In this document: positions 1 through 64,000 of the stretch, in pieces | Position numbering within the stretch: the stretch's first letter is position 1 | How the letters are laid out: every line of letters begins with the position of its first letter | The notes under the pieces: generated by a model | The model's database searches: none | What the model saw: only the letters and a program-made list of their open reading frames with translations | Told to the model about the DNA's origin: nothing | Source: Ignavibacteria bacterium RIFOXYB12_FULL_35_14 | GTDB taxonomy: Bacteria > Bacteroidota > Ignavibacteria > Ignavibacteriales > Ignavibacteriaceae | Reading direction: 5' to 3' | Length of the DNA: 64,000 nt | NCBI GenBank assembly: GCA_001803045.1 | Contig: MHAR01000008.1 | Coordinates: 116,877-180,876 of the forward strand | Position numbers and translations under genes: made by a program

Positions 1-978
1 TTCTTCCTGTTTAATAAGTTCTTGAAGAACATTTTGAACTAATGAAGAGGGAGGTTTAAATTCATTATTGCTGACAATTGAACTCATCAATTTTCTATGA
101 ATAAATTCTTCTGTTCGCTGATTATAATAATTAGTAAAGTCTTTTCTAATTTCTTCTTTAAATTCTTGGGGAGAAGTTACTTTATCTTTAGAAATTTTTT
201 TAACTAGTTCCTCATTAAGTTCAGGCAGCACTATTTTCTTTATATCTTTAAGCTCTGCTTTGTAAAGAAATGATTCGGAAACTTTTTCATCAGAACCTTC
301 TCCATTTTTATTTATACGTTCATCATTAAACGCAAATGTAAAGCTCTCACCAACTTTTTTACCTTTTGCATTGTCTCTGATTTCCGGTTGAATCCGGTAA
401 TTAGATAGATCGATGTCCAATGTTTCCGGTTTACTTCCTGCGAAAGGTTCGCCGTTCTCTGTAATTCTTTGCAGATCGACTTTGATGATGAAGAATTCGC
501 CATCGCCAACAACATCAACATCCTCAGTTGTGCTGTTGGATTTTAGAATATGCTCCAGCTCATGCTCAACTTCATGCTCGGACACAACATAGTCGGGTAT
601 TTTTATTTCCAAATCGGTATAGTCTTTGGGATCAATGATCGGAATTATTTCAAACTTCACTTTAAAGTTTAAATCTTTTCCCGGATTGAATTGAATATCA
701 GTAAGAACAGGAGTTCCGATTGGTTTTAGTTCGTTATCTTTAGCAACTTTCCAAAATTGCTGTGTTGCTACTTTCTCTGATGCTTCATATTCCAAAGCAT
801 CACCAAATCTGCTTTTCAAAATATTAGCCGGAACTTTTCCCTTTCTAAATCCCGGTAATTGAATTTTTTTTGCTTCTTTTTTTACTTCAGCATCTAACTC
901 AGATTTAATCTCTTCATAAGAAAGTTCAATGCCAATTTCCTGTTCAGATTGGCTTAAATCATTAATAGTAAACTTCAA
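1..978 (-). CDS. tig: Trigger factor, ribosome-associated chaperone (3' end cut by window edge)
   Basis: ATP-independent chaperone that binds near the ribosome exit tunnel and holds nascent chains. I read 326 codons without a stop on the minus strand, starting at a TTG (976-978) preceded by a GAGG Shine-Dalgarno at 984-987. The first residues are MKFTINDLSQSEQE. Residues 43-48 are GFRKGK, the ribosome-binding signature of the family (GFRxGK). The middle matches the degenerate peptidyl-prolyl isomerase domain (GEPFAGSKPE), and the sequence continues into the helical C-terminal arms. Family members are usually about 430-450 residues, so roughly the last 110 lie outside the window. The first ATG-independent start explains why a simple ORF search could miss it. 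Identification is strong. Confidence 0.93.
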   Translation of the reverse strand, partial: MKFTINDLSQSEQEIGIELSYEEIKSELDAEVKKEAKKIQLPGFRKGKVPANILKSRFGDALEYEASEKVATQQFWKVAKDNELKPIGTPVLTDIQFNPGKDLNFKVKFEIIPIIDPKDYTDLEIKIPDYVVSEHEVEHELEHILKSNSTTEDVDVVGDGEFFIIKVDLQRITENGEPFAGSKPETLDIDLSNYRIQPEIRDNAKGKKVGESFTFAFNDERINKNGEGSDEKVSESFLYKAELKDIKKIVLPELNEELVKKISKDKVTSPQEFKEEIRKDFTNYYNQRTEEFIHRKLMSSIVSNNEFKPPSSLVQNVLQELIKQEE

Positions 979-1016
979 AACTACCTCAATATTTGTAAAA
1001 TTATTAAGAAAAAATG

Positions 1017-1098
1017 TGCGAGAACGGGGACTCGAACCCCGACACCGTTAAGTACTAGATCCTAAGTCTAGCGCGTCTGCCAATTCCGCCATTCTCGC
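1017..1098 (-). tRNA. tRNA-Leu (anticodon UAG)
   Basis: The minus-strand sequence folds as a class II tRNA. The acceptor stem is GCGAGAA/TTCTCGC with discriminator A. The D arm is followed by the anticodon stem CTAGA/TCTAG around loop CTTAGGA, with the anticodon TAG at 1062-1064. There is a long variable arm, then a T arm GGGGTTCGAGTCCCC. The long variable arm and UAG anticodon identify leucine. The 3' CCA is not encoded (ACA follows), so it must be added after transcription, consistent with a CCA-adding-type enzyme at 5667-7076. It lies just upstream of tig on the same strand. Confidence 0.97.
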
Positions 1099-1269
1099 AA
1101 TACGGATTGTTTTAATAATTGAATAACAAATATAAATGCGATGATATTGTATCGCAAATATTTGAATTATGTATCTTTTAGATATTAATATAATCATGAA
1201 CATCAATTGGCACGAAATTGGCGATAATAAGAATTAAATGAGTTATAAGATTTAGTTTAAGCAATCTAA

Positions 1270-2037
1270 ATGCAAGTTAGTAAAATATTTCGGCTCAAAT
1301 CAGTAGAATCCCGTATGAATTACGCCTATTTGTCCATTTCCGAACACGGTAAAATAAGAGAGCAAAATGAGGATTCCGTTGGAATTTTTCATACAGATTT
1401 TGGGCTGCTCATAGTTATTTGCGATGGCTTGGGTGGAGGTTTATCTGGTGAATTTGCCTCTATGTTAAGCGTAGAAACAATTCACAAAAGTTTTGTTGAA
1501 TCTCATGAATTAGATTTGCTTAAACGTATCCGAAAGTCAATCGAAAAAGCAAATAAGTTTGTTTACGAAAAATCCAATGGCAACTTAAACTTTAAAGGAA
1601 TGGCAACTACATGTGAAGTATTGCTGCTTAACGGTGTTAGTGCCTTTTGGGGTCATATAGGTGATTCGAGAATTTATTTTCATAAAAACAAAAAGCTTAA
1701 CCAGCTTACAAAAGATCACTCACTAATTCAAAAATTGATTGATGAGGGAGAATTGGCAGTAAAGGATTTTAAAAATCATCCTAAAAAAAGTGTAATCACA
1801 AAAGCTATCGGTGATGATCAAATCCCCGAAATTGATACAAGTAAGATGCTTTTACCTAATCAATCTCAATTGAAATTTTTTGTTTGTACGGATGGGGTTA
1901 CTTGTGTAGTGAATGATAACGAATTGGAGATTCTGTTGGAGCATAAAGATTTAAGTGAAATTTCCAATAAACTTAAGAAGCTTATCAACAAACGCGGTGC
2001 ACCCGACAATTATTCATATGTGATAGTATCCAACTAA
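1270..2037 (+). CDS. PP2C-family (PPM) serine/threonine protein phosphatase
   Basis: Stand-alone 255-residue PPM phosphatase that would dephosphorylate Ser/Thr residues in the cytoplasm using two metal ions. The expected motifs appear in order: G-x-x-R-x-x-NED (NED at 33-35), CDGLGG with metal-binding D52, GHIGDSR (128-134), LTKDHS (about 146-151), CTDG (206-209) and a final PDN (245-247) with the last metal-binding Asp. There is no extra sensor or membrane domain. The start is uncertain: ATG 1270 and ATG 1315 (MNYAYLS) both lack a clear ribosome-binding site, and 1315 begins right at the first beta strand of the family. It stands alone between the tRNA and murA, so its substrate cannot be inferred. 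Confidence 0.9.
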   Translation: MQVSKIFRLKSVESRMNYAYLSISEHGKIREQNEDSVGIFHTDFGLLIVICDGLGGGLSGEFASMLSVETIHKSFVESHELDLLKRIRKSIEKANKFVYEKSNGNLNFKGMATTCEVLLLNGVSAFWGHIGDSRIYFHKNKKLNQLTKDHSLIQKLIDEGELAVKDFKNHPKKSVITKAIGDDQIPEIDTSKMLLPNQSQLKFFVCTDGVTCVVNDNELEILLEHKDLSEISNKLKKLINKRGAPDNYSYVIVSN

Positions 2038-2137
2038 TTTTAGTTTGTACTTGCTTCAAAATTGATTTTACCTTCTCTTATCTTTAATTTTCCTAAAGTT
2101 AAAAAACATTTCTTTCAGAATAAATCGTTGGAATACT

Positions 2138-3403
2138 TTGGATAAATTCATAATAACTGGTGGGAAAAAATTAGAAGGAAAAACTCAAGTAAGCGGTGCA
2201 AAAAATGCTTCGCTTGCTTTAATGCCCGCTACTCTTCTATCGTATGGCAAATCAACATTATTTAATACACCGGAATTGAATGATGTTTTCACCATGATTA
2301 AATTGCTTAAGCATCTTGGTGTTGAATCGACCTTCTCCAACTCTGTCCTTGAATTGAATACAACCAACATCAACAATTACGTTGCACCTTATGAACACGT
2401 TAAGAAAATGAGAGCATCGGTTTATGTTCTTGGACCACTGTTAACCAGATTTGGCTATGCAAAAGTATCATTGCCCGGCGGTTGTGCGTGGGGACCTCGT
2501 CCAATTAATCTTCATCTTGAAGGATTAAAAAAGATGGGAGCCGATATTGAACTTACCGAAGGTTATATAGTTGCCAAAGCAAAAAAGCTTAATGGAGCAA
2601 AAATCATTTTTGATGTATCATCAGTTGGAGCGACAGGAAATTTATTAATGGCTGCAGTTCTAGCTAAAGGAACTACTGTTATCAGTAATGCAGCATTGGA
2701 GCCCGAAATTATTAACCTTGCAGAATTTCTTGTGAAAATGGGAGCGAAGATCGAGGGAATTAATACAACAACTTTAACTATCGAAGGAGTTGATTCATTA
2801 CAAGCCGCAAATGCAGAAACAATATCCGATAGAATTGAAGCGGGTACGATTTTAATTGCAGCGGCAATTACTAAAGGAAAAGTTGTAATTGAAAAGATCG
2901 ATCCAAAATATTTAAATGCTGTCATTTTGAAATTAGAAGACAGCGGATGCAAAGTGAAATTGTATGATCACGCAATCGAGGTTGATGCTCAAGAAATCAT
3001 GATCAATCCCACAAATATTTCTACTGCTCCTTTTCCAGGATTTCCTACAGATGTGCAAGCACAATGGACCGCTTACATGTCCTTAGCCAATGGAGTTTCA
3101 ACCGTTACTGATACAGTTTATCTTGATAGGTTTATGCATGTTTCTGAGTTGGTTAGATTGGGAGCTGACATAGTTGTAAAGGAAAATAGTGCTGTGATTA
3201 AAGGTGTTTCGAAATTAAAAGGCGCAAAAGTTATGTCAACTGATTTACGTGCGAGTGCTTGTCTTGTTCTTGCTGGATTAGCTGCAGAAGGAAATACAGA
3301 AGTACTGCGTGTTTATCATTTGGACCGTGGTTACCAGCGAATTGAGGAGAAATTAATGAGCTTGGGTGCAAGCATCGAAAGAGTGGAGGGAAAAGAGTAT
3401 TAG
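2138..3403 (+). CDS. murA: UDP-N-acetylglucosamine 1-carboxyvinyltransferase (MurA)
   Basis: Catalyses the first committed step of peptidoglycan synthesis, transferring enolpyruvate from PEP to UDP-GlcNAc in the cytoplasm. The 421 residues match the normal length. K22-N23 sit in SGAKNASL, and the catalytic cysteine is C116 in PGGCAWGPRP, so the enzyme should be fosfomycin-sensitive, unlike Cys-to-Asp variants. The C-terminal part contains the FPTDVQAQW and DLRASACLVLAGLAA family motifs. The start is a TTG at 2138 with only a weak TTGGA upstream, but no ATG lies nearby and the first residues (MDKFIITGGKKLEG) fit the family. Its 3' end overlaps the next gene by 38 bases if that gene starts at GTG 3366. 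Confidence 0.96.
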   Translation: MDKFIITGGKKLEGKTQVSGAKNASLALMPATLLSYGKSTLFNTPELNDVFTMIKLLKHLGVESTFSNSVLELNTTNINNYVAPYEHVKKMRASVYVLGPLLTRFGYAKVSLPGGCAWGPRPINLHLEGLKKMGADIELTEGYIVAKAKKLNGAKIIFDVSSVGATGNLLMAAVLAKGTTVISNAALEPEIINLAEFLVKMGAKIEGINTTTLTIEGVDSLQAANAETISDRIEAGTILIAAAITKGKVVIEKIDPKYLNAVILKLEDSGCKVKLYDHAIEVDAQEIMINPTNISTAPFPGFPTDVQAQWTAYMSLANGVSTVTDTVYLDRFMHVSELVRLGADIVVKENSAVIKGVSKLKGAKVMSTDLRASACLVLAGLAAEGNTEVLRVYHLDRGYQRIEEKLMSLGASIERVEGKEY

Positions 3404-5633
3404 TATTTTCAAAAGAATATTATCAGCTTATAATTATTTATCAATCTACCTTCTTATCCTTATAGTTTTTAATCTAATATTATTAAACCTGCCTCTAACA
3501 AATTACCTTGGCTATGAATTTTCGATCTTTAATTCCGTTGTAATAATTCTTTTAGCCGGAATTTTTTCCATTTTCTATCTTAAAAAAATTGCCGTTGGCG
3601 AGAACACAAAGAATAAAATATATAAAACGCTAGCATGGGTTTCCTTCATATTTTTACTCTTACCGTTTTTGATTTCGTTTGTGAGTTTATTTAAAACGGT
3701 TACATGTCCAATTATAGAAGGAATTATCTTTTATACTTTTTTAACCATACCCGCACCGATAATTGGGATTGCATTAGGCATTCTAAGTTATAGCCTATCA
3801 AAAAGGATCAGCTTATTACTTTTTTTACTAGCGTTTTTCATAATTGCACTCATTCCGGTATTTGAGATTTATTTCAATCCGCAAGTTTATTTTTACAATC
3901 CCATAGTCGGTTTTTTCCCTGGAACTATTTATGATGAGGGTATTGAAGTTGATTTGAAGTTAATGATCTATAGAATACTTAACCTTCTATTTTTTCTTTC
4001 AATAATCTTTCTGGTTCTTCGAGCATTGGTTTCTTCTTCGCGCTATTCGCTTAAAATTACATGGGTTTACTCAATAATAGTTCCGCTGGCGTTCATTATT
4101 TTATCCTCAGATTTCGGTTACTCAACAACGCCATCGCGCATTAAAGCTGAGTTAGATAAAACGATATCGTCAGAGCATTATGAAATTCATTATTCATCTG
4201 CATTGAATGATACATTGATCTCTGTAATAGCACTTCATCACGAGTTTTATTATTCGGAATTGGAGAAATATTTTAATGTAAAGCCGAAGAAAAAAATTGT
4301 TTCATTAATTTTTAATAATAGGGGACAAAAAAAGCGACTGTTCGGAACTGCCAATGCTGATGTTGCAAAACCTTGGATCCCGGAAATTTACATTTCAGTT
4401 GATAACTATGACAAAACTTTGAAGCATGAAATAGCTCATTGTTTTACTAGGGAATTTGGTTCGTACATTTTTAAAATCGCCGACAATTTTAATCCTTCAT
4501 TGATTGAAGGTGTAGCGATGGCTGCTGACCCGGTTTACGATGGATTTGATCTTGATTACATGGCAGCATTAGCTTTTAATAATGATTTTAAGTTAAATGT
4601 AAATGCATTATTTACATTTTTTAATTTTTTTAAGCAGCCGTCGTCTTTAGGATATATTATTGCAGGTTCATTTATCAAGTTTTTAATTGATAAATACGGA
4701 ATCAACCAGTTTAAAAAATTGTATACGGATTTGGATTTTGTGGAACATTATGGAAAAGAATTGCCTATGCTTGCTCGCGAGCATGAAATTTATTTGAATG
4801 ATAAGTATGGTATTCATGCAATTGCAATTGACCGTGCTAAATATTACTATGGACGTAAATCGATATTTTATAAAGTGTGTCCTCGTTATGTTGCAAAGAA
4901 AATAAATGAGGCTTGGAAATTGTATGATCAGAAAAAGATTGAGGATGCAAAAAAAATATTTAAGAAACTGCTAACTATCAGCGATAATTATTCGCCGCTA
5001 ATTGGTCTATCGTATTGCTATGTTGAATTGAATGAAAACCAGAAAGCAATTTACTTATTACAAGAAAACATCCATAAGTTTGAAAAGACAGCATATCAGT
5101 ATGAAATACAATTTTTATTAGCAGATTTGCTGGCAAAGAATAATCGAATATCGGAAGCCCATTCGATTTATAAATTACTGATTTTACAAAATCCCAGCAG
5201 AACATTGTATAGTTTATCTACTTTACGCGCTGATTTAATAGATGCTGATTCATTAATTGTAAAATATTTAAATGGTGAGGATGAAGCGAAATATGGGATT
5301 CTGAAATCTCTTAACTCAACAAGCTACAATTATAATTCATTTCCATACTTATCATCATTAGCGAAATCGGCTAAAGTTGAGCATGAAAATTTCTTAAAGA
5401 ATTTTGCTAAAGTGCTTGAAGTTACTGACCAAAAGAGCAGTTATGCTATTTATAGATTATCTTCGTATATGTGTGAAAAATTGGACTTTAACAGAGCCAG
5501 AAAAATGGCGGCACTTTCATTAAGATACTCTGAAGATGTGAGCTTCAATTCTGTGTTGCAAAGTAATTTTAATAAGATGAATTGGCTGTATAAAAATTCC
5601 GGTGAAGCTTTGTCTAAAATGAAATATTTTTAA
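3366..5633 (+). CDS. Membrane-anchored gluzincin-like metallopeptidase with TPR C-terminus
   Basis: A 755-residue protein of no named family that I recognise. The first 250 residues hold about seven hydrophobic segments. A soluble part follows with HEIAH at 354-358 and a Glu in the motif IEGVAMA at 381. This HExxH-x22-E spacing is that of gluzincin zinc peptidases, which use the two His and the distal Glu as zinc ligands. From about residue 500 onward the sequence is helical and TPR-like (for example KIEDAKKIFKKLL and EAHSIYKLLI). I infer a multi-pass membrane protein with its peptidase and TPR parts on one side, probably periplasmic. The GTG start at 3366 overlaps murA by 38 bases. A GGAGGG at 3387-3392 has no standard start codon in frame just after it, so the start is uncertain. 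The overlap suggests co-transcription with murA, but a role in wall synthesis is only a guess. Confidence 0.7.
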   Translation: MQASKEWREKSISIFKRILSAYNYLSIYLLILIVFNLILLNLPLTNYLGYEFSIFNSVVIILLAGIFSIFYLKKIAVGENTKNKIYKTLAWVSFIFLLLPFLISFVSLFKTVTCPIIEGIIFYTFLTIPAPIIGIALGILSYSLSKRISLLLFLLAFFIIALIPVFEIYFNPQVYFYNPIVGFFPGTIYDEGIEVDLKLMIYRILNLLFFLSIIFLVLRALVSSSRYSLKITWVYSIIVPLAFIILSSDFGYSTTPSRIKAELDKTISSEHYEIHYSSALNDTLISVIALHHEFYYSELEKYFNVKPKKKIVSLIFNNRGQKKRLFGTANADVAKPWIPEIYISVDNYDKTLKHEIAHCFTREFGSYIFKIADNFNPSLIEGVAMAADPVYDGFDLDYMAALAFNNDFKLNVNALFTFFNFFKQPSSLGYIIAGSFIKFLIDKYGINQFKKLYTDLDFVEHYGKELPMLAREHEIYLNDKYGIHAIAIDRAKYYYGRKSIFYKVCPRYVAKKINEAWKLYDQKKIEDAKKIFKKLLTISDNYSPLIGLSYCYVELNENQKAIYLLQENIHKFEKTAYQYEIQFLLADLLAKNNRISEAHSIYKLLILQNPSRTLYSLSTLRADLIDADSLIVKYLNGEDEAKYGILKSLNSTSYNYNSFPYLSSLAKSAKVEHENFLKNFAKVLEVTDQKSSYAIYRLSSYMCEKLDFNRARKMAALSLRYSEDVSFNSVLQSNFNKMNWLYKNSGEALSKMKYF

Positions 5634-5666
5634 GAACTCTAATACTTACGATAAAAATAAAATAAC

Positions 5667-7076
5667 GTGAACTTCAAAGAAAAAATAAAACAATACTCAT
5701 TTCTAGATTCAGCCATGCAAATCGCTAAGCGAATGAATTATAAAGTATTTTTGGTCGGTGGATACGTTCGTGACTTAATTTTAAAAAGGGAAAGTCTTGA
5801 GATGGATCTTTTAGTATTAGGGGATGGAATTGAATTTGCAAATGAGTACGCTAAAGAACTAGGAATCAAATCAGTTACTGTTTATAAAAATTTTGGAACA
5901 GCTCATTTTAAATATGAAGATTTTAATTTAGAGTTTGTGGGAGCAAGAAAGGAATCCTACAGTAAAGATAGCCGCAAACCCGAGGTAGTCTTAGGTTCTT
6001 TTACCGATGATATAAGCAGACGTGATTTTACGATTAATACTTTTGCAATTTCCTTGAATGAAAAAGATTTTGGAGAATTGATAGATCGTTACGATGGAAT
6101 GAACGACATCAGAAATAAGTTAATAAGAACTCCTATTGACCCACTCATCACGTTCGATGATGATCCTCTGAGAATTATGCGTGCATTCAGATTTGCTTCT
6201 CAATTGGATTTTAAAGTACACAATTCAATTTTATATGCAGCAAACAAATTAAGAGAACGACTGAAAATTGTATCTCAGGAAAGAATCACCGATGAACTAA
6301 TGAAGATAATGGCATCTCCACAACCTTCAATTGGGATAAAGCTTCTTCATAACTCGGGAGTTATGGAAATCATATTTCCGGAAATTTCGAATCTGTCGGG
6401 TGTAGATCAACGGAATGATTATCATCACAAAGATGTTTTTCTTCATACATGCATGGTCGTTGATAACGTTGCAAAGATTAGTGATGATATTTGGCTGAGA
6501 CTTGTTGCTTTACTCCACGACATTGCAAAACCTCAAACCAAAAAATTTGTTGAAGAGATTGGCTGGACATTTCACGGGCATGATGAAATTGGTGCACGCA
6601 TGATGAAAGGAATCTTCAAAAGATTGAAGCTGCCGATGAACAAGTTAGAATATGTTGAGAAATTAATTCGTCTTCATCTTCGACCAATTGCCCTTGCAAA
6701 AGATGAAGTAACTGATTCGGCGATACGGCGATTGATTGTTGATACCGGCGATGACTTGAATGATCTTATAAATCTGTGCAGAGCGGATATCACGAGTAAA
6801 GATCCTAACCGGGTTACAAAATATCTTTATAATTATGAAAGAGTGATGAAAAAAGTTTTTGAAGTGTTGGAAAAAGATAAGCTTAGAGCATTTCAATCGC
6901 CTGTGCGTGGCGAGGAGATTATGCAGATTTGCAATCTAAAACCTTCTAAAAAAGTGGGGGAAATTAAGAAGGCAATTGAAGAGGCAATTCTTGATGGAAA
7001 GATCGGTAACAATTACGAAGAAGCTTATGAATATCTTTTTTCCATTAAGGAAAAATATCTTTCAAATAACATTTGA
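5667..7076 (+). CDS. tRNA nucleotidyltransferase / poly(A) polymerase family protein with HD domain
   Basis: Class II nucleotidyltransferase of the CCA-adding enzyme/poly(A) polymerase family, 469 residues. The N-terminal head shows LVGGYVRDLIL (29-39) and the palm motif ESLEMDLLVLG. Then come RRDFTINTFA and the binding motif DPLRIMRAFRFASQLDF, followed by an HD domain (LVALLHDIAKP). In most relatives the metal motif is DxD, but here residues 46-48 read EMD, so the first ligand is Glu. The window's tRNA lacks an encoded CCA, so a CCA-adding role is the natural reading, though some bacteria split A- and CC-adding between paralogues. The GTG start at 5667 is the only good start. It is the last gene before a repeat-bearing gap. 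Confidence 0.9.
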   Translation: MNFKEKIKQYSFLDSAMQIAKRMNYKVFLVGGYVRDLILKRESLEMDLLVLGDGIEFANEYAKELGIKSVTVYKNFGTAHFKYEDFNLEFVGARKESYSKDSRKPEVVLGSFTDDISRRDFTINTFAISLNEKDFGELIDRYDGMNDIRNKLIRTPIDPLITFDDDPLRIMRAFRFASQLDFKVHNSILYAANKLRERLKIVSQERITDELMKIMASPQPSIGIKLLHNSGVMEIIFPEISNLSGVDQRNDYHHKDVFLHTCMVVDNVAKISDDIWLRLVALLHDIAKPQTKKFVEEIGWTFHGHDEIGARMMKGIFKRLKLPMNKLEYVEKLIRLHLRPIALAKDEVTDSAIRRLIVDTGDDLNDLINLCRADITSKDPNRVTKYLYNYERVMKKVFEVLEKDKLRAFQSPVRGEEIMQICNLKPSKKVGEIKKAIEEAILDGKIGNNYEEAYEYLFSIKEKYLSNNI

Positions 7077-7432
7077 CCCTTAACATGATACGTAACGTAT
7101 GGATGAAAATTCGCAAACAAACCCAGTTCCTTTGATCTTCAGTACTATGCGTTAGGAACTGGATTTGTATTCTTCACCTTTGGATAAGGTGAGTCTTAAG
7201 TTATTTTGGGATGATCACCATAAATCCAAATTTTATGCTCAATTTTTATCCGACTCGTATCGCTTTAACTACCAATCAAATAATTATATTACCATTCATA
7301 ATTAAAAACTCTTTGTTTTAGCCAAAACAATTATTTTCCATTTGAAATTTTTTTAAAATAATTGTGGTTTCACTAAGAGTGTCATATTTAGAAAACAATT
7401 TCTCACAAAATCTTAATTAGTTGGAGCAAAAT
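7077..7432. other. Intergenic region between the nucleotidyltransferase and the efflux operon
   Basis: 356 bases without a convincing gene on either strand. It contains one palindromic element (7117-7168, described separately). The rest is AT-rich and probably contains the promoter of the efflux operon, since the next five genes are tightly spaced. I could not point to one unambiguous promoter. The GGAG at 7423-7426 is the ribosome-binding site of the TolC-like gene. Confidence 0.6.
7117..7168. repeat. Palindromic repeat, family A copy 1
   Basis: Left arm ACAAACCCAGTTCCT (7117-7131) and right arm AGGAACTGGATTTGT (7154-7168) pair at 14 of 15 positions around a 22-nt loop. The same arms recur at 15128-15180 (perfect) and 49502-49553 (degenerate), always between genes. 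The loops differ between copies. Confidence 0.85.
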
Positions 7433-8782
7433 ATGCGAACATTTCTTTCATTGTTGTTGATTATTGGTAATACAATGTTGTTATCAGCACAAAAGCAATT
7501 AACGCTGGATGACGCAATAAAAATAGCGCTTCAGAAAAATTCGACCCTGAAAAAGACAGAAAATAACCTGGCTACTTATCACTCAAATGTTAAATCAGCT
7601 TATGGTGCTTTTCTACCTTCGCTGGGGGCAAGCGGTTCATTAAGCTGGAATCGCAATGAAGCAGCAGGCGGAGAAACATTTGTTTATCAAGGTACAACTT
7701 TTACTTCCGAACCTGTGACAACCGAAACTAGGAACTATTCTGTTGGAGCTGGGGCAAGTGTAGATTTATTTGACGGGCTTTCAAACATTGCTAATCTTTC
7801 TCAAACAAAAAACGATCTTGAATCTGCTGAACTTTTTTTTGAGAGAGTAAAACAGGATATAGTTTTCAACACAATAAATCTTTATTACGATGTGGTCAAT
7901 AATCAGCAGCTATTAAAAGTAAAAGAAGAAGATGTGAAATGGAACCAAAAAAATTTGGAAACCATAACCGAAAGAAATAGACTTGGTGCTGTTACTCTTG
8001 CAGATGTTTATGCCCAGCAAGTAAGGTTTGGGAATGCTGAACTGGAATTAGTTAGAACAAAAAATATTCTTGAAAGCTCAAAGGCGGATTTACTTGATTA
8101 TTTGGGCTTAGATGTGTTAGATCAATATCAATTATCAGATTCATTATCACCTCAAGAACTTTCCATATTACAAAAAGACTTATCTAAGGAAGATGAAAAT
8201 GTTTCTAAAATTGTTGAAGAAGCATTAAATAAAAGACCGGATTATCAAAGTGTTAAATTAGATCTTGAAAGTGCCAATAATGGAATCACAAAAGCCTGGT
8301 CCGGTTATTTGCCAAGATTGACCGGAAGCGCTAATTTCAGCACTTATTCTAATGATGTTAGTAAATTATTTAAATCACGAAACTATTCGCTGGGCTTAAC
8401 TTTAAGCATTCCAATTTTTTCAAATTTTAGTACTGAAAACCAGGTGCAACTTGCAAGAGTGAATGTAATGAATAAGGAAATCGTGGTAACTGATCTTGAA
8501 AGACAAATAAAAAAGAATTTAAAAAGAACCTTTCTTGATTTGCAGGCTGCTGAGAAAGCTTTGGAAGTCGGTAAAAGAAATATAGTAGCTGCACAGGAAA
8601 ATCTTAAAATCGAATCTGAAAAATACTCACTCGGTGCCGGCACTTTGCTGAATGTGCTTGTTGCCAATTCAGAATTTACAAATGCACAAACAAATTTTAT
8701 CAATGCTCAATTTGCATACATAACATTGAGTGAACAGCTCAAGTACTACTTAGGGGTAATCGAGTATAAGAGTTATGAATAA
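7433..8782 (+). CDS. TolC-family outer-membrane efflux protein
   Basis: Outer-membrane channel of a tripartite exporter. ATG 7433 is preferred over an in-frame TTG at 7421 because GGAG at 7423-7426 lies six bases before the ATG, and the protein then begins with a clean signal peptide (MRTFLSLLLIIG, cleavage after LLSAQ). The mature part begins with LTLDDAIKIALQKN, the usual opening of the outer-membrane efflux family. It shows the internal duplication of long coiled-coil helices; the second repeat has the matching NKRPDYQSVKLDLESA segment. Length (449 residues) is normal. It opens an operon with a membrane fusion protein, an ABC ATPase and two FtsX-type permeases, so it should be the exit duct of that pump. 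Confidence 0.93.
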   Translation: MRTFLSLLLIIGNTMLLSAQKQLTLDDAIKIALQKNSTLKKTENNLATYHSNVKSAYGAFLPSLGASGSLSWNRNEAAGGETFVYQGTTFTSEPVTTETRNYSVGAGASVDLFDGLSNIANLSQTKNDLESAELFFERVKQDIVFNTINLYYDVVNNQQLLKVKEEDVKWNQKNLETITERNRLGAVTLADVYAQQVRFGNAELELVRTKNILESSKADLLDYLGLDVLDQYQLSDSLSPQELSILQKDLSKEDENVSKIVEEALNKRPDYQSVKLDLESANNGITKAWSGYLPRLTGSANFSTYSNDVSKLFKSRNYSLGLTLSIPIFSNFSTENQVQLARVNVMNKEIVVTDLERQIKKNLKRTFLDLQAAEKALEVGKRNIVAAQENLKIESEKYSLGAGTLLNVLVANSEFTNAQTNFINAQFAYITLSEQLKYYLGVIEYKSYE

Positions 8783-8845
8783 TCTAAAATTAGAAATTAA
8801 GCGGTATTATTTATTAAAGAGTAAAAATCTTAGGAGTTAATTATA

Positions 8846-10129
8846 ATGGCTAATGGAAAACAAAAAAAATCGAAGAAAAAGATCTTCATCTTTGGAGGAA
8901 TTGGAATTCTTCTTGTTGCTCTTGTTCTTTTTGCATTACTTGGAGGAAGCAAAGAGGAAATTATCCAGGTTCAAACTGAAAAAGTTGAGAAGAGAGATAT
9001 AACTCAAAAAGTAACAACAACAGGAAAAATTGAACCTGAATTTAAGGTAGTAATTACGCCTGAAGTGACCGGGGAAATTGTTGCACTTCCTGTAAAAGAG
9101 GGCGATAAAGTTAAAAAAGGCGACTTGCTGATAAAAATTAATGCAAAGCAATATCTTGCTGATAAAGAAAGTGCAGAAGCAACCCTGATGTCTTCAAAAT
9201 CTTCATTAGCTATGCGAAAAGCCGAACTTGATAGAATAACATTGGACTATGAACGTGTGAAAGGCTTGCATAGAAAGGGTTTGGCAAGTGATTCTGAAAT
9301 TGAAACAGCTAAAAGTAATTTTGAATCGATTAAAGCGGCGTATGATGGAGCGAGTGCCGATGTAATGAGAACTGAAGCATCATTAAGAAGAGCATCTGAA
9401 CAGTTATATAAAACCTCTATTTATTCTCCAATGGATGGAACAGTAACACAGTTGAATGTTGAGCTTGGCGAAAGAGTTCTCGGCAGCGGGTTCAGTCAAG
9501 GAACAAACATTATGACTGTTTCCGATTTAAATAATATGGAGGCAAGTGTGGAAGTTGATGAAAACGACGTTGTGCTTATAACAATAGGAGATACAGCACG
9601 AATAAAAGTTGATGCTTTTGGAGATAAAATATTTAAAGGTATTGTCTCTGAAATAGGTAATAGTGCCATTAGTTCCGGAATTGGAACTCAAGACCAAGTG
9701 GTTAATTTTAATGTTAAATTGAAACTTATTGATCTCGATAAAGGACTTCGACCGGGAATGTCTTGTAATGCAGATATCGAAACTGAAACAATTCAAAATG
9801 TACTTAGCGTTCCCATTCAAAGCGTAACTGCTCGAACAAGCGATTTTGCTAAGAAAGAAGAAGGTGAAGAAGACAATCCTGCCCCAGTTAAAAAAGAGAA
9901 CAGTAATAAGAAACCAAAGGAAATAGTATTTATTGTTAAAGATGGAAAAGCAAAAACTCTGGAGGTTGAAACCGGTATTAGCGATGATAATTATATTCAT
10001 GTTAAGACCGGACTATCCGGCGGCGAACAAGTTGTGTCGGGAAGCTATAAGGCAATCTCACGTGAGCTAAATGATGGCTCAACAGTAAGAGTTGAAGAAA
10101 AGAAAAAATTCTCTAAAGATAAAAAATGA
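8846..10129 (+). CDS. HlyD/MacA-like periplasmic adaptor (membrane fusion protein)
   Basis: Links an inner-membrane transporter to a TolC channel. 427 residues with an N-terminal lysine-rich stretch and one membrane helix (about 14-34). Next come a lipoyl/biotinyl-like half-motif (TPEVTGEIVALPVKEGDKVKKGDLL split across about 68-96), a helical hairpin (about 100-175), the second lipoyl half (IYSPMDGTVTQLN) and beta-barrel parts. A lysine- and glutamate-rich insert at about 330-355 interrupts the membrane-proximal domain. AGGAG lies upstream of ATG 8846. The position between the TolC-like gene and a MacB-type ATPase fits a MacA role. The substrate is unknown; MacAB-type pumps handle macrolides, peptides, lipids or lipoproteins depending on the species. 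Confidence 0.93.
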   Translation: MANGKQKKSKKKIFIFGGIGILLVALVLFALLGGSKEEIIQVQTEKVEKRDITQKVTTTGKIEPEFKVVITPEVTGEIVALPVKEGDKVKKGDLLIKINAKQYLADKESAEATLMSSKSSLAMRKAELDRITLDYERVKGLHRKGLASDSEIETAKSNFESIKAAYDGASADVMRTEASLRRASEQLYKTSIYSPMDGTVTQLNVELGERVLGSGFSQGTNIMTVSDLNNMEASVEVDENDVVLITIGDTARIKVDAFGDKIFKGIVSEIGNSAISSGIGTQDQVVNFNVKLKLIDLDKGLRPGMSCNADIETETIQNVLSVPIQSVTARTSDFAKKEEGEEDNPAPVKKENSNKKPKEIVFIVKDGKAKTLEVETGISDDNYIHVKTGLSGGEQVVSGSYKAISRELNDGSTVRVEEKKKFSKDKK

Positions 10130-10144
10130 TAAAATGGATTTAGA

Positions 10145-10867
10145 ATGAACATAATAAATATTGAACATATTTCTAAAATATACCAGGTTGGAACTGAAGA
10201 GGTTCACGCTTTAAGCGATATATCAATCAGCATTGATAAAAACGAATATGTCGCAATCATGGGTCCCTCGGGTTCCGGAAAATCGACATTGATGAATGTG
10301 CTTGGCTGTCTTGATACTCCAACCTCAGGCAAATATGATTTTAACAATCAGAATGTAAGTGAAATGAATGATAATCAGCTGGCGAAAATCAGAAATAAAG
10401 AAATAGGATTTGTATTTCAGACATTTAACTTACTGCCAAGGTCAGATGCGCTCCATAATGTTGAACTTCCTTTAATTTATGCTGGTGTTCCAACGGCAGA
10501 ACGCCGTTCTAGAGCAAAGCAATCTCTTGCAGATGTTGGACTTGATAATCGAATGCATCATAAACCAAACGAACTTTCGGGCGGACAAAGACAAAGAGTG
10601 GCAATTGCAAGAGCCCTTGTTACAAGTCCATCGATAATTCTTGCAGATGAGCCAACAGGAAATTTGGATTCGAAAACAGGGGAAGAAATAATGCTTTTAT
10701 TTAATGAAATTCATAGTAAAGGGAATACAATAATATTGGTTACGCATGAAGAGTATATTGCAGAACATGCAGCAAGAATTGTTCGATTAAAAGATGGTCT
10801 TGTTGAAAGTGATGAAATAGTAGAGAAAAGATATATACCGAAATTAAATTCAATAACTGCTAAGTAA
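10145..10867 (+). CDS. ABC transporter ATPase, MacB/LolD type
   Basis: Powers the export system. 240 residues with a complete ATPase set: Walker [10 protein letters not shown] (about 40-48), Q-loop [10 protein letters not shown], signature [15 protein letters not shown], Walker [14 protein letters not shown] with catalytic Glu, and the switch His in LVTHE. The VFQ-x-FNLLPR segment and the [10 protein letters not shown] form are typical of the LolD/MacB branch. The gene follows the adaptor by 15 bases and is followed by two separate permeases. In the Escherichia coli MacB protein the ATPase and permease are fused; here they are split, as is common in Bacteroidota. Confidence 0.95.
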
Positions 10868-10901
10868 AATTAATTATCCATATTGATGAAGCGAGATAGT
10901 T

Positions 10902-12137
10902 ATGTATACGATATTATTTGAAATTCGTGAAAGCTTGCTGATTGCCTTGCGTGCAATTCGTGCAAATAAAATGAGATCGATTCTCACGATGCTTGGCATT
11001 TTCATTGGTGTAACTGTTGTTGTTCTGATGTCAACAGCAATAAAAGGAATTGATAATTCATTTCAAACCGGTATGAGTGCTCTTGGTTCTGATGTCTTAT
11101 ATATCGACAAATGGTCGTGGTTTTCACATGAAGAGTGGTGGAAGTATCGCAACCGAAGAAGAATTGATATGAACGATTATTATGCATTTAAAGAGCAAGC
11201 AAAGCTTCCTTTGGCCACTGCTCCGGTAATAAACTCAAGACAAACAGTAAAATTCGGAGATAACAGAATTGAAAATGTATTTTTAAATGGTTCATCTGCG
11301 GATTATGTGCAGACGACAAATTTTACTTTTTCAATGGGAAGGTTTTATTCTGAAATTGAAAGCAATGCTGCAAGAAATGTTGCAGTGATCGGAAGCGATG
11401 TTTCAAATACTTTATTCCCTCGCGGTGATGCGTTAGATAAAGAGATAAAAATAGGCGGAGTTAATTTTAAAGTGGTTGGTGTTCTGGATGAGCAGGGTAG
11501 CTGGATTCTCGGCAGCTTCAATCCCGACAAGCAGGTATTCATCCCTATAGGAACTATTTTTAAGAATTTTCAAAACCAATCATTTGGAACAATTACCATT
11601 AATGTTCGGGCTGCAAATCCTATGGTGCTCGAAGAAACAAAAATTGAAGCTGAGGGAATTATGAGAAAAATTCGGGGCTTAGCTTATAATGAAGAGAATG
11701 ATTTTTCTATAAACCAGCAAGAAGGTTTAGCAGCTCAAATCGATCAAACCGTAAGTGTAATTCAATTCGTGGGATTTTTCATAACAGGTCTTTCACTTTT
11801 TGTTGGAGCTGTTGGAATAATGAACATAATGTTTGTATCGGTTAAAGAAAGAACAAAAGAAATTGGTATAAGAAAAGCAATAGGTGCAAAACGTAGAACA
11901 ATTCTCGGACAGTTCCTTTTTGAATCCTCCTTTATTTGTCTGGTTGGAGGTCTGGTAGGATTGTTAGCAGCAGTGCTGCTTAGTAAAATGGTAAATCAAT
12001 TTTTGCCCACATCAGTTCAATGGGATGCAGTAGTTATTGCAATCCTCGTTTCAGTAATAACAGGATTGGTTGCGGGATTAGCTCCGGCTTATACTGCAGC
12101 AAAATTGGATCCTGTTGAAGCGTTGAGGTATGAATAA
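10902..12137 (+). CDS. MacB-like FtsX-family ABC permease, first of two
   Basis: 411 residues with the MacB permease layout. The N-terminal helix follows ANKMRSILTMLGIFIGV, then a large periplasmic domain (about 50-280, MacB_PCD type), three more helices in the C-terminal third, the conserved cytoplasmic loop KERTKEIGIRKAIGAKRR, and the end DPVEALRYE. It is followed after two bases by a homologous permease, so the transporter is probably a heterodimer served by the ATPase just upstream. Confidence 0.94.
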   Translation: MYTILFEIRESLLIALRAIRANKMRSILTMLGIFIGVTVVVLMSTAIKGIDNSFQTGMSALGSDVLYIDKWSWFSHEEWWKYRNRRRIDMNDYYAFKEQAKLPLATAPVINSRQTVKFGDNRIENVFLNGSSADYVQTTNFTFSMGRFYSEIESNAARNVAVIGSDVSNTLFPRGDALDKEIKIGGVNFKVVGVLDEQGSWILGSFNPDKQVFIPIGTIFKNFQNQSFGTITINVRAANPMVLEETKIEAEGIMRKIRGLAYNEENDFSINQQEGLAAQIDQTVSVIQFVGFFITGLSLFVGAVGIMNIMFVSVKERTKEIGIRKAIGAKRRTILGQFLFESSFICLVGGLVGLLAAVLLSKMVNQFLPTSVQWDAVVIAILVSVITGLVAGLAPAYTAAKLDPVEALRYE

Positions 12138-12139
12138 TT

Positions 12140-13372
12140 ATGAAAATCAAACAAACAATAGCCGTTGCGCTTCAATCCCTAAGGACGAATAAATTAAGAA
12201 CGTTGCTCACTATCCTCGGCGTTGTGGTAGGAATTTTTTCAATTATTGTTGTAATGACAGTAATTACGATGCTTCAAAACAGCATTGAAGATGGAGTAAG
12301 TCAGCTTGCTAAAAATACTTTTCAAATTCAAAAATTTCCGGTAATAATGGGCGGTGGGCCTGGTTCCCGCGATAAATTCAGAAATAGGAAAGATTTAACT
12401 TTAGAGGATTACGAAGAATTATCGAAAAAACTAACTCAAGCAAAGCATATTGGTGCCGAGATGTGGAATTTCGGAAGTATAGTTAAATACGGCAACAAGG
12501 AAACGAATCCAAACATTATGGTTGCAGGAATTACTTTAGGTGCGATGCGTACTAACGATTGGAAAGTTGCTTACGGCAGGGGGTTTCGAGAAAATGATGT
12601 TCAATACTCAAACGATATTTGTCTGCTCGGCAATGAAATTGTTGACAAATTATTTGGCTCGATTAATCCGGTGGGACAGGTTATTCGTGTCAACGGAAAA
12701 CCAAAGCTTGTTGTGGGCGTTCTAGAGAAGCAGCCGCAGCTTTTTGGACAAAGCCAGGATAATTATATGGTGCTTCCTATAACAACCTGGCAGAGCATGT
12801 ACGGTAAAAGAAAACGAAGCGTTAACATAACGGTTATGTCTTACTCTAAAGAAGATTATAACGAAACCATTGAAGCTGCCATCGGTTATATGAGAGCAAT
12901 AAGAAAAGTAAAACCCGGTGAAGAAAATGATTTCGATATCTTCAGTAATGAATCAATTATTGGAATGATTAACGATATAACCAGCGGCGTTAAGATCGGA
13001 GCTTTAGTAGTGTCTATCATTGCATTAATAGCTGCAGGTGTTGGCATCATGAATATCATGTTAGTTTCTGTAACTGAAAGAACAAAGGAAATTGGAATCC
13101 GTAAAGCATTAGGTGCACGAAAGAAAAATATTCTGCTGCAGTTTTTGATAGAAGCTGTAGTGCTGTGTCTAATTGGCGGCATCATTGGAATCTTTATCGG
13201 TGTTGGCATTGGAAATTTAGCTGGAAATGCGATCAATGCACAATCTGCAATTCCTTATGATTGGGTGGTACTCGGTATTTCGCTATGCGTTTTTGTTGGT
13301 GTTCTATTTGGTACATATCCCGCTTATAAAGCTGCAAATCTTGATCCTATTGAAGCTTTAAGATACGAGTAG
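12140..13372 (+). CDS. MacB-like FtsX-family ABC permease, second of two
   Basis: 410 residues, a paralogue of the preceding permease. It has an N-terminal LRTLLTILGVVVGI helix, a periplasmic domain, ERTKEIGIRKALGARKK and the terminal DPIEALRYE. The two permeases sit two bases apart and diverge mainly in the periplasmic domain, which fits a heterodimeric pump. The stop codon TAG lies inside the first bases of a repeat element whose end reads GTAGGGA (13369-13375), so that element may have supplied the gene's stop. Confidence 0.94.
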   Translation: MKIKQTIAVALQSLRTNKLRTLLTILGVVVGIFSIIVVMTVITMLQNSIEDGVSQLAKNTFQIQKFPVIMGGGPGSRDKFRNRKDLTLEDYEELSKKLTQAKHIGAEMWNFGSIVKYGNKETNPNIMVAGITLGAMRTNDWKVAYGRGFRENDVQYSNDICLLGNEIVDKLFGSINPVGQVIRVNGKPKLVVGVLEKQPQLFGQSQDNYMVLPITTWQSMYGKRKRSVNITVMSYSKEDYNETIEAAIGYMRAIRKVKPGEENDFDIFSNESIIGMINDITSGVKIGALVVSIIALIAAGVGIMNIMLVSVTERTKEIGIRKALGARKKNILLQFLIEAVVLCLIGGIIGIFIGVGIGNLAGNAINAQSAIPYDWVVLGISLCVFVGVLFGTYPAYKAANLDPIEALRYE

Positions 13373-13500
13373 GGAACAACCACCTCCAGATTCATCAGCC
13401 TCCACCAAAGGTGGATGGGTCTAGCCGAAGCGGTGGTCAGGTCCTGGTCGTTCCATAGGATAGATGTAATAGGCGGAACTGCCAGGAGGCAGCTCCCTAC
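13369..13500 (-). repeat. MITE-like element with GTAGGGA/TCCCTAC ends, copy 1 (inverted)
   Basis: A 132-bp element bounded by GTAGGGAA and TCCCTAC inverted ends. Its reverse complement aligns along its length with 18392-18520, sharing for example CAGGACCTGA, CCACCTTTGG/CCGCCTTTGG and GAGGCTGATGAATCTGG. A shorter relative (16157-16228) has the same ends and lacks the middle. The first bases overlap the stop codon of the second permease gene. Confidence 0.8.
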
Positions 13501-13689
13501 AATTCAACTAATCCGTCGAGGTTAAGGTTGCAAAATACTATTGCCAAACTTCGAAGGTTTCCGCTCACGAAACTGAATTAATGATTCTTCAAAAATTATT
13601 TATCACCAACTGATTTATAAAAATAAATTATTTAACTTTGTCGGGTCGAGATCGAGAAAAATATTTTACACTATTGAAAGAAAACTTCT
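13373..13689. other. Intergenic region after the export operon
   Basis: 317 bases with no gene. The first 128 are the MITE-like element. At 13513-13562 there is a degenerate relative of the family B palindrome (CCGTCGAGGTT and CTTCGAAGGTTTCC with mismatches). The remainder is AT-rich, presumably the promoter region of the next gene, but no site is clear. Confidence 0.6.
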
Positions 13690-14883
13690 GTGGAGTGGAT
13701 TCTACTTATTATTTGGCTTTCGATAATTAATGGCGGACTTGGCGGGCAGTACGTTTTAAATTGGATGGCTAATCAGCCTGATTTTACGGGCGGCAAAAAG
13801 ATTGATGTTTCTCCCGGTGTAATGACATGGTGGCGAGAAATTTCAAAACTTGCATGGGCTGTGGTAGCAGTTATCATCGAAGTCATTCGCGGTAAGAAGG
13901 TTAGATATTTATGGCCCGGTTTTATTTCTCTATCTACAATTATTGTCTGCGCTTTTACCGGAGTTATTGAAAACATAGGTTTCTTTTATCTGCCAAGAAA
14001 TTATTCACCTCATATATTTGCCCCTTACGTAAATATTTATCTTGCTTTACTTCCTTTCTTTGGAAAATTCATGTTCAATGCTCCAATCCGGAAAGAACAT
14101 TGGATCGGAATATCACTTGTAGTAACCGGACTTGCGGTACCGCATATTCCTTGGCTTTTGGGTTTTGCAGAGGAAAATGTGAATGCACTTGATGCGAGTG
14201 CTATTATCTGGATAATTGTAATTAATGGATGTTTACTTTCTCAGCAAGTTTTAAACAACAAAACTGTTCAAACTGCCTTGCATGGCGTTGGACCAAATGC
14301 ACTTGTTTTATGGCGTGAGATATGGAAATTGATTTTTATAACTGCCGCATTATTTATTGTGCCAATTATAGGCGGGTGGATGAACGCTAATCTTCCTGAC
14401 CGTGTGACAACTAAAAATTTTGAAGAAAGAGTTTTAGATAAGATTGATCAAAACAAAAAGGATTTTCTGCTTACGCAATATACTCCTACAGATAATTGGT
14501 ATATCCTAAAAAATAATGTTTCTGAAAATAACCAGCAGAAAATTAAACAAATATTGAAGTCTGCAGAGTATCATAGATTTTTTTCACTCTTCGATGGCAA
14601 CATAATTCCGAATAACTGGCTGCCGATACTTTTTGTTATTGCTGCAGGATTAACAGGATACATTTACAGTTTTGGATTCTTTAAGCTTTCAAAATTTTCG
14701 GCGCATTTTTGGGTGCCGTACACGAATGTTTACCTGGCACTGCTTCCATTTATTATGCTTTTGTTTGGGAAAAATGTTACAGATTATCAAATAACAGGTG
14801 CCATTGTAGTTACTGCAGGTTTGATGATTGGAGTTAGGGATCACAGAAAAAATAAAGTTGTGGAGATTGAAAAGAAAAAGTAA
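13690..14883 (+). CDS. DMT-superfamily-like (EamA-type) membrane transporter
   Basis: A 397-residue integral membrane protein with two homologous halves. The first half contains PHIFAPYVNIYLALLPF (about 111-127) and the second AHFWVPYTNVYLALLPF (about 338-354). Each half also has an LxWREIxKL segment (TWWREISKLAW and VLWREIWKLIF). Such an internal duplication with about ten helices is the plan of drug/metabolite transporters. A hydrophilic insert of about 85 residues (about 235-315) separates the halves, which is unusual for EamA proteins. The start is GTG 13690, with GAAAG about nine bases upstream. The substrate is unknown and no partner gene is adjacent. Confidence 0.7.
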   Translation: MEWILLIIWLSIINGGLGGQYVLNWMANQPDFTGGKKIDVSPGVMTWWREISKLAWAVVAVIIEVIRGKKVRYLWPGFISLSTIIVCAFTGVIENIGFFYLPRNYSPHIFAPYVNIYLALLPFFGKFMFNAPIRKEHWIGISLVVTGLAVPHIPWLLGFAEENVNALDASAIIWIIVINGCLLSQQVLNNKTVQTALHGVGPNALVLWREIWKLIFITAALFIVPIIGGWMNANLPDRVTTKNFEERVLDKIDQNKKDFLLTQYTPTDNWYILKNNVSENNQQKIKQILKSAEYHRFFSLFDGNIIPNNWLPILFVIAAGLTGYIYSFGFFKLSKFSAHFWVPYTNVYLALLPFIMLLFGKNVTDYQITGAIVVTAGLMIGVRDHRKNKVVEIEKKK

Positions 14884-14991
14884 AAATCATTTTGTTGTAT
14901 TAGAAAAAAATGATTGGAGTTCACATTGATCTGTGCTGAAGAATATTTGGATTAGCATTCTGAATGATGGTTGGTTGTAAGTTATTCACGG

Positions 14992-15052
14992 CGGTCATGA
15001 ACCACTTCATGACCGAAACTAATTTCCTTCTGTCACTAAGTGGTTAGTGACA
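14992..15052. repeat. Two adjacent short perfect hairpins
   Basis: CGGTCATGA (14992-15000) pairs with TCATGACCG (15007-15015) over a 6-nt loop. TGTCACTAA (15031-15039) pairs with TTAGTGACA (15044-15052) over a 4-nt loop. Neither is followed by a T run, so they are not ordinary intrinsic terminators. They may be parts of a compound repeat. Confidence 0.7.
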
Positions 15053-15127
15053 GCCATGCTAACATGAACTTAGCAGTCGCAGCTTGTCCCGCCTTAGCCT
15101 AAAACCATTTCATAACATAGTACGTTC

Positions 15128-15180
15128 ACAAACCCAGTTCCTTCTGCTAGAGAATAGCGAACGAGAGGAACTGGGTTTGT
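15128..15180. repeat. Palindromic repeat, family A copy 2 (perfect)
   Basis: Left arm ACAAACCCAGTTCCT (15128-15142) and its exact reverse complement (15166-15180) flank a 23-nt loop. Same arms as 7117-7168 and, less well kept, 49502-49553. Confidence 0.9.
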
Positions 15181-15526
15181 TGGATGTGAGTAATGTATTC
15201 TATATCACAACTCCAAATTTTTCTTCGTTCAAGTAATAATTTTTCTTGACAATTATAAATACAATGATGAATTTACATTAAGTTCTTTAGGAACTTTTCC
15301 ACCTTGAGAGGAAGGTTGCACAATATTGAATTGCAGCTAAACTCTTGAATTACGGAACTACAATTTTCCCCGCAAGGCGTGACAGCAAATTTATTCTTTA
15401 ACAATTGGAGAATAGAATGTTTGTGATCGCCAATTTAATTTCCACTTAAATTTTCCAGCGCATAACTATACTTTTAGGCGGGGCAAGCTTATCTATTAAT
15501 ATTTTTTAAAGTGTTATAAGGCATTT

Positions 15527-15569
15527 AGAGTGTTCATTCATTCTGACAACACTCGCGACTGAACACCCT
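15527..15569. repeat. Palindromic repeat, family C copy 1
   Basis: AGAGTGTTCA on the left and TGAACACCCT on the right, with 23 nt between. A second copy lies at 16241-16285. Both precede a lipoprotein gene by about 40 bases, with the conserved tail ATTAAT/ATAATCATTAAC between palindrome and ribosome-binding site. Confidence 0.75.
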
Positions 15570-15608
15570 ATTAATTAATCATCATTAACAATTTATATGG
15601 AGGTTCTA

Positions 15609-16142
15609 ATGAAAAAGTTACTTGCTCTTTCATCGCTTCTTTTATTCACAATTTTCCTCTATAGTGGTTGTCAGCAGCAGGAGGAAAGGACTTATACAGA
15701 TGCTGATGCTCAGAGAAATCATGATAATGCAACGAAGCTATGGAATGGCGGCGATATTGCACTCGTAGATAGTCTCTACTCTGAAGACTGCGTGTACCAT
15801 AATGCAGATTTTATGGATGCAAAAGGTCCAGAAGAAATTAAGAAGTTTATTAAATGGGTCTATACTGCATATCCGGATTTTGCAATAACATTAGATGAAC
15901 CTATGATGTTGAAAGATAGAACAGTACATACCTTTAGAGCTACAGGGACAAACAACGGACCATTAGGTGAAAATATGCCACCAACAAATAAGGAAATGTC
16001 ATTTAATGGTGTTAGCATAACAAAAATGGAAAATGGCAAGATTACCGAAGAATGGGTCTATTATAATCAGCTACCGTTATATAAACAGTTAGGTTATAAA
16101 GTTGTACTTGCAGAAGAAAAACCAATGATGAAAAAGAAGTAG
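15609..16142 (+). CDS. NTF2/SnoaL-like lipoprotein
   Basis: 177 residues from ATG 15609. An upstream in-frame ATG at 15597 is rejected because the GGAGG at 15599-15603 is the ribosome-binding site of the later start. The signal peptide is MKKLLALSSLLLFTIFLYSG, and C21 is a lipobox cysteine (LYSGC). The mature domain (NHDNATKLWNGGDIALVDSLYSEDCVYHN, split by a helix and the pocket residues) has the cone fold pattern of SnoaL/ester-cyclase NTF2-like proteins, including GPEEIKKF and ENGKITEEW. SnoaL relatives bind small hydrophobic ligands and some are polyketide cyclases; a catalytic role here is not shown. It shares a similar leader with the next two genes. Confidence 0.82.
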   Translation: MKKLLALSSLLLFTIFLYSGCQQQEERTYTDADAQRNHDNATKLWNGGDIALVDSLYSEDCVYHNADFMDAKGPEEIKKFIKWVYTAYPDFAITLDEPMMLKDRTVHTFRATGTNNGPLGENMPPTNKEMSFNGVSITKMENGKITEEWVYYNQLPLYKQLGYKVVLAEEKPMMKKK

Positions 16143-16156
16143 GTTACCATTCAATA

Positions 16157-16228
16157 GTAGGGAATGACCTCCGATCATTCCGCAAAAAGGTACGCTAACA
16201 GCGGAACAATCGGGAGATTGTTCCCTAC
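16157..16228 (+). repeat. MITE-like element with GTAGGGA/TCCCTAC ends, copy 2 (short form)
   Basis: A 72-bp element beginning GTAGGGAATGACCTCCG and ending GATTGTTCCCTAC. It aligns with both ends of 18392-18520 (for example CAGCGGAACA) but lacks the central 57 or so bases, so it looks like an internal-deletion derivative or the shorter ancestor. Confidence 0.82.
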
Positions 16229-16240
16229 AGAAATAAACAT

Positions 16241-16285
16241 TTAGAGTGTTCAATCATAATGAAAACATTGGCGACTGAACACCCT
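16241..16285. repeat. Palindromic repeat, family C copy 2
   Basis: TTAGAGTGTTCA (16241-16252) and TGAACACCCT (16276-16285) can pair over a 23-nt loop. The arms match those of 15527-15569. It is followed by ATAATCATTAAC and the AGGAGG ribosome-binding site of the TPR lipoprotein. Confidence 0.75.
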
Positions 16286-16319
16286 GTTAAATAATCATTA
16301 ACATAATAGGAGGTTCGTT

Positions 16320-17783
16320 ATGAAACGACAAATTATTTTGTTGTACGGTTTATTTTGTGCTGTGCTAGTAACTATTTTCCTGTCTTCATGCTCAACGAAG
16401 GAAAAGGAAATGCCAATTACAACTTCGTCGGATGAAGCAAAGCAGCTTTTCATACAGAGCAGAGAAGATTTATTTAATGCAGAAATTGAAAAAGCAGCTA
16501 AGTTATTTGAGGATGCGATAAAAAAAGACAGCACTTTTGCTTTAGCTTATCTCCTTCGGGCTTTTAGTGGAGGTGGTTTAGAAGTTCTTAATAGTAATCT
16601 CGAAAAAGCCGTCTTGCTCTCCGATAAAGTAACTGAAGGTGAGCAGCTTCTCATTAAAGCTAACAAAGCATCTAATCTAGATAATGATAGGAAACTTGGC
16701 AGAGAATATTTGAAAAAACTGCTTACAATGTTTCCCGAAGATAAACTTGCATATTTTACTTATGCTGTGTCTTTCTTTAACCAGGGGGAAAACGATTCGA
16801 CAATCACTTATCTGAAAAAAGTAATTGAACTTGATGCAGAGTTTGCACCAGCTCATAATATTCTTGGTTATGCTTACATGACTAAGGGAGATAATGTAGA
16901 AGCAGAGAAAGAATTCAAGGAGTATATCCGCTTAGCTCCGGAAAGACCAAATCCTTATGACTCTTATGGCGAATTCCTTCTTAAAGTCGGAAGATATGAT
17001 GAATCAATAACAAACTACACCAAATCGTTTGAGATTGATAAATCTTTCACCAGCAGTCTTTACAGAATAGGTGATGGCTATCTCTTCAAAGGTGATTATA
17101 CTAAGGCAAGAGAAAACTATCAGAAGTACTTTGATAAGGCAGAGAGTATTGATTCAAAGCTGAGCGCGCTGAGAATGAAAGCTCGATCTTTCTTGTATGA
17201 GAATAAACCGGGTGAAGCATTAAAAGGTTTTTCAGATTATCGAACTTTTGCTGAGAAAGAGAATAAGCCAAAAGAGGTAGTTATGGCTTCTACCTATGAA
17301 GGATTTGTACTTTCAGACAATGGCAAAACAGCGGAAGGATTAAAGAAATATCAAGAAGCTGCTAATATGATTGGTAAAGTCGATCTAACAAAAGAGGATA
17401 AGGAAACTTTAAAGAGAAATTCAAATATGTATTTGACTTATGCTTTCGCAATGAACAATCAGTTGAACAAAGCTAAGGAGAATGCATCGCTTTATAAGAA
17501 AGCTATTGAGAGTAAAAATGATCCCACAGAAAAGGAAAATTTGGATTGGCTGCTCGGCTTTATTGATTTTAAGGAAGGCAAATACGATTTAATGATTGAA
17601 AAATTCAAAAAGCAATCAGGTACTGACGTACATGGTAAATATTACATGGCTCAGGCTTATTTGAAGAAAGGCGATAAAGATTTAGCTAAAAAACTTTTAA
17701 ATGAAATACTAAATTTCAATGAGAACACAATGTATCTCGCTGTTGTTTGGCATAAAGCAAAACAAGAGTTAGCTAAATTGTAA
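16320..17783 (+). CDS. TPR-repeat lipoprotein
   Basis: 487 residues with a lipoprotein signal peptide (lipobox LSSC, cysteine about residue 24) and an excellent AGGAGG before ATG 16320. The rest is a run of tetratricopeptide-like helical pairs, such as AEIEKAAKLFEDAIKKDSTFA, DSTITYLKKVIELDAEFAPA (each a 34-residue unit), VEAEKEFKEYIRLAPERP and DYTKARENYQKYFDKA. TPR proteins are protein-binding scaffolds; no catalytic motif is visible. It is probably anchored to the periplasmic face of a membrane. It sits between two NTF2-like secreted proteins with a similar upstream leader, which suggests shared control rather than one simple operon, since gaps of 100-180 bases separate the genes. Confidence 0.87.
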   Translation: MKRQIILLYGLFCAVLVTIFLSSCSTKEKEMPITTSSDEAKQLFIQSREDLFNAEIEKAAKLFEDAIKKDSTFALAYLLRAFSGGGLEVLNSNLEKAVLLSDKVTEGEQLLIKANKASNLDNDRKLGREYLKKLLTMFPEDKLAYFTYAVSFFNQGENDSTITYLKKVIELDAEFAPAHNILGYAYMTKGDNVEAEKEFKEYIRLAPERPNPYDSYGEFLLKVGRYDESITNYTKSFEIDKSFTSSLYRIGDGYLFKGDYTKARENYQKYFDKAESIDSKLSALRMKARSFLYENKPGEALKGFSDYRTFAEKENKPKEVVMASTYEGFVLSDNGKTAEGLKKYQEAANMIGKVDLTKEDKETLKRNSNMYLTYAFAMNNQLNKAKENASLYKKAIESKNDPTEKENLDWLLGFIDFKEGKYDLMIEKFKKQSGTDVHGKYYMAQAYLKKGDKDLAKKLLNEILNFNENTMYLAVVWHKAKQELAKL

Positions 17784-17827
17784 GAATTTTTTTTTATGTT
17801 AAGAAATTTTTAATGCTAAGAAAAAAT

Positions 17828-17848
17828 GCTGATAAAACTATTATCAGC
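17828..17848 (+). promoter_or_regulatory. Perfect hairpin in the leader of the NTF2-like gene
   Basis: GCTGATAA (17828-17835), loop AACTA, TTATCAGC (17841-17848). It is followed by TAATTAATAATCATTA and then the ribosome-binding site AGAGG. The two preceding genes also have a palindrome followed by a near-identical AATCATTA tail before their ribosome-binding sites, so this may be a shared leader element. No T run follows, so it is not a typical terminator. Confidence 0.55.
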
Positions 17849-17885
17849 TAATTAATAATCATTATTTAAACAAAAGAGGTGTGCC

Positions 17886-18344
17886 ATGAAAAAATTTATT
17901 GGTCTTTCAGCAATAGTTGTACTTTTATTGCTGTCATTCAATGTTCAAGCTCAGCAATGGTCTGCAGAGCAAAAGGAAGTTTGGACGGGAGTTGAAGCTT
18001 ACTGGGCCATAGGGCTGTCAGAAAATCCAATGGATTTTCTAAATTACTTTGATGATTCTTATTATGGCTGGGAATATGAGAACGAAGTCCCACATACTAA
18101 AGCTGATGTACAAAAATCATTCAACTATTGGACAACCAAGGGTAAAATGGTTTTTTATACCATTACACCGGCAAGGATTTGGGTAAATGGAAACTTCGCA
18201 TATGTTCATTACTTTTACTCACAAGTTAACGAAGGTGCTGATGGTAAACCAATGCCTGAGAGTGGGCGTTGGACAGATATTCTAATGAAGAAAGGAAATA
18301 AATGGGTAATGGTTGGTGATCATGGCGGTAAGACTTCGAAATAA
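17886..18344 (+). CDS. Secreted NTF2-like (SnoaL/DUF4440-type) protein
   Basis: 152 residues with a signal peptide ending in VQAQ (cleavage about residue 22). The mature part reads as an NTF2-like fold: a helix (EVWTGVEAYWAIGLSENPMDFLNYF), the segment DDSYYGWEYENEVPHTKADV, then strands ending RWTDILMKKGNKWVMVGDHGG. The RWTDILMKKGNKW segment is typical of DUF4440/SnoaL-3 proteins. Unlike the gene at 15609 it has no lipobox, so it should be free in the periplasm or exported. The function is unknown; the shared leader links it with the two lipoproteins upstream. Confidence 0.8.
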   Translation: MKKFIGLSAIVVLLLLSFNVQAQQWSAEQKEVWTGVEAYWAIGLSENPMDFLNYFDDSYYGWEYENEVPHTKADVQKSFNYWTTKGKMVFYTITPARIWVNGNFAYVHYFYSQVNEGADGKPMPESGRWTDILMKKGNKWVMVGDHGGKTSK

Positions 18345-18359
18345 TTATAGGAAGAAATT

Positions 18360-18387
18360 GTAGGGGCATGAAGTATCATGTCCGTAC
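18360..18387. repeat. Short palindrome, family G copy 1
   Basis: 28 bases opening GTAGGGGCATGA and closing TCATGTCCGTAC, an imperfect palindrome. A sister copy with the same outer bases and a different core lies at 37512-37539. In both places a family B palindrome follows within 30-180 bases. Confidence 0.7.
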
Positions 18388-18391
18388 AAAA

Positions 18392-18520
18392 GTAGGGAAT
18401 GACCTCCGGTCATTCTGTAATGAGGTATGCCATCAGCGGAACAGTCAGGACCTGACTGCCTCAGCCAGACCTGTCCGCCTTTGGAGGAGGCTGATGAATC
18501 TGGTGGTGATTGTTCCCTAT
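18392..18520 (+). repeat. MITE-like element with GTAGGGA/TCCCTAT ends, copy 3 (long form)
   Basis: 129 bases beginning GTAGGGAATGACCTCCGG and ending GATTGTTCCCTAT. It matches the reverse complement of 13369-13500 through its middle, and 16157-16228 at both ends. No coding capacity. Confidence 0.82.
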
Positions 18521-18567
18521 AAAATCACGGTACAGAGGAAATAGTAAGAAAATTTAAGTGTTCAGCA

Positions 18568-18616
18568 AAACCTTCGAGGTTTATGAACCTCAAGTGCAAG
18601 GCAACCTCGAAGGTTT
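18568..18616. repeat. Palindromic repeat, family B copy 1 (perfect)
   Basis: AAACCTTCGAGGTT (18568-18581) and AACCTCGAAGGTTT (18603-18616) pair perfectly around a 21-nt loop. The same arms occur at 37568-37618. Both copies are preceded by AGTGTTCA, the left arm of family C. Confidence 0.9.
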
Positions 18617-19023
18617 CTGTTCTTAATATCTTAGCGTTACAATTTTCGGTTGCTAAAGCTTTTTACTCATCATTTCTCGATGATCTTTTTTCTTAAATAT
18701 TCCGACCTCATATTTATTTCTTTCACTCTTACCATTAACAAGTTCCTCTCCAAATACCATAACACGATATTAGTTATCCTATATAGTATAGAATCTTCTT
18801 AAATCATATAAATTAAAATCTATATGACAATTTCTTCTCACGTGATAGAAGTAAAAATATTTTGGAGGGGAGGGATTTTTAGAAATAAAAATTTGATTCG
18901 TGACTTAACTATTGATTAAATGTATTTTTATTACTATTTACATATTAAGGTTTAAATAATATTTCATATAAGTAAATTTATTTATATGAGTTTACTAATC
19001 ACTAATCAAAAAATGGAGGCAAA

Positions 19024-20589
19024 ATGAAAAAATTGCTTACCTTCTTTGTACTAATCTTTACTGCCGATTTAGTTCCACAAACAACAACTGTAGTACAGGA
19101 TAACCTGCCAAACAATGCCCCAGTTTATTATTTCCATCAAAGAAAAGTTGCTAGGACTCCAAGCGGACTACTACTGGCAGCATGGAATGATAAAAATGCT
19201 GCTGGTGGTCAGATAGTCTATTCAATTTATGATGAGTCTTTTGGTATTTGGTCGCCTCCTGCCGCTGTTACGAGCGCCGCAGATAGGGCTATACAAGTTG
19301 CTCTAGCATCGGATGAATTAGGTAACATTTATGCAACATGGCAGCAGAGAAATACATCAGCGGAGAAGTATCAAATATTTTATTCGAAATTTGACGGGCT
19401 TTCGTGGTCAACACCCGTTCAAATATCTGTGGCAGCATCCGTCAGAGGGGAAGAAGCTACTATTGAAGTAGCCTCAGACGGAACTTTATGGGTTGTGTAC
19501 AATAATGATGGTGAAGGTAATGGTGCCGAATATCTCTTCGTTACAAAAAGTGCTGATGGAGGTTCAACGTGGAGTTCAAACGCCGATACTCTTTCCTTCG
19601 TCGGTACTTTTGGAACTTCAATTGAGGTTGGTCGAACTGCACTAGCTTCTGGGTCTGATGGAAAAATGGTTGCTGTCTGGGATAACAGTATCGATGGTTT
19701 CTCAGCTAGAAGGGAAGTCTTTGCAAATCAATATGATGGCAATTCGTGGCAGGGTGAAGTTAGAATTTCCGATACTACGACTGTTGATAGAGATCATAAC
19801 AGATATTGTGCTTCTGCAATCGATAAACAGGGAAACATTTATGCGTTTTATGGATTAGCTATTGTTTCCGGTGCAGATCCTCGATTAAGTTATTTAGTTA
19901 TGGCTAAGAAAGGATGGACTGATCAGTGGGTAACTGATTTTAATGTAATCATAGATTCATCGGCTGCAAATTATCAAAGCGTTTCTGCAGTTATTGATAG
20001 TAACGATGTTATTCATGTTGCCTATAGAAGAGATATACTTGCAGACACTATTTACTCACTATCTGAAATAGTATATACTTATTCAACCAATAATGGCGAA
20101 ACATGGGCGCCAAGAACTGTTGTGAGCAGATTGAATCATGATGGAGGCTATGTTTCGCTGGGTAATCGAGTTAGAACAGCCTATGGAGTAGACATGCTAT
20201 GGCGGGAATCAAAAGATCCAAATATCAATGATCAAGATACAACAGCCGTCGTCCATGCTAATTTCCCATATAACTTGATTCCGGTAGGTATAAGTGATGC
20301 TTCCCAGCCCTCTTCCTATTTATTGTTGAAAAATTTCCCTAATCCGTTTAATCCGTTAACAAACATTTTTTATAGTATACCTCAGAGTGATAAAGTTAAG
20401 CTTACTGTTTATGATGCCCTGGGAAATAAAGTAGTAACCTTGCTAAACGAAGAAGTTGATGCCGGTGATTATTCACTTGTTTGGAACGGCTTAAATAGTA
20501 GTAGTATAAAAGTAACGAGTGGAATTTATTTTGCTAAATTAATTACTTCCAAAGAATTTAGGGTAATTAAAATGATGCTGCTAAAATGA
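19024..20589 (+). CDS. T9SS-sorted secreted protein with sialidase-like Asp-box repeats
   Basis: 521 residues, GGAGG before ATG 19024, hydrophobic signal peptide. The body looks like a beta-propeller: it has at least two bacterial-neuraminidase Asp-box motifs, SADGGSTW and STNNGETW, plus weaker GNIYATW and GNIYAFY strands. The last 90 residues are a type A T9SS sorting domain: NFPNPFNPLTNIFYSIP, VYDALGNKVVTLL, GDYSLVWNG and a final KMMLLK. Proteins with this tail cross the outer membrane by T9SS and are usually attached to the surface or released. The catalytic Arg triad and Asp of true sialidases are not evident, so it may be a binding propeller. It opens the long cluster and is followed 51 bases later by a TonB receptor. 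Confidence 0.85.
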   Translation: MKKLLTFFVLIFTADLVPQTTTVVQDNLPNNAPVYYFHQRKVARTPSGLLLAAWNDKNAAGGQIVYSIYDESFGIWSPPAAVTSAADRAIQVALASDELGNIYATWQQRNTSAEKYQIFYSKFDGLSWSTPVQISVAASVRGEEATIEVASDGTLWVVYNNDGEGNGAEYLFVTKSADGGSTWSSNADTLSFVGTFGTSIEVGRTALASGSDGKMVAVWDNSIDGFSARREVFANQYDGNSWQGEVRISDTTTVDRDHNRYCASAIDKQGNIYAFYGLAIVSGADPRLSYLVMAKKGWTDQWVTDFNVIIDSSAANYQSVSAVIDSNDVIHVAYRRDILADTIYSLSEIVYTYSTNNGETWAPRTVVSRLNHDGGYVSLGNRVRTAYGVDMLWRESKDPNINDQDTTAVVHANFPYNLIPVGISDASQPSSYLLLKNFPNPFNPLTNIFYSIPQSDKVKLTVYDALGNKVVTLLNEEVDAGDYSLVWNGLNSSSIKVTSGIYFAKLITSKEFRVIKMMLLK

Positions 20590-20640
20590 CGCTTTATAAT
20601 AATTGGAACAAAAGTTTCAAATTTAATTTTGAGGTATACT

Positions 20641-23382
20641 GTGCCATTATTCATAAGAATAATTCTAATCGCATTGGTGAGCATTTCTGCAGTCTATGCA
20701 GGTGAAACCGGCAAACTAAATGGTTTCATAATAGAAAAGGAATCAAATGAACCCCTGATACGAGCCAATGTTGTTATACTAGGAACAACTTTTGGTGCCT
20801 CTTCGGATTTATCAGGATTTTACTTCATTAATAACATACCTCCTGGCAGCTATCGTGTTCAAATCTCAATGATCGGCTATCAAACTATCATTTTCGAAGA
20901 TGTTAAAATCAGTGCTGATTTTACAACTGAGCTGAATGTAGATTTAGAGAGTGTAACTATTGAAATGAAATCCGAGGTAGTTGTAATCGCAGAAAGATCT
21001 GTCGTTCAGAAGGATTTAACCTCTACTAGAATTGTGGTTGATGGTTCAACTATAGTTGAAGATCTCCGTGCTCAAAACGTAAATGAAATCTTAAAACTTC
21101 AGGCAGGTGTCACAGTCGGAACCGACGGACAATTCCATGTTCGAGGCGGGCGTTCTGGAGGCACAATTTACCAGGTAGACGGTGTTCCTCTTACTAATCC
21201 TTTTTTAAGAAGCTTAGCCGGCGATATTGAAGTTGAAAATGTTCAAGAACTTCAGGCACATTTGGGGACCTTTGATGCTGAATATGGGAATGCTTCCGAT
21301 GGAATTATAACGGTTAGTACTAAAGATGGTGGTAATCAATACTCGGGAAAAATTTCATACGAATCTCCCATGATTAATTCCTCTCCTTACCATGAGAAAG
21401 ACTGGAATTTAAATCGTGAAGAAGTGCAATCGCTTTCCGAAGTAGAGAAAGCAATTTACAAAGACGTAGTAAGAAAACCTGACGGAAGTTCAGCGTATGA
21501 TTTTGTCTCCGTTCTGGATGATCCCTATGTAGAGGATTACTTAGGAATCAAGATGCTCGGAACAATTTCAGGTAATTTATCAGGTCCGGTTCCCTATATT
21601 CCTGACCTTAAATTTTTTATTGCTGGTCGTTTTAGAAATGAAAACAGTCCCTTACCATTTGGATATTCTTTGTATCGATCTTTAACATTTAAGTTAACCT
21701 ATCCGATTCTCTCGACTTTTACTATCCGCGGTTCATACGATTGGTCTCAGAATTTTAACCAGGATTATGATCATGCTTACAAATATTGGCGCTGGTTCGA
21801 TTCGGGGCTTGATACTTTAAATCGATTGGGTTCATATCCTGTAAATAAAGTATTATCGAACAGACAGACAATAAATTTAAAGCATGTACTTTCCCCAAAA
21901 ACCTTTTACGATTTTACTATTGGTAGAATTAAAGATTTTGAGAGTGATATTGTTTCAAATCGTATTGTAGTTTATGATCAGGCTACAGGCGATTTACTTT
22001 CAAGCGATTATTACACAAGGTTATATGTGGGTGGTGTTGAGGGGAGTTTCCGTTACGGTGATGTACGCTATTGGAGGAAAACAGAAAGTACACAATATTT
22101 AGTGAAGGGGAATTTAGAAAGCCAAATTACTAATAATCATCAAATCAGAACCGGTTTTGAATTTAAGAATCATGAAATCTTTAGACACCGCATCGGCATG
22201 GCGCCAAGAACAAATATTGAATTTTTTAATTTCACTCCTATTGAATTAGCTGCCTACATTCAGGATAAAGTTGAATACAGCTTCATGATATTAAAGGTTG
22301 GGATGCGCTTGGATTATTTTGATCCTCGTGCAACTGCCTATCCTGATCCGGCAAATGTGCTGGAGGTTTATACAACACCTTCCGGTTCGGCTGAATATAA
22401 AACTGTTGACAAAGTACCGGTTTCGCCGCATGTACAGGTTAGTCCACGTATCGGAATTGCTCATCCGATTTCGGATAAAACTTCAGTCTATTTTGCTTAT
22501 GGGCATTTTTTCCAGATACCAAGATTTTATGATATTTACAGAAATGATGCCCTTCGAGATATTCTTGCAAATGATGCCTTGGTTGGTAATCCAGGTCTTA
22601 AGCCTGAAAAAACTGTTTCACTTGAAGTTGGTTTGCAGCAGGAAATTTCATCTGACTGGGGATTAAATTTAACAGCCTACTCAAAGGACATTTCAAATCT
22701 CATTTCTAGCTATTACTATTTCGTAGGAAGAGATTATACGATTTTTACAAATGCTGATTTTGGAAGAGTGCAAGGTATAGATGTTACTCTAGATAAAAGA
22801 ATGAGTAACTATTACAGTTTCAGAATTACTTACTCACTGATGTATGCACAGGGAAATGAATCTGATCCGAGTGAGGGATTTAATTCATATAGAGAAGAAA
22901 GCGCTCATCTAAGACCTAACAGAAATTATTATCTTGATTTCGATCAGCGCCATAAAATTAATGCATTTTTAAATTTTCGAATGCCCGAAAAATTTGGTCC
23001 ACAGTTCTTAGGATTTTACCCATTTGAATTGTTTTCTTTAACTGGTGTTTTTACAGCCGGCAGTGGGTTACCTTATACACCTACGTCAAGGGCAGCTGAG
23101 GAATCGAATATTGTTCCCGAAGTTAATAGTGCAAGAAGACCGTGGACATTTAATCTTGATCTCAAGTTATCTAGACGAATACCAACAAATATTTTCGATG
23201 CTACAATTTTTCTTGATATTGAGAACGTATTTGATGCAATGAATACCAGACTGATCTGGACGAGAACCGGTGAAGCTCTGGATCAAGGCCCAACATCGGT
23301 TTTACCTAAAGACAGGCAAGCTAATCCGGCTAATTTAGAACCTAGAAGATCGATACGTGCCGGTTTTTACTTGGAATTTTAA
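20641..23382 (+). CDS. TonB-dependent receptor with carboxypeptidase-regulatory-like N-domain
   Basis: Outer-membrane receptor. I prefer GTG 20641 over TTG 20629 because GAGG at 20631-20634 is well placed for it. A signal peptide (to about AVYAGE) is followed by a carboxypeptidase-regulatory-like beta-sandwich (GKLNGFIIEKESNEPLIRA onward, with SDLSGFYFINNIPPGSYRVQ). The plug follows, with VRGGRSGGTIYQVDGVPLTNP and EYGNASDGIITVSTKDGG, then a large barrel ending in GFYLEF with a C-terminal Phe. Receptors of this form often sit beside T9SS proteins and a PorV-like barrel in Bacteroidota, as here. The ligand is not known. Proximity to the PGA genes suggests, but does not show, a link to polyglutamate. 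Confidence 0.9.
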   Translation: MPLFIRIILIALVSISAVYAGETGKLNGFIIEKESNEPLIRANVVILGTTFGASSDLSGFYFINNIPPGSYRVQISMIGYQTIIFEDVKISADFTTELNVDLESVTIEMKSEVVVIAERSVVQKDLTSTRIVVDGSTIVEDLRAQNVNEILKLQAGVTVGTDGQFHVRGGRSGGTIYQVDGVPLTNPFLRSLAGDIEVENVQELQAHLGTFDAEYGNASDGIITVSTKDGGNQYSGKISYESPMINSSPYHEKDWNLNREEVQSLSEVEKAIYKDVVRKPDGSSAYDFVSVLDDPYVEDYLGIKMLGTISGNLSGPVPYIPDLKFFIAGRFRNENSPLPFGYSLYRSLTFKLTYPILSTFTIRGSYDWSQNFNQDYDHAYKYWRWFDSGLDTLNRLGSYPVNKVLSNRQTINLKHVLSPKTFYDFTIGRIKDFESDIVSNRIVVYDQATGDLLSSDYYTRLYVGGVEGSFRYGDVRYWRKTESTQYLVKGNLESQITNNHQIRTGFEFKNHEIFRHRIGMAPRTNIEFFNFTPIELAAYIQDKVEYSFMILKVGMRLDYFDPRATAYPDPANVLEVYTTPSGSAEYKTVDKVPVSPHVQVSPRIGIAHPISDKTSVYFAYGHFFQIPRFYDIYRNDALRDILANDALVGNPGLKPEKTVSLEVGLQQEISSDWGLNLTAYSKDISNLISSYYYFVGRDYTIFTNADFGRVQGIDVTLDKRMSNYYSFRITYSLMYAQGNESDPSEGFNSYREESAHLRPNRNYYLDFDQRHKINAFLNFRMPEKFGPQFLGFYPFELFSLTGVFTAGSGLPYTPTSRAAEESNIVPEVNSARRPWTFNLDLKLSRRIPTNIFDATIFLDIENVFDAMNTRLIWTRTGEALDQGPTSVLPKDRQANPANLEPRRSIRAGFYLEF

Positions 23383-23397
23383 TTGGAGTTTTCTTTT

Positions 23398-26259
23398 ATG
23401 AAAAAAACTTTTTATAAACTATTTCTATTCTTGATTTTGATGATGTGTTCATTAAATCATTTATTTGCTCAAGATACCGATGCACCCGAAGGAATAGCTG
23501 GAAAAACACTAAAGCCAACAGGATTTGCAGATGAGGCTGTAGGAGTTCAAACTAAAGGGCAGCTGCAGAATTTAACTATGAATTATGGACAGATAAGTGA
23601 TACGAGATTTGAAGATGTAGGTAATGCACCCACTGAAGTTTTTTTTGATATACGTTATCCGCGCGAAAATTTTACTGGATTGGTTGATGATTTTTCAATT
23701 TTCTTTGCGATTAAAGATAATTCAAAAAACGGCGATCAAGGTAATGTTATTGATTCTTGGACAGATAATGATAATGAAGACTTTACTGCAAAGGATGGTT
23801 CCTTTGGTAAAACACATTACAATCCAGCTCTTGACCCTAATCCCCATGAAATTATATTGTATAACGGGCAGACTCCTTACTTAGCTCATAGTGACTTAAA
23901 GAATACATGGCCTGTAGATGCAGAAGGCAATCCTTTCTGGCCGGGAATTTTTAGAAGAAATCCACAAACCGGTGAGCAAGTCCCAGGAGAGTTTGCCTCG
24001 GATAGAGATATTTACATGGAATTTACTGATGCCAACAACCAGCAAGGCGATGTTCTTGGTATTGAGATTCATGAAATGGCTTATACTTACGGAAGAGTGT
24101 ACGCTGAAGATGCTTTGTTTTATGAATTCTGGATAATTAATAAAAGCGGGAAAAATTTAACCGGATGTTATACAGGAATCTATCAAGATCCTGATTGCAG
24201 TGATCATGGTGAAGAAACTTTACCGGTTCTGGATTCAACCTATAGTGATGGTACGAATCTCTTTTCAATTGCAGATAGAGATTTTGACGGTGATATTGGA
24301 GGGGCAACTCGTCCAAATGCACGAGGTATAACTGAAGACTATACTTTCGGTACTGCATTTCTAGAGACACCTTACAATATGGGAATTACAGATTTCCATT
24401 ATTTCACCGACCCTGGTCCGACCGATGATAAACGGCTATGGGCTATTATTAGCAGCAATCCCTCCAATCCAAACATTTTGGCGGAAGCTGGTAACTTTTT
24501 TCATGGTACGGATCCAAGAATTGATGATGTTTCTTTAATCACGGTGAGACAAGATTTAGTTTGGATTGCTGCGACTGGACCATTTAATATGAATGCTGGT
24601 GATACTGTTAAAATGATTATTGCGGTTGTTGCAGGTGATGACGATGCTGATTACTATAATAATTTATGGGCTGCCAAAGAGTTATTTGATGCTAAGTTCA
24701 ATGGACCAATAGCCCCTCCTTCACCGGCGCTTTCAGCAATAGCAGAGGATGGAAGAGTTATCCTCTATTGGGACGATTCCCCTGAAAATTTTGTTGATCC
24801 TTCAACTAATGAATCTGATTTTGAAGGTTATAAAATTTATAGAAGTGAGGATGGCGGGATTACTTGGGGAACAAAAATTACCGATTCCCAAGGAAGAACT
24901 TTTGGGTATGTACCGATAGCCCAATATGATCTGAAAAATAATATTAAAGGGCCCGATACTAGAAATCCTTTAATTTGGCTTGGGTCGGACAACGGACTGA
25001 AACATAGTTGGGTCGATTCAAATGTTGTTAATGGGATTGCTTATTCTTATACAATTGTTTCTTATGATAGAGGAACTCCGACACTCTTTTCGCTTGAAGG
25101 GACAAAAGGTGATGGACCACAGGTGGACTATTTTGTCACTGTAACACCAAAACCCGAAGCCACTGGTAAAATTCCCTCTAATGTTAAAAGTTTTATACAT
25201 ACAAATGGAACCGGCACAGGGCAAATTGATATTGAAATAATTGATGAGAAATCGTTACAAACTTTTCCCTATAAAATTACATTTGAAGGTACTCCAGCTA
25301 CTTTATTTACAATTACAAGACTTGATGAAATTAATACCTTGATTTATGACTCCAGAAAAATATCCGATCTCGATCACCCGGTAGAAGATGGTTTTAGAGT
25401 TAAAGTCTCCACGGATAATAGAATTGGCGGTATAAAATCAATAACTGATGCTAACGGACGAAATGTTGAAGGTCCGACAAATATTAGCAGTGATACTTCG
25501 TGGTATGTGTCTGCTTCATTATTTCCCCAAGCAGACACGGCTTCAAAATCTTCAAGCTATTCTATCAGATTTTCGGATGATGGTAGTGTAGCCTATTCAT
25601 GGGGATTAGCAGGTTCGACAGCAAAATATAATGTTCCATTTTCAATATGGAATACAAACACAAATAATAAAATTTGTTTTGAAATTTTGGATGCAAATAA
25701 TAATAACCAATGGGATGAAGGCGAAAATATTTTTATCACACGAGTTCCCTATCCTGATCCCGTACCCGTTATTGGAAGTCCGAATCCTGCAACAATCGCA
25801 AAAGAATTTGCATACCAGGTTTCTATACAAAATACACCATTAGATACATTAAAAAGGCCTCCAAGTCAGGGCACAATTATTAATATTACCAGTTACAATG
25901 CATTAAGGGCTGAAGATGAATATACTTTTGAATTCAATAAAGCACAATTTGATTCTAAGAATGCAGACTTAAGCCAGATACGGGTTGTTCCTAATCCCTA
26001 CATTGTTACTTCAAAATATGAAGCACTTCAAAATGTACGTGAAATACAATTTATGTATTTACCTCCAGAGTGTAATATTTATATTTATACTGTATCCGGA
26101 ACCCTTGTTAAAGTAATTGAGCATAAAAGCGGTGAGGGTTCTTTAAGCTGGAATTTATTAACTGATTGGAATCAAGCACTCGCATTCGGTGTGTACATAT
26201 ATGTGGTTGAGGATCCATTTGGAAATACTCATCGCAGTAAATTCGCATTAATTAAATAA
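23398..26259 (+). CDS. Large secreted protein with fibronectin-III-like region and T9SS-like tail
   Basis: 953 residues from ATG 23398. The in-frame TTG at 23383 is rejected because GGAG at 23385-23388 serves the ATG and a signal peptide (ending LFAQD) follows. The body is unrecognised; its middle contains a fibronectin-III-like segment (PALSAIAEDGRVILYWD and EGYKIYRSEDGG). The C-terminal 90 residues (VVPNPYIVTSKYE, IYTVSGTLVKVIEH, AFGVYIYVVEDPFG and a final KFALIK) form a variant T9SS-type sorting domain. It starts 15 bases after the receptor gene and is followed 11 bases later by a PorV/PorQ-family barrel. This receptor/secreted protein/PorV arrangement suggests a surface complex. Function unknown. 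Confidence 0.8.
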   Translation: MKKTFYKLFLFLILMMCSLNHLFAQDTDAPEGIAGKTLKPTGFADEAVGVQTKGQLQNLTMNYGQISDTRFEDVGNAPTEVFFDIRYPRENFTGLVDDFSIFFAIKDNSKNGDQGNVIDSWTDNDNEDFTAKDGSFGKTHYNPALDPNPHEIILYNGQTPYLAHSDLKNTWPVDAEGNPFWPGIFRRNPQTGEQVPGEFASDRDIYMEFTDANNQQGDVLGIEIHEMAYTYGRVYAEDALFYEFWIINKSGKNLTGCYTGIYQDPDCSDHGEETLPVLDSTYSDGTNLFSIADRDFDGDIGGATRPNARGITEDYTFGTAFLETPYNMGITDFHYFTDPGPTDDKRLWAIISSNPSNPNILAEAGNFFHGTDPRIDDVSLITVRQDLVWIAATGPFNMNAGDTVKMIIAVVAGDDDADYYNNLWAAKELFDAKFNGPIAPPSPALSAIAEDGRVILYWDDSPENFVDPSTNESDFEGYKIYRSEDGGITWGTKITDSQGRTFGYVPIAQYDLKNNIKGPDTRNPLIWLGSDNGLKHSWVDSNVVNGIAYSYTIVSYDRGTPTLFSLEGTKGDGPQVDYFVTVTPKPEATGKIPSNVKSFIHTNGTGTGQIDIEIIDEKSLQTFPYKITFEGTPATLFTITRLDEINTLIYDSRKISDLDHPVEDGFRVKVSTDNRIGGIKSITDANGRNVEGPTNISSDTSWYVSASLFPQADTASKSSSYSIRFSDDGSVAYSWGLAGSTAKYNVPFSIWNTNTNNKICFEILDANNNNQWDEGENIFITRVPYPDPVPVIGSPNPATIAKEFAYQVSIQNTPLDTLKRPPSQGTIINITSYNALRAEDEYTFEFNKAQFDSKNADLSQIRVVPNPYIVTSKYEALQNVREIQFMYLPPECNIYIYTVSGTLVKVIEHKSGEGSLSWNLLTDWNQALAFGVYIYVVEDPFGNTHRSKFALIK

Positions 26260-26270
26260 GGAAAAAATAA

Positions 26271-27290
26271 ATGAGATTCTTAACAATAATTATTTTTATC
26301 CTTTACTTAATTCCGAACTACGGTCAGGAGGCAAATAAAGCCGGAACTACGGCAGCACAATTCTTAAAAATCGGTGTTGGGGCTGCTTCTCTTGGAATGG
26401 CTGGTACAAGTGCAGGTTTAGTGAATGATGCAAGTTCGATGTATTGGAATCCTGCCGGACTTATAGGAGTGAATTCAATCTCCGTTATTGCTTCATATAC
26501 TGACTGGTTTGTGGATTTAAAGCATCAATATTTCGGGATTGTACTTCCTATAAATGAAGATCATAAAATTGGTGTAGGTGCAATGATACTTACAATGGGG
26601 GAAATGGAAATTACAACTGAACAGCAGCCAAAAGGCACAGGTGATTTTTTTGATGCTTCCGATGTTATGGTAGGTCTTACTTATTCTGCCCGATTAGTTG
26701 ATTTCTTTACTTTTGGGATTTCGGTTAAATACATAACACAAAATATTTATAACGAAACCGCATCTGCGTTAGCTGTTGATATCGGGACTAATCTTATCAC
26801 TGGCTACAAGGGAATTAAAGTTGGAATGGCACTTACAAATTTCGGAACCACGATGACCCTTGCCGGAAGAGACTTGCAAAAATCTTATGATCCTCTCCCA
26901 AATAATGCGACTAATGTTGGCATTGCCAGTAATCTAAAAACCGAGGCTTGGGAACTTCCTTTAAATTTTCGTGTGGGCATCGGCTGGGATTTTATTGGTA
27001 AAGGAGATGTGATGATTTACGATCCAATACATAGTATCAAAATCGGAATAGATGCTAATCATCAAAATGATGGACCTGAAAATGCTTCCATAGGAATTGA
27101 ATATAAGTGGCAGAATTTAATAGCCCTTCGCTCCGGTTATTATTTTAATGACGATGTGAGAAAACTTGCCGTAGGTTTTGGACTAAACTGGGATGTACCT
27201 CAATCCTTTGCAGTTGGTGTAGATTATGCTTTCGCCGAATTGGATCGATTAGGATCAGTACATTCCATCTCTCTTAAAGTCGGATTCTAA
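26271..27290 (+). CDS. PorV/PorQ-family outer-membrane beta-barrel protein
   Basis: 339 residues with a signal peptide. The mature N-terminus (GTTAAQFLKIGVGAASLGMA, then ASSMYWNPAGL) is the hallmark of the PorV/PorQ (UPF0164-like) family, whose members are FadL-type barrels. PorV is the T9SS shuttle protein that delivers substrates to the sortase PorU. The end is beta-rich with a terminal Phe (SLKVGF), as expected for barrel insertion. It may serve the secreted protein encoded just upstream. The next gene's ATG follows the TAA directly, with no gap, so expression is probably coupled. Confidence 0.88.
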   Translation: MRFLTIIIFILYLIPNYGQEANKAGTTAAQFLKIGVGAASLGMAGTSAGLVNDASSMYWNPAGLIGVNSISVIASYTDWFVDLKHQYFGIVLPINEDHKIGVGAMILTMGEMEITTEQQPKGTGDFFDASDVMVGLTYSARLVDFFTFGISVKYITQNIYNETASALAVDIGTNLITGYKGIKVGMALTNFGTTMTLAGRDLQKSYDPLPNNATNVGIASNLKTEAWELPLNFRVGIGWDFIGKGDVMIYDPIHSIKIGIDANHQNDGPENASIGIEYKWQNLIALRSGYYFNDDVRKLAVGFGLNWDVPQSFAVGVDYAFAELDRLGSVHSISLKVGF

Positions 27291-28565
27291 ATGAGCATTG
27301 AACTTCTGATACTTATAGCAATGCTGGCAGCATTCGCTATAAGTGTCTTCTTTTTAAAGCTTCCCGCGGGTGTTTCACTCATGCTTGCAGCCATTACCGG
27401 TGCTTTGGTAGACGGTGAAGGGCTGCCAGTTCGTCATTTGGTCGAGGGTAGTTTTGGGTTTTTAGAAGCAATTTTAATTATCTCAACTGCAATGATTTTT
27501 ATGAAAGTAGTAGATGCAACCGGTGCGCTAAGAACAATAAGTTATGGATTGATAAGGTCGCTCTATCGGTTACCTCTATTATTAATGGTAATAATTACTT
27601 TGTTTATTATGTTTCCCGGAATGTTAACCGGACTCTCCTCTGCGTGTATTCTAACAACCGGAGCCCTGGTTGTTCCTGCGCTTTTGGCAATGGGTATTCC
27701 TCCTAAACCTGCTGGTGCCTTAATTGCCATGGCGGCTGTTTTTGGCGAGATTGCTCCGCCGATTAGCATACCTGCAATGATCATTGGAGGTGGAGTTGAT
27801 ATGCCCTATATCGGTTTTGGCGGGCCGCTTTTTGTGGCTTCATTTCCCCCGGCTATTTTAACTGCAATTTATTTTCGATATAGATTTTTAAAGAAGTTCG
27901 ATATAAAAGAAGTTCTTGCCAAAATGGAAAAACCTGTTTATTCAAACCATGGAATTAAATTATTTATTCCATTAATTGCAGTGATTACTCTTCTGATTGC
28001 TGAAAGGACTTTTCCTGAATTGATGCCGCATTTAGGTATTCCATTAATATTTTTGATCGGAACCTTAATTGGATTTGGTACAGGTGAAAAATTTAATTTG
28101 TTTCAGCTAATGCGTAGTGCTATTCGTAATGCACTACCTGTTATGAGCATTTTAGTTGGTATAGGAATGTTCATTCAAATTATGACCTTAACCGGTGTGA
28201 GAGGTTTTATTGCCGTAACTGCCTTAGAAATGCCTGAGAGTGTAAAATATTTAGCTGGGTTAATTATGCCTTTCTTCGGTTCTGCCTACGCTTCGGCTTC
28301 GGTTGTGGGGATTCCTCTTGTTTTTGTTTTTATAGGCAGAAGCGAAATTGTTGTTGCATCGGCGTTAGCTCTATTAGCGGCAATGGGAGATTTGATGCCG
28401 CCGCCTTCACTTTTATGTGCATACGCCGGACAACTGGTTAAAGTTAAAAATCATTTCCTAATTCTCAAAGAAAGTATTATACCTATAATAATGACTCTAG
28501 CAATTGGGGTGATGATTATAATTTTTTCAAAAGAAATAGGAATTTTTTTATCAAAAATTTTTTAA
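27291..28565 (+). CDS. TRAP-transporter large-permease-like (DctM) protein in a poly-gamma-glutamate cluster
   Basis: 424 residues, at least ten membrane helices, with the DctM-type repeats GEIAPPISIPAMIIGGG (about 151-168) and MGDLMPPPSLLCAYAGQL (about 365-382). TRAP transporters normally need a DctP binding protein and a small DctQ permease; neither is encoded nearby. The 48-residue protein that follows is too short for DctQ. Family knowledge links such lone permeases to PgsBCW loci in fusobacteria and others, as far as I recall. I infer either glutamate/oligoglutamate import or a role in moving the polymer. The ATG abuts the stop of the PorV-like gene, and the operon continues for eight more genes. 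Confidence 0.88.
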   Translation: MSIELLILIAMLAAFAISVFFLKLPAGVSLMLAAITGALVDGEGLPVRHLVEGSFGFLEAILIISTAMIFMKVVDATGALRTISYGLIRSLYRLPLLLMVIITLFIMFPGMLTGLSSACILTTGALVVPALLAMGIPPKPAGALIAMAAVFGEIAPPISIPAMIIGGGVDMPYIGFGGPLFVASFPPAILTAIYFRYRFLKKFDIKEVLAKMEKPVYSNHGIKLFIPLIAVITLLIAERTFPELMPHLGIPLIFLIGTLIGFGTGEKFNLFQLMRSAIRNALPVMSILVGIGMFIQIMTLTGVRGFIAVTALEMPESVKYLAGLIMPFFGSAYASASVVGIPLVFVFIGRSEIVVASALALLAAMGDLMPPPSLLCAYAGQLVKVKNHFLILKESIIPIIMTLAIGVMIIIFSKEIGIFLSKIF

Positions 28566-28574
28566 GGTGAAATT

Positions 28575-28721
28575 GTGCTCTACTGGATATACATATTTAT
28601 TGTTGCCGTAATAACCTGGATTATTTTGGTGGAATTATTTTCCGAGAGAGACTGGAAAAAGCAGATTGCATTAGCAATGCTTTTAATCCCCTTTTTATTA
28701 AGAATTCTTCAGGTAAAATAA
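28575..28721 (+). CDS. Small membrane protein (48 residues) of the PGA cluster
   Basis: GTG 28575 preceded by AAGGTGA (28564-28570) opens a 48-codon frame ending in TAA 28719-28721. The sequence starts MLYWIYIFIVAVITWIILVE and has two hydrophobic segments (about 4-20 and 33-45) around a charged turn (SERDWKKQ). It fills the gap between the TRAP-like permease and the deacylase exactly, with nine and three bases on either side, which argues for a real gene. I do not recognise a family. It may be an accessory subunit standing in for a DctQ-type small permease, but that is a guess. Confidence 0.65.
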   Translation: MLYWIYIFIVAVITWIILVELFSERDWKKQIALAMLLIPFLLRILQVK

Positions 28722-28724
28722 CCG

Positions 28725-29843
28725 ATGAAAAAAAATCATATCATAGCATTATTAATAATTGCTGTCGTGTTAATATTGGATTCGATTGCTGGAATTGAAT
28801 TTAGGGAAATGAAAATTCAGGAAAAAATTCATCCTACAAAAACCTTAACTAAAGAAAGTAGTCTCTCTGAATACTGTACCAATTTACAAGGAAAGTCTGG
28901 CGATGCAAAAATATATTTCTTCGACAGTGGAAATCTTGGAGCTACAGTTTTAGTTTTGGGTGGTACTCATCCAAATGAAACTGCAGGGTTTATTTCAGCT
29001 TTAGTTTTAATTGAGAACATGGACATTAAGCAAGGAAGATTTATAATAATTCCGCAGGCCTGCAGCAGCGGTTTTACATGCACCGATCCGATGGAAGGAA
29101 CACCTCAATCATTTACGATAGAGACTAATTCTGGTCCAAGGAAATTCCGGTTTGGGTCTAGGGTTTCTAATCCATTAGATCAATGGCCTGATCCTCTTGT
29201 TTACTCACATTATCCATCCGGTCAGCAATTATCAGGTTTTGAAACGAGAAATTTAAATAGATCATATCCGGGCAGAAGCAACGGATCATTTACAGAAACA
29301 GTTGGATTTGCTATTATGGAATTGATAAGACTAGAAAAAGTTGATGTTGCAATAGATCTACACGAAGCTTCACCTGAAGCGCCAATTATTAATGCAATTA
29401 TTGTTCATGAGAAATGCAGAGAAATTGGTGCATCTGCAGTTCTGAATTTAGAGTTTGAAGATCTCCAATATGCTTTGGAAATATCTCCTAAAAAATTTAG
29501 AGGATTAAGTCACAGAGAATGGGGAGATGCAACTGATGTCTACCCATTTTTAATGGAGACAAGTAATCCTATACAGGGGAGATTGAGGGGGAAAACAAAT
29601 TCTATTTTAATAACTGACGGATTAGATGACCAGTACGAAAGGGCAGTAAGAACAAAATCTTTCAGGATATCTTATGAGCTTGCCGGTGAACCATTATCAT
29701 TGCGGGTCGGAAGGCATATTCAAGGCATCAAAGCGATCTTAGATTCTTATAATGAATATTCAAATGATAAGAAAATAGTATATGAGAATATTCCTTCCTA
29801 TGATGATTTAGTAGAGAACGGAGTCGGATCGTACTTAAGGTAA
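28725..29843 (+). CDS. Succinylglutamate desuccinylase/aspartoacylase-family (M14-like) hydrolase
   Basis: 372 residues with an N-terminal membrane anchor or uncleaved signal (about 6-21). Zinc ligands of the carboxypeptidase-like family are visible: GGTHPNETAG gives H82 and E85, and DLHEASPEAP gives H213. NLNRSYPG at 177-184 matches the substrate-binding NxNR motif. A possible catalytic Glu lies near the end (YELAGEP, about 310-316). Relatives remove acyl groups from amino acids (succinylglutamate, aspartate) or act as carboxypeptidases. Placed in a PGA operon and probably facing the periplasm, it may cut or trim glutamyl amide bonds; this is inference. It starts three bases after the small ORF. 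Confidence 0.85.
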   Translation: MKKNHIIALLIIAVVLILDSIAGIEFREMKIQEKIHPTKTLTKESSLSEYCTNLQGKSGDAKIYFFDSGNLGATVLVLGGTHPNETAGFISALVLIENMDIKQGRFIIIPQACSSGFTCTDPMEGTPQSFTIETNSGPRKFRFGSRVSNPLDQWPDPLVYSHYPSGQQLSGFETRNLNRSYPGRSNGSFTETVGFAIMELIRLEKVDVAIDLHEASPEAPIINAIIVHEKCREIGASAVLNLEFEDLQYALEISPKKFRGLSHREWGDATDVYPFLMETSNPIQGRLRGKTNSILITDGLDDQYERAVRTKSFRISYELAGEPLSLRVGRHIQGIKAILDSYNEYSNDKKIVYENIPSYDDLVENGVGSYLR

Positions 29844-29874
29844 AGCAATAATTCTTATAATTCGAGGAGTAAAA

Positions 29875-30447
29875 ATGAAACTAATGTTTAAATTACTAAT
29901 TGTATATTTCTTACCCTTAGTTTGTGTTCCTACGACAAATGCCCAAACACCTAAATATCAGCAGCCCGTTTTAATTTCATCGGCTGGGCAAAGTGCTGAT
30001 GTAACATTAGCGGGAATGTTATTCAAAAAATTAAAACTGCATTACAAAGTAATAAACTTAGCAAAAGAAACTGATCTTGAAGGTATTAACACATTAGTAA
30101 TTGTTCCAGGATTCAGTTCCAAAGGGTTAGGTGCCGCAGGTATTAGCAGAGAAGATGAAATGAAACGCATTAAAGAGTTGATTAATTCTGCAAAAAAGAA
30201 GAAAATTAAAATACTCATGCTTCATATCGGCGGTAATGCAAGAAGAGGAAATCAATCGGATGATTTCAACAAGCTTGCTGCGGAATCTTCACGCTACATG
30301 ATTGTTGTAAGTCAAGCCGATGAAGATAAATTTTTCAGCAGTATCTCTAAAAAAACAAAAATTCCTATAAAGCTTGTTTATAAAATTGCCCAGGCTTCCG
30401 AACCGATAAATCAGTTATTTAATCAATCTCCTTCAACGGATAAATGA
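29875..30447 (+). CDS. DUF6305-like secreted protein of the PGA cluster
   Basis: 190 residues with a signal peptide (cleavage after TNAQ, about residue 25). The mature part looks like a flavodoxin/Rossmann-type alpha-beta domain: QPVLISSAGQSADVTLAG, then INTLVIVPGFSSKGLGAAG, KIKILMLHIGGNARRGN and MIVVSQADEDKFFS. I match it from memory to DUF6305, a domain found next to PgsB/C/W genes; the function is unknown. The AGGAG upstream of the ATG is good. The last four bases overlap the start of ggt (ATGA), so translation is coupled. Confidence 0.7.
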   Translation: MKLMFKLLIVYFLPLVCVPTTNAQTPKYQQPVLISSAGQSADVTLAGMLFKKLKLHYKVINLAKETDLEGINTLVIVPGFSSKGLGAAGISREDEMKRIKELINSAKKKKIKILMLHIGGNARRGNQSDDFNKLAAESSRYMIVVSQADEDKFFSSISKKTKIPIKLVYKIAQASEPINQLFNQSPSTDK

Positions 30448-32159
30448 AAAACACTAATAACAAATTAATAATCCTCTTTACAGTATTCCTTACACTTTCA
30501 GGTTCTGTCTTTAGCCAAAAAAGGCAGCCGGAAATCGTTAGTGGCAAAAATGGAATGATTGCCACAGCACATCCTCTTGCCTCAAATGCAGCTTTGGAGA
30601 TATTGAAATTGGGAGGTAATGCTGTTGATGCTGCAGTTGCAGCGGCATTTGTAATTGGAGTGGTTGAACCCGATGGATCAGGACTTGGAGGCGGCGGAGG
30701 AATATTAATTTATTTAAGCAAAGAAAAGAAACCAGTCTATATAAATTATTATCAGCGTACCTCTTCTCAGGTAGATAAATTAGATTTTAACAATAAAACT
30801 GAAAATAAAACAGTAAAAGCTATATTAGTGCCCGGTACAGTAGCCGGATTGATCACAGCTTTGGAAAATTATGGAACTCTTCCACTTTCCAAAGTTATTG
30901 CACCTGCTATAAGACATGCAGAAGAAGGTTTTCCGGTTGATGCAACTCTTGCTGGAATTATTCTTGATAATGTTGAAGTTCTGCAGAAATATTCGGTGAC
31001 AAGCTCTATTTATTTGCCTGATGGTTTTCCAATTATGGAAGGTGATATTCTAATTCAAAAAGATTTAGCGAGAACTCTGAAAATCATCTCTGAAAAGGGA
31101 AAGGATGGATTTTATTCAGGAGAGGTTGCCGAAAAAATAACAAATGGAATCAGATCTGAAGGGGGAATAATTACTCTTGCTGATTTTAATAATTATGAAG
31201 CTATAATTACCGATCCAACTTTTGGAACATACAGAGGTTATCAGATTGTTTCTGCTCACGAACCTCAATCCGGTGCATCAATTGTTGAGGCTTTAAATAT
31301 TCTTGAGAATGAAGACATTAGTACTTTAGGTCATTACACAACAAATAGTGAAACATTATATTTAATGGCGGAAACGTTCAGAAGGGTTTATGCTGACAGG
31401 AGCGCCTTCATTGAGGATCCGCGTTTCGGATATGTGCCGGTTGATGAACTTACTTCAAAAGAATATGCAAACTCTCGCTATGAAGATATTAAGAACGAGA
31501 AATCAGTGCCAAAAGAATATCGGAAAACAAAACCTGGTAATCCTTTAAATTTTATTGAACCGCTTGATACTGTGAAAGAAGAAATTGAAAAGGTGCTTGA
31601 ACAAGACGGGCATACAACTCATTTATCAGTAATTGACAAGGACGGAAATGTAGTTTCTCTTACTCAAACCCTTGGTACCTTCTTCGGATCAGGATTTACA
31701 GCAGCCGGAGTTTTGATGAATAATGCTCTAATGAATTTTTCATTTTCATCCAAAATAAATGATGTTGAACCTAACAAACAACCAAGGAGTTCTATAGCTC
31801 CGACAATAATTTTGCAGGACAATAAACCAATTATTGCAATTGGCTCGCCCGGTGCTTCACGTATCATTGCAACGGTTGTACAAATGATAGTAAATCTTAT
31901 TGATTTTAAAATGACTGCGGAAGAAGCAAACTTTGCTCCAAGATTTTTCTGTCAAAAATTCGATGATTATCTATATGTAGAGAGTAGAATACCTCAAAAT
32001 ATTATTGATACATTGAAACTAAAAGGGCATAACGTCCAGGTTTTAGGTGATTACGATTTATTTTTCGGCGGGGCACAACTAATTACAGTTGATTCAGTTA
32101 CCGGAATTTTTTATGGTTCGGCTGATCCAAGGCGCGGTGGAATTGCGCTTGGTTACTAA
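30444..32159 (+). CDS. ggt: Gamma-glutamyltransferase
   Basis: Periplasmic N-terminal-nucleophile hydrolase that cleaves or transfers gamma-glutamyl groups. 571 residues with a signal peptide (to about VFSQ). The large-subunit region has GGNAVDAAVAAAFVIGVVEPDGSGLGGGG, split here as GGNAVDAAVAAA and EPDGSGLGGGG. The autoprocessing site is GHTTHLS, with T391 the expected nucleophile and new N-terminus of the small subunit. NNALMNFSF and SPGASRI complete the active-site signatures. Bacillus PGA loci also carry a GGT-type enzyme (PgdS is separate; CapD is GGT-like) that cuts the polymer or attaches it to the cell surface. The enzyme's place just before pgsB suggests the same job here. Confidence 0.95.
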   Translation: MKNTNNKLIILFTVFLTLSGSVFSQKRQPEIVSGKNGMIATAHPLASNAALEILKLGGNAVDAAVAAAFVIGVVEPDGSGLGGGGGILIYLSKEKKPVYINYYQRTSSQVDKLDFNNKTENKTVKAILVPGTVAGLITALENYGTLPLSKVIAPAIRHAEEGFPVDATLAGIILDNVEVLQKYSVTSSIYLPDGFPIMEGDILIQKDLARTLKIISEKGKDGFYSGEVAEKITNGIRSEGGIITLADFNNYEAIITDPTFGTYRGYQIVSAHEPQSGASIVEALNILENEDISTLGHYTTNSETLYLMAETFRRVYADRSAFIEDPRFGYVPVDELTSKEYANSRYEDIKNEKSVPKEYRKTKPGNPLNFIEPLDTVKEEIEKVLEQDGHTTHLSVIDKDGNVVSLTQTLGTFFGSGFTAAGVLMNNALMNFSFSSKINDVEPNKQPRSSIAPTIILQDNKPIIAIGSPGASRIIATVVQMIVNLIDFKMTAEEANFAPRFFCQKFDDYLYVESRIPQNIIDTLKLKGHNVQVLGDYDLFFGGAQLITVDSVTGIFYGSADPRRGGIALGY

Positions 32160-32233
32160 TAAATACCATGATATACACTTATTAGAAGCATATTAATAGC
32201 TAAGTAAAAAACGTTGAGGGATAATAGGGAGCA

Positions 32234-33403
32234 ATGACTCTTTTCTTTGTGCTTGTAATCTTCTCATTTATTCTCTTAATAGCAGAATATTGGAATATAC
32301 GACGTTGCGTTAATAAAATTCCTTTAAGAATTCTTGTTAATGGCACCCGAGGTAAATCGAGTGTGACTAAATATATTGCAGCCGGATTAAGAATAGCTGA
32401 CAAAAGAACAATCGGCAAAATAACTGGAATAATTCCCACGATAATTTATCCGGATGGTTCTGAGAAAATTATCAAAAGAATTGCTCCTGCACGCATACAG
32501 GAGCAATTTAAAGTCATAAGATTAGCATCTAAGCTTTCTGCTGATTGTCTGGTACTTGAATGCATGTCTATAACTCCCGCTTTGCAAAAATTAGAGACCA
32601 CAATCTTCAGACCCAACATTTTTGTAATTACTAATATTCGAGATGATCACCGCGAGCAAATCGGGAATGAGCAAGAGCAGGTAATTTCCTTGTGTGAAGC
32701 AATTCCTTCAAATTCAATTGTGGTGACTGATGAAAAAAAATATTTAAGTGAAATCGAGGCATCGGCAAAGTCGAAAAATTCATCCTTAATTTATGTTGAA
32801 GATTCCATCAATTTTAAAAATATCGATATTCCTACCAATGTGTTAGAATCAAATATTAAAATCGCTTTGGCAGTCTGTAAACTCGCAAAAATTGAAAAAG
32901 AGAAATCGGGAAAGCCTGTGTTGGAGATGATAAAGAATTTCGAGGAATTGCTTTTTGAATTTCCTTTTGTAGATAAAAAAATAAGGTTTATAAACGGCTT
33001 TGCAGTCAACGATGTACCATCTTCTCAGGAATTTATCGATTACTGGGAGAAGAAGTTAGGTGGATTCAGGCATTTGAATATTATCTTTAATTCAAGATCC
33101 GATCGTCCACTCCGATCTCTCGTGTTTGCAAAATGGATAGGTACAATTAAAAATTTGAACGGAGTAATCCTCATAGGCAGTCATATTCCCAGATTCAGAT
33201 TAGAGTTAATTCGTAATGGAATTAAATCTCAAAAAATAACTGTATGGGGAAAAAGCAAGATAAAAAGTGTACAAGAAAATCTTGGGAAAATTGCTGGAAC
33301 AGACTTAGTATTTATTGGCTTGGGTAATATTGCTGGCGATGGATTGCTGTTGATAAATTCTTTGAAAGAAAATGCACTGGTAAGAATCGATAATGCTAAT
33401 TGA
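32234..33403 (+). CDS. pgsB: Poly-gamma-glutamate synthase PgsB/CapB
   Basis: ATP-dependent Mur-ligase-like enzyme that, with PgsC, polymerises glutamate through gamma-amide bonds at the inner membrane. 389 residues with an N-terminal membrane helix (about 3-18), then the P-loop NGTRGKSSVTKYIAAGLR (from residue 36). The second-domain motif ECMSITPALQ follows, with TNIRDDHREQIG as the characteristic CapB segment. Length and order fit CapB. The last 11 bases overlap the start of pgsC, so the two are coupled. A 74-base gap separates it from ggt. Confidence 0.95.
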   Translation: MTLFFVLVIFSFILLIAEYWNIRRCVNKIPLRILVNGTRGKSSVTKYIAAGLRIADKRTIGKITGIIPTIIYPDGSEKIIKRIAPARIQEQFKVIRLASKLSADCLVLECMSITPALQKLETTIFRPNIFVITNIRDDHREQIGNEQEQVISLCEAIPSNSIVVTDEKKYLSEIEASAKSKNSSLIYVEDSINFKNIDIPTNVLESNIKIALAVCKLAKIEKEKSGKPVLEMIKNFEELLFEFPFVDKKIRFINGFAVNDVPSSQEFIDYWEKKLGGFRHLNIIFNSRSDRPLRSLVFAKWIGTIKNLNGVILIGSHIPRFRLELIRNGIKSQKITVWGKSKIKSVQENLGKIAGTDLVFIGLGNIAGDGLLLINSLKENALVRIDNAN

Positions 33404-33821
33404 ATCATTTTTTGTCGGACTCATTGTCGGATTTTTATTCTATGAAACAGTTGGGATTTCTCCTGGCGGCGTTATTGCTCCGGCATACTTTGCCTTATTC
33501 ATTCATCAACCGGGAAAAATTGCTGTAACAATCACCATCGCAATAATTGTATGGTTGGCAATTCTTTTCTTATCGAGATGGTTGATAATATACGGCAGGA
33601 GAAAATTATTAATTGCTTTGATTCTTGGATTTCTTTTTAAACTTTTATTTGAATATAAATTACAGCCGGTAGCAGGATTTCAAATCGATCTTCAATCGAT
33701 AGGTTACATAATTCCGGGTTTAATCGCCAATGAAATGGTTCGTCAAAAGGTGTTTCCAACTCTTGCTGCTTTGGGAATAGTAACAATTATAATTTACTTA
33801 ATATTAGTGTTATTCAACTGA
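33393..33821 (+). CDS. pgsC: Poly-gamma-glutamate biosynthesis membrane protein PgsC/CapC
   Basis: 142 residues, four or five membrane helices. The opening MLIESFFVGLIVGFLFYETVG (residues 1-21 read in pieces: SFFVGLIVGFLFYE) and SPGGVIAPAYFALF are standard for PgsC, as is GYIIPGLIANEMVRQ near the end. PgsC forms the synthase complex with PgsB. It overlaps pgsB by 11 bases and pgsW by one (TGATG), so the three should be made in fixed ratio. Confidence 0.95.
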   Translation: MLIESFFVGLIVGFLFYETVGISPGGVIAPAYFALFIHQPGKIAVTITIAIIVWLAILFLSRWLIIYGRRKLLIALILGFLFKLLFEYKLQPVAGFQIDLQSIGYIIPGLIANEMVRQKVFPTLAALGIVTIIIYLILVLFN

Positions 33822-34873
33822 TGTACCATTCAAAATTAAAATATGAATTAAAACTTGTTCTAATTTTTTCTTTCGCTTTGATCTCACTAGTAATTATTGA
33901 AATTTTCTTTACTAAATATGAAGAGCGAATTGACTATAACAAAATGAGTGAGGCAGTTAGCTTAGCTGAAAAATGGTTCGGTGCTATCGATCAAATGAAG
34001 AAAGAAAGGAATATTTCAAGTGATGTTAAGACTAACATAAAATACAGCAATTTAATCGGAAATGAATTTACTGATATTACAACCACTCTGAGTTCATTAG
34101 GTACTAAAGAAATTTCTACTAATCCGAATTTTGCAGCACTAATCTTAAAATATATGACAGATTCTGGCATCGATTCAGCTAAAACCGTGGGAATAATTTT
34201 GTCGGGTTCTTTTCCCTCATTAGCAATATCAAGTCTAGCCGCAGCTCAGGCTATGAAGGTAAAAGCCATATTATTTAGTTCACTAGGTGCATCGATGTTC
34301 GGGGCAAATCAATTTGGTGCAACATGGATAGACATGGAATGTTATTTAAGAGAAAAGAGTAATTTAAAATACAGATCTTCCCTAACTACACTTGGTGGAG
34401 AAAATGATAATGGCGGAGGATTAAGTGGAGAGGGAATTAGAATACTTAAGGCGACAGCTTCAAATTATAATGTTGATTTTTATATTCCTAATTCCTTTAA
34501 AGAAAGTGTCGGGAAGAAAGTTGATATTCTTTTAAAAAACAAAATTGATTTGCTGATTAACGTTGGGGGAAATCAGACGGGTCTTGGGGTTTGTGTTCAT
34601 TCTTCAAATATTCCAAACGGTTTGCATAGTAAAATAGAAAGCTGCGGAGATGAGGATCGAGGAATCATTATGCGTCTCTCAGAAAAAGGCATCCCATTCA
34701 TTAACCTATTGAACATTAGAAGTCTTGCAATTGATAATGATTTATCGCTAAATCCGTCGGTGGTTTCGTCCAGTTCAATTTATTGGGAAAGAAAAATAAA
34801 AAAAATTCCTGTTGCTTTTTCTTTATTTATATTATCAGGATTATTATTACTCATTAGAAAGAAGTGCATATAA
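33821..34873 (+). CDS. pgsW: Poly-gamma-glutamate system protein PgsW-like
   Basis: 350 residues with one N-terminal helix (about 10-28) and one C-terminal helix (about 330-346), enclosing a periplasmic alpha-beta domain (LAALILKYMTDSGI in variant form, then GIILSGSFPSLAISSLAA, SSLGASMFGANQFGATW, INVGGNQTGLG). I match it to the poly-gamma-glutamate system family (TIGR04332, PgsW). As I recall it, that family replaces CapA/PgsA in some Gram-negative PGA operons. No CapA gene is seen here, which fits. The start overlaps the pgsC stop by one base and its stop overlaps the next ATG (TAATG). Confidence 0.87.
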   Translation: MYHSKLKYELKLVLIFSFALISLVIIEIFFTKYEERIDYNKMSEAVSLAEKWFGAIDQMKKERNISSDVKTNIKYSNLIGNEFTDITTTLSSLGTKEISTNPNFAALILKYMTDSGIDSAKTVGIILSGSFPSLAISSLAAAQAMKVKAILFSSLGASMFGANQFGATWIDMECYLREKSNLKYRSSLTTLGGENDNGGGLSGEGIRILKATASNYNVDFYIPNSFKESVGKKVDILLKNKIDLLINVGGNQTGLGVCVHSSNIPNGLHSKIESCGDEDRGIIMRLSEKGIPFINLLNIRSLAIDNDLSLNPSVVSSSSIYWERKIKKIPVAFSLFILSGLLLLIRKKCI

Positions 34874-36162
34874 TGAAGAAATTTCTAATTTTGTTCTTAT
34901 TGTTTACAGTTGGCAGTTACGCTCAAACAATTATTTCAGGTAATTTGGAAAATTATGTCAATAATTATTTAAGCAATATTCCAAATTCAAGTTCTTCAGA
35001 TGAATATCAGCCACCGGCTGATTCAAATTTAAATGAATGGGCTAACACTATAGAAAATATTATCTTAAAGAACTACAACTCAGCAGATCTGAAGGCGTCT
35101 TCTTTTGATTATCAAATAGTGAGATTTACTGATACATCCGATACTGAAAACACAGAATATATAATTCTTGAAAAGAAAGCTGCCTCTACAAATTTCTGGG
35201 GTATTTTTATTTTTAATCCTGTGGCAATAAGACAAAAACTAATTATTCAAGCTCCTCATCCATTACATGATAGTAATACAGGTAAAGAATCTCTAATCAT
35301 CTTTAAAACTTCGGGAGCGAGAGCTTTATTTATAAGCGGTACACACAGATGTAACAGTTCCGTTTTTACTACTTGTTCAGGTACGACTACAGTCTGCAGC
35401 AGTACATCCCAAAGCTATCGGATATCGGATCAGGCGCATGTTGTTAACGGTACTTTTCAAAAAACCACCGAAGTTCTATTACCATTGATTGAAAATCTGA
35501 TTGTCATCCAACCCCATGGCTTTGCTAAACAAAGCAGTGATCCTGATTTAATAATGAGCAATGGCACACAATTGACTCCTTCAGGCATTGATTATTTATC
35601 TTTGCTAAAAACTAATCTCCTGAATCTTGATAATTCGCTGACGTTTAAAATTGCTCATATTGATCTAGCTTGGACAAGACTAATAGCAACAACAAACACC
35701 CAGGGGAGGTTAATAAATGGAAGTATTAATCCGTGTAATCTTAATTCTCCATCAACATCTGGAAGATTTTTACATTTAGAGCAGGCATTCGCAAAGTTGA
35801 GAGATTCTAAAACAAATTGGATAAAATTTGCAAATGCCGTTACCATGACATTTCCTGAAGACCCTCTTGTAGATGTTAAGGATGATATTTCCTCAGAATA
35901 TGATTATTTCTTATTTCAAAATTATCCGAATCCATTTAATCCGATAACTACAATAAAATATTCAATTAAGCATTCGGGTTTTGTTTCTTTAAAAGTCTTT
36001 GATATTTTAGGTCGAGAGATAGCAAGTCTTGTTAGTGATGTACAGCCAGAGGGCAATCACTCATATATTTTTGATGGGCAAAATCTTACTAGTGGAGTTT
36101 ATTTTATTTCATTGACTGTTGAGGGAATTGTAATCTCAAGTAAAATGATAGTGGCTAAATAA
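34873..36162 (+). CDS. T9SS-sorted histidine-rich protein, candidate PGA-acting enzyme
   Basis: 429 residues from ATG 34873, which overlaps the last base of the pgsW stop. An in-frame GTG at 34864 is less likely because MKKFLILFLLFTVGSYAQ from the ATG is a clean signal peptide. The central domain is of no family I know. It has clustered His/Asp residues that could bind a metal: APHPLHDSNT, SGTHRC and QPHGFAK. Cysteines lie at CNSS, TTCSG and VCSS. The tail is a type A T9SS domain (NYPNPFNPITTIKYSI, VFDILGREIASLV, SGVYFISLTV, final KMIVAK). Its place as the last coupled gene of the PGA operon suggests a surface protein that cuts, caps or tethers the polymer; this is inference. Confidence 0.75.
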   Translation: MKKFLILFLLFTVGSYAQTIISGNLENYVNNYLSNIPNSSSSDEYQPPADSNLNEWANTIENIILKNYNSADLKASSFDYQIVRFTDTSDTENTEYIILEKKAASTNFWGIFIFNPVAIRQKLIIQAPHPLHDSNTGKESLIIFKTSGARALFISGTHRCNSSVFTTCSGTTTVCSSTSQSYRISDQAHVVNGTFQKTTEVLLPLIENLIVIQPHGFAKQSSDPDLIMSNGTQLTPSGIDYLSLLKTNLLNLDNSLTFKIAHIDLAWTRLIATTNTQGRLINGSINPCNLNSPSTSGRFLHLEQAFAKLRDSKTNWIKFANAVTMTFPEDPLVDVKDDISSEYDYFLFQNYPNPFNPITTIKYSIKHSGFVSLKVFDILGREIASLVSDVQPEGNHSYIFDGQNLTSGVYFISLTVEGIVISSKMIVAK

Positions 36163-36205
36163 TTCGTTTAAGGCCAAATAAATAACCAAATTAATAGGAG
36201 GTTCC

Positions 36206-37504
36206 ATGAAAAAAATAATGTACACATTATTTTTCCTTTCCTGCTTATTTTTACTAGGCAGTATGTCATTCCCGCAGCTTAATTTCGAAGAGAACTTCGA
36301 TTATCCTGCCGGCGATAGTTTAAATACTCATGGTTGGGTTGCACACAGCCAACCTGGGGTAAACCCTGTAATGATTATTGCAGGAAGTTTATCCTATCCT
36401 GGTTATTCTTCCTCCGATATCGGAAATTCGGTTGATGTTATCGGTTCAACTGCAGTGCCATCACGTGAGGACTTAACCGCAACTTTCAATATAGATAGTG
36501 TCTCAAACGTTTATTGTTCTTTTCTTGTTAAAGTTGTTTCAATTGGGGCTCAGGTGGATTATTTCTTTCATTTCAGAGAAGATCCTGTTGCAGCTATTTT
36601 ACGAGGTAGAGTGATGTTGCAAAATAACGGCAGCGGAGGATTTAACTTTGGAATTAGTAAAGGAAGTACAACAGTCATTGATTGGGATACGACAGCTCGT
36701 ACTTTCAATGAGACATATTTAATTGTATTAAAATATGAATATATAGTAGGAACAGATAATGACCTTATTCATTTATTTGTTAATCCTCCATTGACAGGAA
36801 TTGAACCTAGTACTCCTGATGCAACAGTTCCAGATACAAATACTGATATCATTGTTAATGCAGTTTCAATACGGCAGGGCTCGAGAGATTATTCTGTTCA
36901 GCTGGATGGAATCCGGGTTGCTACTTCTTGGTCGCTGGCACCGATACCTGTTGAATTAGTTGGTTTTTTTGCTCAAGCAAATAAAGGAGGAGTTTTGTTA
37001 ACATGGGCTACTGCTTCAGAAACTAATAATAAAATGTTTGAAGTACAGAGAAAATCTAATAATTTGAAATATACAACAGTAGCGCAGGTTAATGGTTCCG
37101 GTACTTCAACGCATAAGAAATTTTATTCGTATTTGGATTCCAACGTTGAGCCAGGAAATTATATGTACCGACTAAAACAAATCGATTTTGACGGAAGATT
37201 TGAGTATTCCAACGAGATTGAAGTATATGTAAATACACAGCTTGACTTTTCATTACAACAGAATTACCCAAATCCATTCAACCCAGCGACGACAATAGGA
37301 TTTGGAGTAAGAGAAAAATCCAGAGTAAGGATCGCTGTTCTTAATACAATTGGTGAAGAAGTTGCTGTTGTCTTGAATGAAGAAACAGAACCTGGGTATA
37401 ATAAAGTTGAATTTAATGCATCTAACCTGCCGAGTGGAGTATATTTCTACAGAATCCAAGCTGGAAATTTTATTGATACGAAGAAGATGATTCTGCTGAA
37501 GTAA
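36206..37504 (+). CDS. T9SS-sorted secreted protein, lectin-like, function unknown
   Basis: 432 residues, AGGAGG before ATG 36206, signal peptide. The N-terminal half (FEENFDYPAGDSLNTHGW and later strands) resembles a beta-sandwich of the concanavalin/LamG type seen in many T9SS proteins. A linker domain ATASETNNKMFEVQRK and NVEPGNYMYRLKQIDFDGRFEYSNE, read in parts, is the usual fibronectin-III-like module before the sorting tail. The tail has NYPNPFNPATTIGFGV and SGVYFYRIQAG with a final KKMILLK. It lies 43 bases after the PGA-linked T9SS gene and may be the last gene of the cluster. Two palindromic repeats follow it. Confidence 0.85.
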   Translation: MKKIMYTLFFLSCLFLLGSMSFPQLNFEENFDYPAGDSLNTHGWVAHSQPGVNPVMIIAGSLSYPGYSSSDIGNSVDVIGSTAVPSREDLTATFNIDSVSNVYCSFLVKVVSIGAQVDYFFHFREDPVAAILRGRVMLQNNGSGGFNFGISKGSTTVIDWDTTARTFNETYLIVLKYEYIVGTDNDLIHLFVNPPLTGIEPSTPDATVPDTNTDIIVNAVSIRQGSRDYSVQLDGIRVATSWSLAPIPVELVGFFAQANKGGVLLTWATASETNNKMFEVQRKSNNLKYTTVAQVNGSGTSTHKKFYSYLDSNVEPGNYMYRLKQIDFDGRFEYSNEIEVYVNTQLDFSLQQNYPNPFNPATTIGFGVREKSRVRIAVLNTIGEEVAVVLNEETEPGYNKVEFNASNLPSGVYFYRIQAGNFIDTKKMILLK

Positions 37505-37511
37505 GGAAATA

Positions 37512-37539
37512 GTAGGGAGACGATGCATCGTGTCCTTAC
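37512..37539. repeat. Short palindrome, family G copy 2
   Basis: 28 bases opening GTAGGGAGACGATG and closing CATCGTGTCCTTAC. Outer bases and length match 18360-18387. It begins seven bases after the stop of the T9SS gene. Confidence 0.7.
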
Positions 37540-37567
37540 TAAAATAAAAACATAAAGAGTGTTCAAC

Positions 37568-37618
37568 GAAACCTTCGAGGTTTATGTAACTTTTGCGAGA
37601 GGTAACCTCGAAGGTTTC
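37568..37618. repeat. Palindromic repeat, family B copy 2 (perfect)
   Basis: GAAACCTTCGAGGTT (37568-37582) and AACCTCGAAGGTTTC (37604-37618) pair without mismatch around a 21-nt loop. The arms are identical to those at 18568-18616. It is preceded by GAGTGTTCA, as in the other copy. No T run follows, so it is not a standard terminator. Confidence 0.9.
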
Positions 37619-37686
37619 CATTTAATATAGACTTGATTTCACAACTTCGTAAATTTAGATTGGAAATACACAAATACTATTCTTAA

Positions 37687-40600
37687 TTGAAATTCAATCT
37701 AAAGTTAATTTTCTGTTTATCTATTCTTTTTTCTTATCAAGAATACATCTCGGCTCAGCCGAAGTATTATTCAACGATAGTTCAAGATACGATTCTGATA
37801 AATTTCTCCAACAAGTATGAAATAAGTCAAATCAATATCATTCCATTCACGGAAACGATTCAACTTAGAAATTCAATACTCCATAAGGCAAATTATTTTT
37901 TTAATTATGAGAGAGCAGTGTTCTTTTTATCCGATACACTTCAGTATTCAATTTTTGATACGCTGATAGTTACTTATCAGGCAATCAAAATTCCTATTCT
38001 CAAAGAATATCGGAAGCGAAGCTTAGTCACTCGGTATGATCCGCAGCGAAGCGATACTATAAGAGTGCCTCAATCTGTTTTGAGCAGTTTCAGTCCCGAA
38101 TCAATTTTTGGATCCAACATTGAAAAAAGCGGAACGTTGGTTCGCGGATTTACTGTAGGTACAACAAAAGATTTCACACTCAACAGCGGATTACGTTTAC
38201 AGCTTGCCGGCAGATTATCTCAAGATATTGAAATTGTTGCTGCGCTCACTGATGAAAATACTCCAATTCAACCTTCAGGTAATACTGAACGGCTTGAAGA
38301 GCTTGATAAAGTTTTTATTCAGATAAAACATCCAAATGCCGTTGGAACTTTTGGCGATTATCAGGTTCAAAAACGGCAAGGTGAGTTCGGAGTTATAAAT
38401 CGAAAATTGCAAGGACTAATTGGAGAATTTAATTATGAAGATAATTCTGCATATTTCTCAGTTGCAAGCTCGCGGGGAAAATTTGTTTCCAACTCCTTAA
38501 TTGGAGTGGATGGAGTTCAGGGTCCTTATCGCCTGACCGGTTTAAATGGTGAACGTGAAATTATTGCAATTGCTGGAACGGAAAAAGTTTTTTTAGATGG
38601 TATCGAATTGAAAAGAGGCGAGAATAACGATTATGTAATTGAATATTCGAATGCACAGTTAACATTCACACCAAAGCGATTGATAACTTCAGTCAGCAGA
38701 ATCACAGTTGATTTTGAATATACGGACAGAAGATATTCACGCAATTTTTTCGGTACAGGTGTAACATCAAAATTATTTGATGGCAAAGTTGGACTTAAAG
38801 TTCAATATTTAAGAGAAGGTGACAATGAGGATTCACCAATTGATATTTCTTTATCAGATGATGACAGAAGAATACTTTCGTTTGCAGGCGATGATAGATT
38901 AAAAGCTGCCAAATCCGGTGTGTCGCTGGCTGCGCCGGATTCATTTGGAGTTTTAAAGGGAACATACATCAGACTCGATACCCTCATCAACAGCAGCCAA
39001 TATTTTTATTATCGCTATGCGCCTGGCGATACACTTGCAATCTTTAATGTTTCTTTCAGTTACATCGGTGAGTTTCAAGGAGACTATGTTAGAGAGAGTT
39101 TAGGCAACTTTAGTTTTGCCGGAATTGGGAAAGGAAATTATGCACCGGTTATTCTTCTGCCATTGCCTGAGCTTAAGCAATTGGGTAATGTCGCGGTGGA
39201 ATTAAAACCATTTGAAGATTTCATTTTTAATTTTGAGTACGCAGGAAGCTTGTGGGATAAAAATAAATTATCAGGTATTGATGACGACGAAAATTATGGC
39301 TATGCTACAAATATATTTCTTCAGATGAATCCCAAAGCAATTCATGTTGGAGATTTGAACCTGGGAAAAGTTGGTTTATCGTACAAAGATAGATTTGTGC
39401 AATCAAAATTCACTTCGCCTGACAGGTTCAATGAAGTGGAGTACAACAGAAACTATAACATTTCTCAAATTACTGAACAGGTTGATGAGAAGCTGAGAGA
39501 ATTAACTCTTAAACTTTTCCCTATAGATGAACTGAAAATTCAAAGCTCGTTTTCCTTTCTGCGCCGTGGTGATAATTTCAAGACTGATCGCTACAATAAT
39601 ACTATCCAATTTTCAGATCAGAAATCTTACAATGCTTTTTATAACCTTGATTATGTTTCGAATAAAAATGTGAATTTGAAAAGCAGTTGGTTAAGACAAA
39701 AAGGATCGGCTAACTATTTGATTTGGAATCTTAAACCTGGAATAGATTTTTTAGCCGAGGATAGAAAAGACTACAGGCAAAATTTTGATTCACTGCTTTC
39801 CAACAGTTTAAGATATTATGAATTAATCCCATTCATTGAGTTGAAAGAGTTTGAGGGATTTAATGCTTCGGCAAAATTCTCTTTACGAAATGATTATTTC
39901 CCGGTCTCGGGAATAATGCTGCGTGAATCAAGATCAACAGCGCAATTTTATGATTTGGCTTACACAGGTCTTAGTGAGATTAATTCGAACTTAAGTTTAA
40001 TCTTTAGGCAGAAAAAATATTCAAACGATTTTAAGCAAAAAGGATTTTTGGACAATGAGACAATTCTGATGCGGTCACAATCAAGATTTAATTTTTGGTC
40101 TCCACTGTCAGGAGATTTGTACTATGAAGTATCCACCCAAAAGTCGGCACGTTTAGAAAAAGTTTTTATTAAAGTTGAGAAGGGGACAGGCAACTACATT
40201 TATGTGGGCGATTTAAATAACAACGGAATAGCCGATGAGAATGAATTTGAGCCGGCAATATTTGATGGTGAGTTTATTCAGATCACTTTACCGACTGAAG
40301 AATTATTTCCTGTAATTGACTTAAAGACAAGCACCCGCTGGAAAATTGAATTTGGAAAATTTTTCTCCGAGCGAAATGGATTTCTACAAGTTCTTGAAGT
40401 GCTTTCGAGTGAGACTTACTGGCGTGTTGAAGAGAACAGCAAGGAAACCGATTTTAAAAAAATATATCTTTTGAATTTTTCGTCATTTCAGAATGAACAA
40501 ACGACCATTCGCGGATTCAATTTAATTCAACAGGATTTTTTCGTAAATGAAAATAATCAAGAACTATCTTTTAGATTTAGATATTCACAAAGGAAAAGTC

Positions 40601-41157
40601 TTAACCAATTTTCCGGTGGAGTTGAGAGAGCTTACAATCGGGAGAGGAGCTTGAGAATTCGTTTTAGGTTGATCAAAGAGTTCAGCAATCAAACCGACAT
40701 TATAAATGAACAGGATAATGTTTATGCGCCCGTTACATCGAATAGAAAACGATTGATTAACTCGAATAAAGTAATATCGGATTTTTCTTACAGACCGGAA
40801 AGAAACATTGAGGTTGGATTTAAGATTCAAGTAAGCCGGAGCGAAGATGATTACCCGAATGTTCCAACAATTATAGATAATAATTCCCAGTCAATAAGAT
40901 TCAATATGTCTTTTGCAGGAAGCGGCAGACTGAGAATGGAAGTGGAAAGATCGGAACTGATTGGAAAATCAAATCAGAATTTTATTCCATTTGAATTAAC
41001 CCGCGGCAATGTAATTGGAAAAAATTATTTTTGGCGTCTGAATTTCGATTACCGTCTTACTGCTAATTTACAATCAACGGTAAATTATGATGGAAGACTG
41101 CTGAGTGGAGGCAAAGCAGTTCATACAGCTCGTGCAGAAGTGCGAGCGTATTTTTAG
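37687..41157 (+). CDS. Very large putative outer-membrane beta-barrel protein
   Basis: 1156 residues from TTG 37687, with a signal peptide (MKFNLKLIFCLSILFS, cleavage after ISAQ). The rest is beta-rich with regularly alternating aromatic strands. Recognisable stretches include GTLVRGFTVGTTKDFTLNSG, GTFGDYQVQKRQGEFG, GVDGVQGPYRLTG, KVFLDGIELKRGENNDYVIEY and a C-terminal strand ending AEVRAYF with terminal Phe. The GxDGVQGPYRL/LDGxxLxRGxxxDYxIxY pattern resembles repeats found in SprA-like and other giant Bacteroidota outer-membrane proteins, but I cannot name the family. SprA itself is about twice this length. It is flanked by repeats and has no close neighbour in an operon. Confidence 0.72.
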   Translation: MKFNLKLIFCLSILFSYQEYISAQPKYYSTIVQDTILINFSNKYEISQINIIPFTETIQLRNSILHKANYFFNYERAVFFLSDTLQYSIFDTLIVTYQAIKIPILKEYRKRSLVTRYDPQRSDTIRVPQSVLSSFSPESIFGSNIEKSGTLVRGFTVGTTKDFTLNSGLRLQLAGRLSQDIEIVAALTDENTPIQPSGNTERLEELDKVFIQIKHPNAVGTFGDYQVQKRQGEFGVINRKLQGLIGEFNYEDNSAYFSVASSRGKFVSNSLIGVDGVQGPYRLTGLNGEREIIAIAGTEKVFLDGIELKRGENNDYVIEYSNAQLTFTPKRLITSVSRITVDFEYTDRRYSRNFFGTGVTSKLFDGKVGLKVQYLREGDNEDSPIDISLSDDDRRILSFAGDDRLKAAKSGVSLAAPDSFGVLKGTYIRLDTLINSSQYFYYRYAPGDTLAIFNVSFSYIGEFQGDYVRESLGNFSFAGIGKGNYAPVILLPLPELKQLGNVAVELKPFEDFIFNFEYAGSLWDKNKLSGIDDDENYGYATNIFLQMNPKAIHVGDLNLGKVGLSYKDRFVQSKFTSPDRFNEVEYNRNYNISQITEQVDEKLRELTLKLFPIDELKIQSSFSFLRRGDNFKTDRYNNTIQFSDQKSYNAFYNLDYVSNKNVNLKSSWLRQKGSANYLIWNLKPGIDFLAEDRKDYRQNFDSLLSNSLRYYELIPFIELKEFEGFNASAKFSLRNDYFPVSGIMLRESRSTAQFYDLAYTGLSEINSNLSLIFRQKKYSNDFKQKGFLDNETILMRSQSRFNFWSPLSGDLYYEVSTQKSARLEKVFIKVEKGTGNYIYVGDLNNNGIADENEFEPAIFDGEFIQITLPTEELFPVIDLKTSTRWKIEFGKFFSERNGFLQVLEVLSSETYWRVEENSKETDFKKIYLLNFSSFQNEQTTIRGFNLIQQDFFVNENNQELSFRFRYSQRKSLNQFSGGVERAYNRERSLRIRFRLIKEFSNQTDIINEQDNVYAPVTSNRKRLINSNKVISDFSYRPERNIEVGFKIQVSRSEDDYPNVPTIIDNNSQSIRFNMSFAGSGRLRMEVERSELIGKSNQNFIPFELTRGNVIGKNYFWRLNFDYRLTANLQSTVNYDGRLLSGGKAVHTARAEVRAYF

Positions 41158-41163
41158 TTGTAG

Positions 41164-41220
41164 TGTCACACTGAGCCAGTTGAAGTGTGGCTGTCGGTCT
41201 TCGAGATGCTCAGACTGACA
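41164..41220. repeat. Imperfect palindrome of the TGTCACACTGAG type
   Basis: TGTCACACTGAG (41164-41175) faces CTCAGACTGACA (41209-41220). An inner hairpin CACACT/AGTGTG lies in the left half and CTTCGAGATG in the right. Sequences of this kind (TGTCA...CTGAG...TCGA) are common between genes in Bacteroidota. Only one copy is seen in the window. Confidence 0.65.
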
Positions 41221-41272
41221 TAAAAAAACTTTTCGAAAAAAATATGAATTAAAAATTATATGAGACGTAAAA

Positions 41273-41737
41273 ATGTTAACAATAATATCTAACATGATTG
41301 AAGCCCATATCTTCAGAATGAAAAAGGGGAAGATTGAGTTTTTATTACTCAAGCGATCTGAAAATGAAATCTATCCCGGTTTATGGCAAATGGTTTCAGG
41401 TACAATTCACAAAGGTGAAACGGCTTCCCAAACCGCTTTGAGAGAAATTATTGAAGAGACGGATCTTAGACCGAAAAAAATGTGGGTTGTTCCAAACATT
41501 AATTCATTCTATTCGCCGGAGAAAAATCATATATCTGTTTTACCAGTTTTTGCCGTTCAAGTTAATGCTGGTTCCAGAGTCAAAATATCTCATGAGCATA
41601 CCGAGTGTAAATGGGCAAGTAAAAATAAAGCTAAGAAAATGCTGGCATGGATCGGACAAAGACGATCTATAGATATTATCTATGAATATCTAACTAAGCA
41701 AAAAAGCCATCTTAATTTTGTAGAAATAAAAATTTGA
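41273..41737 (+). CDS. Nudix hydrolase
   Basis: 154 residues, cytoplasmic. The Nudix box lies at about 44-66: G-x5-E-x7-REIIEETDL, where the usual EEXG ends in EETD instead. The Glu residues that bind magnesium (REIIEE) are intact. The opening ISNMIEAHIFR and the GLWQMVSGTI before the box resemble dihydroneopterin triphosphate pyrophosphatases (NudB-like), but the substrate cannot be fixed from sequence alone. The start at ATG 41273 has a weak GAGAC upstream; ATG 41294 is possible. Confidence 0.88.
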   Translation: MLTIISNMIEAHIFRMKKGKIEFLLLKRSENEIYPGLWQMVSGTIHKGETASQTALREIIEETDLRPKKMWVVPNINSFYSPEKNHISVLPVFAVQVNAGSRVKISHEHTECKWASKNKAKKMLAWIGQRRSIDIIYEYLTKQKSHLNFVEIKI

Positions 41738-41805
41738 GTTTCATCAATTTACATTTCTTTAGCTATTTGACTATTTTTCATCAGTAAAAAAATAATGGTG
41801 ATAAT

Positions 41806-42723
41806 TTGAGCTTATTAGTTGTTGGTTCCGTTGGTCTTGATACAGTTTATACCCCATTCGATAAAATGGAAGATGCACTGGGAGGTTCCGCAACTTATAT
41901 TTCATTAGCGTCGAGCTATTTTACTGGCCCTATTCATTTTGTCGGTGTTGTTGGAGAAGACTTCCCAAATGTTTACATAAAACTTCTTGAGAATCATAAC
42001 ATAGATTTAGAGGGTTTACAAGTTATTAAAGGCGGGAAAACTTTTCGCTGGGCAGCAAAATATCATTACGATCTTAATGTTCGTGATACACTGTTAACTG
42101 AGCTAAACGTTTTCCAATCGTTTAATCCTGTAATTCCTAAAAAATTTCAAAAGGCACAATTTGTTTGTTTAGGTAATATCGATCCTACCTTGCAGTTAAG
42201 AGTTTTGGCTCAGCTTGAAAATCCAAGATTTGTTGTTTGCGATACAATGAATTACTGGATTGAGGGGAAGAAAAAAGAATTACTGGAGCTGATAAAAAAA
42301 GTTAACGTTTTAATAATTAACGATTCAGAAGCAAGACTCCTCGCACAAGAACCAAATCTTATCAAATCAGCGAAGATGATTCGGGAATTAGGTCCTGAAA
42401 TATTAATTATAAAAAAAGGCGAGCATGGTGCGCTTCTTTTTGTTGAAGATCAAATATTTTCTGCACCCGCCTATCCGCTCGAAATGATATTTGATCCTAC
42501 AGGTGCTGGAGATTCCTTTGCAGGAGGTTTTACAGGCTATCTTCATAGAACACAGGACCTAGGTCCGGATAACATGAAATGTGCCGTAATTTATGGAAGC
42601 GCTATGGCTTCTTTCTGCGTTGAAAAATTCAGTATAAAAGGATTGGAAGATTTAGAATATCTCCGCGTGCAAGATAGATTTAGAGAGTTTCGTAAACTTT
42701 CGAGATTTGATGAAAAAGAATAA
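41806..42723 (+). CDS. PfkB-family sugar/nucleoside kinase
   Basis: 305 residues from a TTG start at 41806, with GGTGA upstream. The N-terminal substrate motif ALGGSATYISLAS and the C-terminal DPTGAGDSFAGGF (catalytic Asp in GAGD) are both present. PfkB kinases phosphorylate ribose, adenosine, fructose phosphates and others. It overlaps the next gene (MtnA-type isomerase) by 14 bases, so the substrate may be ribose-like: a pentose or nucleoside whose 1-phosphate product the isomerase then uses. MtnK, the usual methylthioribose kinase, is a different family. Confidence 0.9.
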   Translation: MSLLVVGSVGLDTVYTPFDKMEDALGGSATYISLASSYFTGPIHFVGVVGEDFPNVYIKLLENHNIDLEGLQVIKGGKTFRWAAKYHYDLNVRDTLLTELNVFQSFNPVIPKKFQKAQFVCLGNIDPTLQLRVLAQLENPRFVVCDTMNYWIEGKKKELLELIKKVNVLIINDSEARLLAQEPNLIKSAKMIRELGPEILIIKKGEHGALLFVEDQIFSAPAYPLEMIFDPTGAGDSFAGGFTGYLHRTQDLGPDNMKCAVIYGSAMASFCVEKFSIKGLEDLEYLRVQDRFREFRKLSRFDEKE

Positions 42724-43726
42724 TTACTTTTCATTTCAATTAATTGATGATAAGCTAACTTTCCTCGACCAGACTAAACTACCATTCGAGAAATCATATA
42801 TCGAGACAGATGATTGTGAACGCATTGCCAAAGCAATTGAAAAGCTTGAGATAAGAGGCGCTCCGGCAATCGGAGTTGCTGCTGCTTATGCTCTTGCATT
42901 ATCCATTAAAAATTCTATTAAAGAAAAAATTAATTCCACCTTTGAACTTGCTTATCGAAGATTGTCGAACACAAGGCCTACAGCAGTGAATCTTTTTTCT
43001 GCATTAGAAGAAATGGAAAAAACTTATATCCAAAATAAAAACACTGATAATCTATACGGGGTATTAAAGAATAAAGCTATCGCTTTGCATAATGATGATA
43101 TCGATAAGTGCCATCGGATTGGAAAAAATGGTTTAGCTATTTTCAAAAAAAAATCTAACGTTCTTACACATTGCAACACCGGCAAATTAGCAACTGCCGG
43201 AGATGGCACAGCTTTTAATATCCTCAAGATGGCATTTGAAAAAGGATTAGTTTCTTTTGTTTATGTTGACGAAACCCGACCATTGTACCAAGGGCTGAGA
43301 TTAACAGCTTTTGAGCTTGAGCAGAATGAAATCCCGTTTAGCGTTCATACAGATTCTATGGCGGCAGTTCTAATGAAAGAGAAAAAAGTTGATTTGGTTA
43401 TTGTCGGTGCCGATAGAATTGCATTAAACGGTGATACAGCAAATAAAATTGGAACTTATAACCTTGCCGTGCTGTGCAATTTTCATGACATACCTTTTTT
43501 TGTTGCTGCTCCAACAACAACAATTGATCGCACTATACCTTCGGGCGAAGAAATAATAATTGAGTATAGAAAAAAGTCTGAAGTATTAAGTCATCGATCC
43601 ATGAGTATAGCTTCTGACTCGGTTGAAGTATTTAACCCCGCTTTTGATGTCACTCCTTCTCATCTCGTTTCTGGTATAATCACAGAAGATCAGGTGTATC
43701 TTTTCCCATATAATTTTATTAAATGA
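42710..43726 (+). CDS. mtnA: S-methyl-5-thioribose-1-phosphate isomerase (MtnA/eIF2B-alpha-like)
   Basis: 338 residues from ATG 42710 (an in-frame TTG at 42707 is also possible). It isomerises methylthioribose 1-phosphate to the ribulose form in methionine salvage. Signatures are RGAPAIGVAAAYALA, THCNTGKLATAGDGTA (with the catalytic Cys), the family segment VGADRIALNGDTANKIGTYN (20 residues, with the catalytic Asp), and FFVAAPTTTID. It overlaps the PfkB gene by 14 bases and recO by four (ATGA), so the three genes are coupled. Related enzymes act on ribose-1,5-bisphosphate or deoxyribose analogues, so the exact substrate depends on the kinase. Confidence 0.92.
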   Translation: MKKNNYFSFQLIDDKLTFLDQTKLPFEKSYIETDDCERIAKAIEKLEIRGAPAIGVAAAYALALSIKNSIKEKINSTFELAYRRLSNTRPTAVNLFSALEEMEKTYIQNKNTDNLYGVLKNKAIALHNDDIDKCHRIGKNGLAIFKKKSNVLTHCNTGKLATAGDGTAFNILKMAFEKGLVSFVYVDETRPLYQGLRLTAFELEQNEIPFSVHTDSMAAVLMKEKKVDLVIVGADRIALNGDTANKIGTYNLAVLCNFHDIPFFVAAPTTTIDRTIPSGEEIIIEYRKKSEVLSHRSMSIASDSVEVFNPAFDVTPSHLVSGIITEDQVYLFPYNFIK

Positions 43727-44478
43727 GTGATATACTTAAAACTGAGGCAGTAGTTCTCCACAAGATAAAATATGGAGATACAAGCATCATCGTTACTTTA
43801 TTCACAAAAGATTATGGGAAGCTCACTGCTATAGTTAAAGGCGGAAGAAATCCTAAATCCAGGTTAGGTCTGATTGTTGATACTTTTAATTATCTCCAAA
43901 TCGTTTTTTATAAAAAGGATTCGAGAGAAATACAATTGATTTCAAGTGCCGATATCATTTCTCATTTCCCGAATATTAAAAAAGATTTAGAGTGCCAGAG
44001 GTATGCACAAGCCATTTTGGAATTAGTGAAAAATTTAAATGTTGAACATGAAGTAAACCGTAAATTATTCAACGGCTTGATAAGAATCTTTTCATTAATG
44101 AATGAATCTAAAGAACCGGCAGTGATTCTGTTCGCCCGTTTTTTTATGTTCTTTTTATCAGAGCTTGGATATCAGCTGCAATTAGAGCAGTGCTCTAGTT
44201 GTGGTAAAAAAGAGCTATCAAAAAGTGAATTGTCATACAACTATGAATTAGGTATTTTTTGTAGTGATTGTCAGGCAAATGTAGTTGAATCTTTTCATAT
44301 AAATATGGAACTTTTCGCAGTTTTGATCTGTCTAAAATTCAATAAAAGAATGGAACAAGTGAACAATAGTCTGATTGAAAAAGCAATTTCGTTTATGGAA
44401 AAACATCTAAAACATCACGTACCGGATTTCAAAGGAATACAATCCCTAAGCTTGTTTAATAACTTAAATAGCAAATAA
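43723..44478 (+). CDS. recO: DNA repair protein RecO
   Basis: 251 residues. RecO helps load RecA on SSB-coated single-stranded DNA. The N-terminal OB fold reads LKTEAVVLHKIKYGDTS, IVTLFTKDYGKLTAIVKGGR and KSRLG, in the usual order. Past the helical part there is a zinc-finger-like motif CSSCGKKE...CSDC (about 165-186). Length and order are typical. It starts within the last four bases of mtnA. Confidence 0.93.
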   Translation: MSDILKTEAVVLHKIKYGDTSIIVTLFTKDYGKLTAIVKGGRNPKSRLGLIVDTFNYLQIVFYKKDSREIQLISSADIISHFPNIKKDLECQRYAQAILELVKNLNVEHEVNRKLFNGLIRIFSLMNESKEPAVILFARFFMFFLSELGYQLQLEQCSSCGKKELSKSELSYNYELGIFCSDCQANVVESFHINMELFAVLICLKFNKRMEQVNNSLIEKAISFMEKHLKHHVPDFKGIQSLSLFNNLNSK

Positions 44479-44507
44479 ATTTTTATAAAATAAAAGAGGT
44501 TCATGAA

Positions 44508-45995
44508 ATGAATTACAAAGGTATATTAGGAGCTGTGGTATTAATCTTCGTTGGAATTATTTTCGGTGCAATCTTGGTATCGGGTTTTGGAGTTGTGCGA
44601 CCAGGTTTAGCAGATATTAATCTTGGAGCGGCAAAACCACCTGTAAATCTTGATGCTAATGCTACAAGCTTCAGCAAAGCTTTCATCGAAGTAGCAGAAA
44701 AAGTTACACCAACAATTGTGCAGGTTTCAGTAGTATCTGAAAAAGAAAATCCACATTCAGATTTCTTTTTCTTTCCATTCAGAGATTTACCTAAAGGACA
44801 AAGGGGTTCCGGAAGTGGAATAATCATTTCTGAAGATGGTTACATCGTGACAAATAACCACGTTGTTGAAAAAGCTACAAAAGTTACTATTGGAATGTTC
44901 GATAAAAGAACTTTTGAAGCCCAAGTTGTCGGTACCGATCCTCTAACTGATTTAGCTGTAATTAAAATTGAAGCAAAGAATCTTCCTACTGCATACCTTG
45001 GTAATTCAGATGATTTGAAAGTTGGGCAGTGGGTCATGGCAATCGGAAATCCATTAGCTTTATCATCCACCGTTACTGCAGGAATTGTCAGTGCAATTGG
45101 TCGAGGACAATTAGGCTTGATTAAGGATAGTTATGGTGTTGAGAATTTTATTCAAACTGATGCTGCAATAAATCCCGGTAACAGCGGCGGTGCTCTTGTT
45201 GATTTATCAGGTTCAGTTATAGGAGTAAATTCCGCAATTGCTGCCGGCAATACCGGAACTTATATTGGTTATGGATTTGCTATTCCAATCAATCTAGTTA
45301 AGTCTGTTGCGAAAGATTTAATTGCGCATGGTAAAATTAGCCGCGGTTATATTGGTGTGAATATTGGTGAAGTTGACGATGCGATGGCAAAATCATTAGG
45401 ACTTGATAAACCGAAAGGAATTATTGTTCAAGGTCTTGTTGAAGGTGGAGCAGCTTCTAAAGCCGACATCAAAGAAGGCGACGTTATTCTTAAAGTTGAT
45501 GGGAGAGAAGTAAATCAACCAAATCAATTGCAGGGATACATTGCATCGAAATCAGCGGGTACCACAGTTAAGATGACTTTATTTCGAGATGGAAGAGAAA
45601 TAGAGCGCGAAGTTACTTTGAAGGCAAGAGATGAAAATTCGAAGAGTGAACTCGTTGCCAATAAGGAAAAAGATAACGAAGTAAACAGCGAATCAAAATC
45701 TTCAACCGCACAATTCGATGGTGTCGGTTTCTCAGTAAAGAATCTTTCTTCAAAAGAAAAATCCGATTTGAAAGTTGACCACGGTGTGATTATCACTGAA
45801 GTAAAACCTTTTAGTAAAGCTGAAGACAGACAATTGGCAAAAGGGTTTATTATTCTTGAAGCTGATAAGAAGAAAATTAATTCAGTCAGCGATCTTCGTA
45901 ACATCATAAAGGATAAAAAAGGTTCTGCGCTTTTATTGAAACTTCAGGATGGCCGTGGAAACAATTTCTTCAGAGGGATTGAAATTCCGGAATAA
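44508..45995 (+). CDS. HtrA/DegP-type periplasmic serine protease with two PDZ domains
   Basis: 495 residues. The N-terminal helix (about 6-28) is a signal anchor or signal peptide. The catalytic triad is clear: H118 in VTNNHVVE, D148 in DPLTDLAVIK, S226 in NPGNSGGALVD. The first PDZ domain follows (ISRGYIGVNIGEVDDAMAKS onward, to about 375). After a charged linker (about 380-405) comes a second PDZ-like domain (VGFSVKNLSSKEKSDL, split). This is the Do/DegP layout, a protease/chaperone for misfolded envelope proteins. AGAGG before ATG 44508. It probably has its own promoter in the 29-base gap or reads through from recO. Confidence 0.95.
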   Translation: MNYKGILGAVVLIFVGIIFGAILVSGFGVVRPGLADINLGAAKPPVNLDANATSFSKAFIEVAEKVTPTIVQVSVVSEKENPHSDFFFFPFRDLPKGQRGSGSGIIISEDGYIVTNNHVVEKATKVTIGMFDKRTFEAQVVGTDPLTDLAVIKIEAKNLPTAYLGNSDDLKVGQWVMAIGNPLALSSTVTAGIVSAIGRGQLGLIKDSYGVENFIQTDAAINPGNSGGALVDLSGSVIGVNSAIAAGNTGTYIGYGFAIPINLVKSVAKDLIAHGKISRGYIGVNIGEVDDAMAKSLGLDKPKGIIVQGLVEGGAASKADIKEGDVILKVDGREVNQPNQLQGYIASKSAGTTVKMTLFRDGREIEREVTLKARDENSKSELVANKEKDNEVNSESKSSTAQFDGVGFSVKNLSSKEKSDLKVDHGVIITEVKPFSKAEDRQLAKGFIILEADKKKINSVSDLRNIIKDKKGSALLLKLQDGRGNNFFRGIEIPE

Positions 45996-46134
45996 TGGAA
46001 TAATCCATATAGACTATTTAGGTTCCTAGACTTTACAGATTTATTGAGAACTTGTGAGCATAAGCAAGTCAAATAAGTGTATATTTTGAATTTATAAGTG
46101 CTATATTATTGCATTAAAAAAATGGAATTGTCCA

Positions 46135-46473
46135 ATGAATAACGGAAAACCAAAAACTCTTAAATTTAGTTATAATAAAACCTCCAATTATCGTACATAT
46201 AATGTGGATGGAGTATTTGGTGGATTAGCTCCCAAAAACAAAATTTTCATTGAATTTTTTAGTGAAAAATTCCCGATTCCTGATTCAGTCATTCACGAAA
46301 TTTCGGAAGATAAAACTTTAGGAAAAGAGATTGAGAAAAAAGGTTTTGAGGGAATTGTAAGAGAAATAGAGTGTGGAATCTATTTAGATATAGCGACTGC
46401 TGTAGCTATCGCTGATTGGTTACATGCAAGGGTTGATGAATTTAAAAAATTAAAGACTGAGAAAGGTAATTAA
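46135..46473 (+). CDS. Hypothetical protein 1 of an unrecognised three-gene cassette
   Basis: 112 residues. I do not recognise it. The sequence has a beta-rich first half (KFSYNKTSNYRTYNVDG, VFGGLAPKNKIFIEFFSE, FPIPDSVIHEI) followed by REIECGIYLDIATAVAIADWL and a helical tail. The strand-strand-helix plan with a final helix is reminiscent of DUF3467-like proteins, a weak resemblance. No signal peptide. No clear ribosome-binding site lies upstream. It is followed one base after its stop by the second cassette gene. Confidence 0.6.
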   Translation: MNNGKPKTLKFSYNKTSNYRTYNVDGVFGGLAPKNKIFIEFFSEKFPIPDSVIHEISEDKTLGKEIEKKGFEGIVREIECGIYLDIATAVAIADWLHARVDEFKKLKTEKGN

Positions 46474-46474
46474 T

Positions 46475-46906
46475 ATGGAAGTTGCTTGTAATTTTAATTA
46501 TTACTGGGCATTATTCCCTGTTTTTACAAAGGCGGGTTCAGCTGGAGTTATCAGAATTCCAAATACATCATCGGGAACTATCCAAGAATATTTTGTTCAT
46601 AATGAGAGTAAGGATTTATACTCTCCAGAGTTAATTGATCTATACGACTTAATTGATCATAGATTTAAATTAAAAAAGCCAATTCAAGTGAAGATCATAA
46701 GAGATGAACTCGATACTATTGGCGAAATAAATGAATTGGGAATATATGCTTTTGGGAACTCCCAGTTTGAGGTGTTGAGGGAAATTAATAAAGATGTTAC
46801 CGAGTTATTCGAGGAATTATTCAATATAAGTGAAAATCAGTTAGGCAAGTTACCTAGGAAATGGAAAGAAACGTTATTGGAATATGTAGAAAAAGAGGAT
46901 GAATGA
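46475..46906 (+). CDS. Hypothetical protein 2 of the three-gene cassette
   Basis: 143 residues, acidic, cytoplasmic. The core ELGIYAFGNSQFEVLREINKD followed by TELFEEL (residues quoted in parts: ELGIYAFGNSQFEVL) resembles the strand-plus-helix pattern of HicB-like antitoxin domains (alpha-beta, then EAL..L..D). The N-terminus (MEVACNFNYYWALFPVF) is unlike typical HicB. The last four bases overlap the next start (ATGA), so translation of genes 2 and 3 is coupled. Confidence 0.6.
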   Translation: MEVACNFNYYWALFPVFTKAGSAGVIRIPNTSSGTIQEYFVHNESKDLYSPELIDLYDLIDHRFKLKKPIQVKIIRDELDTIGEINELGIYAFGNSQFEVLREINKDVTELFEELFNISENQLGKLPRKWKETLLEYVEKEDE

Positions 46907-47187
46907 TAAGAGATTTTACAGAAAAGGAAATTAGAAAGGCGATTCTTAATAAAGTAAATCCTAAAATAACTCATAAAGCTAAGCATTGGAAAGGTTCAAT
47001 TTATTTGGACAATATTTTCATTTCAAAAGTAAAAATTCCAAATGAACATATAAGAGTTATGAAAGAAAAAAAGTCAAGCTTCATTGCCAAAAGTTTAAGA
47101 CTAGAACATGATAAGTTTAATGAGTTAGTAGAATGTTCATTAAAAGGGCCACAATATTATAAATTACAGAAAGAATTAGGCACTTGA
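46903..47187 (+). CDS. Hypothetical protein 3 of the three-gene cassette (small, basic)
   Basis: 94 residues, rich in lysine (pI clearly basic). Pattern: HKAKHWKGSIYLDNIFISK, KIPNEHIRVMKEKKSS, FIAKSLRLEHDKFNELVECS, LKGPQYYKLQ. The strand-turn-strand followed by a helix and an FxxLVxCxLxxxxY ending suggests a small RNA- or protein-binding fold, distantly like HicA-type toxins, but I cannot confirm it. It overlaps gene 2 by four bases. A strong intrinsic terminator lies 55 bases after its stop, closing the cassette. Confidence 0.6.
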   Translation: MIRDFTEKEIRKAILNKVNPKITHKAKHWKGSIYLDNIFISKVKIPNEHIRVMKEKKSSFIAKSLRLEHDKFNELVECSLKGPQYYKLQKELGT

Positions 47188-47241
47188 CATCCCATTGATT
47201 TTTGCTTTTAATAATTAAGAACATAGCAAATATTTTCAGAC

Positions 47242-47268
47242 GCCCGACTAATCATCGGGCTTTTTTTT
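47242..47268 (+). terminator. Intrinsic terminator closing the three-gene cassette
   Basis: GCCCGA (47242-47247), loop CTAATCA, TCGGGC (47255-47260) and eight T residues (47261-47268). A textbook hairpin with U tract. It separates the cassette from aroC. Confidence 0.9.
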
Positions 47269-47296
47269 ATATTTGCCCAAACAATAAAGTAATATT

Positions 47297-48529
47297 ATGG
47301 TAAGATTTCTTACATCAGGCGAGTCTCACGGTAAATCACTTGCAACAATCGTCGAGGGATTTCCTTCCAATATAAAACTGCGAAAAGATTATATCGATTT
47401 TCATTTGAAGAGAAGACAAGCAGGCTACGGTCGTGGTCAAAGAATGAAAATTGAATCGGATTCGGTAGAAATAATATCGGGAATCCGTTTCGGGAAATCA
47501 CTCGGTTCGCCAATATGTTTGCTCATCAAAAATAATGATTGGGAAAATTGGATAGCGATTATGTCCAGCGAAATTCCGTCATCCAGTTTTGTTTATGATA
47601 AGATTAGCATTCCTCGTCCTGGTCATGCTGATCTGGTAGGAATCTCAAAATACAATTATGATGATATTCGCAATTCAATTGAAAGATCAAGTGCGAGAGA
47701 AACAGCATCGCGAGTTGCTGCAGGAACTGTTGCTCGAAAATTTTTAGAGGAATTTGGAATTACAATTGGAAGCTATGTGGAAAGCATAAGTGGCATTTAT
47801 TCTAAAAAAAATTATTTACAAAATCTTCTGATGAATAAAACTTCGAGGAATTTTTCAGCCTGGCGAATTGCAGAAAGTGCAGATAAGAGTGATGTGAGGG
47901 TTTTAGATAATAATCAGGAAGAACGCATAATCCGAAAAATTAAGTATGCAAAAAAAAATGGGGATACTCTTGGAGGAACATTTGTGACTATTGCCACGGG
48001 AGTTCCAGTTGGTTTAGGAAGCTTTATGCACTATGATCGAAGACTTGATGCGGCAATAGGTCACTCAATCATGTCAATTAATGCAGTTAAAGGAGTTGAA
48101 ATCGGAAATGGCTTTGATGCAGCAGAAAAATTTGGTTCTCAAGTTCATGATGAGATATTTATAAAGGACAATATTTTTACACGCAAAACAAATCGGTCTG
48201 GCGGAATTGAAGGGGGAGTCTCAACTGGATTACCAATTATAGTTCGAGCATCTATGAAACCGATATCAACGTTGATGAAACCTTTGCAAACCATTGATCT
48301 CAAAACAATGAAAAAAGTAGAAGCAAGACGCGAGCGAAGTGATTTTGTTGCTGTTCCAGCTTGTGCAGTAATCAGCGAGTCCATGCTTGCTTGGATATTA
48401 GCTGAATTTTTTATCGAAAAGTTCGGCGGCGATTCAATTGAAGAAACAAAGGATAATTTTAGCAACTACACTAAAAAATTGCAGAAGCGTATTGCCAAAA
48501 ATTTTAGTGGATGGTACAAAGATTTTTGA
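47297..48529 (+). CDS. aroC: Chorismate synthase
   Basis: Converts EPSP to chorismate with reduced FMN, the last step of the shikimate pathway. 410 residues with GESHGKSLATIVEGFPS at the N-terminus, RRQAGYGRG, RPGHADLVG, RSSARETASRVAAGTVAR and GIEGGVSTGLPI, all in order. ATG 47297 is 37 bases after the stem of the upstream terminator, so the promoter must lie in or near that short gap. Slightly longer than typical (about 360-400) but complete. Confidence 0.96.
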   Translation: MVRFLTSGESHGKSLATIVEGFPSNIKLRKDYIDFHLKRRQAGYGRGQRMKIESDSVEIISGIRFGKSLGSPICLLIKNNDWENWIAIMSSEIPSSSFVYDKISIPRPGHADLVGISKYNYDDIRNSIERSSARETASRVAAGTVARKFLEEFGITIGSYVESISGIYSKKNYLQNLLMNKTSRNFSAWRIAESADKSDVRVLDNNQEERIIRKIKYAKKNGDTLGGTFVTIATGVPVGLGSFMHYDRRLDAAIGHSIMSINAVKGVEIGNGFDAAEKFGSQVHDEIFIKDNIFTRKTNRSGGIEGGVSTGLPIIVRASMKPISTLMKPLQTIDLKTMKKVEARRERSDFVAVPACAVISESMLAWILAEFFIEKFGGDSIEETKDNFSNYTKKLQKRIAKNFSGWYKDF

Positions 48530-48609
48530 TTAATCTATTTGGCCTGAAAGCAAATCAATGGCACCACTATGTGGTTCTATTGACTCGATTATTATAGAGG
48601 AATTAGCCG

Positions 48610-49254
48610 ATGATTAAAGTCGAAAAATTTGTTTTTAACCCATTTTCAGAAAACACCTTCATTCTTTGGGATGATGAATCAAAAGAAGCAATAATAGTTG
48701 ATCCGGGTTGTTCAGATGAAGGTGAAGAAAATATCTTGATTGAATTTATCTCTACAAATGAATTAAAGTTAAAATATCTCATTAACACGCATTGTCACAT
48801 TGATCATATTTTTGGATGCAAATTCATCAAAGAAAAATACAATCCAACCTTTCTGGTTCCTGAAAAGGATTTACCATTATTACAGAATGCTGCAAAACAA
48901 GCCGAAATGCTCGGAGTTGAAATTAGAAACCCACCTCAACCGGATCAGCTTCTCTATGAAGAGTTAGCCTTAACTCTAAACCAGTCTGAAATTAAGTCTA
49001 TCTTCACGCCGGGGCACACGCCCGGTGAGTTCTGCCTCTATCTTGAAAATGAGAAAATCCTAATCTCAGGAGATGTTCTTTTCAAGGCAAGCATTGGCAG
49101 AACCGATCTCTGGGGTGGGAATTACAACACATTGATCAACTCGATAAATACAAAATTGTTAGTTCTCCCGAATGATGTGAAAGTCTATCCAGGTCATGGA
49201 GAAGAAACCACGATTGGCTATGAGAAAGAGAACAATCCATTTCTAAATTCCTAG
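48610..49254 (+). CDS. Metallo-beta-lactamase-fold hydrolase (glyoxalase II-like)
   Basis: 214 residues, cytoplasmic. The zinc motif is THCHIDHIFG (about 60-69, HxHxDH). Further His ligands are in FTPGHTPGEFCLY and YPGHGEETTIGYE. The Asp in ISGDVLFK bridges the metals. The length is that of the YcbL/GloB-like group, whose members hydrolyse hydroxyacyl-glutathione or related thioesters; the true substrate is unknown. It lies 80 bases after aroC. Confidence 0.92.
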   Translation: MIKVEKFVFNPFSENTFILWDDESKEAIIVDPGCSDEGEENILIEFISTNELKLKYLINTHCHIDHIFGCKFIKEKYNPTFLVPEKDLPLLQNAAKQAEMLGVEIRNPPQPDQLLYEELALTLNQSEIKSIFTPGHTPGEFCLYLENEKILISGDVLFKASIGRTDLWGGNYNTLINSINTKLLVLPNDVKVYPGHGEETTIGYEKENNPFLNS

Positions 49255-49443
49255 GGCACGACCTCCTGGTTTTCCAGAATTATTTAGGACGCCAACGGCG
49301 GATCGATTAGGTCCTGACCGCCCTTTGAGGTGATCGATCCAACAACCAAAAAAAATTTCTTCGTAAAACAAACTACATAGAGAAACAGGATTTGTTAAAA
49401 ATCATATTTTTTTACACCTAATTGAGTCGCACATGTACCTATT

Positions 49444-49495
49444 AGATATGCCAGATTTCACGTTGTGTTTAGTGAAGTCAAAATCTGGCATATCT
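49444..49495. repeat. Palindromic repeat, family D copy 1 (perfect)
   Basis: AGATATGCCAGATTT (49444-49458) and AAATCTGGCATATCT (49481-49495) are exact complements over a 22-nt loop. Identical arms occur at 63676-63728. Confidence 0.92.
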
Positions 49496-49501
49496 TGTTA
49501 A

Positions 49502-49553
49502 ACAAACACGGTTCCTTGCCCACGAAATGCTTTCATTTAGGAACTGGTTTTGT
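49502..49553. repeat. Palindromic repeat, family A copy 3 (degenerate)
   Basis: ACAAACACGGTTCCT (49502-49516) and AGGAACTGGTTTTGT (49539-49553) keep the family A core with mismatches near the middle of the stem, loop 22 nt. It begins six bases after a family D copy. Confidence 0.75.
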
Positions 49554-49653
49554 ATGGTTGTTCATAAGAATCTTATTGAAATGCTAATCCTCAATCCATA
49601 TATTAGCACTCACAAATATTCATTTCGTGTCATCAAAATAGAATTTTAATAGT

Positions 49654-50415
49654 TTGCTTAAATCCGAAAAATATTCTATACATTATTTGGTGCTTTTGTA
49701 TCTGCTAATGTGGATTTTGCTGTTTGAGATTATCCTGCCGGTGAATAACATCCTCCCGAAGCCCAGTATCGTTTTACAATCCTTTGATGATCTGTTGCAG
49801 AAATATCAATTAGGCTGGAATTATTTGTCAACGCTTTCAGCTATTTATTTACCAATGCTCGTAGCTCACTACATCTGCAAATTCCTTTTCCCGGTAATTT
49901 TACAGAAAAATGTTTTCTCAGATATTGTTTTGTCATTGCAATGGTTTTCAAGAAATATTCCAGGAATAATTTTAGCGATGATTCTTATTTATTGGTTCCC
50001 AAGATCAGAAGTTACCAAGTTCATCTTTGCATTTTTAATTTCATTTACTTCTTTCATGTTTAAATCCAAATACATGGCTGAAATCAACCTTGGGCGGATC
50101 GGCTCGGAATATTCTCTTTCTTTGCAGTCGTTTGGAATTGGGACAAATTCAATTTCTCGGGAAGTGATTTGGAAAGCGATTCAACCGAACTTAATGGCTC
50201 ACATCATTCGACAAAATATTTATTTGTGGGCTTCTGTTATCATTTTTGAATATGTTAACCTTGGCTTCGGAATAGGAACCTTGTTGAGGAAAATTCTACA
50301 ATTCAGAGACTTATCTGCACTTGTTATGATATTTATAATAATCGGAATATCTATTTTCATAAGTATGCAGTTACTCAAATTAATCAAGAATAAATTTCAT
50401 TTCTGGAAAGCATAA
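49654..50415 (+). CDS. ABC transporter permease, NitT/TauT (SsuC)-like
   Basis: 253 residues, five or six helices. The permease signature is SLQSFGIGTNSISREVIWKA (about 168-187), where the family EAA loop has mostly diverged, followed by QPNLMAHIIRQNIYLWASVI. The start is TTG 49654 and no stronger start is nearby. It pairs with the ATPase three bases downstream. No substrate-binding protein gene is near, so this is an orphan importer-like pair or it borrows a binding protein encoded elsewhere. Confidence 0.8.
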   Translation: MLKSEKYSIHYLVLLYLLMWILLFEIILPVNNILPKPSIVLQSFDDLLQKYQLGWNYLSTLSAIYLPMLVAHYICKFLFPVILQKNVFSDIVLSLQWFSRNIPGIILAMILIYWFPRSEVTKFIFAFLISFTSFMFKSKYMAEINLGRIGSEYSLSLQSFGIGTNSISREVIWKAIQPNLMAHIIRQNIYLWASVIIFEYVNLGFGIGTLLRKILQFRDLSALVMIFIIIGISIFISMQLLKLIKNKFHFWKA

Positions 50416-50418
50416 ACT

Positions 50419-51210
50419 TTGAGAGAAAATATCTTAGAGATAAAGAACTTAAGTAAATCGTACTACAACGATTCTGGTACAAGACAGATCGTTCTTGAGG
50501 GTATGAATTTCCAAATAAAGTCAGACGAAAATGCTGGTTCATTTGTTTCCATACTTGCACCATTTGGTTCAGGTAAAACAACTTTGCTGAAAATATTTGC
50601 GGGTCTAGAAAACTCTGAGGGTAAAGTTTGTCTAAACGGAAAAAGAATTACAGAACCTACTGGTGAAATCATTTACATTCCCGAACAATCGTCATCGTTT
50701 CCATGGTTGAATGTTAAAGAAAATATCGAACTGCCATCGAAACTTTATAAACGAGGAGGCAAAAAGTTCACCTTCAACGTAAACGAACTCATTAATTTGG
50801 TTGGTTTGAGCGGTTATGAGAATTTCTATACCTCATCTTCAACATCGGGATTTCGGCTCAGAATTGCTATTGCCAGGGCATTATCTTTTGATCCTAAATT
50901 CATTTTACTTGATGATGTTCTAAAAAATTTAGATGGTGAAACACGCTCGGAACTTATCGAACTGCTTAGAGTTTTAACTGCCGAAAAAAACATATCATTC
51001 CTTTTGGCAACCACAAACATATCCGACGCAATTTTACTATCTCACAAAATATTTTTGATGAGAAAAAATCCCGGTCAAATCCTCAAAGAAATAGAGATTA
51101 CTGAATATTCTCAAATCCACAATTCGGAAATTATTACGAAGTATAAAAATGAGATTGAGATTGAATTGAAATCTCACGGTATGTTTCACTCCGTTTTAGT
51201 TTCTCCTTAG
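50419..51210 (+). CDS. ABC transporter ATPase with degenerate signature, partner of the NitT-like permease
   Basis: 263 residues from TTG 50419. Walker A is APFGSGKTT. The Q-loop segment is IPEQSSSFPWLNV, as in SsuB/TauB-type ATPases. The ABC signature, normally LSGGQ, reads TSGFRLRIAIARAL, so the G-Q core is lost. Walker B is FILLDDVLKNLD, with Asp in place of the catalytic Glu. The H-loop position reads LATTN instead of a His. These three changes together would be expected to slow or prevent ATP hydrolysis by this subunit. It may act with another ATPase or serve a regulatory function. Confidence 0.82.
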   Translation: MRENILEIKNLSKSYYNDSGTRQIVLEGMNFQIKSDENAGSFVSILAPFGSGKTTLLKIFAGLENSEGKVCLNGKRITEPTGEIIYIPEQSSSFPWLNVKENIELPSKLYKRGGKKFTFNVNELINLVGLSGYENFYTSSSTSGFRLRIAIARALSFDPKFILLDDVLKNLDGETRSELIELLRVLTAEKNISFLLATTNISDAILLSHKIFLMRKNPGQILKEIEITEYSQIHNSEIITKYKNEIEIELKSHGMFHSVLVSP

Positions 51211-51267
51211 TATAAGTTTGAAACACTTAAGTGGTATAATAATTGTAAAATATTGAAAGATAAAGAG

Positions 51268-52815
51268 ATGACAGATCAAAGGTTCGAAGAATTATTAAAA
51301 ATAAAGGAAACCGCTAAGCTTGGCGGCGGTGCTAAAAGAATTCAGCTTCAACATGAAAAAGGTAAGTTGACTGCCCGCGAAAGAATTGAATTGTTGGCCG
51401 ATGAAGGTAGTTTCGAGGAAGTTGATATGTTCGTAAAACATCGCTCTAAAGATTTTGGTTTAGATAAAGAGCAATATTTAGGCGATGGAGTAGTAACCGG
51501 TTTTGCCAAAATTGACGGAAGGTCTGTCGCTCTTTTTAGTCAAGATTTTACAGTGTTTGGTGGTTCATTATCAGAGACGCATGCAGAAAAAATTGTTAAA
51601 ATTATGAATATGGCAATGAAGATAGGAATTCCGGTTATCGGATTAAATGATTCTGGTGGCGCTAGAATTCAGGAAGGGGTAGTGAGTCTAGGCGGATATG
51701 CTGATATTTTCCTTCTTAATACTTTAGCTTCGGGAGTAATCCCCCAGATTTCAGTTGTAATGGGTCCATGCGCAGGTGGAGCCGTTTATTCTCCGGCAAT
51801 TACAGATTTTATTTTTATGGTAAGAAATTCAAGTTATATGTTCGTTACGGGGCCAAATGTGGTTAAAACTGTTACACACGAAGATGTTTCGTTTGAAGAT
51901 TTGGGCGGTGCAGAAACTCATGCAACAAAAAGCGGAGTTGCTCATTTTATTTATGATAATGAAATTGAAACTTTGAATAATGTGCGCCGTTTATTCAATT
52001 ATTTTCCTTTGAACTTCATGGACCACGCTGTTGAAAAGGAATTTGACCTTGAGTCACTTAAACCGGATGTTAGGTTGGATCAGATTATTCCCGATAATCC
52101 AAATAAGCCATATAATATGAAAATGGTCGTCAATTTGTTAGTTGATGATGAAGACTTTATGGAAATTCATAGTGAATATGCAGAGAATATCATTACCGGG
52201 TTTGGTAGAATAGGTGGAATGTCGGTTGGAATCATAGCTAATCAACCTCAGGTGTTGGCTGGTGTTCTTGATATCAATGCTTCTGTTAAAGGGGCGAGAT
52301 TTGTAAGATTTTGTGATGCGTTCAATATTCCGTTGTTGGTTTTGGTTGATGTTCCAGGGTTTCTTCCGGGAACAGAACAAGAGTGGAATGGGATTATCCG
52401 ACATGGTTCCAAATTGCTTTATGCTTTCTGTGAAGCCACTGTTCCTAAGGTTACGGTGATTACACGGAAAGCTTATGGCGGTGCTTACGATGTTATGAAT
52501 TCGAAGCATATTAGAGGCGACTTCAATTTTGCATGGCCTTCAGCGGAGATTGCCGTTATGGGACCAAAGGGAGCAGTTGAGATAATCTTCAAAAAGGAGA
52601 TTTCGAAAGCTATTAATCCGGTAGAGGAATTATCAAACAAGTTGAGTGAATATATTGCGAAATTCGCTAATCCTTATACTGCAGCCGAAAGAGGATTTAT
52701 TGACGACGTAATTGTACCAAATGAGACAAAGATTAAATTGATTAGTGCGTTCAACCTTTTAAGAAATAAAGTTGATAAAAACCCTAAAAAGAAACATGGT
52801 AACATTCCACTTTAA
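51268..52815 (+). CDS. Acyl-CoA carboxylase carboxyltransferase (PccB-like beta subunit)
   Basis: 515 residues from ATG 51268 ([14 protein letters not shown]). An in-frame TTG at 51253 has no ribosome-binding site. Two crotonase-like halves: the first has [30 protein letters not shown] and [14 protein letters not shown]; the second has [22 protein letters not shown] and [20 protein letters not shown] and YGGAYDVM frame the oxyanion holes. This is the propionyl-CoA carboxylase beta / methylmalonyl-CoA decarboxylase alpha family. No biotin carboxylase or biotin carrier gene lies in the window. It could make methylmalonyl-CoA, or work in reverse as part of a sodium-pumping decarboxylase. Confidence 0.93.
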
Positions 52816-52946
52816 TTTTATTGGATGATGACTATTCATATCATAACTGATTGATTTAATTATAAATAGATAATTTATTTAATTATTTACTTGAAATTTC
52901 TAATAATATAACTTATATTCTCGATCAAAATAATAATGGTGGTATA

Positions 52947-55550
52947 ATGAAAGAAACCGTACTAAAATTCATTGTTATTTCTTTGCTTTCCTTGATAGTT
53001 ACTTCATGCGGGGCAAACAAAGAAATAACAAGGTATGAAAATGCTGACGAATCTAGGAAGACCCTGCACCATGGTGGAATCGTTTCTGAGATGTTAGAGC
53101 AGGCTAGGGAGTACTATGTAACTGCAATTTCCTTCCAAAATCAAAATAATCCTTCTGAAGCAGTAAACAATTATGAATCAGCCCTAAGAATTGTTAATAA
53201 CCTTAGCTATTACCCTGGAATAGATGATAACGAAGCTTATGTCGAGCTGGAAAAATCAATAATTGATGACTATCGGCGTTACGTTGATGGGCTAACGGAC
53301 TTACCCGAAGAAGTTTCATTCTCAGCATTAGAGGAGTGGTTGGGTAAAACGTTTCCCGAAATTCAGACAAATTGGACTGAAAGCAGAAATCGCGCTCCTA
53401 TTGTAATTCCTGCAGACATACCTCTGGAAATTAATCCAATAGTAGAGCAGTGGATTGAATACTATTCTGGAAGGGGAAGTAAGTACATGAGTTTGTGGCT
53501 TTCCCGTTCGGGGAAGTATTTCCCAATGATGGCTAAAATATTTGCGGAAGAAAAACTTCCTCAGCAGTTAGTTTATCTCAGCATGATAGAAAGCGGATTA
53601 AATCCTACTGCAAGATCTTGGGCAAGCGCCGTTGGTTTATGGCAGTTTATTAAGTCTACTGGCAGAATGTATGGATTGGAGTCGGATTTCTATTTTGATG
53701 AAAGACGTGATCCTGTAAAATCCACGAGAGCAGCTGCGAGGCATTTAAAAGATCTGTACACTAATCTTGGCGACTGGTATTTAGCTCTAGCGTCGTATAA
53801 TGCTGGTGAAGGAAGAATTACAAGAGCGATCAGAAGATCCGGAAATACTAATTTTTGGGATATAATGAATTATATCCCAAAGGAAACAAGGAACTATGTT
53901 CCCCAATATATTGCCGTGTGCTTGATAGCTATGAACCCCGAAAAATATGGTATTTCAATCGCTAATTATGATAAACCCTACGATTATGAAATTTACAATG
54001 TTGATGGCGCTATCGATCTTAATTATTTAGCTCAATATGCTGGTATTTCTGTCGAAACATTACAAGATATGAATCCTGAACTTACCCAGTTCTCCACTCC
54101 CATTAGTTTTCAGGGTGGATATCCTCTTAAAATCCCCAGGAACAGCTACAATGCTTTTGCTGAGAATATGAAAAACATTCCCGAATATGCTAAAAGAAAT
54201 TATCTTGTTCATACAGTTAAAAAAGGTGAAACACTTTTAAAAATAGCTTCGCGTTATGGTGTCTCTAAAAATGATTTGGCCGATGCAAATAATATTTCCA
54301 CAAAAACTAAATTATCTCGCGGTGTTAAGCTCAGAATTCCTGTAAATAATCTCTCAACTGATGGTTATGCTTACAATTCCAATGTTGAAACTGCAGAAGA
54401 TGACAATCTAAATGAGGGTGGGGAATATGTCTCGCCCTATGTTGCTCTAAACAATAATCAAAATACCACCGATGTTTCTGAAATCGGTGAAACTAACATT
54501 GCCGAAGAAAACACTAATGAACTAGATAGCGAGCTGTCTTTGCTTAATACTCCAGTGGCTCCCGCCGGAAAAGTTGCGGTGAATTATAGAGTGAAGAAAA
54601 ATGATAGTTTGCTTGGAATTGCAGAATTATTCAATACTAGGGTTACTGATATTAGAAATTGGAACAACATACCTTACACAACTTCAATTACAGTCGGGCA
54701 AAGTCTGACTCTCTATGTTCCAGAAGAAAAAAAGGAATTTTACGCAAGTTTGGATAGTCAAACACCCGTTGAAAAAACAATTATTAAAAACACTTTTTCG
54801 AAAAAACCAACTAATACATGGGTATACCATCGAATAAAAAGAGGCGAAAACTTAAATTCTATTGCGGCAAAATATGGAGTTTCAATTTCTGAAATTAAAG
54901 AATGGAACAACTTGCGTAGTAATAAAATCTTATTAGGAAGCAGATTAAAGATTTTTTCAGATAAGACCTCAGACTATCTTGTTTCTAATGATAATGTTAA
55001 AACTCAGAACAAATCTACTTTATTTAAATATAAAGTTAAAAGTGGTGATACCATCGGTGAGCTTGCTCAAAAGTTTGGCGTGACTTCCACCCAAATCAGG
55101 AAATGGAATGGGTTATCTTCAAATAATTTATTGGCCGGAAAAACCTTAAAGATTTATTCCGGTAATAATTCGTCTTCCTTAGGCGATGTAACAACAAAAA
55201 CTCCGGCAACCGTTAATTACTATAAAGTCAAAAGCGGTGACACAATTGGCAAAATAGCAAAACTTTACAAGGTATCTTCAGCCAGTATTATTAACTGGAA
55301 CAACATTCAGAATAATAAAATTCTTGCCGGTCAAAAGCTGAAAATCTATTCTGACTATAGTGTTAACGATTTACAAACCAAGACAAGCAGAAATACAACT
55401 AAGAAAACCGCTAAAATTCATACTGTTAGAAAAGGAGAGACCCTCTTTTCTATAGCGACAAATTATAATTTATCTGTAGACAAGCTTAAATCAGTAAATA
55501 GAATTTCTGATAACAAAATAATGGTAGGTCAGAAAATTCGACTTGAATAA
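52947..55550 (+). CDS. MltD-like lytic transglycosylase lipoprotein with six LysM domains
   Basis: 867 residues with a lipoprotein signal (IVTSCG, cysteine 21). The SLT-type catalytic domain covers about 170-330: catalytic E215 in [12 protein letters not shown], then [17 protein letters not shown] and [13 protein letters not shown] degenerate LysM-like segment follows at about 345-400. Then six LysM repeats (about 422-468, 547-592, 628-672, 690-735, 747-790, 822-866), each with the pattern VKxGDTIxxIAxxYxVS...WNN...L. Membrane-bound lytic transglycosylases cut the peptidoglycan glycan strand. Most MltD proteins have one to three LysM repeats, so six is a lot; LysM 4-6 are closely similar and look like recent duplications. 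Confidence 0.95.
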
Positions 55551-55614
55551 CTCTTTGAAGAAGAATAAGTTTCAATCGATATTATATTAACAAATAGTTC
55601 TTAAAAAATTTTAT

Positions 55615-55700
55615 AGCCGTTAGGGGTGCATTCCGAAAGTGGAAGCTGAGAAAAAACCCTTAAACCTGATCTGGATAATACTAGCGTAGGGAAACGGATG
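55615..55700 (+). promoter_or_regulatory. TPP riboswitch (THI element)
   Basis: The sequence carries the conserved THI blocks in order: TAGGGGTGC (55621-55629), GCTGAGA (55645-55651), ACCCTTAAACCTGATCTGG (about 55657-55675) and ATACTAGCGTAGGGAA. P1 can form from CCGTT (55617-55621) and AACGG (55693-55697). The element precedes a TonB receptor, thiamine pyrophosphokinase and a symporter, so it should switch the operon off when thiamine diphosphate is high. GGAAACGG (55690-55697) can instead pair with CCGTTTCC (55727-55734), forming an anti-terminator that competes with P1. Confidence 0.97.
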
Positions 55701-55722
55701 AAAGAGTAATTAAAATTCATTT

Positions 55723-55748
55723 AAAGCCGTTTCCAAAACGGCTTTTTT
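55723..55748 (+). terminator. Riboswitch-controlled intrinsic terminator
   Basis: AAAGCCGTTT (55723-55732), loop CCA, AAACGGCTTT (55736-55745) and a short T run to 55748. It sits 17 bases before the ATG of the receptor gene. Its left arm is the same stretch the anti-terminator needs, so TPP binding (P1 formed) should favour termination. Confidence 0.9.
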
Positions 55749-55764
55749 ATTGTGAGGGTGTGAT

Positions 55765-58248
55765 ATGAAGTCATTAATTATTCTTTTAGTTATTTTTTGC
55801 ATAACATCTTTTGCACAGGTTATAACAATTAAGGGAAAAGTAGTCGATTCAAAAACCGATTACCCACTTGAAAATGCCAATATCATCATTAAGGGTGATA
55901 ACGCTATTGGAACAATTTCAGATTCAGAAGGATTTTTTACACTCTCAGGGGTTATAAAAGCTGACTATTTAATTGAGATAAGTTACTTGGGGTATGAAAA
56001 ATTTTCACAAACGGTTTCAAGCTTTCTTAAAGCGCCCGAGATCAATATAGTAAAACTGATTCCTGCAATTATTTCTTCGCAATCTATTCTTGTTGAAGCT
56101 TTCAGACAAAAAGAGGAAGCAGCTCCAATAAGTTATTCTACGATAAAAAGAGATGAAATAAGTTCAACTTATACATTACAAGACATACCTCAATTTTTAA
56201 GTTCGCTTCCATCAGTTACTTCCTATTCAGAATCCGGGAATGGAATCGGATATAATTATTTAAGCATACGCGGATTCGACCAGCGGCGAATATCGGTGTC
56301 AATTAATGGTATTCCGCAAAACGATCCTGAGGACCACAATGTCTATTGGTTGGATTTTCCTGACCTTATCTCAAGTGCTGAATTAATTCAAGTTCAGCGT
56401 GGAGCAAGTTCGGGAATTATTGGATATCCTGCAATTGGCGGATCGATAAATATCATCACATCATCATTTGCTAATGAACCTAAATTAGATTTGCAATCAT
56501 CTCTTGGAAGTTATAATACACGAAAATACTCCGCTTCATTTTCAAGCGGAATTATCGATAAGAAATATTCCTTTTACGCAAAGTTATCTCAAATTTTAAG
56601 CAGCGGTTACAGAGATAAATCCTGGGTAAAATTTAATTCTTATCATATTTCAGCAGTTAGGTATGATGATAAACTTACAACGCAAGTTAATTTCTACGGT
56701 GGGCCAATATCAGATGGTTTGGCTTACAACGGGCTTCCAAAGTTTGTGATAAATGATAAAGAGCTAAGAAAAAAGAATTATTCTTACTGGGAAGCCGATG
56801 AAAAAAACAAACTAATTACTTATAAATCCGAAAGAAGATCAGATGAAATTGAGAACTTTTCACAACCTCATTTTGAATTATTGAACGATTATAAGTTTAA
56901 CGAAAACTTTAGTTTGAACTCCGCTTTGTTTTTAGTTTTAGGTGAAGGGTTTTTTGATTACGACGGCTCCTGGTCAATTTATTACGATGACTATTTTAGA
57001 TTAATACAAAATGGATTTGATATTAGAATTCCTCCAACAAATGCTTTAATACGCGCACAAGTAGAAAACGCTCAAATTGGATGGATTGCAAGATTAAACC
57101 TTTCGCATGAAAACGAAAATTTAATTCTGGGAGCGGAGTACCGCAATCATAAATCAACGCATTGGGGCAGTATTATTTATGCTGAAAATCTTCCGGCAGG
57201 GCTTACGAAGGATTATCGCTATTACTATTATAATGGTGGCAAGGATATTCTTAACGTGTTTATTAATGAAACTCTTACACTGAATGAGCAAATAAAATTA
57301 ACAGGAGAATTACAATTTGCATATCATAAATATAAGTTGTTTAATGAACGATATGTTTCCAATGATTTCTCAATTGCGAAGCTATTTTTTAATCCAAAGT
57401 TTTCAGTCAATTACAAATTTTCTGATGGACAACTGATTCATTTTTCTTTTGCCAGAGTCACTCGAGAACCGAGATTAAAAAATTATTATGATGCTGCTGA
57501 ATCAAGCGGCGGGGCTGTTCCGGAATTTGAAAAAGGAGATAATGGTCCATTTGATTTCAACAAACCCTATGTTCATCCTGAAACAATGAACGATTTTGAG
57601 CTTGGTGCTTTCATGCAATCAGATTACTACTCGTTATCAGCCAATCTTTTCTTCATGCTTTTCCAGAATGAAATAGTTAAAAATGGAAAGTTAGATCGGT
57701 TCGGTCAGCCGATTACTGGTAACATGGAAAGCACGATTCATCAGGGGATTGAATTGAGTGCATCACTTAAGCTGATTGATGGATTGGAAGTCCATTCAAA
57801 TATTACGTTGAGTAAAAACATTATCAAACGTGGAAAATATTTTGTTAATTCTCAAACATCGCTTGATCTATTTGGTAACCGGCTCAGTGGATTTCCAGAC
57901 TTCCTCACAAATTTTATTATTAGCTATAAAAAGTATGGTTTATTAGTGAAATTAAATGGAAAATATGTTGGTAAATTCTATTCAGACAATTATGATGAGA
58001 AGTTAGCAGAGTACCTAAGCTTAAGTCCCGGGTTTGTTGATTATTTAGATAATGTGAACAACGCTTATTTTGCAACAGACTTTTTTTGCAGTTATGAGTT
58101 TAACTTCATTGAATCACTCGCTCCATCAAAAATATTTCTTCAGGTGAATAATGTTTTTGATAAATTATACTCAGCTTATGCAATTGGGAAAGAATTTTTT
58201 CCAGCAGCAGAGAGAAATTTTTTAATCGGTGTTCAAGTCGGTTTATAG
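55765..58248 (+). CDS. TonB-dependent receptor under TPP riboswitch control, predicted thiamine receptor
   Basis: 827 residues: signal peptide (to SFAQ), carboxypeptidase-regulatory-like domain (about 22-100, GKVVDSKTDYPLENANIII and GFFTLSGV), plug (LQDIPQFLSSLPSVTSYSE, SIRGFDQRRISVSINGIPQ, GASSGIIGYPAIGGSINI), then a barrel ending RNFLIGVQVGL. Outer-membrane receptors behind THI elements in Bacteroidota have been predicted to import thiamine. The ligand here rests on the riboswitch and on the thiN partner, not on binding-site residues. Translation starts at ATG 55765 with GTGAGGGTG upstream. Confidence 0.9.
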   Translation: MKSLIILLVIFCITSFAQVITIKGKVVDSKTDYPLENANIIIKGDNAIGTISDSEGFFTLSGVIKADYLIEISYLGYEKFSQTVSSFLKAPEINIVKLIPAIISSQSILVEAFRQKEEAAPISYSTIKRDEISSTYTLQDIPQFLSSLPSVTSYSESGNGIGYNYLSIRGFDQRRISVSINGIPQNDPEDHNVYWLDFPDLISSAELIQVQRGASSGIIGYPAIGGSINIITSSFANEPKLDLQSSLGSYNTRKYSASFSSGIIDKKYSFYAKLSQILSSGYRDKSWVKFNSYHISAVRYDDKLTTQVNFYGGPISDGLAYNGLPKFVINDKELRKKNYSYWEADEKNKLITYKSERRSDEIENFSQPHFELLNDYKFNENFSLNSALFLVLGEGFFDYDGSWSIYYDDYFRLIQNGFDIRIPPTNALIRAQVENAQIGWIARLNLSHENENLILGAEYRNHKSTHWGSIIYAENLPAGLTKDYRYYYYNGGKDILNVFINETLTLNEQIKLTGELQFAYHKYKLFNERYVSNDFSIAKLFFNPKFSVNYKFSDGQLIHFSFARVTREPRLKNYYDAAESSGGAVPEFEKGDNGPFDFNKPYVHPETMNDFELGAFMQSDYYSLSANLFFMLFQNEIVKNGKLDRFGQPITGNMESTIHQGIELSASLKLIDGLEVHSNITLSKNIIKRGKYFVNSQTSLDLFGNRLSGFPDFLTNFIISYKKYGLLVKLNGKYVGKFYSDNYDEKLAEYLSLSPGFVDYLDNVNNAYFATDFFCSYEFNFIESLAPSKIFLQVNNVFDKLYSAYAIGKEFFPAAERNFLIGVQVGL

Positions 58249-58275
58249 GTCTTCTAAAATTGAAAGCATACTAAG

Positions 58276-58929
58276 TTGAAAAAATGTCTAATACTTGCAA
58301 ATGGAAAACCTCCTGCAAAAAATATAATAACCTTCCTAATGCGAAATAGTTATTCCACTTTATTTTGCGCAGATGGTGGTGCAAACTCAGCAATGAAAAT
58401 GGGGCTAATTCCTGATTATATAATTGGTGATTTGGATTCAATTCATGAAGAAACATTAAAATATTTTAAAGACAAAGCGAGGATCATAAAAATTAGTCGA
58501 CAGAATGATACTGATGTTGAGAAATGTCTTAAGCACGCAATCAAGCACAAATTTGAGGAAGCGGTTCTGACTGGTGTTACAGGCGACAGACTCGATCATA
58601 CCTTTTGCAACTTGGGGATCGTATTGAAATTCTTTAATGAAATTGGAATAAAAATCATAGCCGAAAATTCTCTATTGACTGCCTTAACAGGAAATCACAT
58701 CATACCAACATTTCGGGGAGAAACAATTTCTATTTATGGAATAGATAACCGAACAAAGATTTCTTCAAAGGGTTTGAAATATCCGCTGAATAAAATTGCT
58801 TTACCTTTCGGTCATAGAGAAAGCACAAGCAACGTTTCCCTTCACAATAAAATTGAGTTGAAAATAAAAGGCGGGATAATCTTTTTGATTCGCGATTTTC
58901 AGAAGCTAAGAGAACATGGTATCCTTTAG
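58276..58929 (+). CDS. thiN: Thiamine diphosphokinase (thiamine pyrophosphokinase)
   Basis: Converts thiamine directly to thiamine diphosphate with ATP. 217 residues from TTG 58276. N-terminal LANGKPP and CADGGANSAMKMGLIPDYIIGD (residues quoted in parts), then DLDS, SRQNDTDVEKCLKHAI and the GVTGDRLDHTFCN motif. The C-terminal binding domain contains GETISIYG and GLKYPLN. Salvage of whole thiamine is implied; no thiamine synthesis genes are seen. It overlaps the following symporter gene by 14 bases. Confidence 0.93.
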   Translation: MKKCLILANGKPPAKNIITFLMRNSYSTLFCADGGANSAMKMGLIPDYIIGDLDSIHEETLKYFKDKARIIKISRQNDTDVEKCLKHAIKHKFEEAVLTGVTGDRLDHTFCNLGIVLKFFNEIGIKIIAENSLLTALTGNHIIPTFRGETISIYGIDNRTKISSKGLKYPLNKIALPFGHRESTSNVSLHNKIELKIKGGIIFLIRDFQKLREHGIL

Positions 58930-60313
58930 CACCGCTGATCTTATAATCATAATTCTTTTTTTTGCTTCTGTTATTTCAATCGGATTTATTTTTGGTCGAA
59001 GCTCAAAGGATGATGCTGAAGATTATCTGCTCTCCGGACGAAAAGTTGGGCTGTTAATTTTCATACTCACAAATGTTGCAACATGGTATGGCGGAATTTT
59101 AGGTGTGGGAGAATTTGTTTATCGCTACGGAGTAGTTTCCTGGTTTACACAAGGTTTTCCCTATTACATTTTCGCTTTTCTTTTTGCGATCTTCTTTGCG
59201 AAAAAAATTAGAGAAGCTTCACTCTTTACAATTCCAGACAAGCTAAGTCTAGTTTATGGTGAAAAAGTAGGATTGACTTCAGCCGTGTTGGTTTTTGCTT
59301 TAGTTTCACCTGCTCCTTATTTGCTTATGACAGGCAGTCTCATTTCACTTATCTTCGGTACCAATATTTTAGTTGGATTGATTTTAGGTTTAATTCTATC
59401 TGCAGTATATTTATTTAAGGGTGGATTTAGGTCAGACATTTATACTGATGTGATACAATTTTTTGTAATGTTTATCGGGTTCATTATCATAATCATATTT
59501 TCATACACCTCACTCGGAGACTTTGCATTTCTTCAAGCCAACTTGCCTAAAGAACATCTTAACTTAACAGGAAATGCTTCTCCTACTTTTATTTTAGTCT
59601 GGTTTTTAATTGCACTGTGGACATTCGCTGACCCGGGATTTCATCAACGGTGTTACGCTGCAAAGAGTGGCAGCACAGCAGTTAAAGGAATAATTATTTC
59701 AATTTTTTTATGGTTTTTATTTGATTCACTTACAACTCTAACTGGATTGTATGCCCGTGCTTATCTTCCTAATATTTCAAATCCTACATTATCTTATCCC
59801 TTGCTTGCAGAAGCAATTTTACCTTCAGGAATTAAAGGGATTTTTTACGCTGCATTATTTGCGACAATAATGTCAACGCTGAATAGCTTTTTATTTTTAA
59901 GCGCTACCACAATTAGTAGGGATTTTCTTTTTAAATTATGCAAAAAGTCTGATGAGAAAAAATTAAAGACATTTGCGATTTATGGGTTGATGCTCTCAGG
60001 AGTGATGTCGGTTTTATTGGCGTACTTCATCCCATCGGTAATAGAGATTTGGTACACAATCGGTTCTATTTGTATTCCCGGAATAATTCTTCCAGTTGTG
60101 AGTTCTTACTATATTAAACTTAAAATCGATGATAAGTTAGTCTTGTCAGAAATGATGATCTCTGTTCTGGCTGGTTTAATCTGGTTTTTTGTTCGAGATG
60201 ATTTTACAAATTCTTTTTTAGCAGAAATCGAACCAATGCTTGTGGGATTGACATTTTCAATTATAACTCACGCAACTGGTTTATTGCCGAAATTTATTAC
60301 GCTTAAAAAGTGA
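58916..60313 (+). CDS. Sodium:solute symporter (SSS family), predicted thiamine transporter
   Basis: 465 residues, about twelve or thirteen helices of the SSS family (FGRSSKDDAEDYLLSGRKVG, ATWYGGILGVGEFVYRYGVV, FADPGFHQRCYAAKS, ATIMSTLNSFLFLSATTISRD; all quoted as separate blocks). The family co-transports sugars, amino acids or vitamins with sodium. The riboswitch, the OM receptor and ThiN indicate that thiamine or a precursor is the substrate. Bacteroidota thiamine operons more often have PnuT here; an SSS protein (ThiV type) has been predicted for other taxa. The 3' end overlaps the convergent terC gene by 33 bases. Confidence 0.88.
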   Translation: MVSFSTADLIIIILFFASVISIGFIFGRSSKDDAEDYLLSGRKVGLLIFILTNVATWYGGILGVGEFVYRYGVVSWFTQGFPYYIFAFLFAIFFAKKIREASLFTIPDKLSLVYGEKVGLTSAVLVFALVSPAPYLLMTGSLISLIFGTNILVGLILGLILSAVYLFKGGFRSDIYTDVIQFFVMFIGFIIIIIFSYTSLGDFAFLQANLPKEHLNLTGNASPTFILVWFLIALWTFADPGFHQRCYAAKSGSTAVKGIIISIFLWFLFDSLTTLTGLYARAYLPNISNPTLSYPLLAEAILPSGIKGIFYAALFATIMSTLNSFLFLSATTISRDFLFKLCKKSDEKKLKTFAIYGLMLSGVMSVLLAYFIPSVIEIWYTIGSICIPGIILPVVSSYYIKLKIDDKLVLSEMMISVLAGLIWFFVRDDFTNSFLAEIEPMLVGLTFSIITHATGLLPKFITLKK

Positions 60314-61207
60314 AAGTAAAATTGAACCGCCAAGAAAAAAAAGTATAATTAAAAGTGAAACCTCGGTAGGGATCTTATAGTATTCTGAAATCAGCATTTT
60401 AATTCCAACGTAAAACAATATAATAGCCACGCCGAATTTCAAATAAATAAAAAGATCAACCAATCCTGCCAGGGCAAAATACAATGCTCTTAATCCTAAT
60501 ATTGCAAAGATATTAGAAGAAATGATGATGAACGTGTCTTTTGTAATTGCAATGATAGCTGGAATAGAATCCACTGCAAAAACAATGTCGGAAGATTCAA
60601 TCAACAATAAAGTTAAAAATGTTGTCGTAATAAAAGTTTTACCGTTGGATTTAATAAAAAATTTCCTGCCCTCATAATTTGCATCCAGCTTAAAATTCTT
60701 AGTGAAAAATTTTATCAGCCAATTATTTTCAACATCGAGCTTTTGTTCTTTTCCAAATGCCATTTTGTATGCTGCGTAAAGAAGTATAAAAGCAAAAACA
60801 TAAATGATCGGATGAAAAAGATTGAGTAATGCAACTCCGGCAAAAATGAAAATGATTCTGAAAACTATTGCGCTCAGAATTCCCCATTTAAGAACGTGCG
60901 GCTGGTTTTCCGGCTGGATATTCATCACGCTAAAGATCATTAAAAATACAAAAAGATTATCAACCGAAAGGGACTTTTCGATGATGTAACCTGTTAAAAA
61001 TTCAAGAGCTTTTTGCTGGCCGTATTCTAGGTAAAAATAAAGGAAAAGATTAAAAAGAAGAGCGGTGAAAATCCAAACACCGCTCCAAATAAGACTTGCT
61101 TTAAGTGTGATTTTTCCGCGCCGGTGATCTGTTACATAGAGATCTATAAACAGCATCACAGCAATTACAGCAGAAAATATAATCCAGAATATTGTTTCAC
61201 TAACCAA
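60281..61207 (-). CDS. TerC-family membrane protein
   Basis: 308 residues, about nine helices. The family core ESSDIVFAVDSIPAIIAIT (about 203-221) with its acidic membrane residues and the following FAILGLRALYFAL are plain. The opening half has SLSVDNLFVFLMIF. TerC/Alx proteins export manganese or help load it into exported enzymes, and some are linked to tellurite resistance. Gene order: it follows the pyruvoyl arginine decarboxylase by 15 bases on the minus strand. Its 3' end runs 33 bases into the symporter gene from the opposite strand. Confidence 0.92.
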   Translation of the reverse strand: MVSETIFWIIFSAVIAVMLFIDLYVTDHRRGKITLKASLIWSGVWIFTALLFNLFLYFYLEYGQQKALEFLTGYIIEKSLSVDNLFVFLMIFSVMNIQPENQPHVLKWGILSAIVFRIIFIFAGVALLNLFHPIIYVFAFILLYAAYKMAFGKEQKLDVENNWLIKFFTKNFKLDANYEGRKFFIKSNGKTFITTTFLTLLLIESSDIVFAVDSIPAIIAITKDTFIIISSNIFAILGLRALYFALAGLVDLFIYLKFGVAIILFYVGIKMLISEYYKIPTEVSLLIILFFLGGSILLSLFKRNKFRQ

Positions 61208-61222
61208 AGTTCATCTATTTAT

Positions 61223-61768
61223 CTAAGGAAGAAAGATGCCAACTGCAATTACAGTTGTCCAAAGACCATTTTTATCACCTTCGGCTGATTGAGTAATATT
61301 AAATGATTTAACTATTTTCCCAGACATTTTGTATTGATCTTCTCTCTCGCTCCAGTCTTTTTCAGGATCAAATTCAACTCCCAAAGTAGTTGCAAGCATT
61401 GTAGCAGCCAGATCCTCTGCATATTCCCCACTGACTTTTTCAGTTTGCCCGTATGGATGATGTTCGGATAAATAACCATATGCAGTATTTTCTGCAGGCA
61501 GAGCAACACCGATTGAAGAAGCTATTAGTCTATTTGGTTCATTTGTAGCATTTCGCGCCATTACGCAATGTGTAATTTGCCCGGGTGTAATTAATTTAAC
61601 ACCTTCCTCAATTGATACACGTTTGCAGCCAACCGGAAATATGCTGCTTACGCTCACTAGATTACAAATTTCTATACGTGCACTGCGTAATGCTAGTTCA
61701 AAAGAGCTAAGGTATTCTTTGTGTCTTCCAACACCTTTAGTAAAAAAGATTTTGGTAGGTAGGTACAA
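61223..61768 (-). CDS. Pyruvoyl-dependent arginine decarboxylase
   Basis: Converts arginine to agmatine for polyamine synthesis. 181 residues from a TTG start (61766-61768) with AGGA seven bases upstream. The precursor self-cleaves between the two serines of LVSVSSIFP (about 38-46), giving a pyruvoyl group on the new large chain. [18 protein letters not shown] is the conserved segment that carries the catalytic Glu in the archaeal enzyme. The family is best known from archaea (PvlArgDC) and is also found in Chlorobiota, Bacteroidota and chlamydiae. Confidence 0.93.
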
Positions 61769-61789
61769 TTTAGGATCCTTTCGTTGAAG

Positions 61790-63013
61790 TTAGTTTATAA
61801 GTTTTATGAATTTACGTTTTCCGACTTTCAGTATTGTTCCATTTTTGGGTGTAACTACTTTTTGAAAGTCGGTTATCTTTTCGCCATCGAGAGTAACGCC
61901 TCCTTGAGTGACAAGCCGTTTTGCTTCTCCTTTTGACGGTGCGAAATTTACTAAAATTATTAAATCTAAAATATTGATTTCTGTTCCATCACCAAATTTA
62001 AATTGAGGCACTTCATTAGGGGTTCCTTTGTTCACAAAAATTCTATCGAATTCTTCCTTGGCATCTTTAGCTGCCTCCTCCGAATGATACATTGTCACTA
62101 AAGTTTTGGCAAGCTGTCTTTTAATATCCCGCGGATTTATTGTAGGATCATCAAGCTTTTGTTTGATTTCATTTAACTGAGCATTGGAAAGATTGGTAGC
62201 AAGCTCGAAATAATTATATATAAGCGAATCGGGGATAGATAGAGTTTTACCGAATATTTCTTTGGGTGATTCTGAAATTCCAATATAGTTATTGAAAGAT
62301 TTACTCATCTTCTCAATACCATCAGTTCCTACTATCAATGGCATTGTGATAATTACCTGAGCTTCTAATCCAAATTCTCGCTGAATATCTCTTCCGACAA
62401 GCAAATTAAATTTCTGATCTGTTCCGCCAAGCTCCACATCACTTTTTATTGCGACCGAATCCATTGCTTGTGCAAGCGGATATAGAATCTCATGCATGCT
62501 GATTGGTTCACCGGATTTATATCGCTTGGTAAAATCATCTCGTTCAAGCATTCTTGCAACTGTGTATTTTGAGGATAGTTTAATGACATCCTCAAAGGTC
62601 ATTTTGTTAAGCCATTCTGAGTTGTATACAATTCTGGTTTTGTCTTTGTCTAAAATTTTTGAAGCTTGTTCAAAGTAGGACTTTCCATGTTCACGAGTTT
62701 CTTCTAAAGATAGCGCTGGGCGAGTAACATTTCTTCCCGATGGATCACCAATCATTCCTGTGAAATCACCAATAATTAAAATTGCGAGATGGCCGAGCGA
62801 TTGGAAGTGGGCGAGCTTTCTTAGTACAACTGAGTGACCAATATGGAGATCAGGGCGACTCGGATCGCATCCCAATTTGATGTTGAGCGGCTTACCTTCT
62901 TTTAGCGATCTCTCTAATTTTTTAATTAGTTCATCTTCGGGAATAATCTCAAATGTTCCTCGCTTGATGAGATCCATTTGTTCATTGATTGGTGGAAAAT
63001 TAATTTTTGTCAT
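61790..63013 (-). CDS. tyrS: Tyrosine--tRNA ligase
   Basis: 407 residues from ATG 63013 (MTKINFPPINEQM). A longer reading frame to 63094 exists, but its extra 27 residues come from a palindromic repeat, so the shorter start is preferred. Class I synthetase motifs are present: DLHIGHSVVLRK, and KMSKS in GIEKMSKSFNNYI. Tyr-binding residues occur in DVELGGTDQKFNLL and the C-terminal S4 domain ends the protein (PSKGEAKRLVTQGGVTLDGE, quoted to 20 residues). The HIGH/KMSKS spacing and the S4 domain fit the TyrS group. Confidence 0.97.
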   Translation of the reverse strand: MTKINFPPINEQMDLIKRGTFEIIPEDELIKKLERSLKEGKPLNIKLGCDPSRPDLHIGHSVVLRKLAHFQSLGHLAILIIGDFTGMIGDPSGRNVTRPALSLEETREHGKSYFEQASKILDKDKTRIVYNSEWLNKMTFEDVIKLSSKYTVARMLERDDFTKRYKSGEPISMHEILYPLAQAMDSVAIKSDVELGGTDQKFNLLVGRDIQREFGLEAQVIITMPLIVGTDGIEKMSKSFNNYIGISESPKEIFGKTLSIPDSLIYNYFELATNLSNAQLNEIKQKLDDPTINPRDIKRQLAKTLVTMYHSEEAAKDAKEEFDRIFVNKGTPNEVPQFKFGDGTEINILDLIILVNFAPSKGEAKRLVTQGGVTLDGEKITDFQKVVTPKNGTILKVGKRKFIKLIN

Positions 63014-63062
63014 GATTTTTTTTATTTCATGACTAAAGTCACTTTTACTCTTAGTATTTTTT

Positions 63063-63117
63063 AACCCCAGCCTTAAGGCTGGGGTTGATAGCATATCAAA
63101 GATGTTGGGGCTTTAGC
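63063..63117. repeat. Compound palindrome between tyrS and smpB
   Basis: A perfect 24-base palindrome (63063-63086) of arm AACCCCAGCCTT is followed by TTGATAGCATATCAA (63085-63099) and TTGGGGCTTTAGCC. Only one copy lies in the window. It gives tyrS an open but false N-terminal extension. Confidence 0.85.
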
Positions 63118-63141
63118 CACAGTTTGTGTTAAAAAATAATA

Positions 63142-63600
63142 TTAGTACTTAAATCTTCTTTCTTGTTCTCGTTGAAAATCTCTCCTCGCAATTGATTCTC
63201 GCTTATCATAAACTTTTTTTCCTTTAGCGACAGCAAGCTCAACTTTTACTTTTCCATTTTTGAAGTACATCCTTAGTGGAATTAGAGTTAGGCCTTTTTC
63301 TTTTACTTTTCCGATGAGCTTTCTTATCTCGCTTTTGTTAAGTAAAAGTTTTCTCGTTCGAGTCGGTTCGTGATTATTTATGTTACCTTGTTCATACGCA
63401 CTTATATTTGCACTCAAAAGCCAGACTTCTCCCTTTTCAATGTTTGCGTAACTATCCACTAAATTTGCTTTGCCTTGTCGTAATGCTTTTACTTCAGTTC
63501 CAGTTAAAACAATTCCTGCTTCAAAAGTCTGAAGTATAGAATATTCATGTCTTGCTTTACGATTTACGGTTATATTTTTTTCTTGGTCTTGGATTTCCAT
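63142..63600 (-). CDS. smpB: SsrA-binding protein SmpB
   Basis: Binds tmRNA and brings it to stalled ribosomes. 152 residues from ATG 63600 ([20 protein letters not shown]). A TTG at 63621 would add seven residues without better evidence. Motifs: [59 protein letters not shown], then [18 protein letters not shown] with the basic tail. Complete. It would pair with tmRNA (ssrA), which is not in this window. Confidence 0.97.
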
Positions 63601-63675
63601 TTTTTTCAATTGCGAAAACAAAAATCATTCTAAATGTAATAAAATGCAAGAAAGTGAAAACTTATTTATTACATT

Positions 63676-63728
63676 AGATATGCCAGATTTCGTAGCGCAA
63701 ATACCGCTGCCCCAAATCTGGCATATCT
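63676..63728. repeat. Palindromic repeat, family D copy 2 (perfect)
   Basis: AGATATGCCAGATTT (63676-63690) and AAATCTGGCATATCT (63714-63728) pair exactly over a 23-nt loop. Arms are identical to 49444-49495, loops differ. It lies between the divergent smpB and GH13-type genes. Confidence 0.92.
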
Positions 63729-63792
63729 AGAATGAGTGTAAATAAACTAAATAATTATCTATCTTTGAAGCAAATAAATCAACTTTATAAAT

Positions 63793-64000
63793 ATGATTTT
63801 AAGAATTTACTTCATTTCTGTTATTCTCATTTCATCGCTTGCTGCCCAATCATTTAAGATTACCAAAATTGAACCGCCAAATTGGTGGAGCGGAATGAAG
63901 AACAATGAACTGCAACTCATGATTTATGGGGAGAATTTGAAGGACATCCAAGTAGCAAGCAAGGATAAACAATTTAAAATTAAAAAAATTACTCAAACCC
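63793..64000 (+). CDS. GH13-type glycosidase, N-terminal part (cut by window edge)
   Basis: 69 codons from ATG 63793 without a stop. A signal peptide (MILRIYFISVILISSLAAQ) is followed by ITKIEPPNWWSGMKNNELQL and MIYGENLKD. The EPPNWWxGM...LQLMxYG pattern is the cyclomaltodextrinase N-terminal domain, found at the start of secreted neopullulanase/SusA-like enzymes that hydrolyse alpha-glucans. The catalytic barrel would lie beyond the window. Confidence 0.85.
   Translation, partial: MILRIYFISVILISSLAAQSFKITKIEPPNWWSGMKNNELQLMIYGENLKDIQVASKDKQFKIKKITQT

What the first reader, a model, noticed from the sequence alone, without database searches (positions are those of the whole stretch)
27291..36162. 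Poly-gamma-glutamate locus with PgsW and a lone TRAP permease but no CapA/PgsA
Nine same-strand genes with gaps of 0-74 bases or overlaps: TRAP-like DctM, 48-residue membrane protein, M14-like deacylase, DUF6305-like protein, GGT, PgsB, PgsC, PgsW, T9SS-sorted protein. PgsB, PgsC and GGT identities are clear from motifs. The classic third component CapA/PgsA is missing. The DctM protein has no DctP or DctQ partner, so it may have a special role such as moving glutamate or the polymer. This arrangement suggests a Gram-negative PGA system that makes, moves and trims polymer across two membranes.
Basis: partly seen in the sequence, partly recalled or inferred. Interest (0 to 1): 0.75.

Follow-up and report, generated by a model that had tools for sequence, protein, structure and literature searches.

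The report
Polyglutamate make-and-reclaim gene cluster
This stretch holds a bacterial gene set that appears both to build the glutamate polymer poly-gamma-glutamate and to cut it up and take it back in through an undescribed relative of TRAP transporters; nearly the same set recurs in about a dozen bacterial groups, but its function is inferred from genes, not measured.

Summary
In detail: nine packed same-strand genes at 27291-36162 encode a DctM-like permease, a 48-residue two-helix protein, an AstE/AspA-type zinc amidohydrolase, DUF6305, GGT, PgsB, PgsC, TIGR04332 (PgsW) and a T9SS-sorted protein. The genome has no DctP or DctQ and one PF09587 (CapA-type) protein, on another contig among unrelated genes. 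The run extends upstream to a TonB-dependent receptor, a 958-aa surface protein and a PorV-type barrel (20629-27290).

The set is widely conserved. In 39 named DctM loci with both flanks held, the 48-residue protein, DUF6305 and GGT occur in 39, AstE in 38, PgsW in 35. Twelve genomes whose locus showed no PgsW all carry it elsewhere. Ten of ten PgsW-selected Fusobacteriaceae loci carry the module.

Missing CapA is not a gap: PgsBC alone makes PGA in B. subtilis (PMC6029982). DctM groups with AstE, GGT and DUF6305, and half of the PgsBCW loci in this phylum sample lack it. Best reading: the cell makes PGA, cuts it and re-imports glutamate or short gamma-glutamyl pieces through a DctM-based transporter with new partners. 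Gene association is well supported; direction and substrate are inferred.

The parts
20629..23382 (+). TonB-dependent receptor (outer-membrane importer), probable first gene of the run
   Evidence: PF00593 83.5 bits, Plug 30.1, CarbopepD_reg_2 63.9; homologue upstream of DctM in several loci
23383..26259 (+). 958-aa surface-protein-like partner of the receptor; multi-copy family in this genome
   Evidence: no Pfam domain; 22 matching stretches in the own genome; conserved between the receptor and PorV in other loci
26271..27290 (+). PorV/PorQ-family outer-membrane barrel
   Evidence: NF033709 197.5 bits against cut-off 90; directly upstream of DctM in several loci
27291..28565 (+). DctM-like permease without DctP/DctQ
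   Evidence: PF06808 at cut-off; family profile matches TRAP permease 9pym at E 0.011; no DctP/DctQ in genome
28575..28721 (+). 48-residue two-helix membrane protein, candidate DctQ substitute
   Evidence: directly after DctM in 65/65 testable named loci; conserved C-terminal motif; two hydrophobic segments
28725..29843 (+). AstE/AspA-type zinc amidohydrolase with N-terminal membrane anchor
   Evidence: PF24827; invariant H82, E85, H213, N178, R179 in 25 sequences; N-terminal hydrophobic segment
29875..30447 (+). DUF6305 protein, extracytoplasmic; candidate receptor or accessory of the permease
   Evidence: PF19823 169 bits; signal peptide-like start here and lipobox in most Clostridial members; single alpha/beta domain model, pLDDT 91
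30444..32159 (+). gamma-glutamyltransferase (GGT), exported
   Evidence: TIGR00066 468.6 bits; signal-like N-terminus and TTHLSV nucleophile region in the translation
32234..33403 (+). PgsB/CapB amide ligase
   Evidence: TIGR04012 above cut-off; NGTRGKSS P-loop in the translation
33393..33821 (+). PgsC/CapC membrane subunit
   Evidence: TIGR04011 and PF14102 above cut-off
33821..34873 (+). PgsW (TIGR04332), extracytoplasmic domain between two membrane helices
   Evidence: TIGR04332 272.4 bits; model pLDDT 95.8, no clear structural relative
34864..36162 (+). T9SS-exported protein, candidate secreted metal-dependent amidohydrolase
   Evidence: sorting tail; invariant H132, D136, H192, H218, H304, E306 in 13 relatives near the same loci; fold family not settled

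Best explanation
A poly-gamma-glutamate (PGA) make-and-take-back system. PgsB, PgsC and PgsW polymerise glutamate at the inner membrane and deliver the polymer to the outside. Extracytoplasmic enzymes then cut it: GGT takes single glutamates from the amino end (known for B. subtilis GGT); the membrane-anchored AstE/AspA-type enzyme is proposed to cut the gamma-glutamyl-to-glutamate amide, which is chemically close to the N-succinyl-glutamate bond cut by AstE; the T9SS-exported protein is proposed to cut outside the cell. In two-membrane species a TonB-dependent receptor set brings fragments through the outer membrane. The DctM-like permease, with the 48-residue two-helix protein in place of DctQ and DUF6305 as a possible extracytoplasmic receptor in place of DctP, carries glutamate or short gamma-glutamyl chains into the cytoplasm by an ion gradient. 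Shown here: gene identities, fixed association across many bacterial groups, absence of DctP/DctQ and of a CapA in the locus, conserved catalytic residues of AstE. Inferred: all activities in this organism, the substrate, direction of transport, and the complex between DctM, the 48-residue protein and DUF6305.
For: Synthesis: PgsB, PgsC and TIGR04332 above cut-offs. Fixed association: in 39 named DctM loci with at least 8 kb on both sides, the 48-aa protein 39, DUF6305 39, GGT 39, AstE 38, PgsB 34, PgsC 34, PgsW 35; 12 of 12 genomes with a split or cut-off locus have PgsW elsewhere; in 395 phylum genomes DUF6305 and PgsW overlap in 6 (of 7 and of 12; Fisher p about 1e-9); PgsW-selected Fusobacteriaceae loci carry the module in 10 of 10 examined. 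DctM belongs to the degrading half: it stays with AstE, DUF6305 and GGT when pgs genes are elsewhere and co-diverges most with AstE (r 0.90 against 0.74-0.82 with PgsB/C/W). Uptake rather than export: TonB receptor-958 aa-PorV trio directly before DctM here and in several Ignavibacteria/Calditrichota/KSB1-type loci; SusC/RagA importer (TIGR04056 614 bits) directly after PgsW in eight Bacteroidales-type loci; histidine kinase plus response regulator, some with a DpiA-like DNA-binding domain, in Clostridia, Synergistota, Fusobacteria and Spirochaetes. Substrate glutamate: a glutamate-racemase-like protein with signal peptide-like start and secreted N-formylglutamate-amidohydrolase-like proteins sit at many of the same loci. 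DUF6305 is a lipoprotein by sequence in most Clostridial members, as expected of a membrane-held receptor in single-membrane cells. [quoted passage not shown]
Against: No transport or binding datum exists. DUF6305 models as one small alpha/beta domain, unlike the two-lobed DctP or TAXI receptors, and its best structural matches are weak; it could be an enzyme. The PF06808 match is only at the cut-off. One genome (G152) has DctM, the 48-aa protein, AstE, DUF6305 and GGT but no detected PgsW. The receptor/958-aa/PorV trio is a multi-copy set in this genome, so its presence may be less specific than the rest. The 80 named loci were gathered by DctM similarity, and many are metagenome bins.
Confidence: 0.58

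Rival explanations
1. DctM is the polymer or glutamate exporter: it moves PGA (or feeds glutamate outward), and the hydrolases only trim the exported chain.
For: DctM, PgsBC and PgsW are in one run of genes here and co-occur almost without exception when DctM is present.
Against: Six of twelve PgsW-positive genomes in the phylum sample have PgsBCW with no DUF6305 and no DctM in the 20 kb examined; they carry instead a conserved 305-aa protein and a barrel-like protein after PgsW. DctM co-diverges more with AstE than with PgsBC. B. subtilis makes PGA with PgsBC alone (PMC6029982). TonB/SusC neighbours point inward.
Confidence: 0.14
2. The module is mainly for eating foreign PGA or gamma-glutamyl peptides from the surroundings; PgsBCW is a separate function that happens to be co-regulated.
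For: SusC/RagA or TonB receptor neighbours and two-component systems resemble polymer-utilisation loci; the T9SS-exported protein acts outside the cell.
Against: The near-total co-occurrence with PgsW, even when the genes lie apart, is hard to explain if synthesis is unrelated.
Confidence: 0.17
3. PgsBC here does not make a glutamate homopolymer but another gamma-glutamyl or amino-acid amide product, and AstE, GGT and DctM handle that product.
For: PgsB is a Mur-ligase-type enzyme; AstE/AspA relatives act on several N-acyl amino acids; the best NCBIfam hit of AstE is DoeB at low score.
Against: PgsB and PgsC pass equivalog cut-offs; glutamate-racemase-like and N-formylglutamate-amidohydrolase-like neighbours point to glutamate.
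Confidence: 0.11

Closest known systems
PgsBCA(E)/CapBCA(E) poly-gamma-glutamate synthase of Bacillus
   Same: PgsB ligase and PgsC membrane subunit in the same order; a GGT-family enzyme can be in the locus (CapD)
   Different: No CapA/PgsA in the locus; TIGR04332 protein in its place; AstE, DUF6305, DctM and 48-aa genes have no counterpart
Three-gene Gram-negative pgs clusters (Fusobacterium nucleatum, Candela et al. 2009, pmid 19483793; content recalled from the abstract, paper not held)
   Same: pgsB, pgsC and a third gene unrelated to capA, which is most likely TIGR04332/PgsW
   Different: The accessory module is, as far as I can tell, not described; it is present in all ten PgsW loci examined in Fusobacteriaceae, species unnamed
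TRAP transporters (DctPQM, TAXI)
   Same: DctM-like permease accompanied by a small membrane protein and an extracytoplasmic protein
   Different: No DctP or DctQ; the membrane partner has two helices instead of four; the extracytoplasmic protein is a single alpha/beta domain
TAXI-GltS glutamate transporter of Bordetella (PMC12344293)
   Same: An extracytoplasmic protein paired with an unexpected secondary transporter, glutamate as ligand
   Different: There the receptor is of TRAP type and the membrane part is not; here it is the reverse, and the ligand is unproven
Polysaccharide utilisation loci (SusC/D)
   Same: TonB-dependent or SusC/RagA importer next to hydrolases, inner-membrane transporter and, in other lineages, two-component regulators
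   Different: The inferred substrate is a polyamide, and the locus also holds the synthase of that polymer

Membership tests
Poly-gamma-glutamate synthase, PgsBC core | PgsB amide ligase and PgsC above curated cut-offs, adjacent | tested here: met
   TIGR04012 253.4/222.7, TIGR04011 118.9/96.5, overlapping ORFs, P-loop NGTRGKSS
Poly-gamma-glutamate synthase, PgsBC core | PGA produced | not testable with these tools
   needs culture and chemistry
PgsBCA(E) type | capA/pgsA in the operon | tested here: not met
   only PF09587 protein is on contig C80 among unrelated genes
PgsBCW type | TIGR04332 protein directly after PgsC | tested here: met
   272.4 bits against cut-off 100
TRAP transporter | DctM domain | tested here: inconclusive
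   PF06808 23.8 at cut-off 23.8, 22.5 in genome search; profile hit to TRAP permease 9pym E 0.011
TRAP transporter | DctP solute-binding protein (TAXI type not searched) | tested here: not met
   no PF03480 in the genome; absent also from 9 of 34 other genomes with the module
TRAP transporter | DctQ subunit | tested here: not met
   no PF04290 in the genome; only the 48-aa two-helix protein follows DctM
AstE/AspA zinc amidohydrolase | zinc ligands HxxE and H, plus NxNR motif | tested here: met
   invariant H82, E85, H213, N178, R179; PF24827 above cut-off
AstE/AspA zinc amidohydrolase | cleaves gamma-glutamyl-glutamate | not testable with these tools
   needs enzyme assay
Gamma-glutamyltransferase | full-length TIGR00066 match and nucleophile threonine region | tested here: met
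   468.6 bits, residues 37-563; TTHLSV present
PghP-type PGA hydrolase or N-formylglutamate amidohydrolase (for the T9SS protein) | family-level match | tested here: inconclusive
   no catalytic Pfam domain in 13 members; profile comparison with the N-formylglutamate-amidohydrolase-like set: probability 8%, E 0.004

The most novel reading that the evidence does not exclude
The DctM-like protein, the 48-residue two-helix protein and DUF6305 form a new three-part secondary transporter for glutamate or gamma-glutamyl oligomers, with both usual TRAP partners replaced, dedicated to reclaiming self-made poly-gamma-glutamate in about a dozen bacterial groups.
Probability: 0.42. Interest if true: 0.75.

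Novelty: new variant of a known kind. Interest (0 to 1): 0.62.

Why it matters
If right, PGA in many uncultured and amino-acid-fermenting bacteria is not just a capsule but a polymer that is made, cut and taken back, a kind of external glutamate store. It would also give a first function to DUF6305, to a conserved 48-residue protein and to a clade of DctM-like proteins that lack DctP and DctQ, and would suggest that TRAP-type permeases can work with other partners. Cultivable carriers exist (Clostridium tetanomorphum, Clostridium pascui, Cetobacterium, Oscillibacter), so the idea is directly testable.

Tried and rejected
Scan of named genomes with the PgsW protein alone found nothing; the DctM alignment was used instead. 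Structure searches with good models of DUF6305 (pLDDT 91) and PgsW (95.8) gave no clear relative: DUF6305 best Foldseek hits are SGNH esterases with TM near 0.3, and best Z is 9.0 among common alpha/beta folds; PgsW has no Foldseek E under 0.001 and best Z 8.0, within the noise level stated by the tool, so neither can be filed structurally. DUF6305 and PgsW are not detectably related. The T9SS protein could not be assigned by Pfam, PDB profiles or profile comparison. The Pfam count over 79 neighbour ORFs shows no DctP, DctQ or CapA among the 25 commonest of 113 families; rarer families were not listed, so this is not proof of absence. Promoter scan gave no more sites than shuffles. Literature: no paper found names PgsW in this sense, TIGR04332 or DUF6305, and none links PgsB with DctM; the library lacks most subscription journals. 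I considered the 48-aa protein as a CapE/PgsE analogue; its fixed place next to DctM, also where pgs genes are elsewhere, speaks against it, but no sequence comparison with PgsE was made.
Full report
What is there. The nine genes are real and at the stated coordinates. The strongest assignments are GGT, PgsB, PgsC, TIGR04332 and DUF6305, all above cut-offs. The permease is a distant DctM: exactly at Pfam's cut-off in one scan and just under it in the genome search, and a profile of 46 relatives finds only one PDB chain, an isethionate TRAP permease, at E 0.011. The M14-like protein is an AstE/AspA-type amidohydrolase with all zinc ligands and the N-x-N-R motif invariant in 25 relatives. The run of genes starts further upstream than reported: a TonB-dependent receptor (20629-23382), a 958-aa protein and a PorV-type barrel precede DctM with gaps of 0-11 nt.

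What is missing. The window lies in a 4.10 Mb assembly rated 100% complete. That genome has one DctM, no DctP and no DctQ, and its only PF09587 protein lies on another contig among BioY, Fe-S protein, MFS and Dus genes. PF09587 is a broad family; it rings in 7 of 14 control genomes, among them E. coli and Caulobacter.

Is it conserved. A scan of named genomes with a DctM alignment returned 140 relatives, best 80 kept. Record titles include Ignavibacteriae, Bacteroidales, Calditrichota, Zixibacteriota, KSB1, Acidobacteria, Clostridiales and other Bacillota, Spirochaetales, Cetobacterium, Synergistota, Bipolaricaulota, Atribacteria and Desulfobacteraceae; most are metagenome bins, so single outliers could be misbinned. 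Of 39 loci with 8 kb or more on both sides, 39 have the 48-aa ORF right after DctM, 39 DUF6305, 39 GGT, 38 AstE, 34 PgsB, 34 PgsC, 35 PgsW. Twelve genomes in which no PgsW was seen at the locus (split, or cut by a contig end) all have PgsW elsewhere. Selection by DctM makes DctM itself trivial, so the reverse was tested. Among 395 genomes of the phylum, PgsW is in 12 and DUF6305 in 7, with 6 in common (Fisher p about 1e-9; a PgsW fragment in G306 was left out; related genomes are not independent, so the p value is optimistic). Ten PgsW loci of Fusobacteriaceae, chosen by PgsW, all carry DctM, the 48-aa ORF and AstE, and nine of ten DUF6305 and GGT, the tenth being cut by a contig end.

Which half does DctM belong to. 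In six PgsBCW genomes of the phylum the module is absent, and a 305-aa protein and a barrel-like protein follow PgsW. Where pgs genes lie apart, DctM stays with AstE, DUF6305 and GGT. Pairwise distances of DctM follow AstE (r 0.90) more than PgsB, PgsC or PgsW (0.79, 0.74, 0.82) in 52 loci. So DctM looks like part of an accessory, degrading half rather than of the synthase.

Direction. Nothing in the sequence proves direction. The neighbours favour uptake: TonB receptor-958 aa-PorV trios just before DctM, SusC/RagA importers just after PgsW in eight Bacteroidales-type loci, secreted N-formylglutamate-amidohydrolase-like enzymes in about twenty loci, a glutamate-racemase-like protein in about a dozen, the one read having a signal peptide-like start, and two-component systems, some with the DpiA-like domain of citrate regulators. 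The trio is multi-copy in this genome, so it looks like a general uptake cassette recruited here.

Partners of the permease. The 48-aa protein has two hydrophobic segments and a conserved C-terminus. DUF6305 has a signal peptide-like start, and a lipobox in most Clostridial members; its invariant residues include GQS, KGLG, R98, H117, R123, R124 and D151, mostly near the ends of strands in a good single-domain model. Basic invariant residues suit an acidic ligand such as glutamate, but an enzyme is also possible; structure searches do not decide.

Known and new. PGA synthesis by PgsBC, GGT as an exo-acting PGA enzyme and zinc carboxypeptidase-like PGA hydrolases are known (PMC4497714). F. nucleatum PGA production is cited in PMC3815933; that its third gene is unlike capA is from my memory of the 2009 abstract. 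Experiments on TRAP systems suggest that they need their binding protein (PMC5812351), and swaps of receptors between transporter classes are only now being described (PMC12344293). I found no description of the DctM-48aa-AstE-DUF6305-GGT set with PgsBCW in the held library. I therefore call it a new variant of a known kind, with the three-part transporter as the new element still to be proven.

Noticed in passing
L016-L021: A second PGA-type architecture: pgsB-pgsC-pgsW followed by a conserved 305-aa protein and a 380-aa outer-membrane-barrel-like protein, without the DctM module. It could be a dedicated outer-membrane export route.
   Followed up: partly
L078:16221-18213, L080:3862-5791, L074, L081 and others: Histidine kinase and response regulator pair next to PgsW or GGT in Clostridia, Fusobacteria, Synergistota and Spirochaetes; some regulators carry a DpiA-like DNA-binding domain.
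   Followed up: partly
L042:17652-20840, L047:17629-20823 and six more loci: SusC/RagA-type TonB importer directly after PgsW, same strand, in Bacteroidales-type loci.
   Followed up: partly
L031:14820-15899 and about a dozen loci: Glutamate-racemase-like protein with a signal peptide-like start (TIGR00067 75 bits, under cut-off), which would be an extracytoplasmic racemase.
   Followed up: partly
L113, L115, L055, L095: Second, divergent copy of the DctM, 48-aa and AstE module (with DUF6305 and pgsBCW in L113 and L115); some genomes hold two systems.
   Followed up: no
window 23383-26259: 958-aa protein family without Pfam domain, 22 matching stretches in the own genome, lying between a TonB receptor and a PorV-type barrel; may be a SusD-like partner family of this lineage.
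   Followed up: partly
L109 (G152): DctM, 48-aa, AstE, DUF6305 and GGT present, with interposed genes, but no PgsW detected in the genome: the only exception seen.
   Followed up: partly
window 37687-41157: 1156-aa ORF with no Pfam domain, downstream of the T9SS genes.
   Followed up: no

Follow-up and report, generated by a model that had tools for sequence, protein, structure and literature searches.

The three small genes between htrA and aroC in Ignavibacteria bacterium RIFOXYB12_FULL_35_14 are most plausibly read as a horizontally acquired toxin-antitoxin (TA) cassette with the order partner-antitoxin-toxin, in which the product of the first gene (P1) would act in a chaperone-like manner; the probability of this reading as a whole is put at about 0.5. 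The TA nature of the cassette is very probable. P1 is a component common to different TA pairs and the more unusual part of the locus, a point overlooked in a first-pass annotation of the window (the whole stretch of DNA analysed, 64,000 nucleotides).

The cassette consists of three abutting open reading frames (ORFs) on the forward strand (46135-47187), with a gap of 1 base between genes 1 and 2 and an overlap of 4 bases between genes 2 and 3; coordinates and lengths had been given correctly in the first-pass annotation. Gene 1 (46135..46473, +; P1, 112 aa) is the usual leading gene of these cassettes, gene 2 (46475..46906, +; P2, 143 aa) encodes the putative antitoxin and gene 3 (46903..47187, +; P3, 94 aa) the putative toxin with a predicted HicA-like fold. 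P2 is acidic (pI 4.7, charge -10.3) and P3 basic (pI 9.8, charge +9.8), which, as calculated from the sequences, is a charge pattern as in TA pairs. The AT-rich stretch from htrA to gene 1 (45996..46134, +) is the presumed location of the cassette promoter; promoter-like sites in this stretch were not above shuffles, its best inverted repeat (15 nt) was 73% complementary, and no convincing operator was found upstream of gene 1. The three 500-base steps with the cassette had a GC content of 0.29-0.32, compared with 0.31-0.41 for the nine flanking steps. None of the three proteins reached a family cut-off in Pfam or NCBIfam, none gave a match better than E 0.018 in PADLOC and PHROGs, and PDB sequence searches yielded no useful match. 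A housekeeping identity of the trio, which the earlier annotation had raised as the counter-case, was rejected, no match above cut-off having been found in these four libraries.

Judged from the comparison with related genomes, the cassette is a mobile, horizontally acquired insertion between two housekeeping genes. The insertion site was located via AroC in 14 relatives of the family. In 13 of these, htrA and aroC adjoin, with none of the three proteins found in the spacer or next to the pair; in the remaining relative (G007), the 1,089 bases preceding aroC were read and no htrA was found there. The empty site in 13 of 14 relatives led to the rejection of the trio as a conserved local gene set and agrees with the earlier view of a mobile TA-like module among housekeeping genes. 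The hairpin at 47242..47260 (+), followed by a T-run, had been taken for the cassette's own terminator, a claim that did not hold: a hairpin and T-run of the same plan were present in all seven cassette-free spacers read (7 of the 13), with stems GCCCG...CGGGC in five and GTCCC...GGGAC in two. The cassette was thus inserted upstream of a pre-existing terminator of the htrA-aroC spacer, which now also lies downstream of gene 3. By count alone there was no excess of terminator-like hairpins (1 vs 0.6, sd 0.8, in shuffles). The search for the trio in other genomes, as proposed in the first-pass annotation, found it in the same order in G031, on another contig (C31), with identities to the window of 61% (P1), 44% (P2) and 68% (P3), so that the grouping is more than chance; the htrA and aroC of G031 itself adjoin. 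G001, the only other member of the genus searched, was without P1.

An AlphaFold model of P3 (19 rows, pLDDT 86, pTM 0.75) gave no significant match in Foldseek. In a second structural comparison the top rows were 1whz, an unnamed protein (Z 8.0), HicAB 6g26 (Z 6.6, 61 residues, 2.1 A), the TA complex 5yrz (Z 5.5), which we take to be HicBA, and HicAB 6hpb (Z 3.6), followed by a next row at 2.8. With this tool a Z under 8 can reflect a common arrangement; in this case the top rows agree and cover one domain. P3 is accordingly modelled with a HicA (dsRBD-like) fold and predicted to be a HicA-like toxin. The protein had no match in Pfam, including PF07927 (HicA_toxin), and a gene 3 product of a sister cassette (L013, type B) scored 25.4 bits against the same family, whose cut-off is 27. 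Lys17, His28 and Cys78 were invariant across the 19 gene 3 rows; HicA toxins have a conserved catalytic histidine. The faint HicA-like pattern noted earlier for protein 3 was borne out by the predicted fold, whereas the equally faint HicB-like pattern of protein 2 was not supported, P2 having no match to HicB models in the family libraries; for this reason the pair was not filed as HicAB.

A gene 3 profile matched 26 of 395 genomes of the phylum. P1 was present at five of the 30 loci fetched with it (G082, G244, G425, G000 and G211) and different genes lay upstream at the others, so the HicA-like toxin family is in general independent of P1. At a number of loci (L043-L048, L050 and L051, from genus g98, as well as L054 and L052) a far longer upstream gene ends within or ahead of the HicA-like homologue; its intact copies encode about 336-362 aa, and that of L050 is split. 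The three of these large genes that were scanned (L046, L052 and L054) had no family match. Such loci possibly represent another antitoxin architecture.

The P1 profile matched 17 of 395 genomes of the phylum and 6 of 80 genomes of the family, together 22 different genomes including the window's own; beyond these, P1 was found on three viral contigs and one megaplasmid. Complete three-gene sets led by P1 were present in 14 of the 22 genomes, in which the ORFs beside P1 were read, and on all three viral contigs. Four further genomes hold incomplete or broken sets: in G023 the contig ends where gene 3 would be, in G211 both P1 and gene 3 are interrupted, in G419 the gene 3 ORF is 57 aa long, and in G327 no gene 3 was seen. 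In the remaining four, all of genus g146 (L014-L017), no TA pair was recognised by eye beside P1; these solitary genes are comparable to solitary SecB. A literature search of titles and the starts of abstracts, with preprints, most subscription papers and supplements outside its scope, returned no description of the P1 family or of its link to TA systems.

The 14 complete sets fall into five types. Type A is that of the window (G000, G031), type B has a longer gene 2 and a HicA-like gene 3 (G009, G034, G463, G082, G425, G244), type C has YafQ (G240, G295, G317; gene 3 matching YafQ, PF15738, at 2.3e-26 and RelE/StbE at 9.2e-22), type D an undescribed pair (G194, G288) and type E a second undescribed pair that is only a putative TA system (G279). 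Gene 3 is therefore HicA-like in eight of the 14 sets, the window included, and YafQ/RelE in three. Because only two genomes yielded the window-type pair, the case for its dependence on P1 is drawn from the other types. The tree built from 18 P1 proteins has one clade (99/98) that unites the three type C, the three type D and one type B member (G244), and the remaining type B rows fall outside it; the mixture of types within one clade means that the downstream pair has been exchanged beside P1.

On the viral contigs (L145:3001-4224, L146:2944-4172 and L144:2887-4707) P1 is the first gene of the trio in every case. Two of the contigs carry D-type pairs, whose gene 3 products share 51% and 40% identity with the G194 protein; the third trio has a Panacea antitoxin (PF13274, 4.6e-12) as gene 2 and an undescribed gene 3 of 229 aa. 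A large serine recombinase is encoded upstream on the Panacea-bearing contig, and one D-type gene 2 (L145:3341-3838) showed a weak match (2.6e-5) to the C-terminal portion of PDC-M32A, a candidate defence family. The megaplasmid is that of Methylorubrum extorquens AM1 (P1 match 4e-9), where no pair was recognised beside P1; the gene (L009:5974-6327) is unannotated and, by eye, has transposase-like ORFs as neighbours. Searches of plasmids with the P1 members L021 and L018 returned this megaplasmid only, and those with P2 and P3 no match of use. P1 gave nothing of use among phage records, and neither did viral scans with P0001, A13 and A4; a predicted 112-aa phage protein was a match to P1 (2.5e-6, 28% identity).

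In P2, residues 1 to about 75 form a variable N-terminal region, and the C-terminal part can be aligned with gene 2 of other HicA-like cassettes. YafQ antitoxins with and without P1 were compared in genus g98, where YafQ was found in 33 of 65 genomes. Thirty of these loci were fetched and 28 YafQ-like ORFs read, 23 of them with an ORF directly upstream; P1 was present at 3 of the 23. Regarding the 20 P1-free loci, 14 have antitoxins of the DinJ/RelB type (by eye), five (L070, L071, L072, L075, L085) pair a more divergent toxin with an antitoxin of another type, and L099 is different again. L076, the one P1-free antitoxin of the DinJ/RelB type that was scanned, matched PF04221 at 1.1e-21 over residues 4-83, whereas the P1-linked YafQ antitoxins had no RelB family match. 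Two of the latter resemble L076 over their C-terminal 37-38 residues only, L089 at residues 50-86 (23 of 37 identical) and L095 at residues 75-112 (20 of 38 identical), and differ from it in the N-terminal half. The N-terminal half of RelB and DinJ holds the ribbon-helix-helix. The g98 YafQ pairs with and without P1 offer a natural experiment, with the same toxin family, a similar C-terminal tail and different N-termini.

N-terminal differences were also found in types B and D. The type B antitoxin L027 (with P1) matches L037 (without P1) from residues 72 and 40 onward, respectively, and the type D antitoxin L023 (with P1) matches L102 (without P1) from residues 46 and 5 onward. The P1-free D-type copies of g98 (L102, L103, L104 and L106) are poor controls, because their toxin ORFs are truncated (108, 74, 74 and 65 aa, compared with 123 and 126 aa beside P1) and look decayed; their antitoxins have a shortened N-terminus. 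These copies were rejected as free-standing systems and look like remnants. At two other loci (L105:1468-3193, -, and L107:203-1878, +) a D-type pair is preceded by a different first gene of 221 aa, which is not P1 and had no family match; it is perhaps an alternative third component.

Among 63 cross-type pairs of 13 N-terminal segments, two (L095-L023 and L095-L027) were equalled by none of 1000 shuffles, the types concerned being YafQ (L095), HicA-like (L027) and D (L023). With 5000 shuffles, the number scoring as good was 0 for L095-L027, 1 for L095-L023, 49 for L095-L022, 160 for L022-L027 and 1140 for L023-L027; the segment of L089 resembled none of the others in this test. The evidence for a putative shared N-terminal module comes through L095 and does not extend to all pairs, the likeness being pairwise only. 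The idea that the N-terminal extensions are generally hydrophobic and resemble signal peptides was rejected by control ORFs: the median hydrophobicity was 0.95 in 19 P1-linked antitoxins vs 2.21 in 47 ORFs of the window, and a value of 1.6 was reached by 5 of the 19 and 33 of the 47, the controls including membrane proteins and perhaps non-genes.

The model of P1 (17 rows, pLDDT 79.6, pTM 0.53) is built of five strands and a single long C-terminal helix, with the first 12 residues poorly predicted and no helix-turn-helix. A Foldseek search against solved structures gave nothing significant, and a second structural comparison gave COMMD proteins (Z 5.5), Pur-alpha (Z 4.7) and PC4 (Z 4.3), all in the range of this tool for chance arrangements. 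No SecB chain occurs in the match tables, which has no bearing either way. By sequence, P1 was rejected as a SecB homologue, as 91 of 150 shuffles scored as good as its profile against six SecB sequences. P1 matched none of the DNA-binding families in the family libraries, and its pI is below 7 in 16 of 18 members, the exceptions being the window's own (7.8) and that of G031.

Compared with a DUF3467 profile, P1 showed likeness over its last strand and helix, with a score of 22.9 vs a shuffle maximum of 17.4 (0 of 150 as good); the profile probability was 14% with P1 as query and 68% in the reverse direction, and below 1% for all other family pairs tested. P1 itself did not match PF11950 (DUF3467). 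As the DUF3467 alignment is shallow and drawn from near relatives only, the likeness is taken as a lead and not as an assignment. A strongly conserved DUF3467 gene of about 108 aa is present in 31 of 31 relatives searched (G000:C23:71113-71367 and 30 relatives, L108-L122), and the one PF11950 match in G000 lies on a contig other than that of the cassette. On profile similarity, this conserved gene is perhaps distantly related to P1.

In the preferred reading P1 is a dedicated partner of the antitoxin, and its most likely role is to stabilise the antitoxin in the manner of the SecB-like chaperones of toxin-antitoxin-chaperone (TAC) modules; drawn by analogy, this chaperone mechanism has roughly an even chance of being correct. 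We infer toxicity, neutralisation, binding of P1 to the antitoxin and chaperone action as follows. Gene 3 would encode a HicA-fold toxin, probably an RNA-targeting growth inhibitor, which the C-terminal part of P2 would bind and neutralise. The N-terminal region of P2 would provide the docking or 'addiction' module to which P1 would bind during or just after synthesis of the antitoxin, and the antitoxin bound by P1 would stay folded or shielded from proteases. If P1 were lost or titrated away, the antitoxin would fail and the toxin would be freed. P1 and the docking region together could serve as a chassis for different antitoxin-toxin pairs.

The main rival, considered unlikely, is that P1 regulates transcription as a separate protein, like PaaR2 or like omega, the separate regulator of omega-epsilon-zeta systems; the antitoxin would have lost its DNA-binding part and P1 would repress the operon instead. 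The layout is alike, with an extra gene first, then antitoxin and toxin, the P1-linked YafQ antitoxins have no RelB N-terminal half, and the modelled structure of P1 is weakly like the nucleic-acid-binding Pur-alpha and PC4. PaaA2 likewise has no DNA-binding domain, according to PMC8630535. Against this stand the absence of a match of P1 to DNA-binding families, a model that shows no helix-turn-helix, a pI mostly below 7 (with the window's own P1 among the exceptions) and the stretch upstream of gene 1, in which no clear operator was seen. The chaperone is favoured over the repressor because no DNA-binding family was matched by P1, because 16 of 18 P1 proteins are acidic, and because the gene 2 N-termini differ in types B and D as well. 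The loss of the RelB N-terminal half where P1 is present would also suit a split antitoxin, in which P1 is a structural subunit that takes over from a lost dimerisation part and itself contributes directly to toxin neutralisation, with no chaperone action; tripartite TA systems with three interacting proteins exist, such as HipBST. This is rather improbable, as one P1 family serves unrelated toxins and direct contact between P1 and the toxin would need to be very general.

It is decidedly improbable that P1 takes no part in neutralisation and is a hitchhiker or accessory, such as a trigger or a phage-related protein. P1 does occur on viral contigs and, in four g146 genomes, beside no recognisable pair, and Panacea TA loci occasionally hold accessory third genes, as PMC8832971 indicates; however, the gene order is constant, with the genes adjacent or overlapping, across no fewer than three recognised TA types (HicA-like, YafQ and Panacea), and the antitoxin N-termini are changed where P1 is present. 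Very little credence is given to the view that the window's P2 and P3 do not form a TA pair and that the HicA-like fold of P3 has a different RNA-binding role. Neither protein reaches a family cut-off and the Z values of P3 may reflect a common arrangement, but three of its four best structural matches are TA complexes, the charges of P2 and P3 are opposite, the distribution is patchy, the cassette is an insertion, and sister cassettes contain bona fide toxin families.

More tentatively than the chaperone mechanism itself, the cassettes may represent a new chaperone-addicted TA type, in which a DUF3467-like chaperone unrelated in sequence to SecB is coupled to antitoxins whose N-terminal domain was exchanged for a docking module, as a plug-in chassis under unrelated toxins in bacteria and phages. 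If true, this would hint at a role in protein handling for DUF3467, an uncharacterised family, and antitoxin chaperone addiction would have arisen more than once, from different protein families.

Regarding known systems, the cassette is like HicAB in the predicted fold of P3 and in the sister protein L013, which scored just below the HicA cut-off, and unlike it in that P2 has no HicB family match and the toxin gene stands third, after the genes for P1 and P2. DUF3467 (PF11950) shares with P1 the profile similarity over the last strand and helix, whereas P1 has no PF11950 match and is patchy in occurrence, DUF3467 being present in every relative searched. In Panacea and NetFlax systems one module is combined with many toxins, as outlined in PMC8832971 and PMC10440598; this is also the case here, and one P1 cassette has a Panacea antitoxin, but the shared element there is the neutralising antitoxin domain, whereas here it is a separate gene and, in part, the N-terminal segment of the antitoxin. 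With paaR2-paaA2-parE2 the cassette has in common the extra gene in first position; PaaA2 has no DNA-binding domain, and neither P2 (in the four family libraries) nor the P1-linked YafQ antitoxins (for RelB) gave a family match. PaaR2 is CI-repressor-like (PMC8630535), whereas P1 has no DNA-binding family match and its model no helix-turn-helix. The nearest parallel in function is TAC. In these systems, as described in PMC5105189, a SecB-like third protein serves HigBA, MqsRA and HicAB via a transferable antitoxin extension (ChAD), which is C-terminal on the antitoxin and functional when grafted at the N-terminus of unrelated proteins, and the chaperone gene of Mycobacterium tuberculosis TAC is listed last. 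P1, in contrast, is not SecB-like by sequence and its gene comes first, and the differing antitoxin region is N-terminal, standing in the YafQ case where RelB has its N-terminal half. Common to both are the three-gene TA cassette, a third protein that accompanies several unrelated TA families, and a matching special region of the antitoxin.
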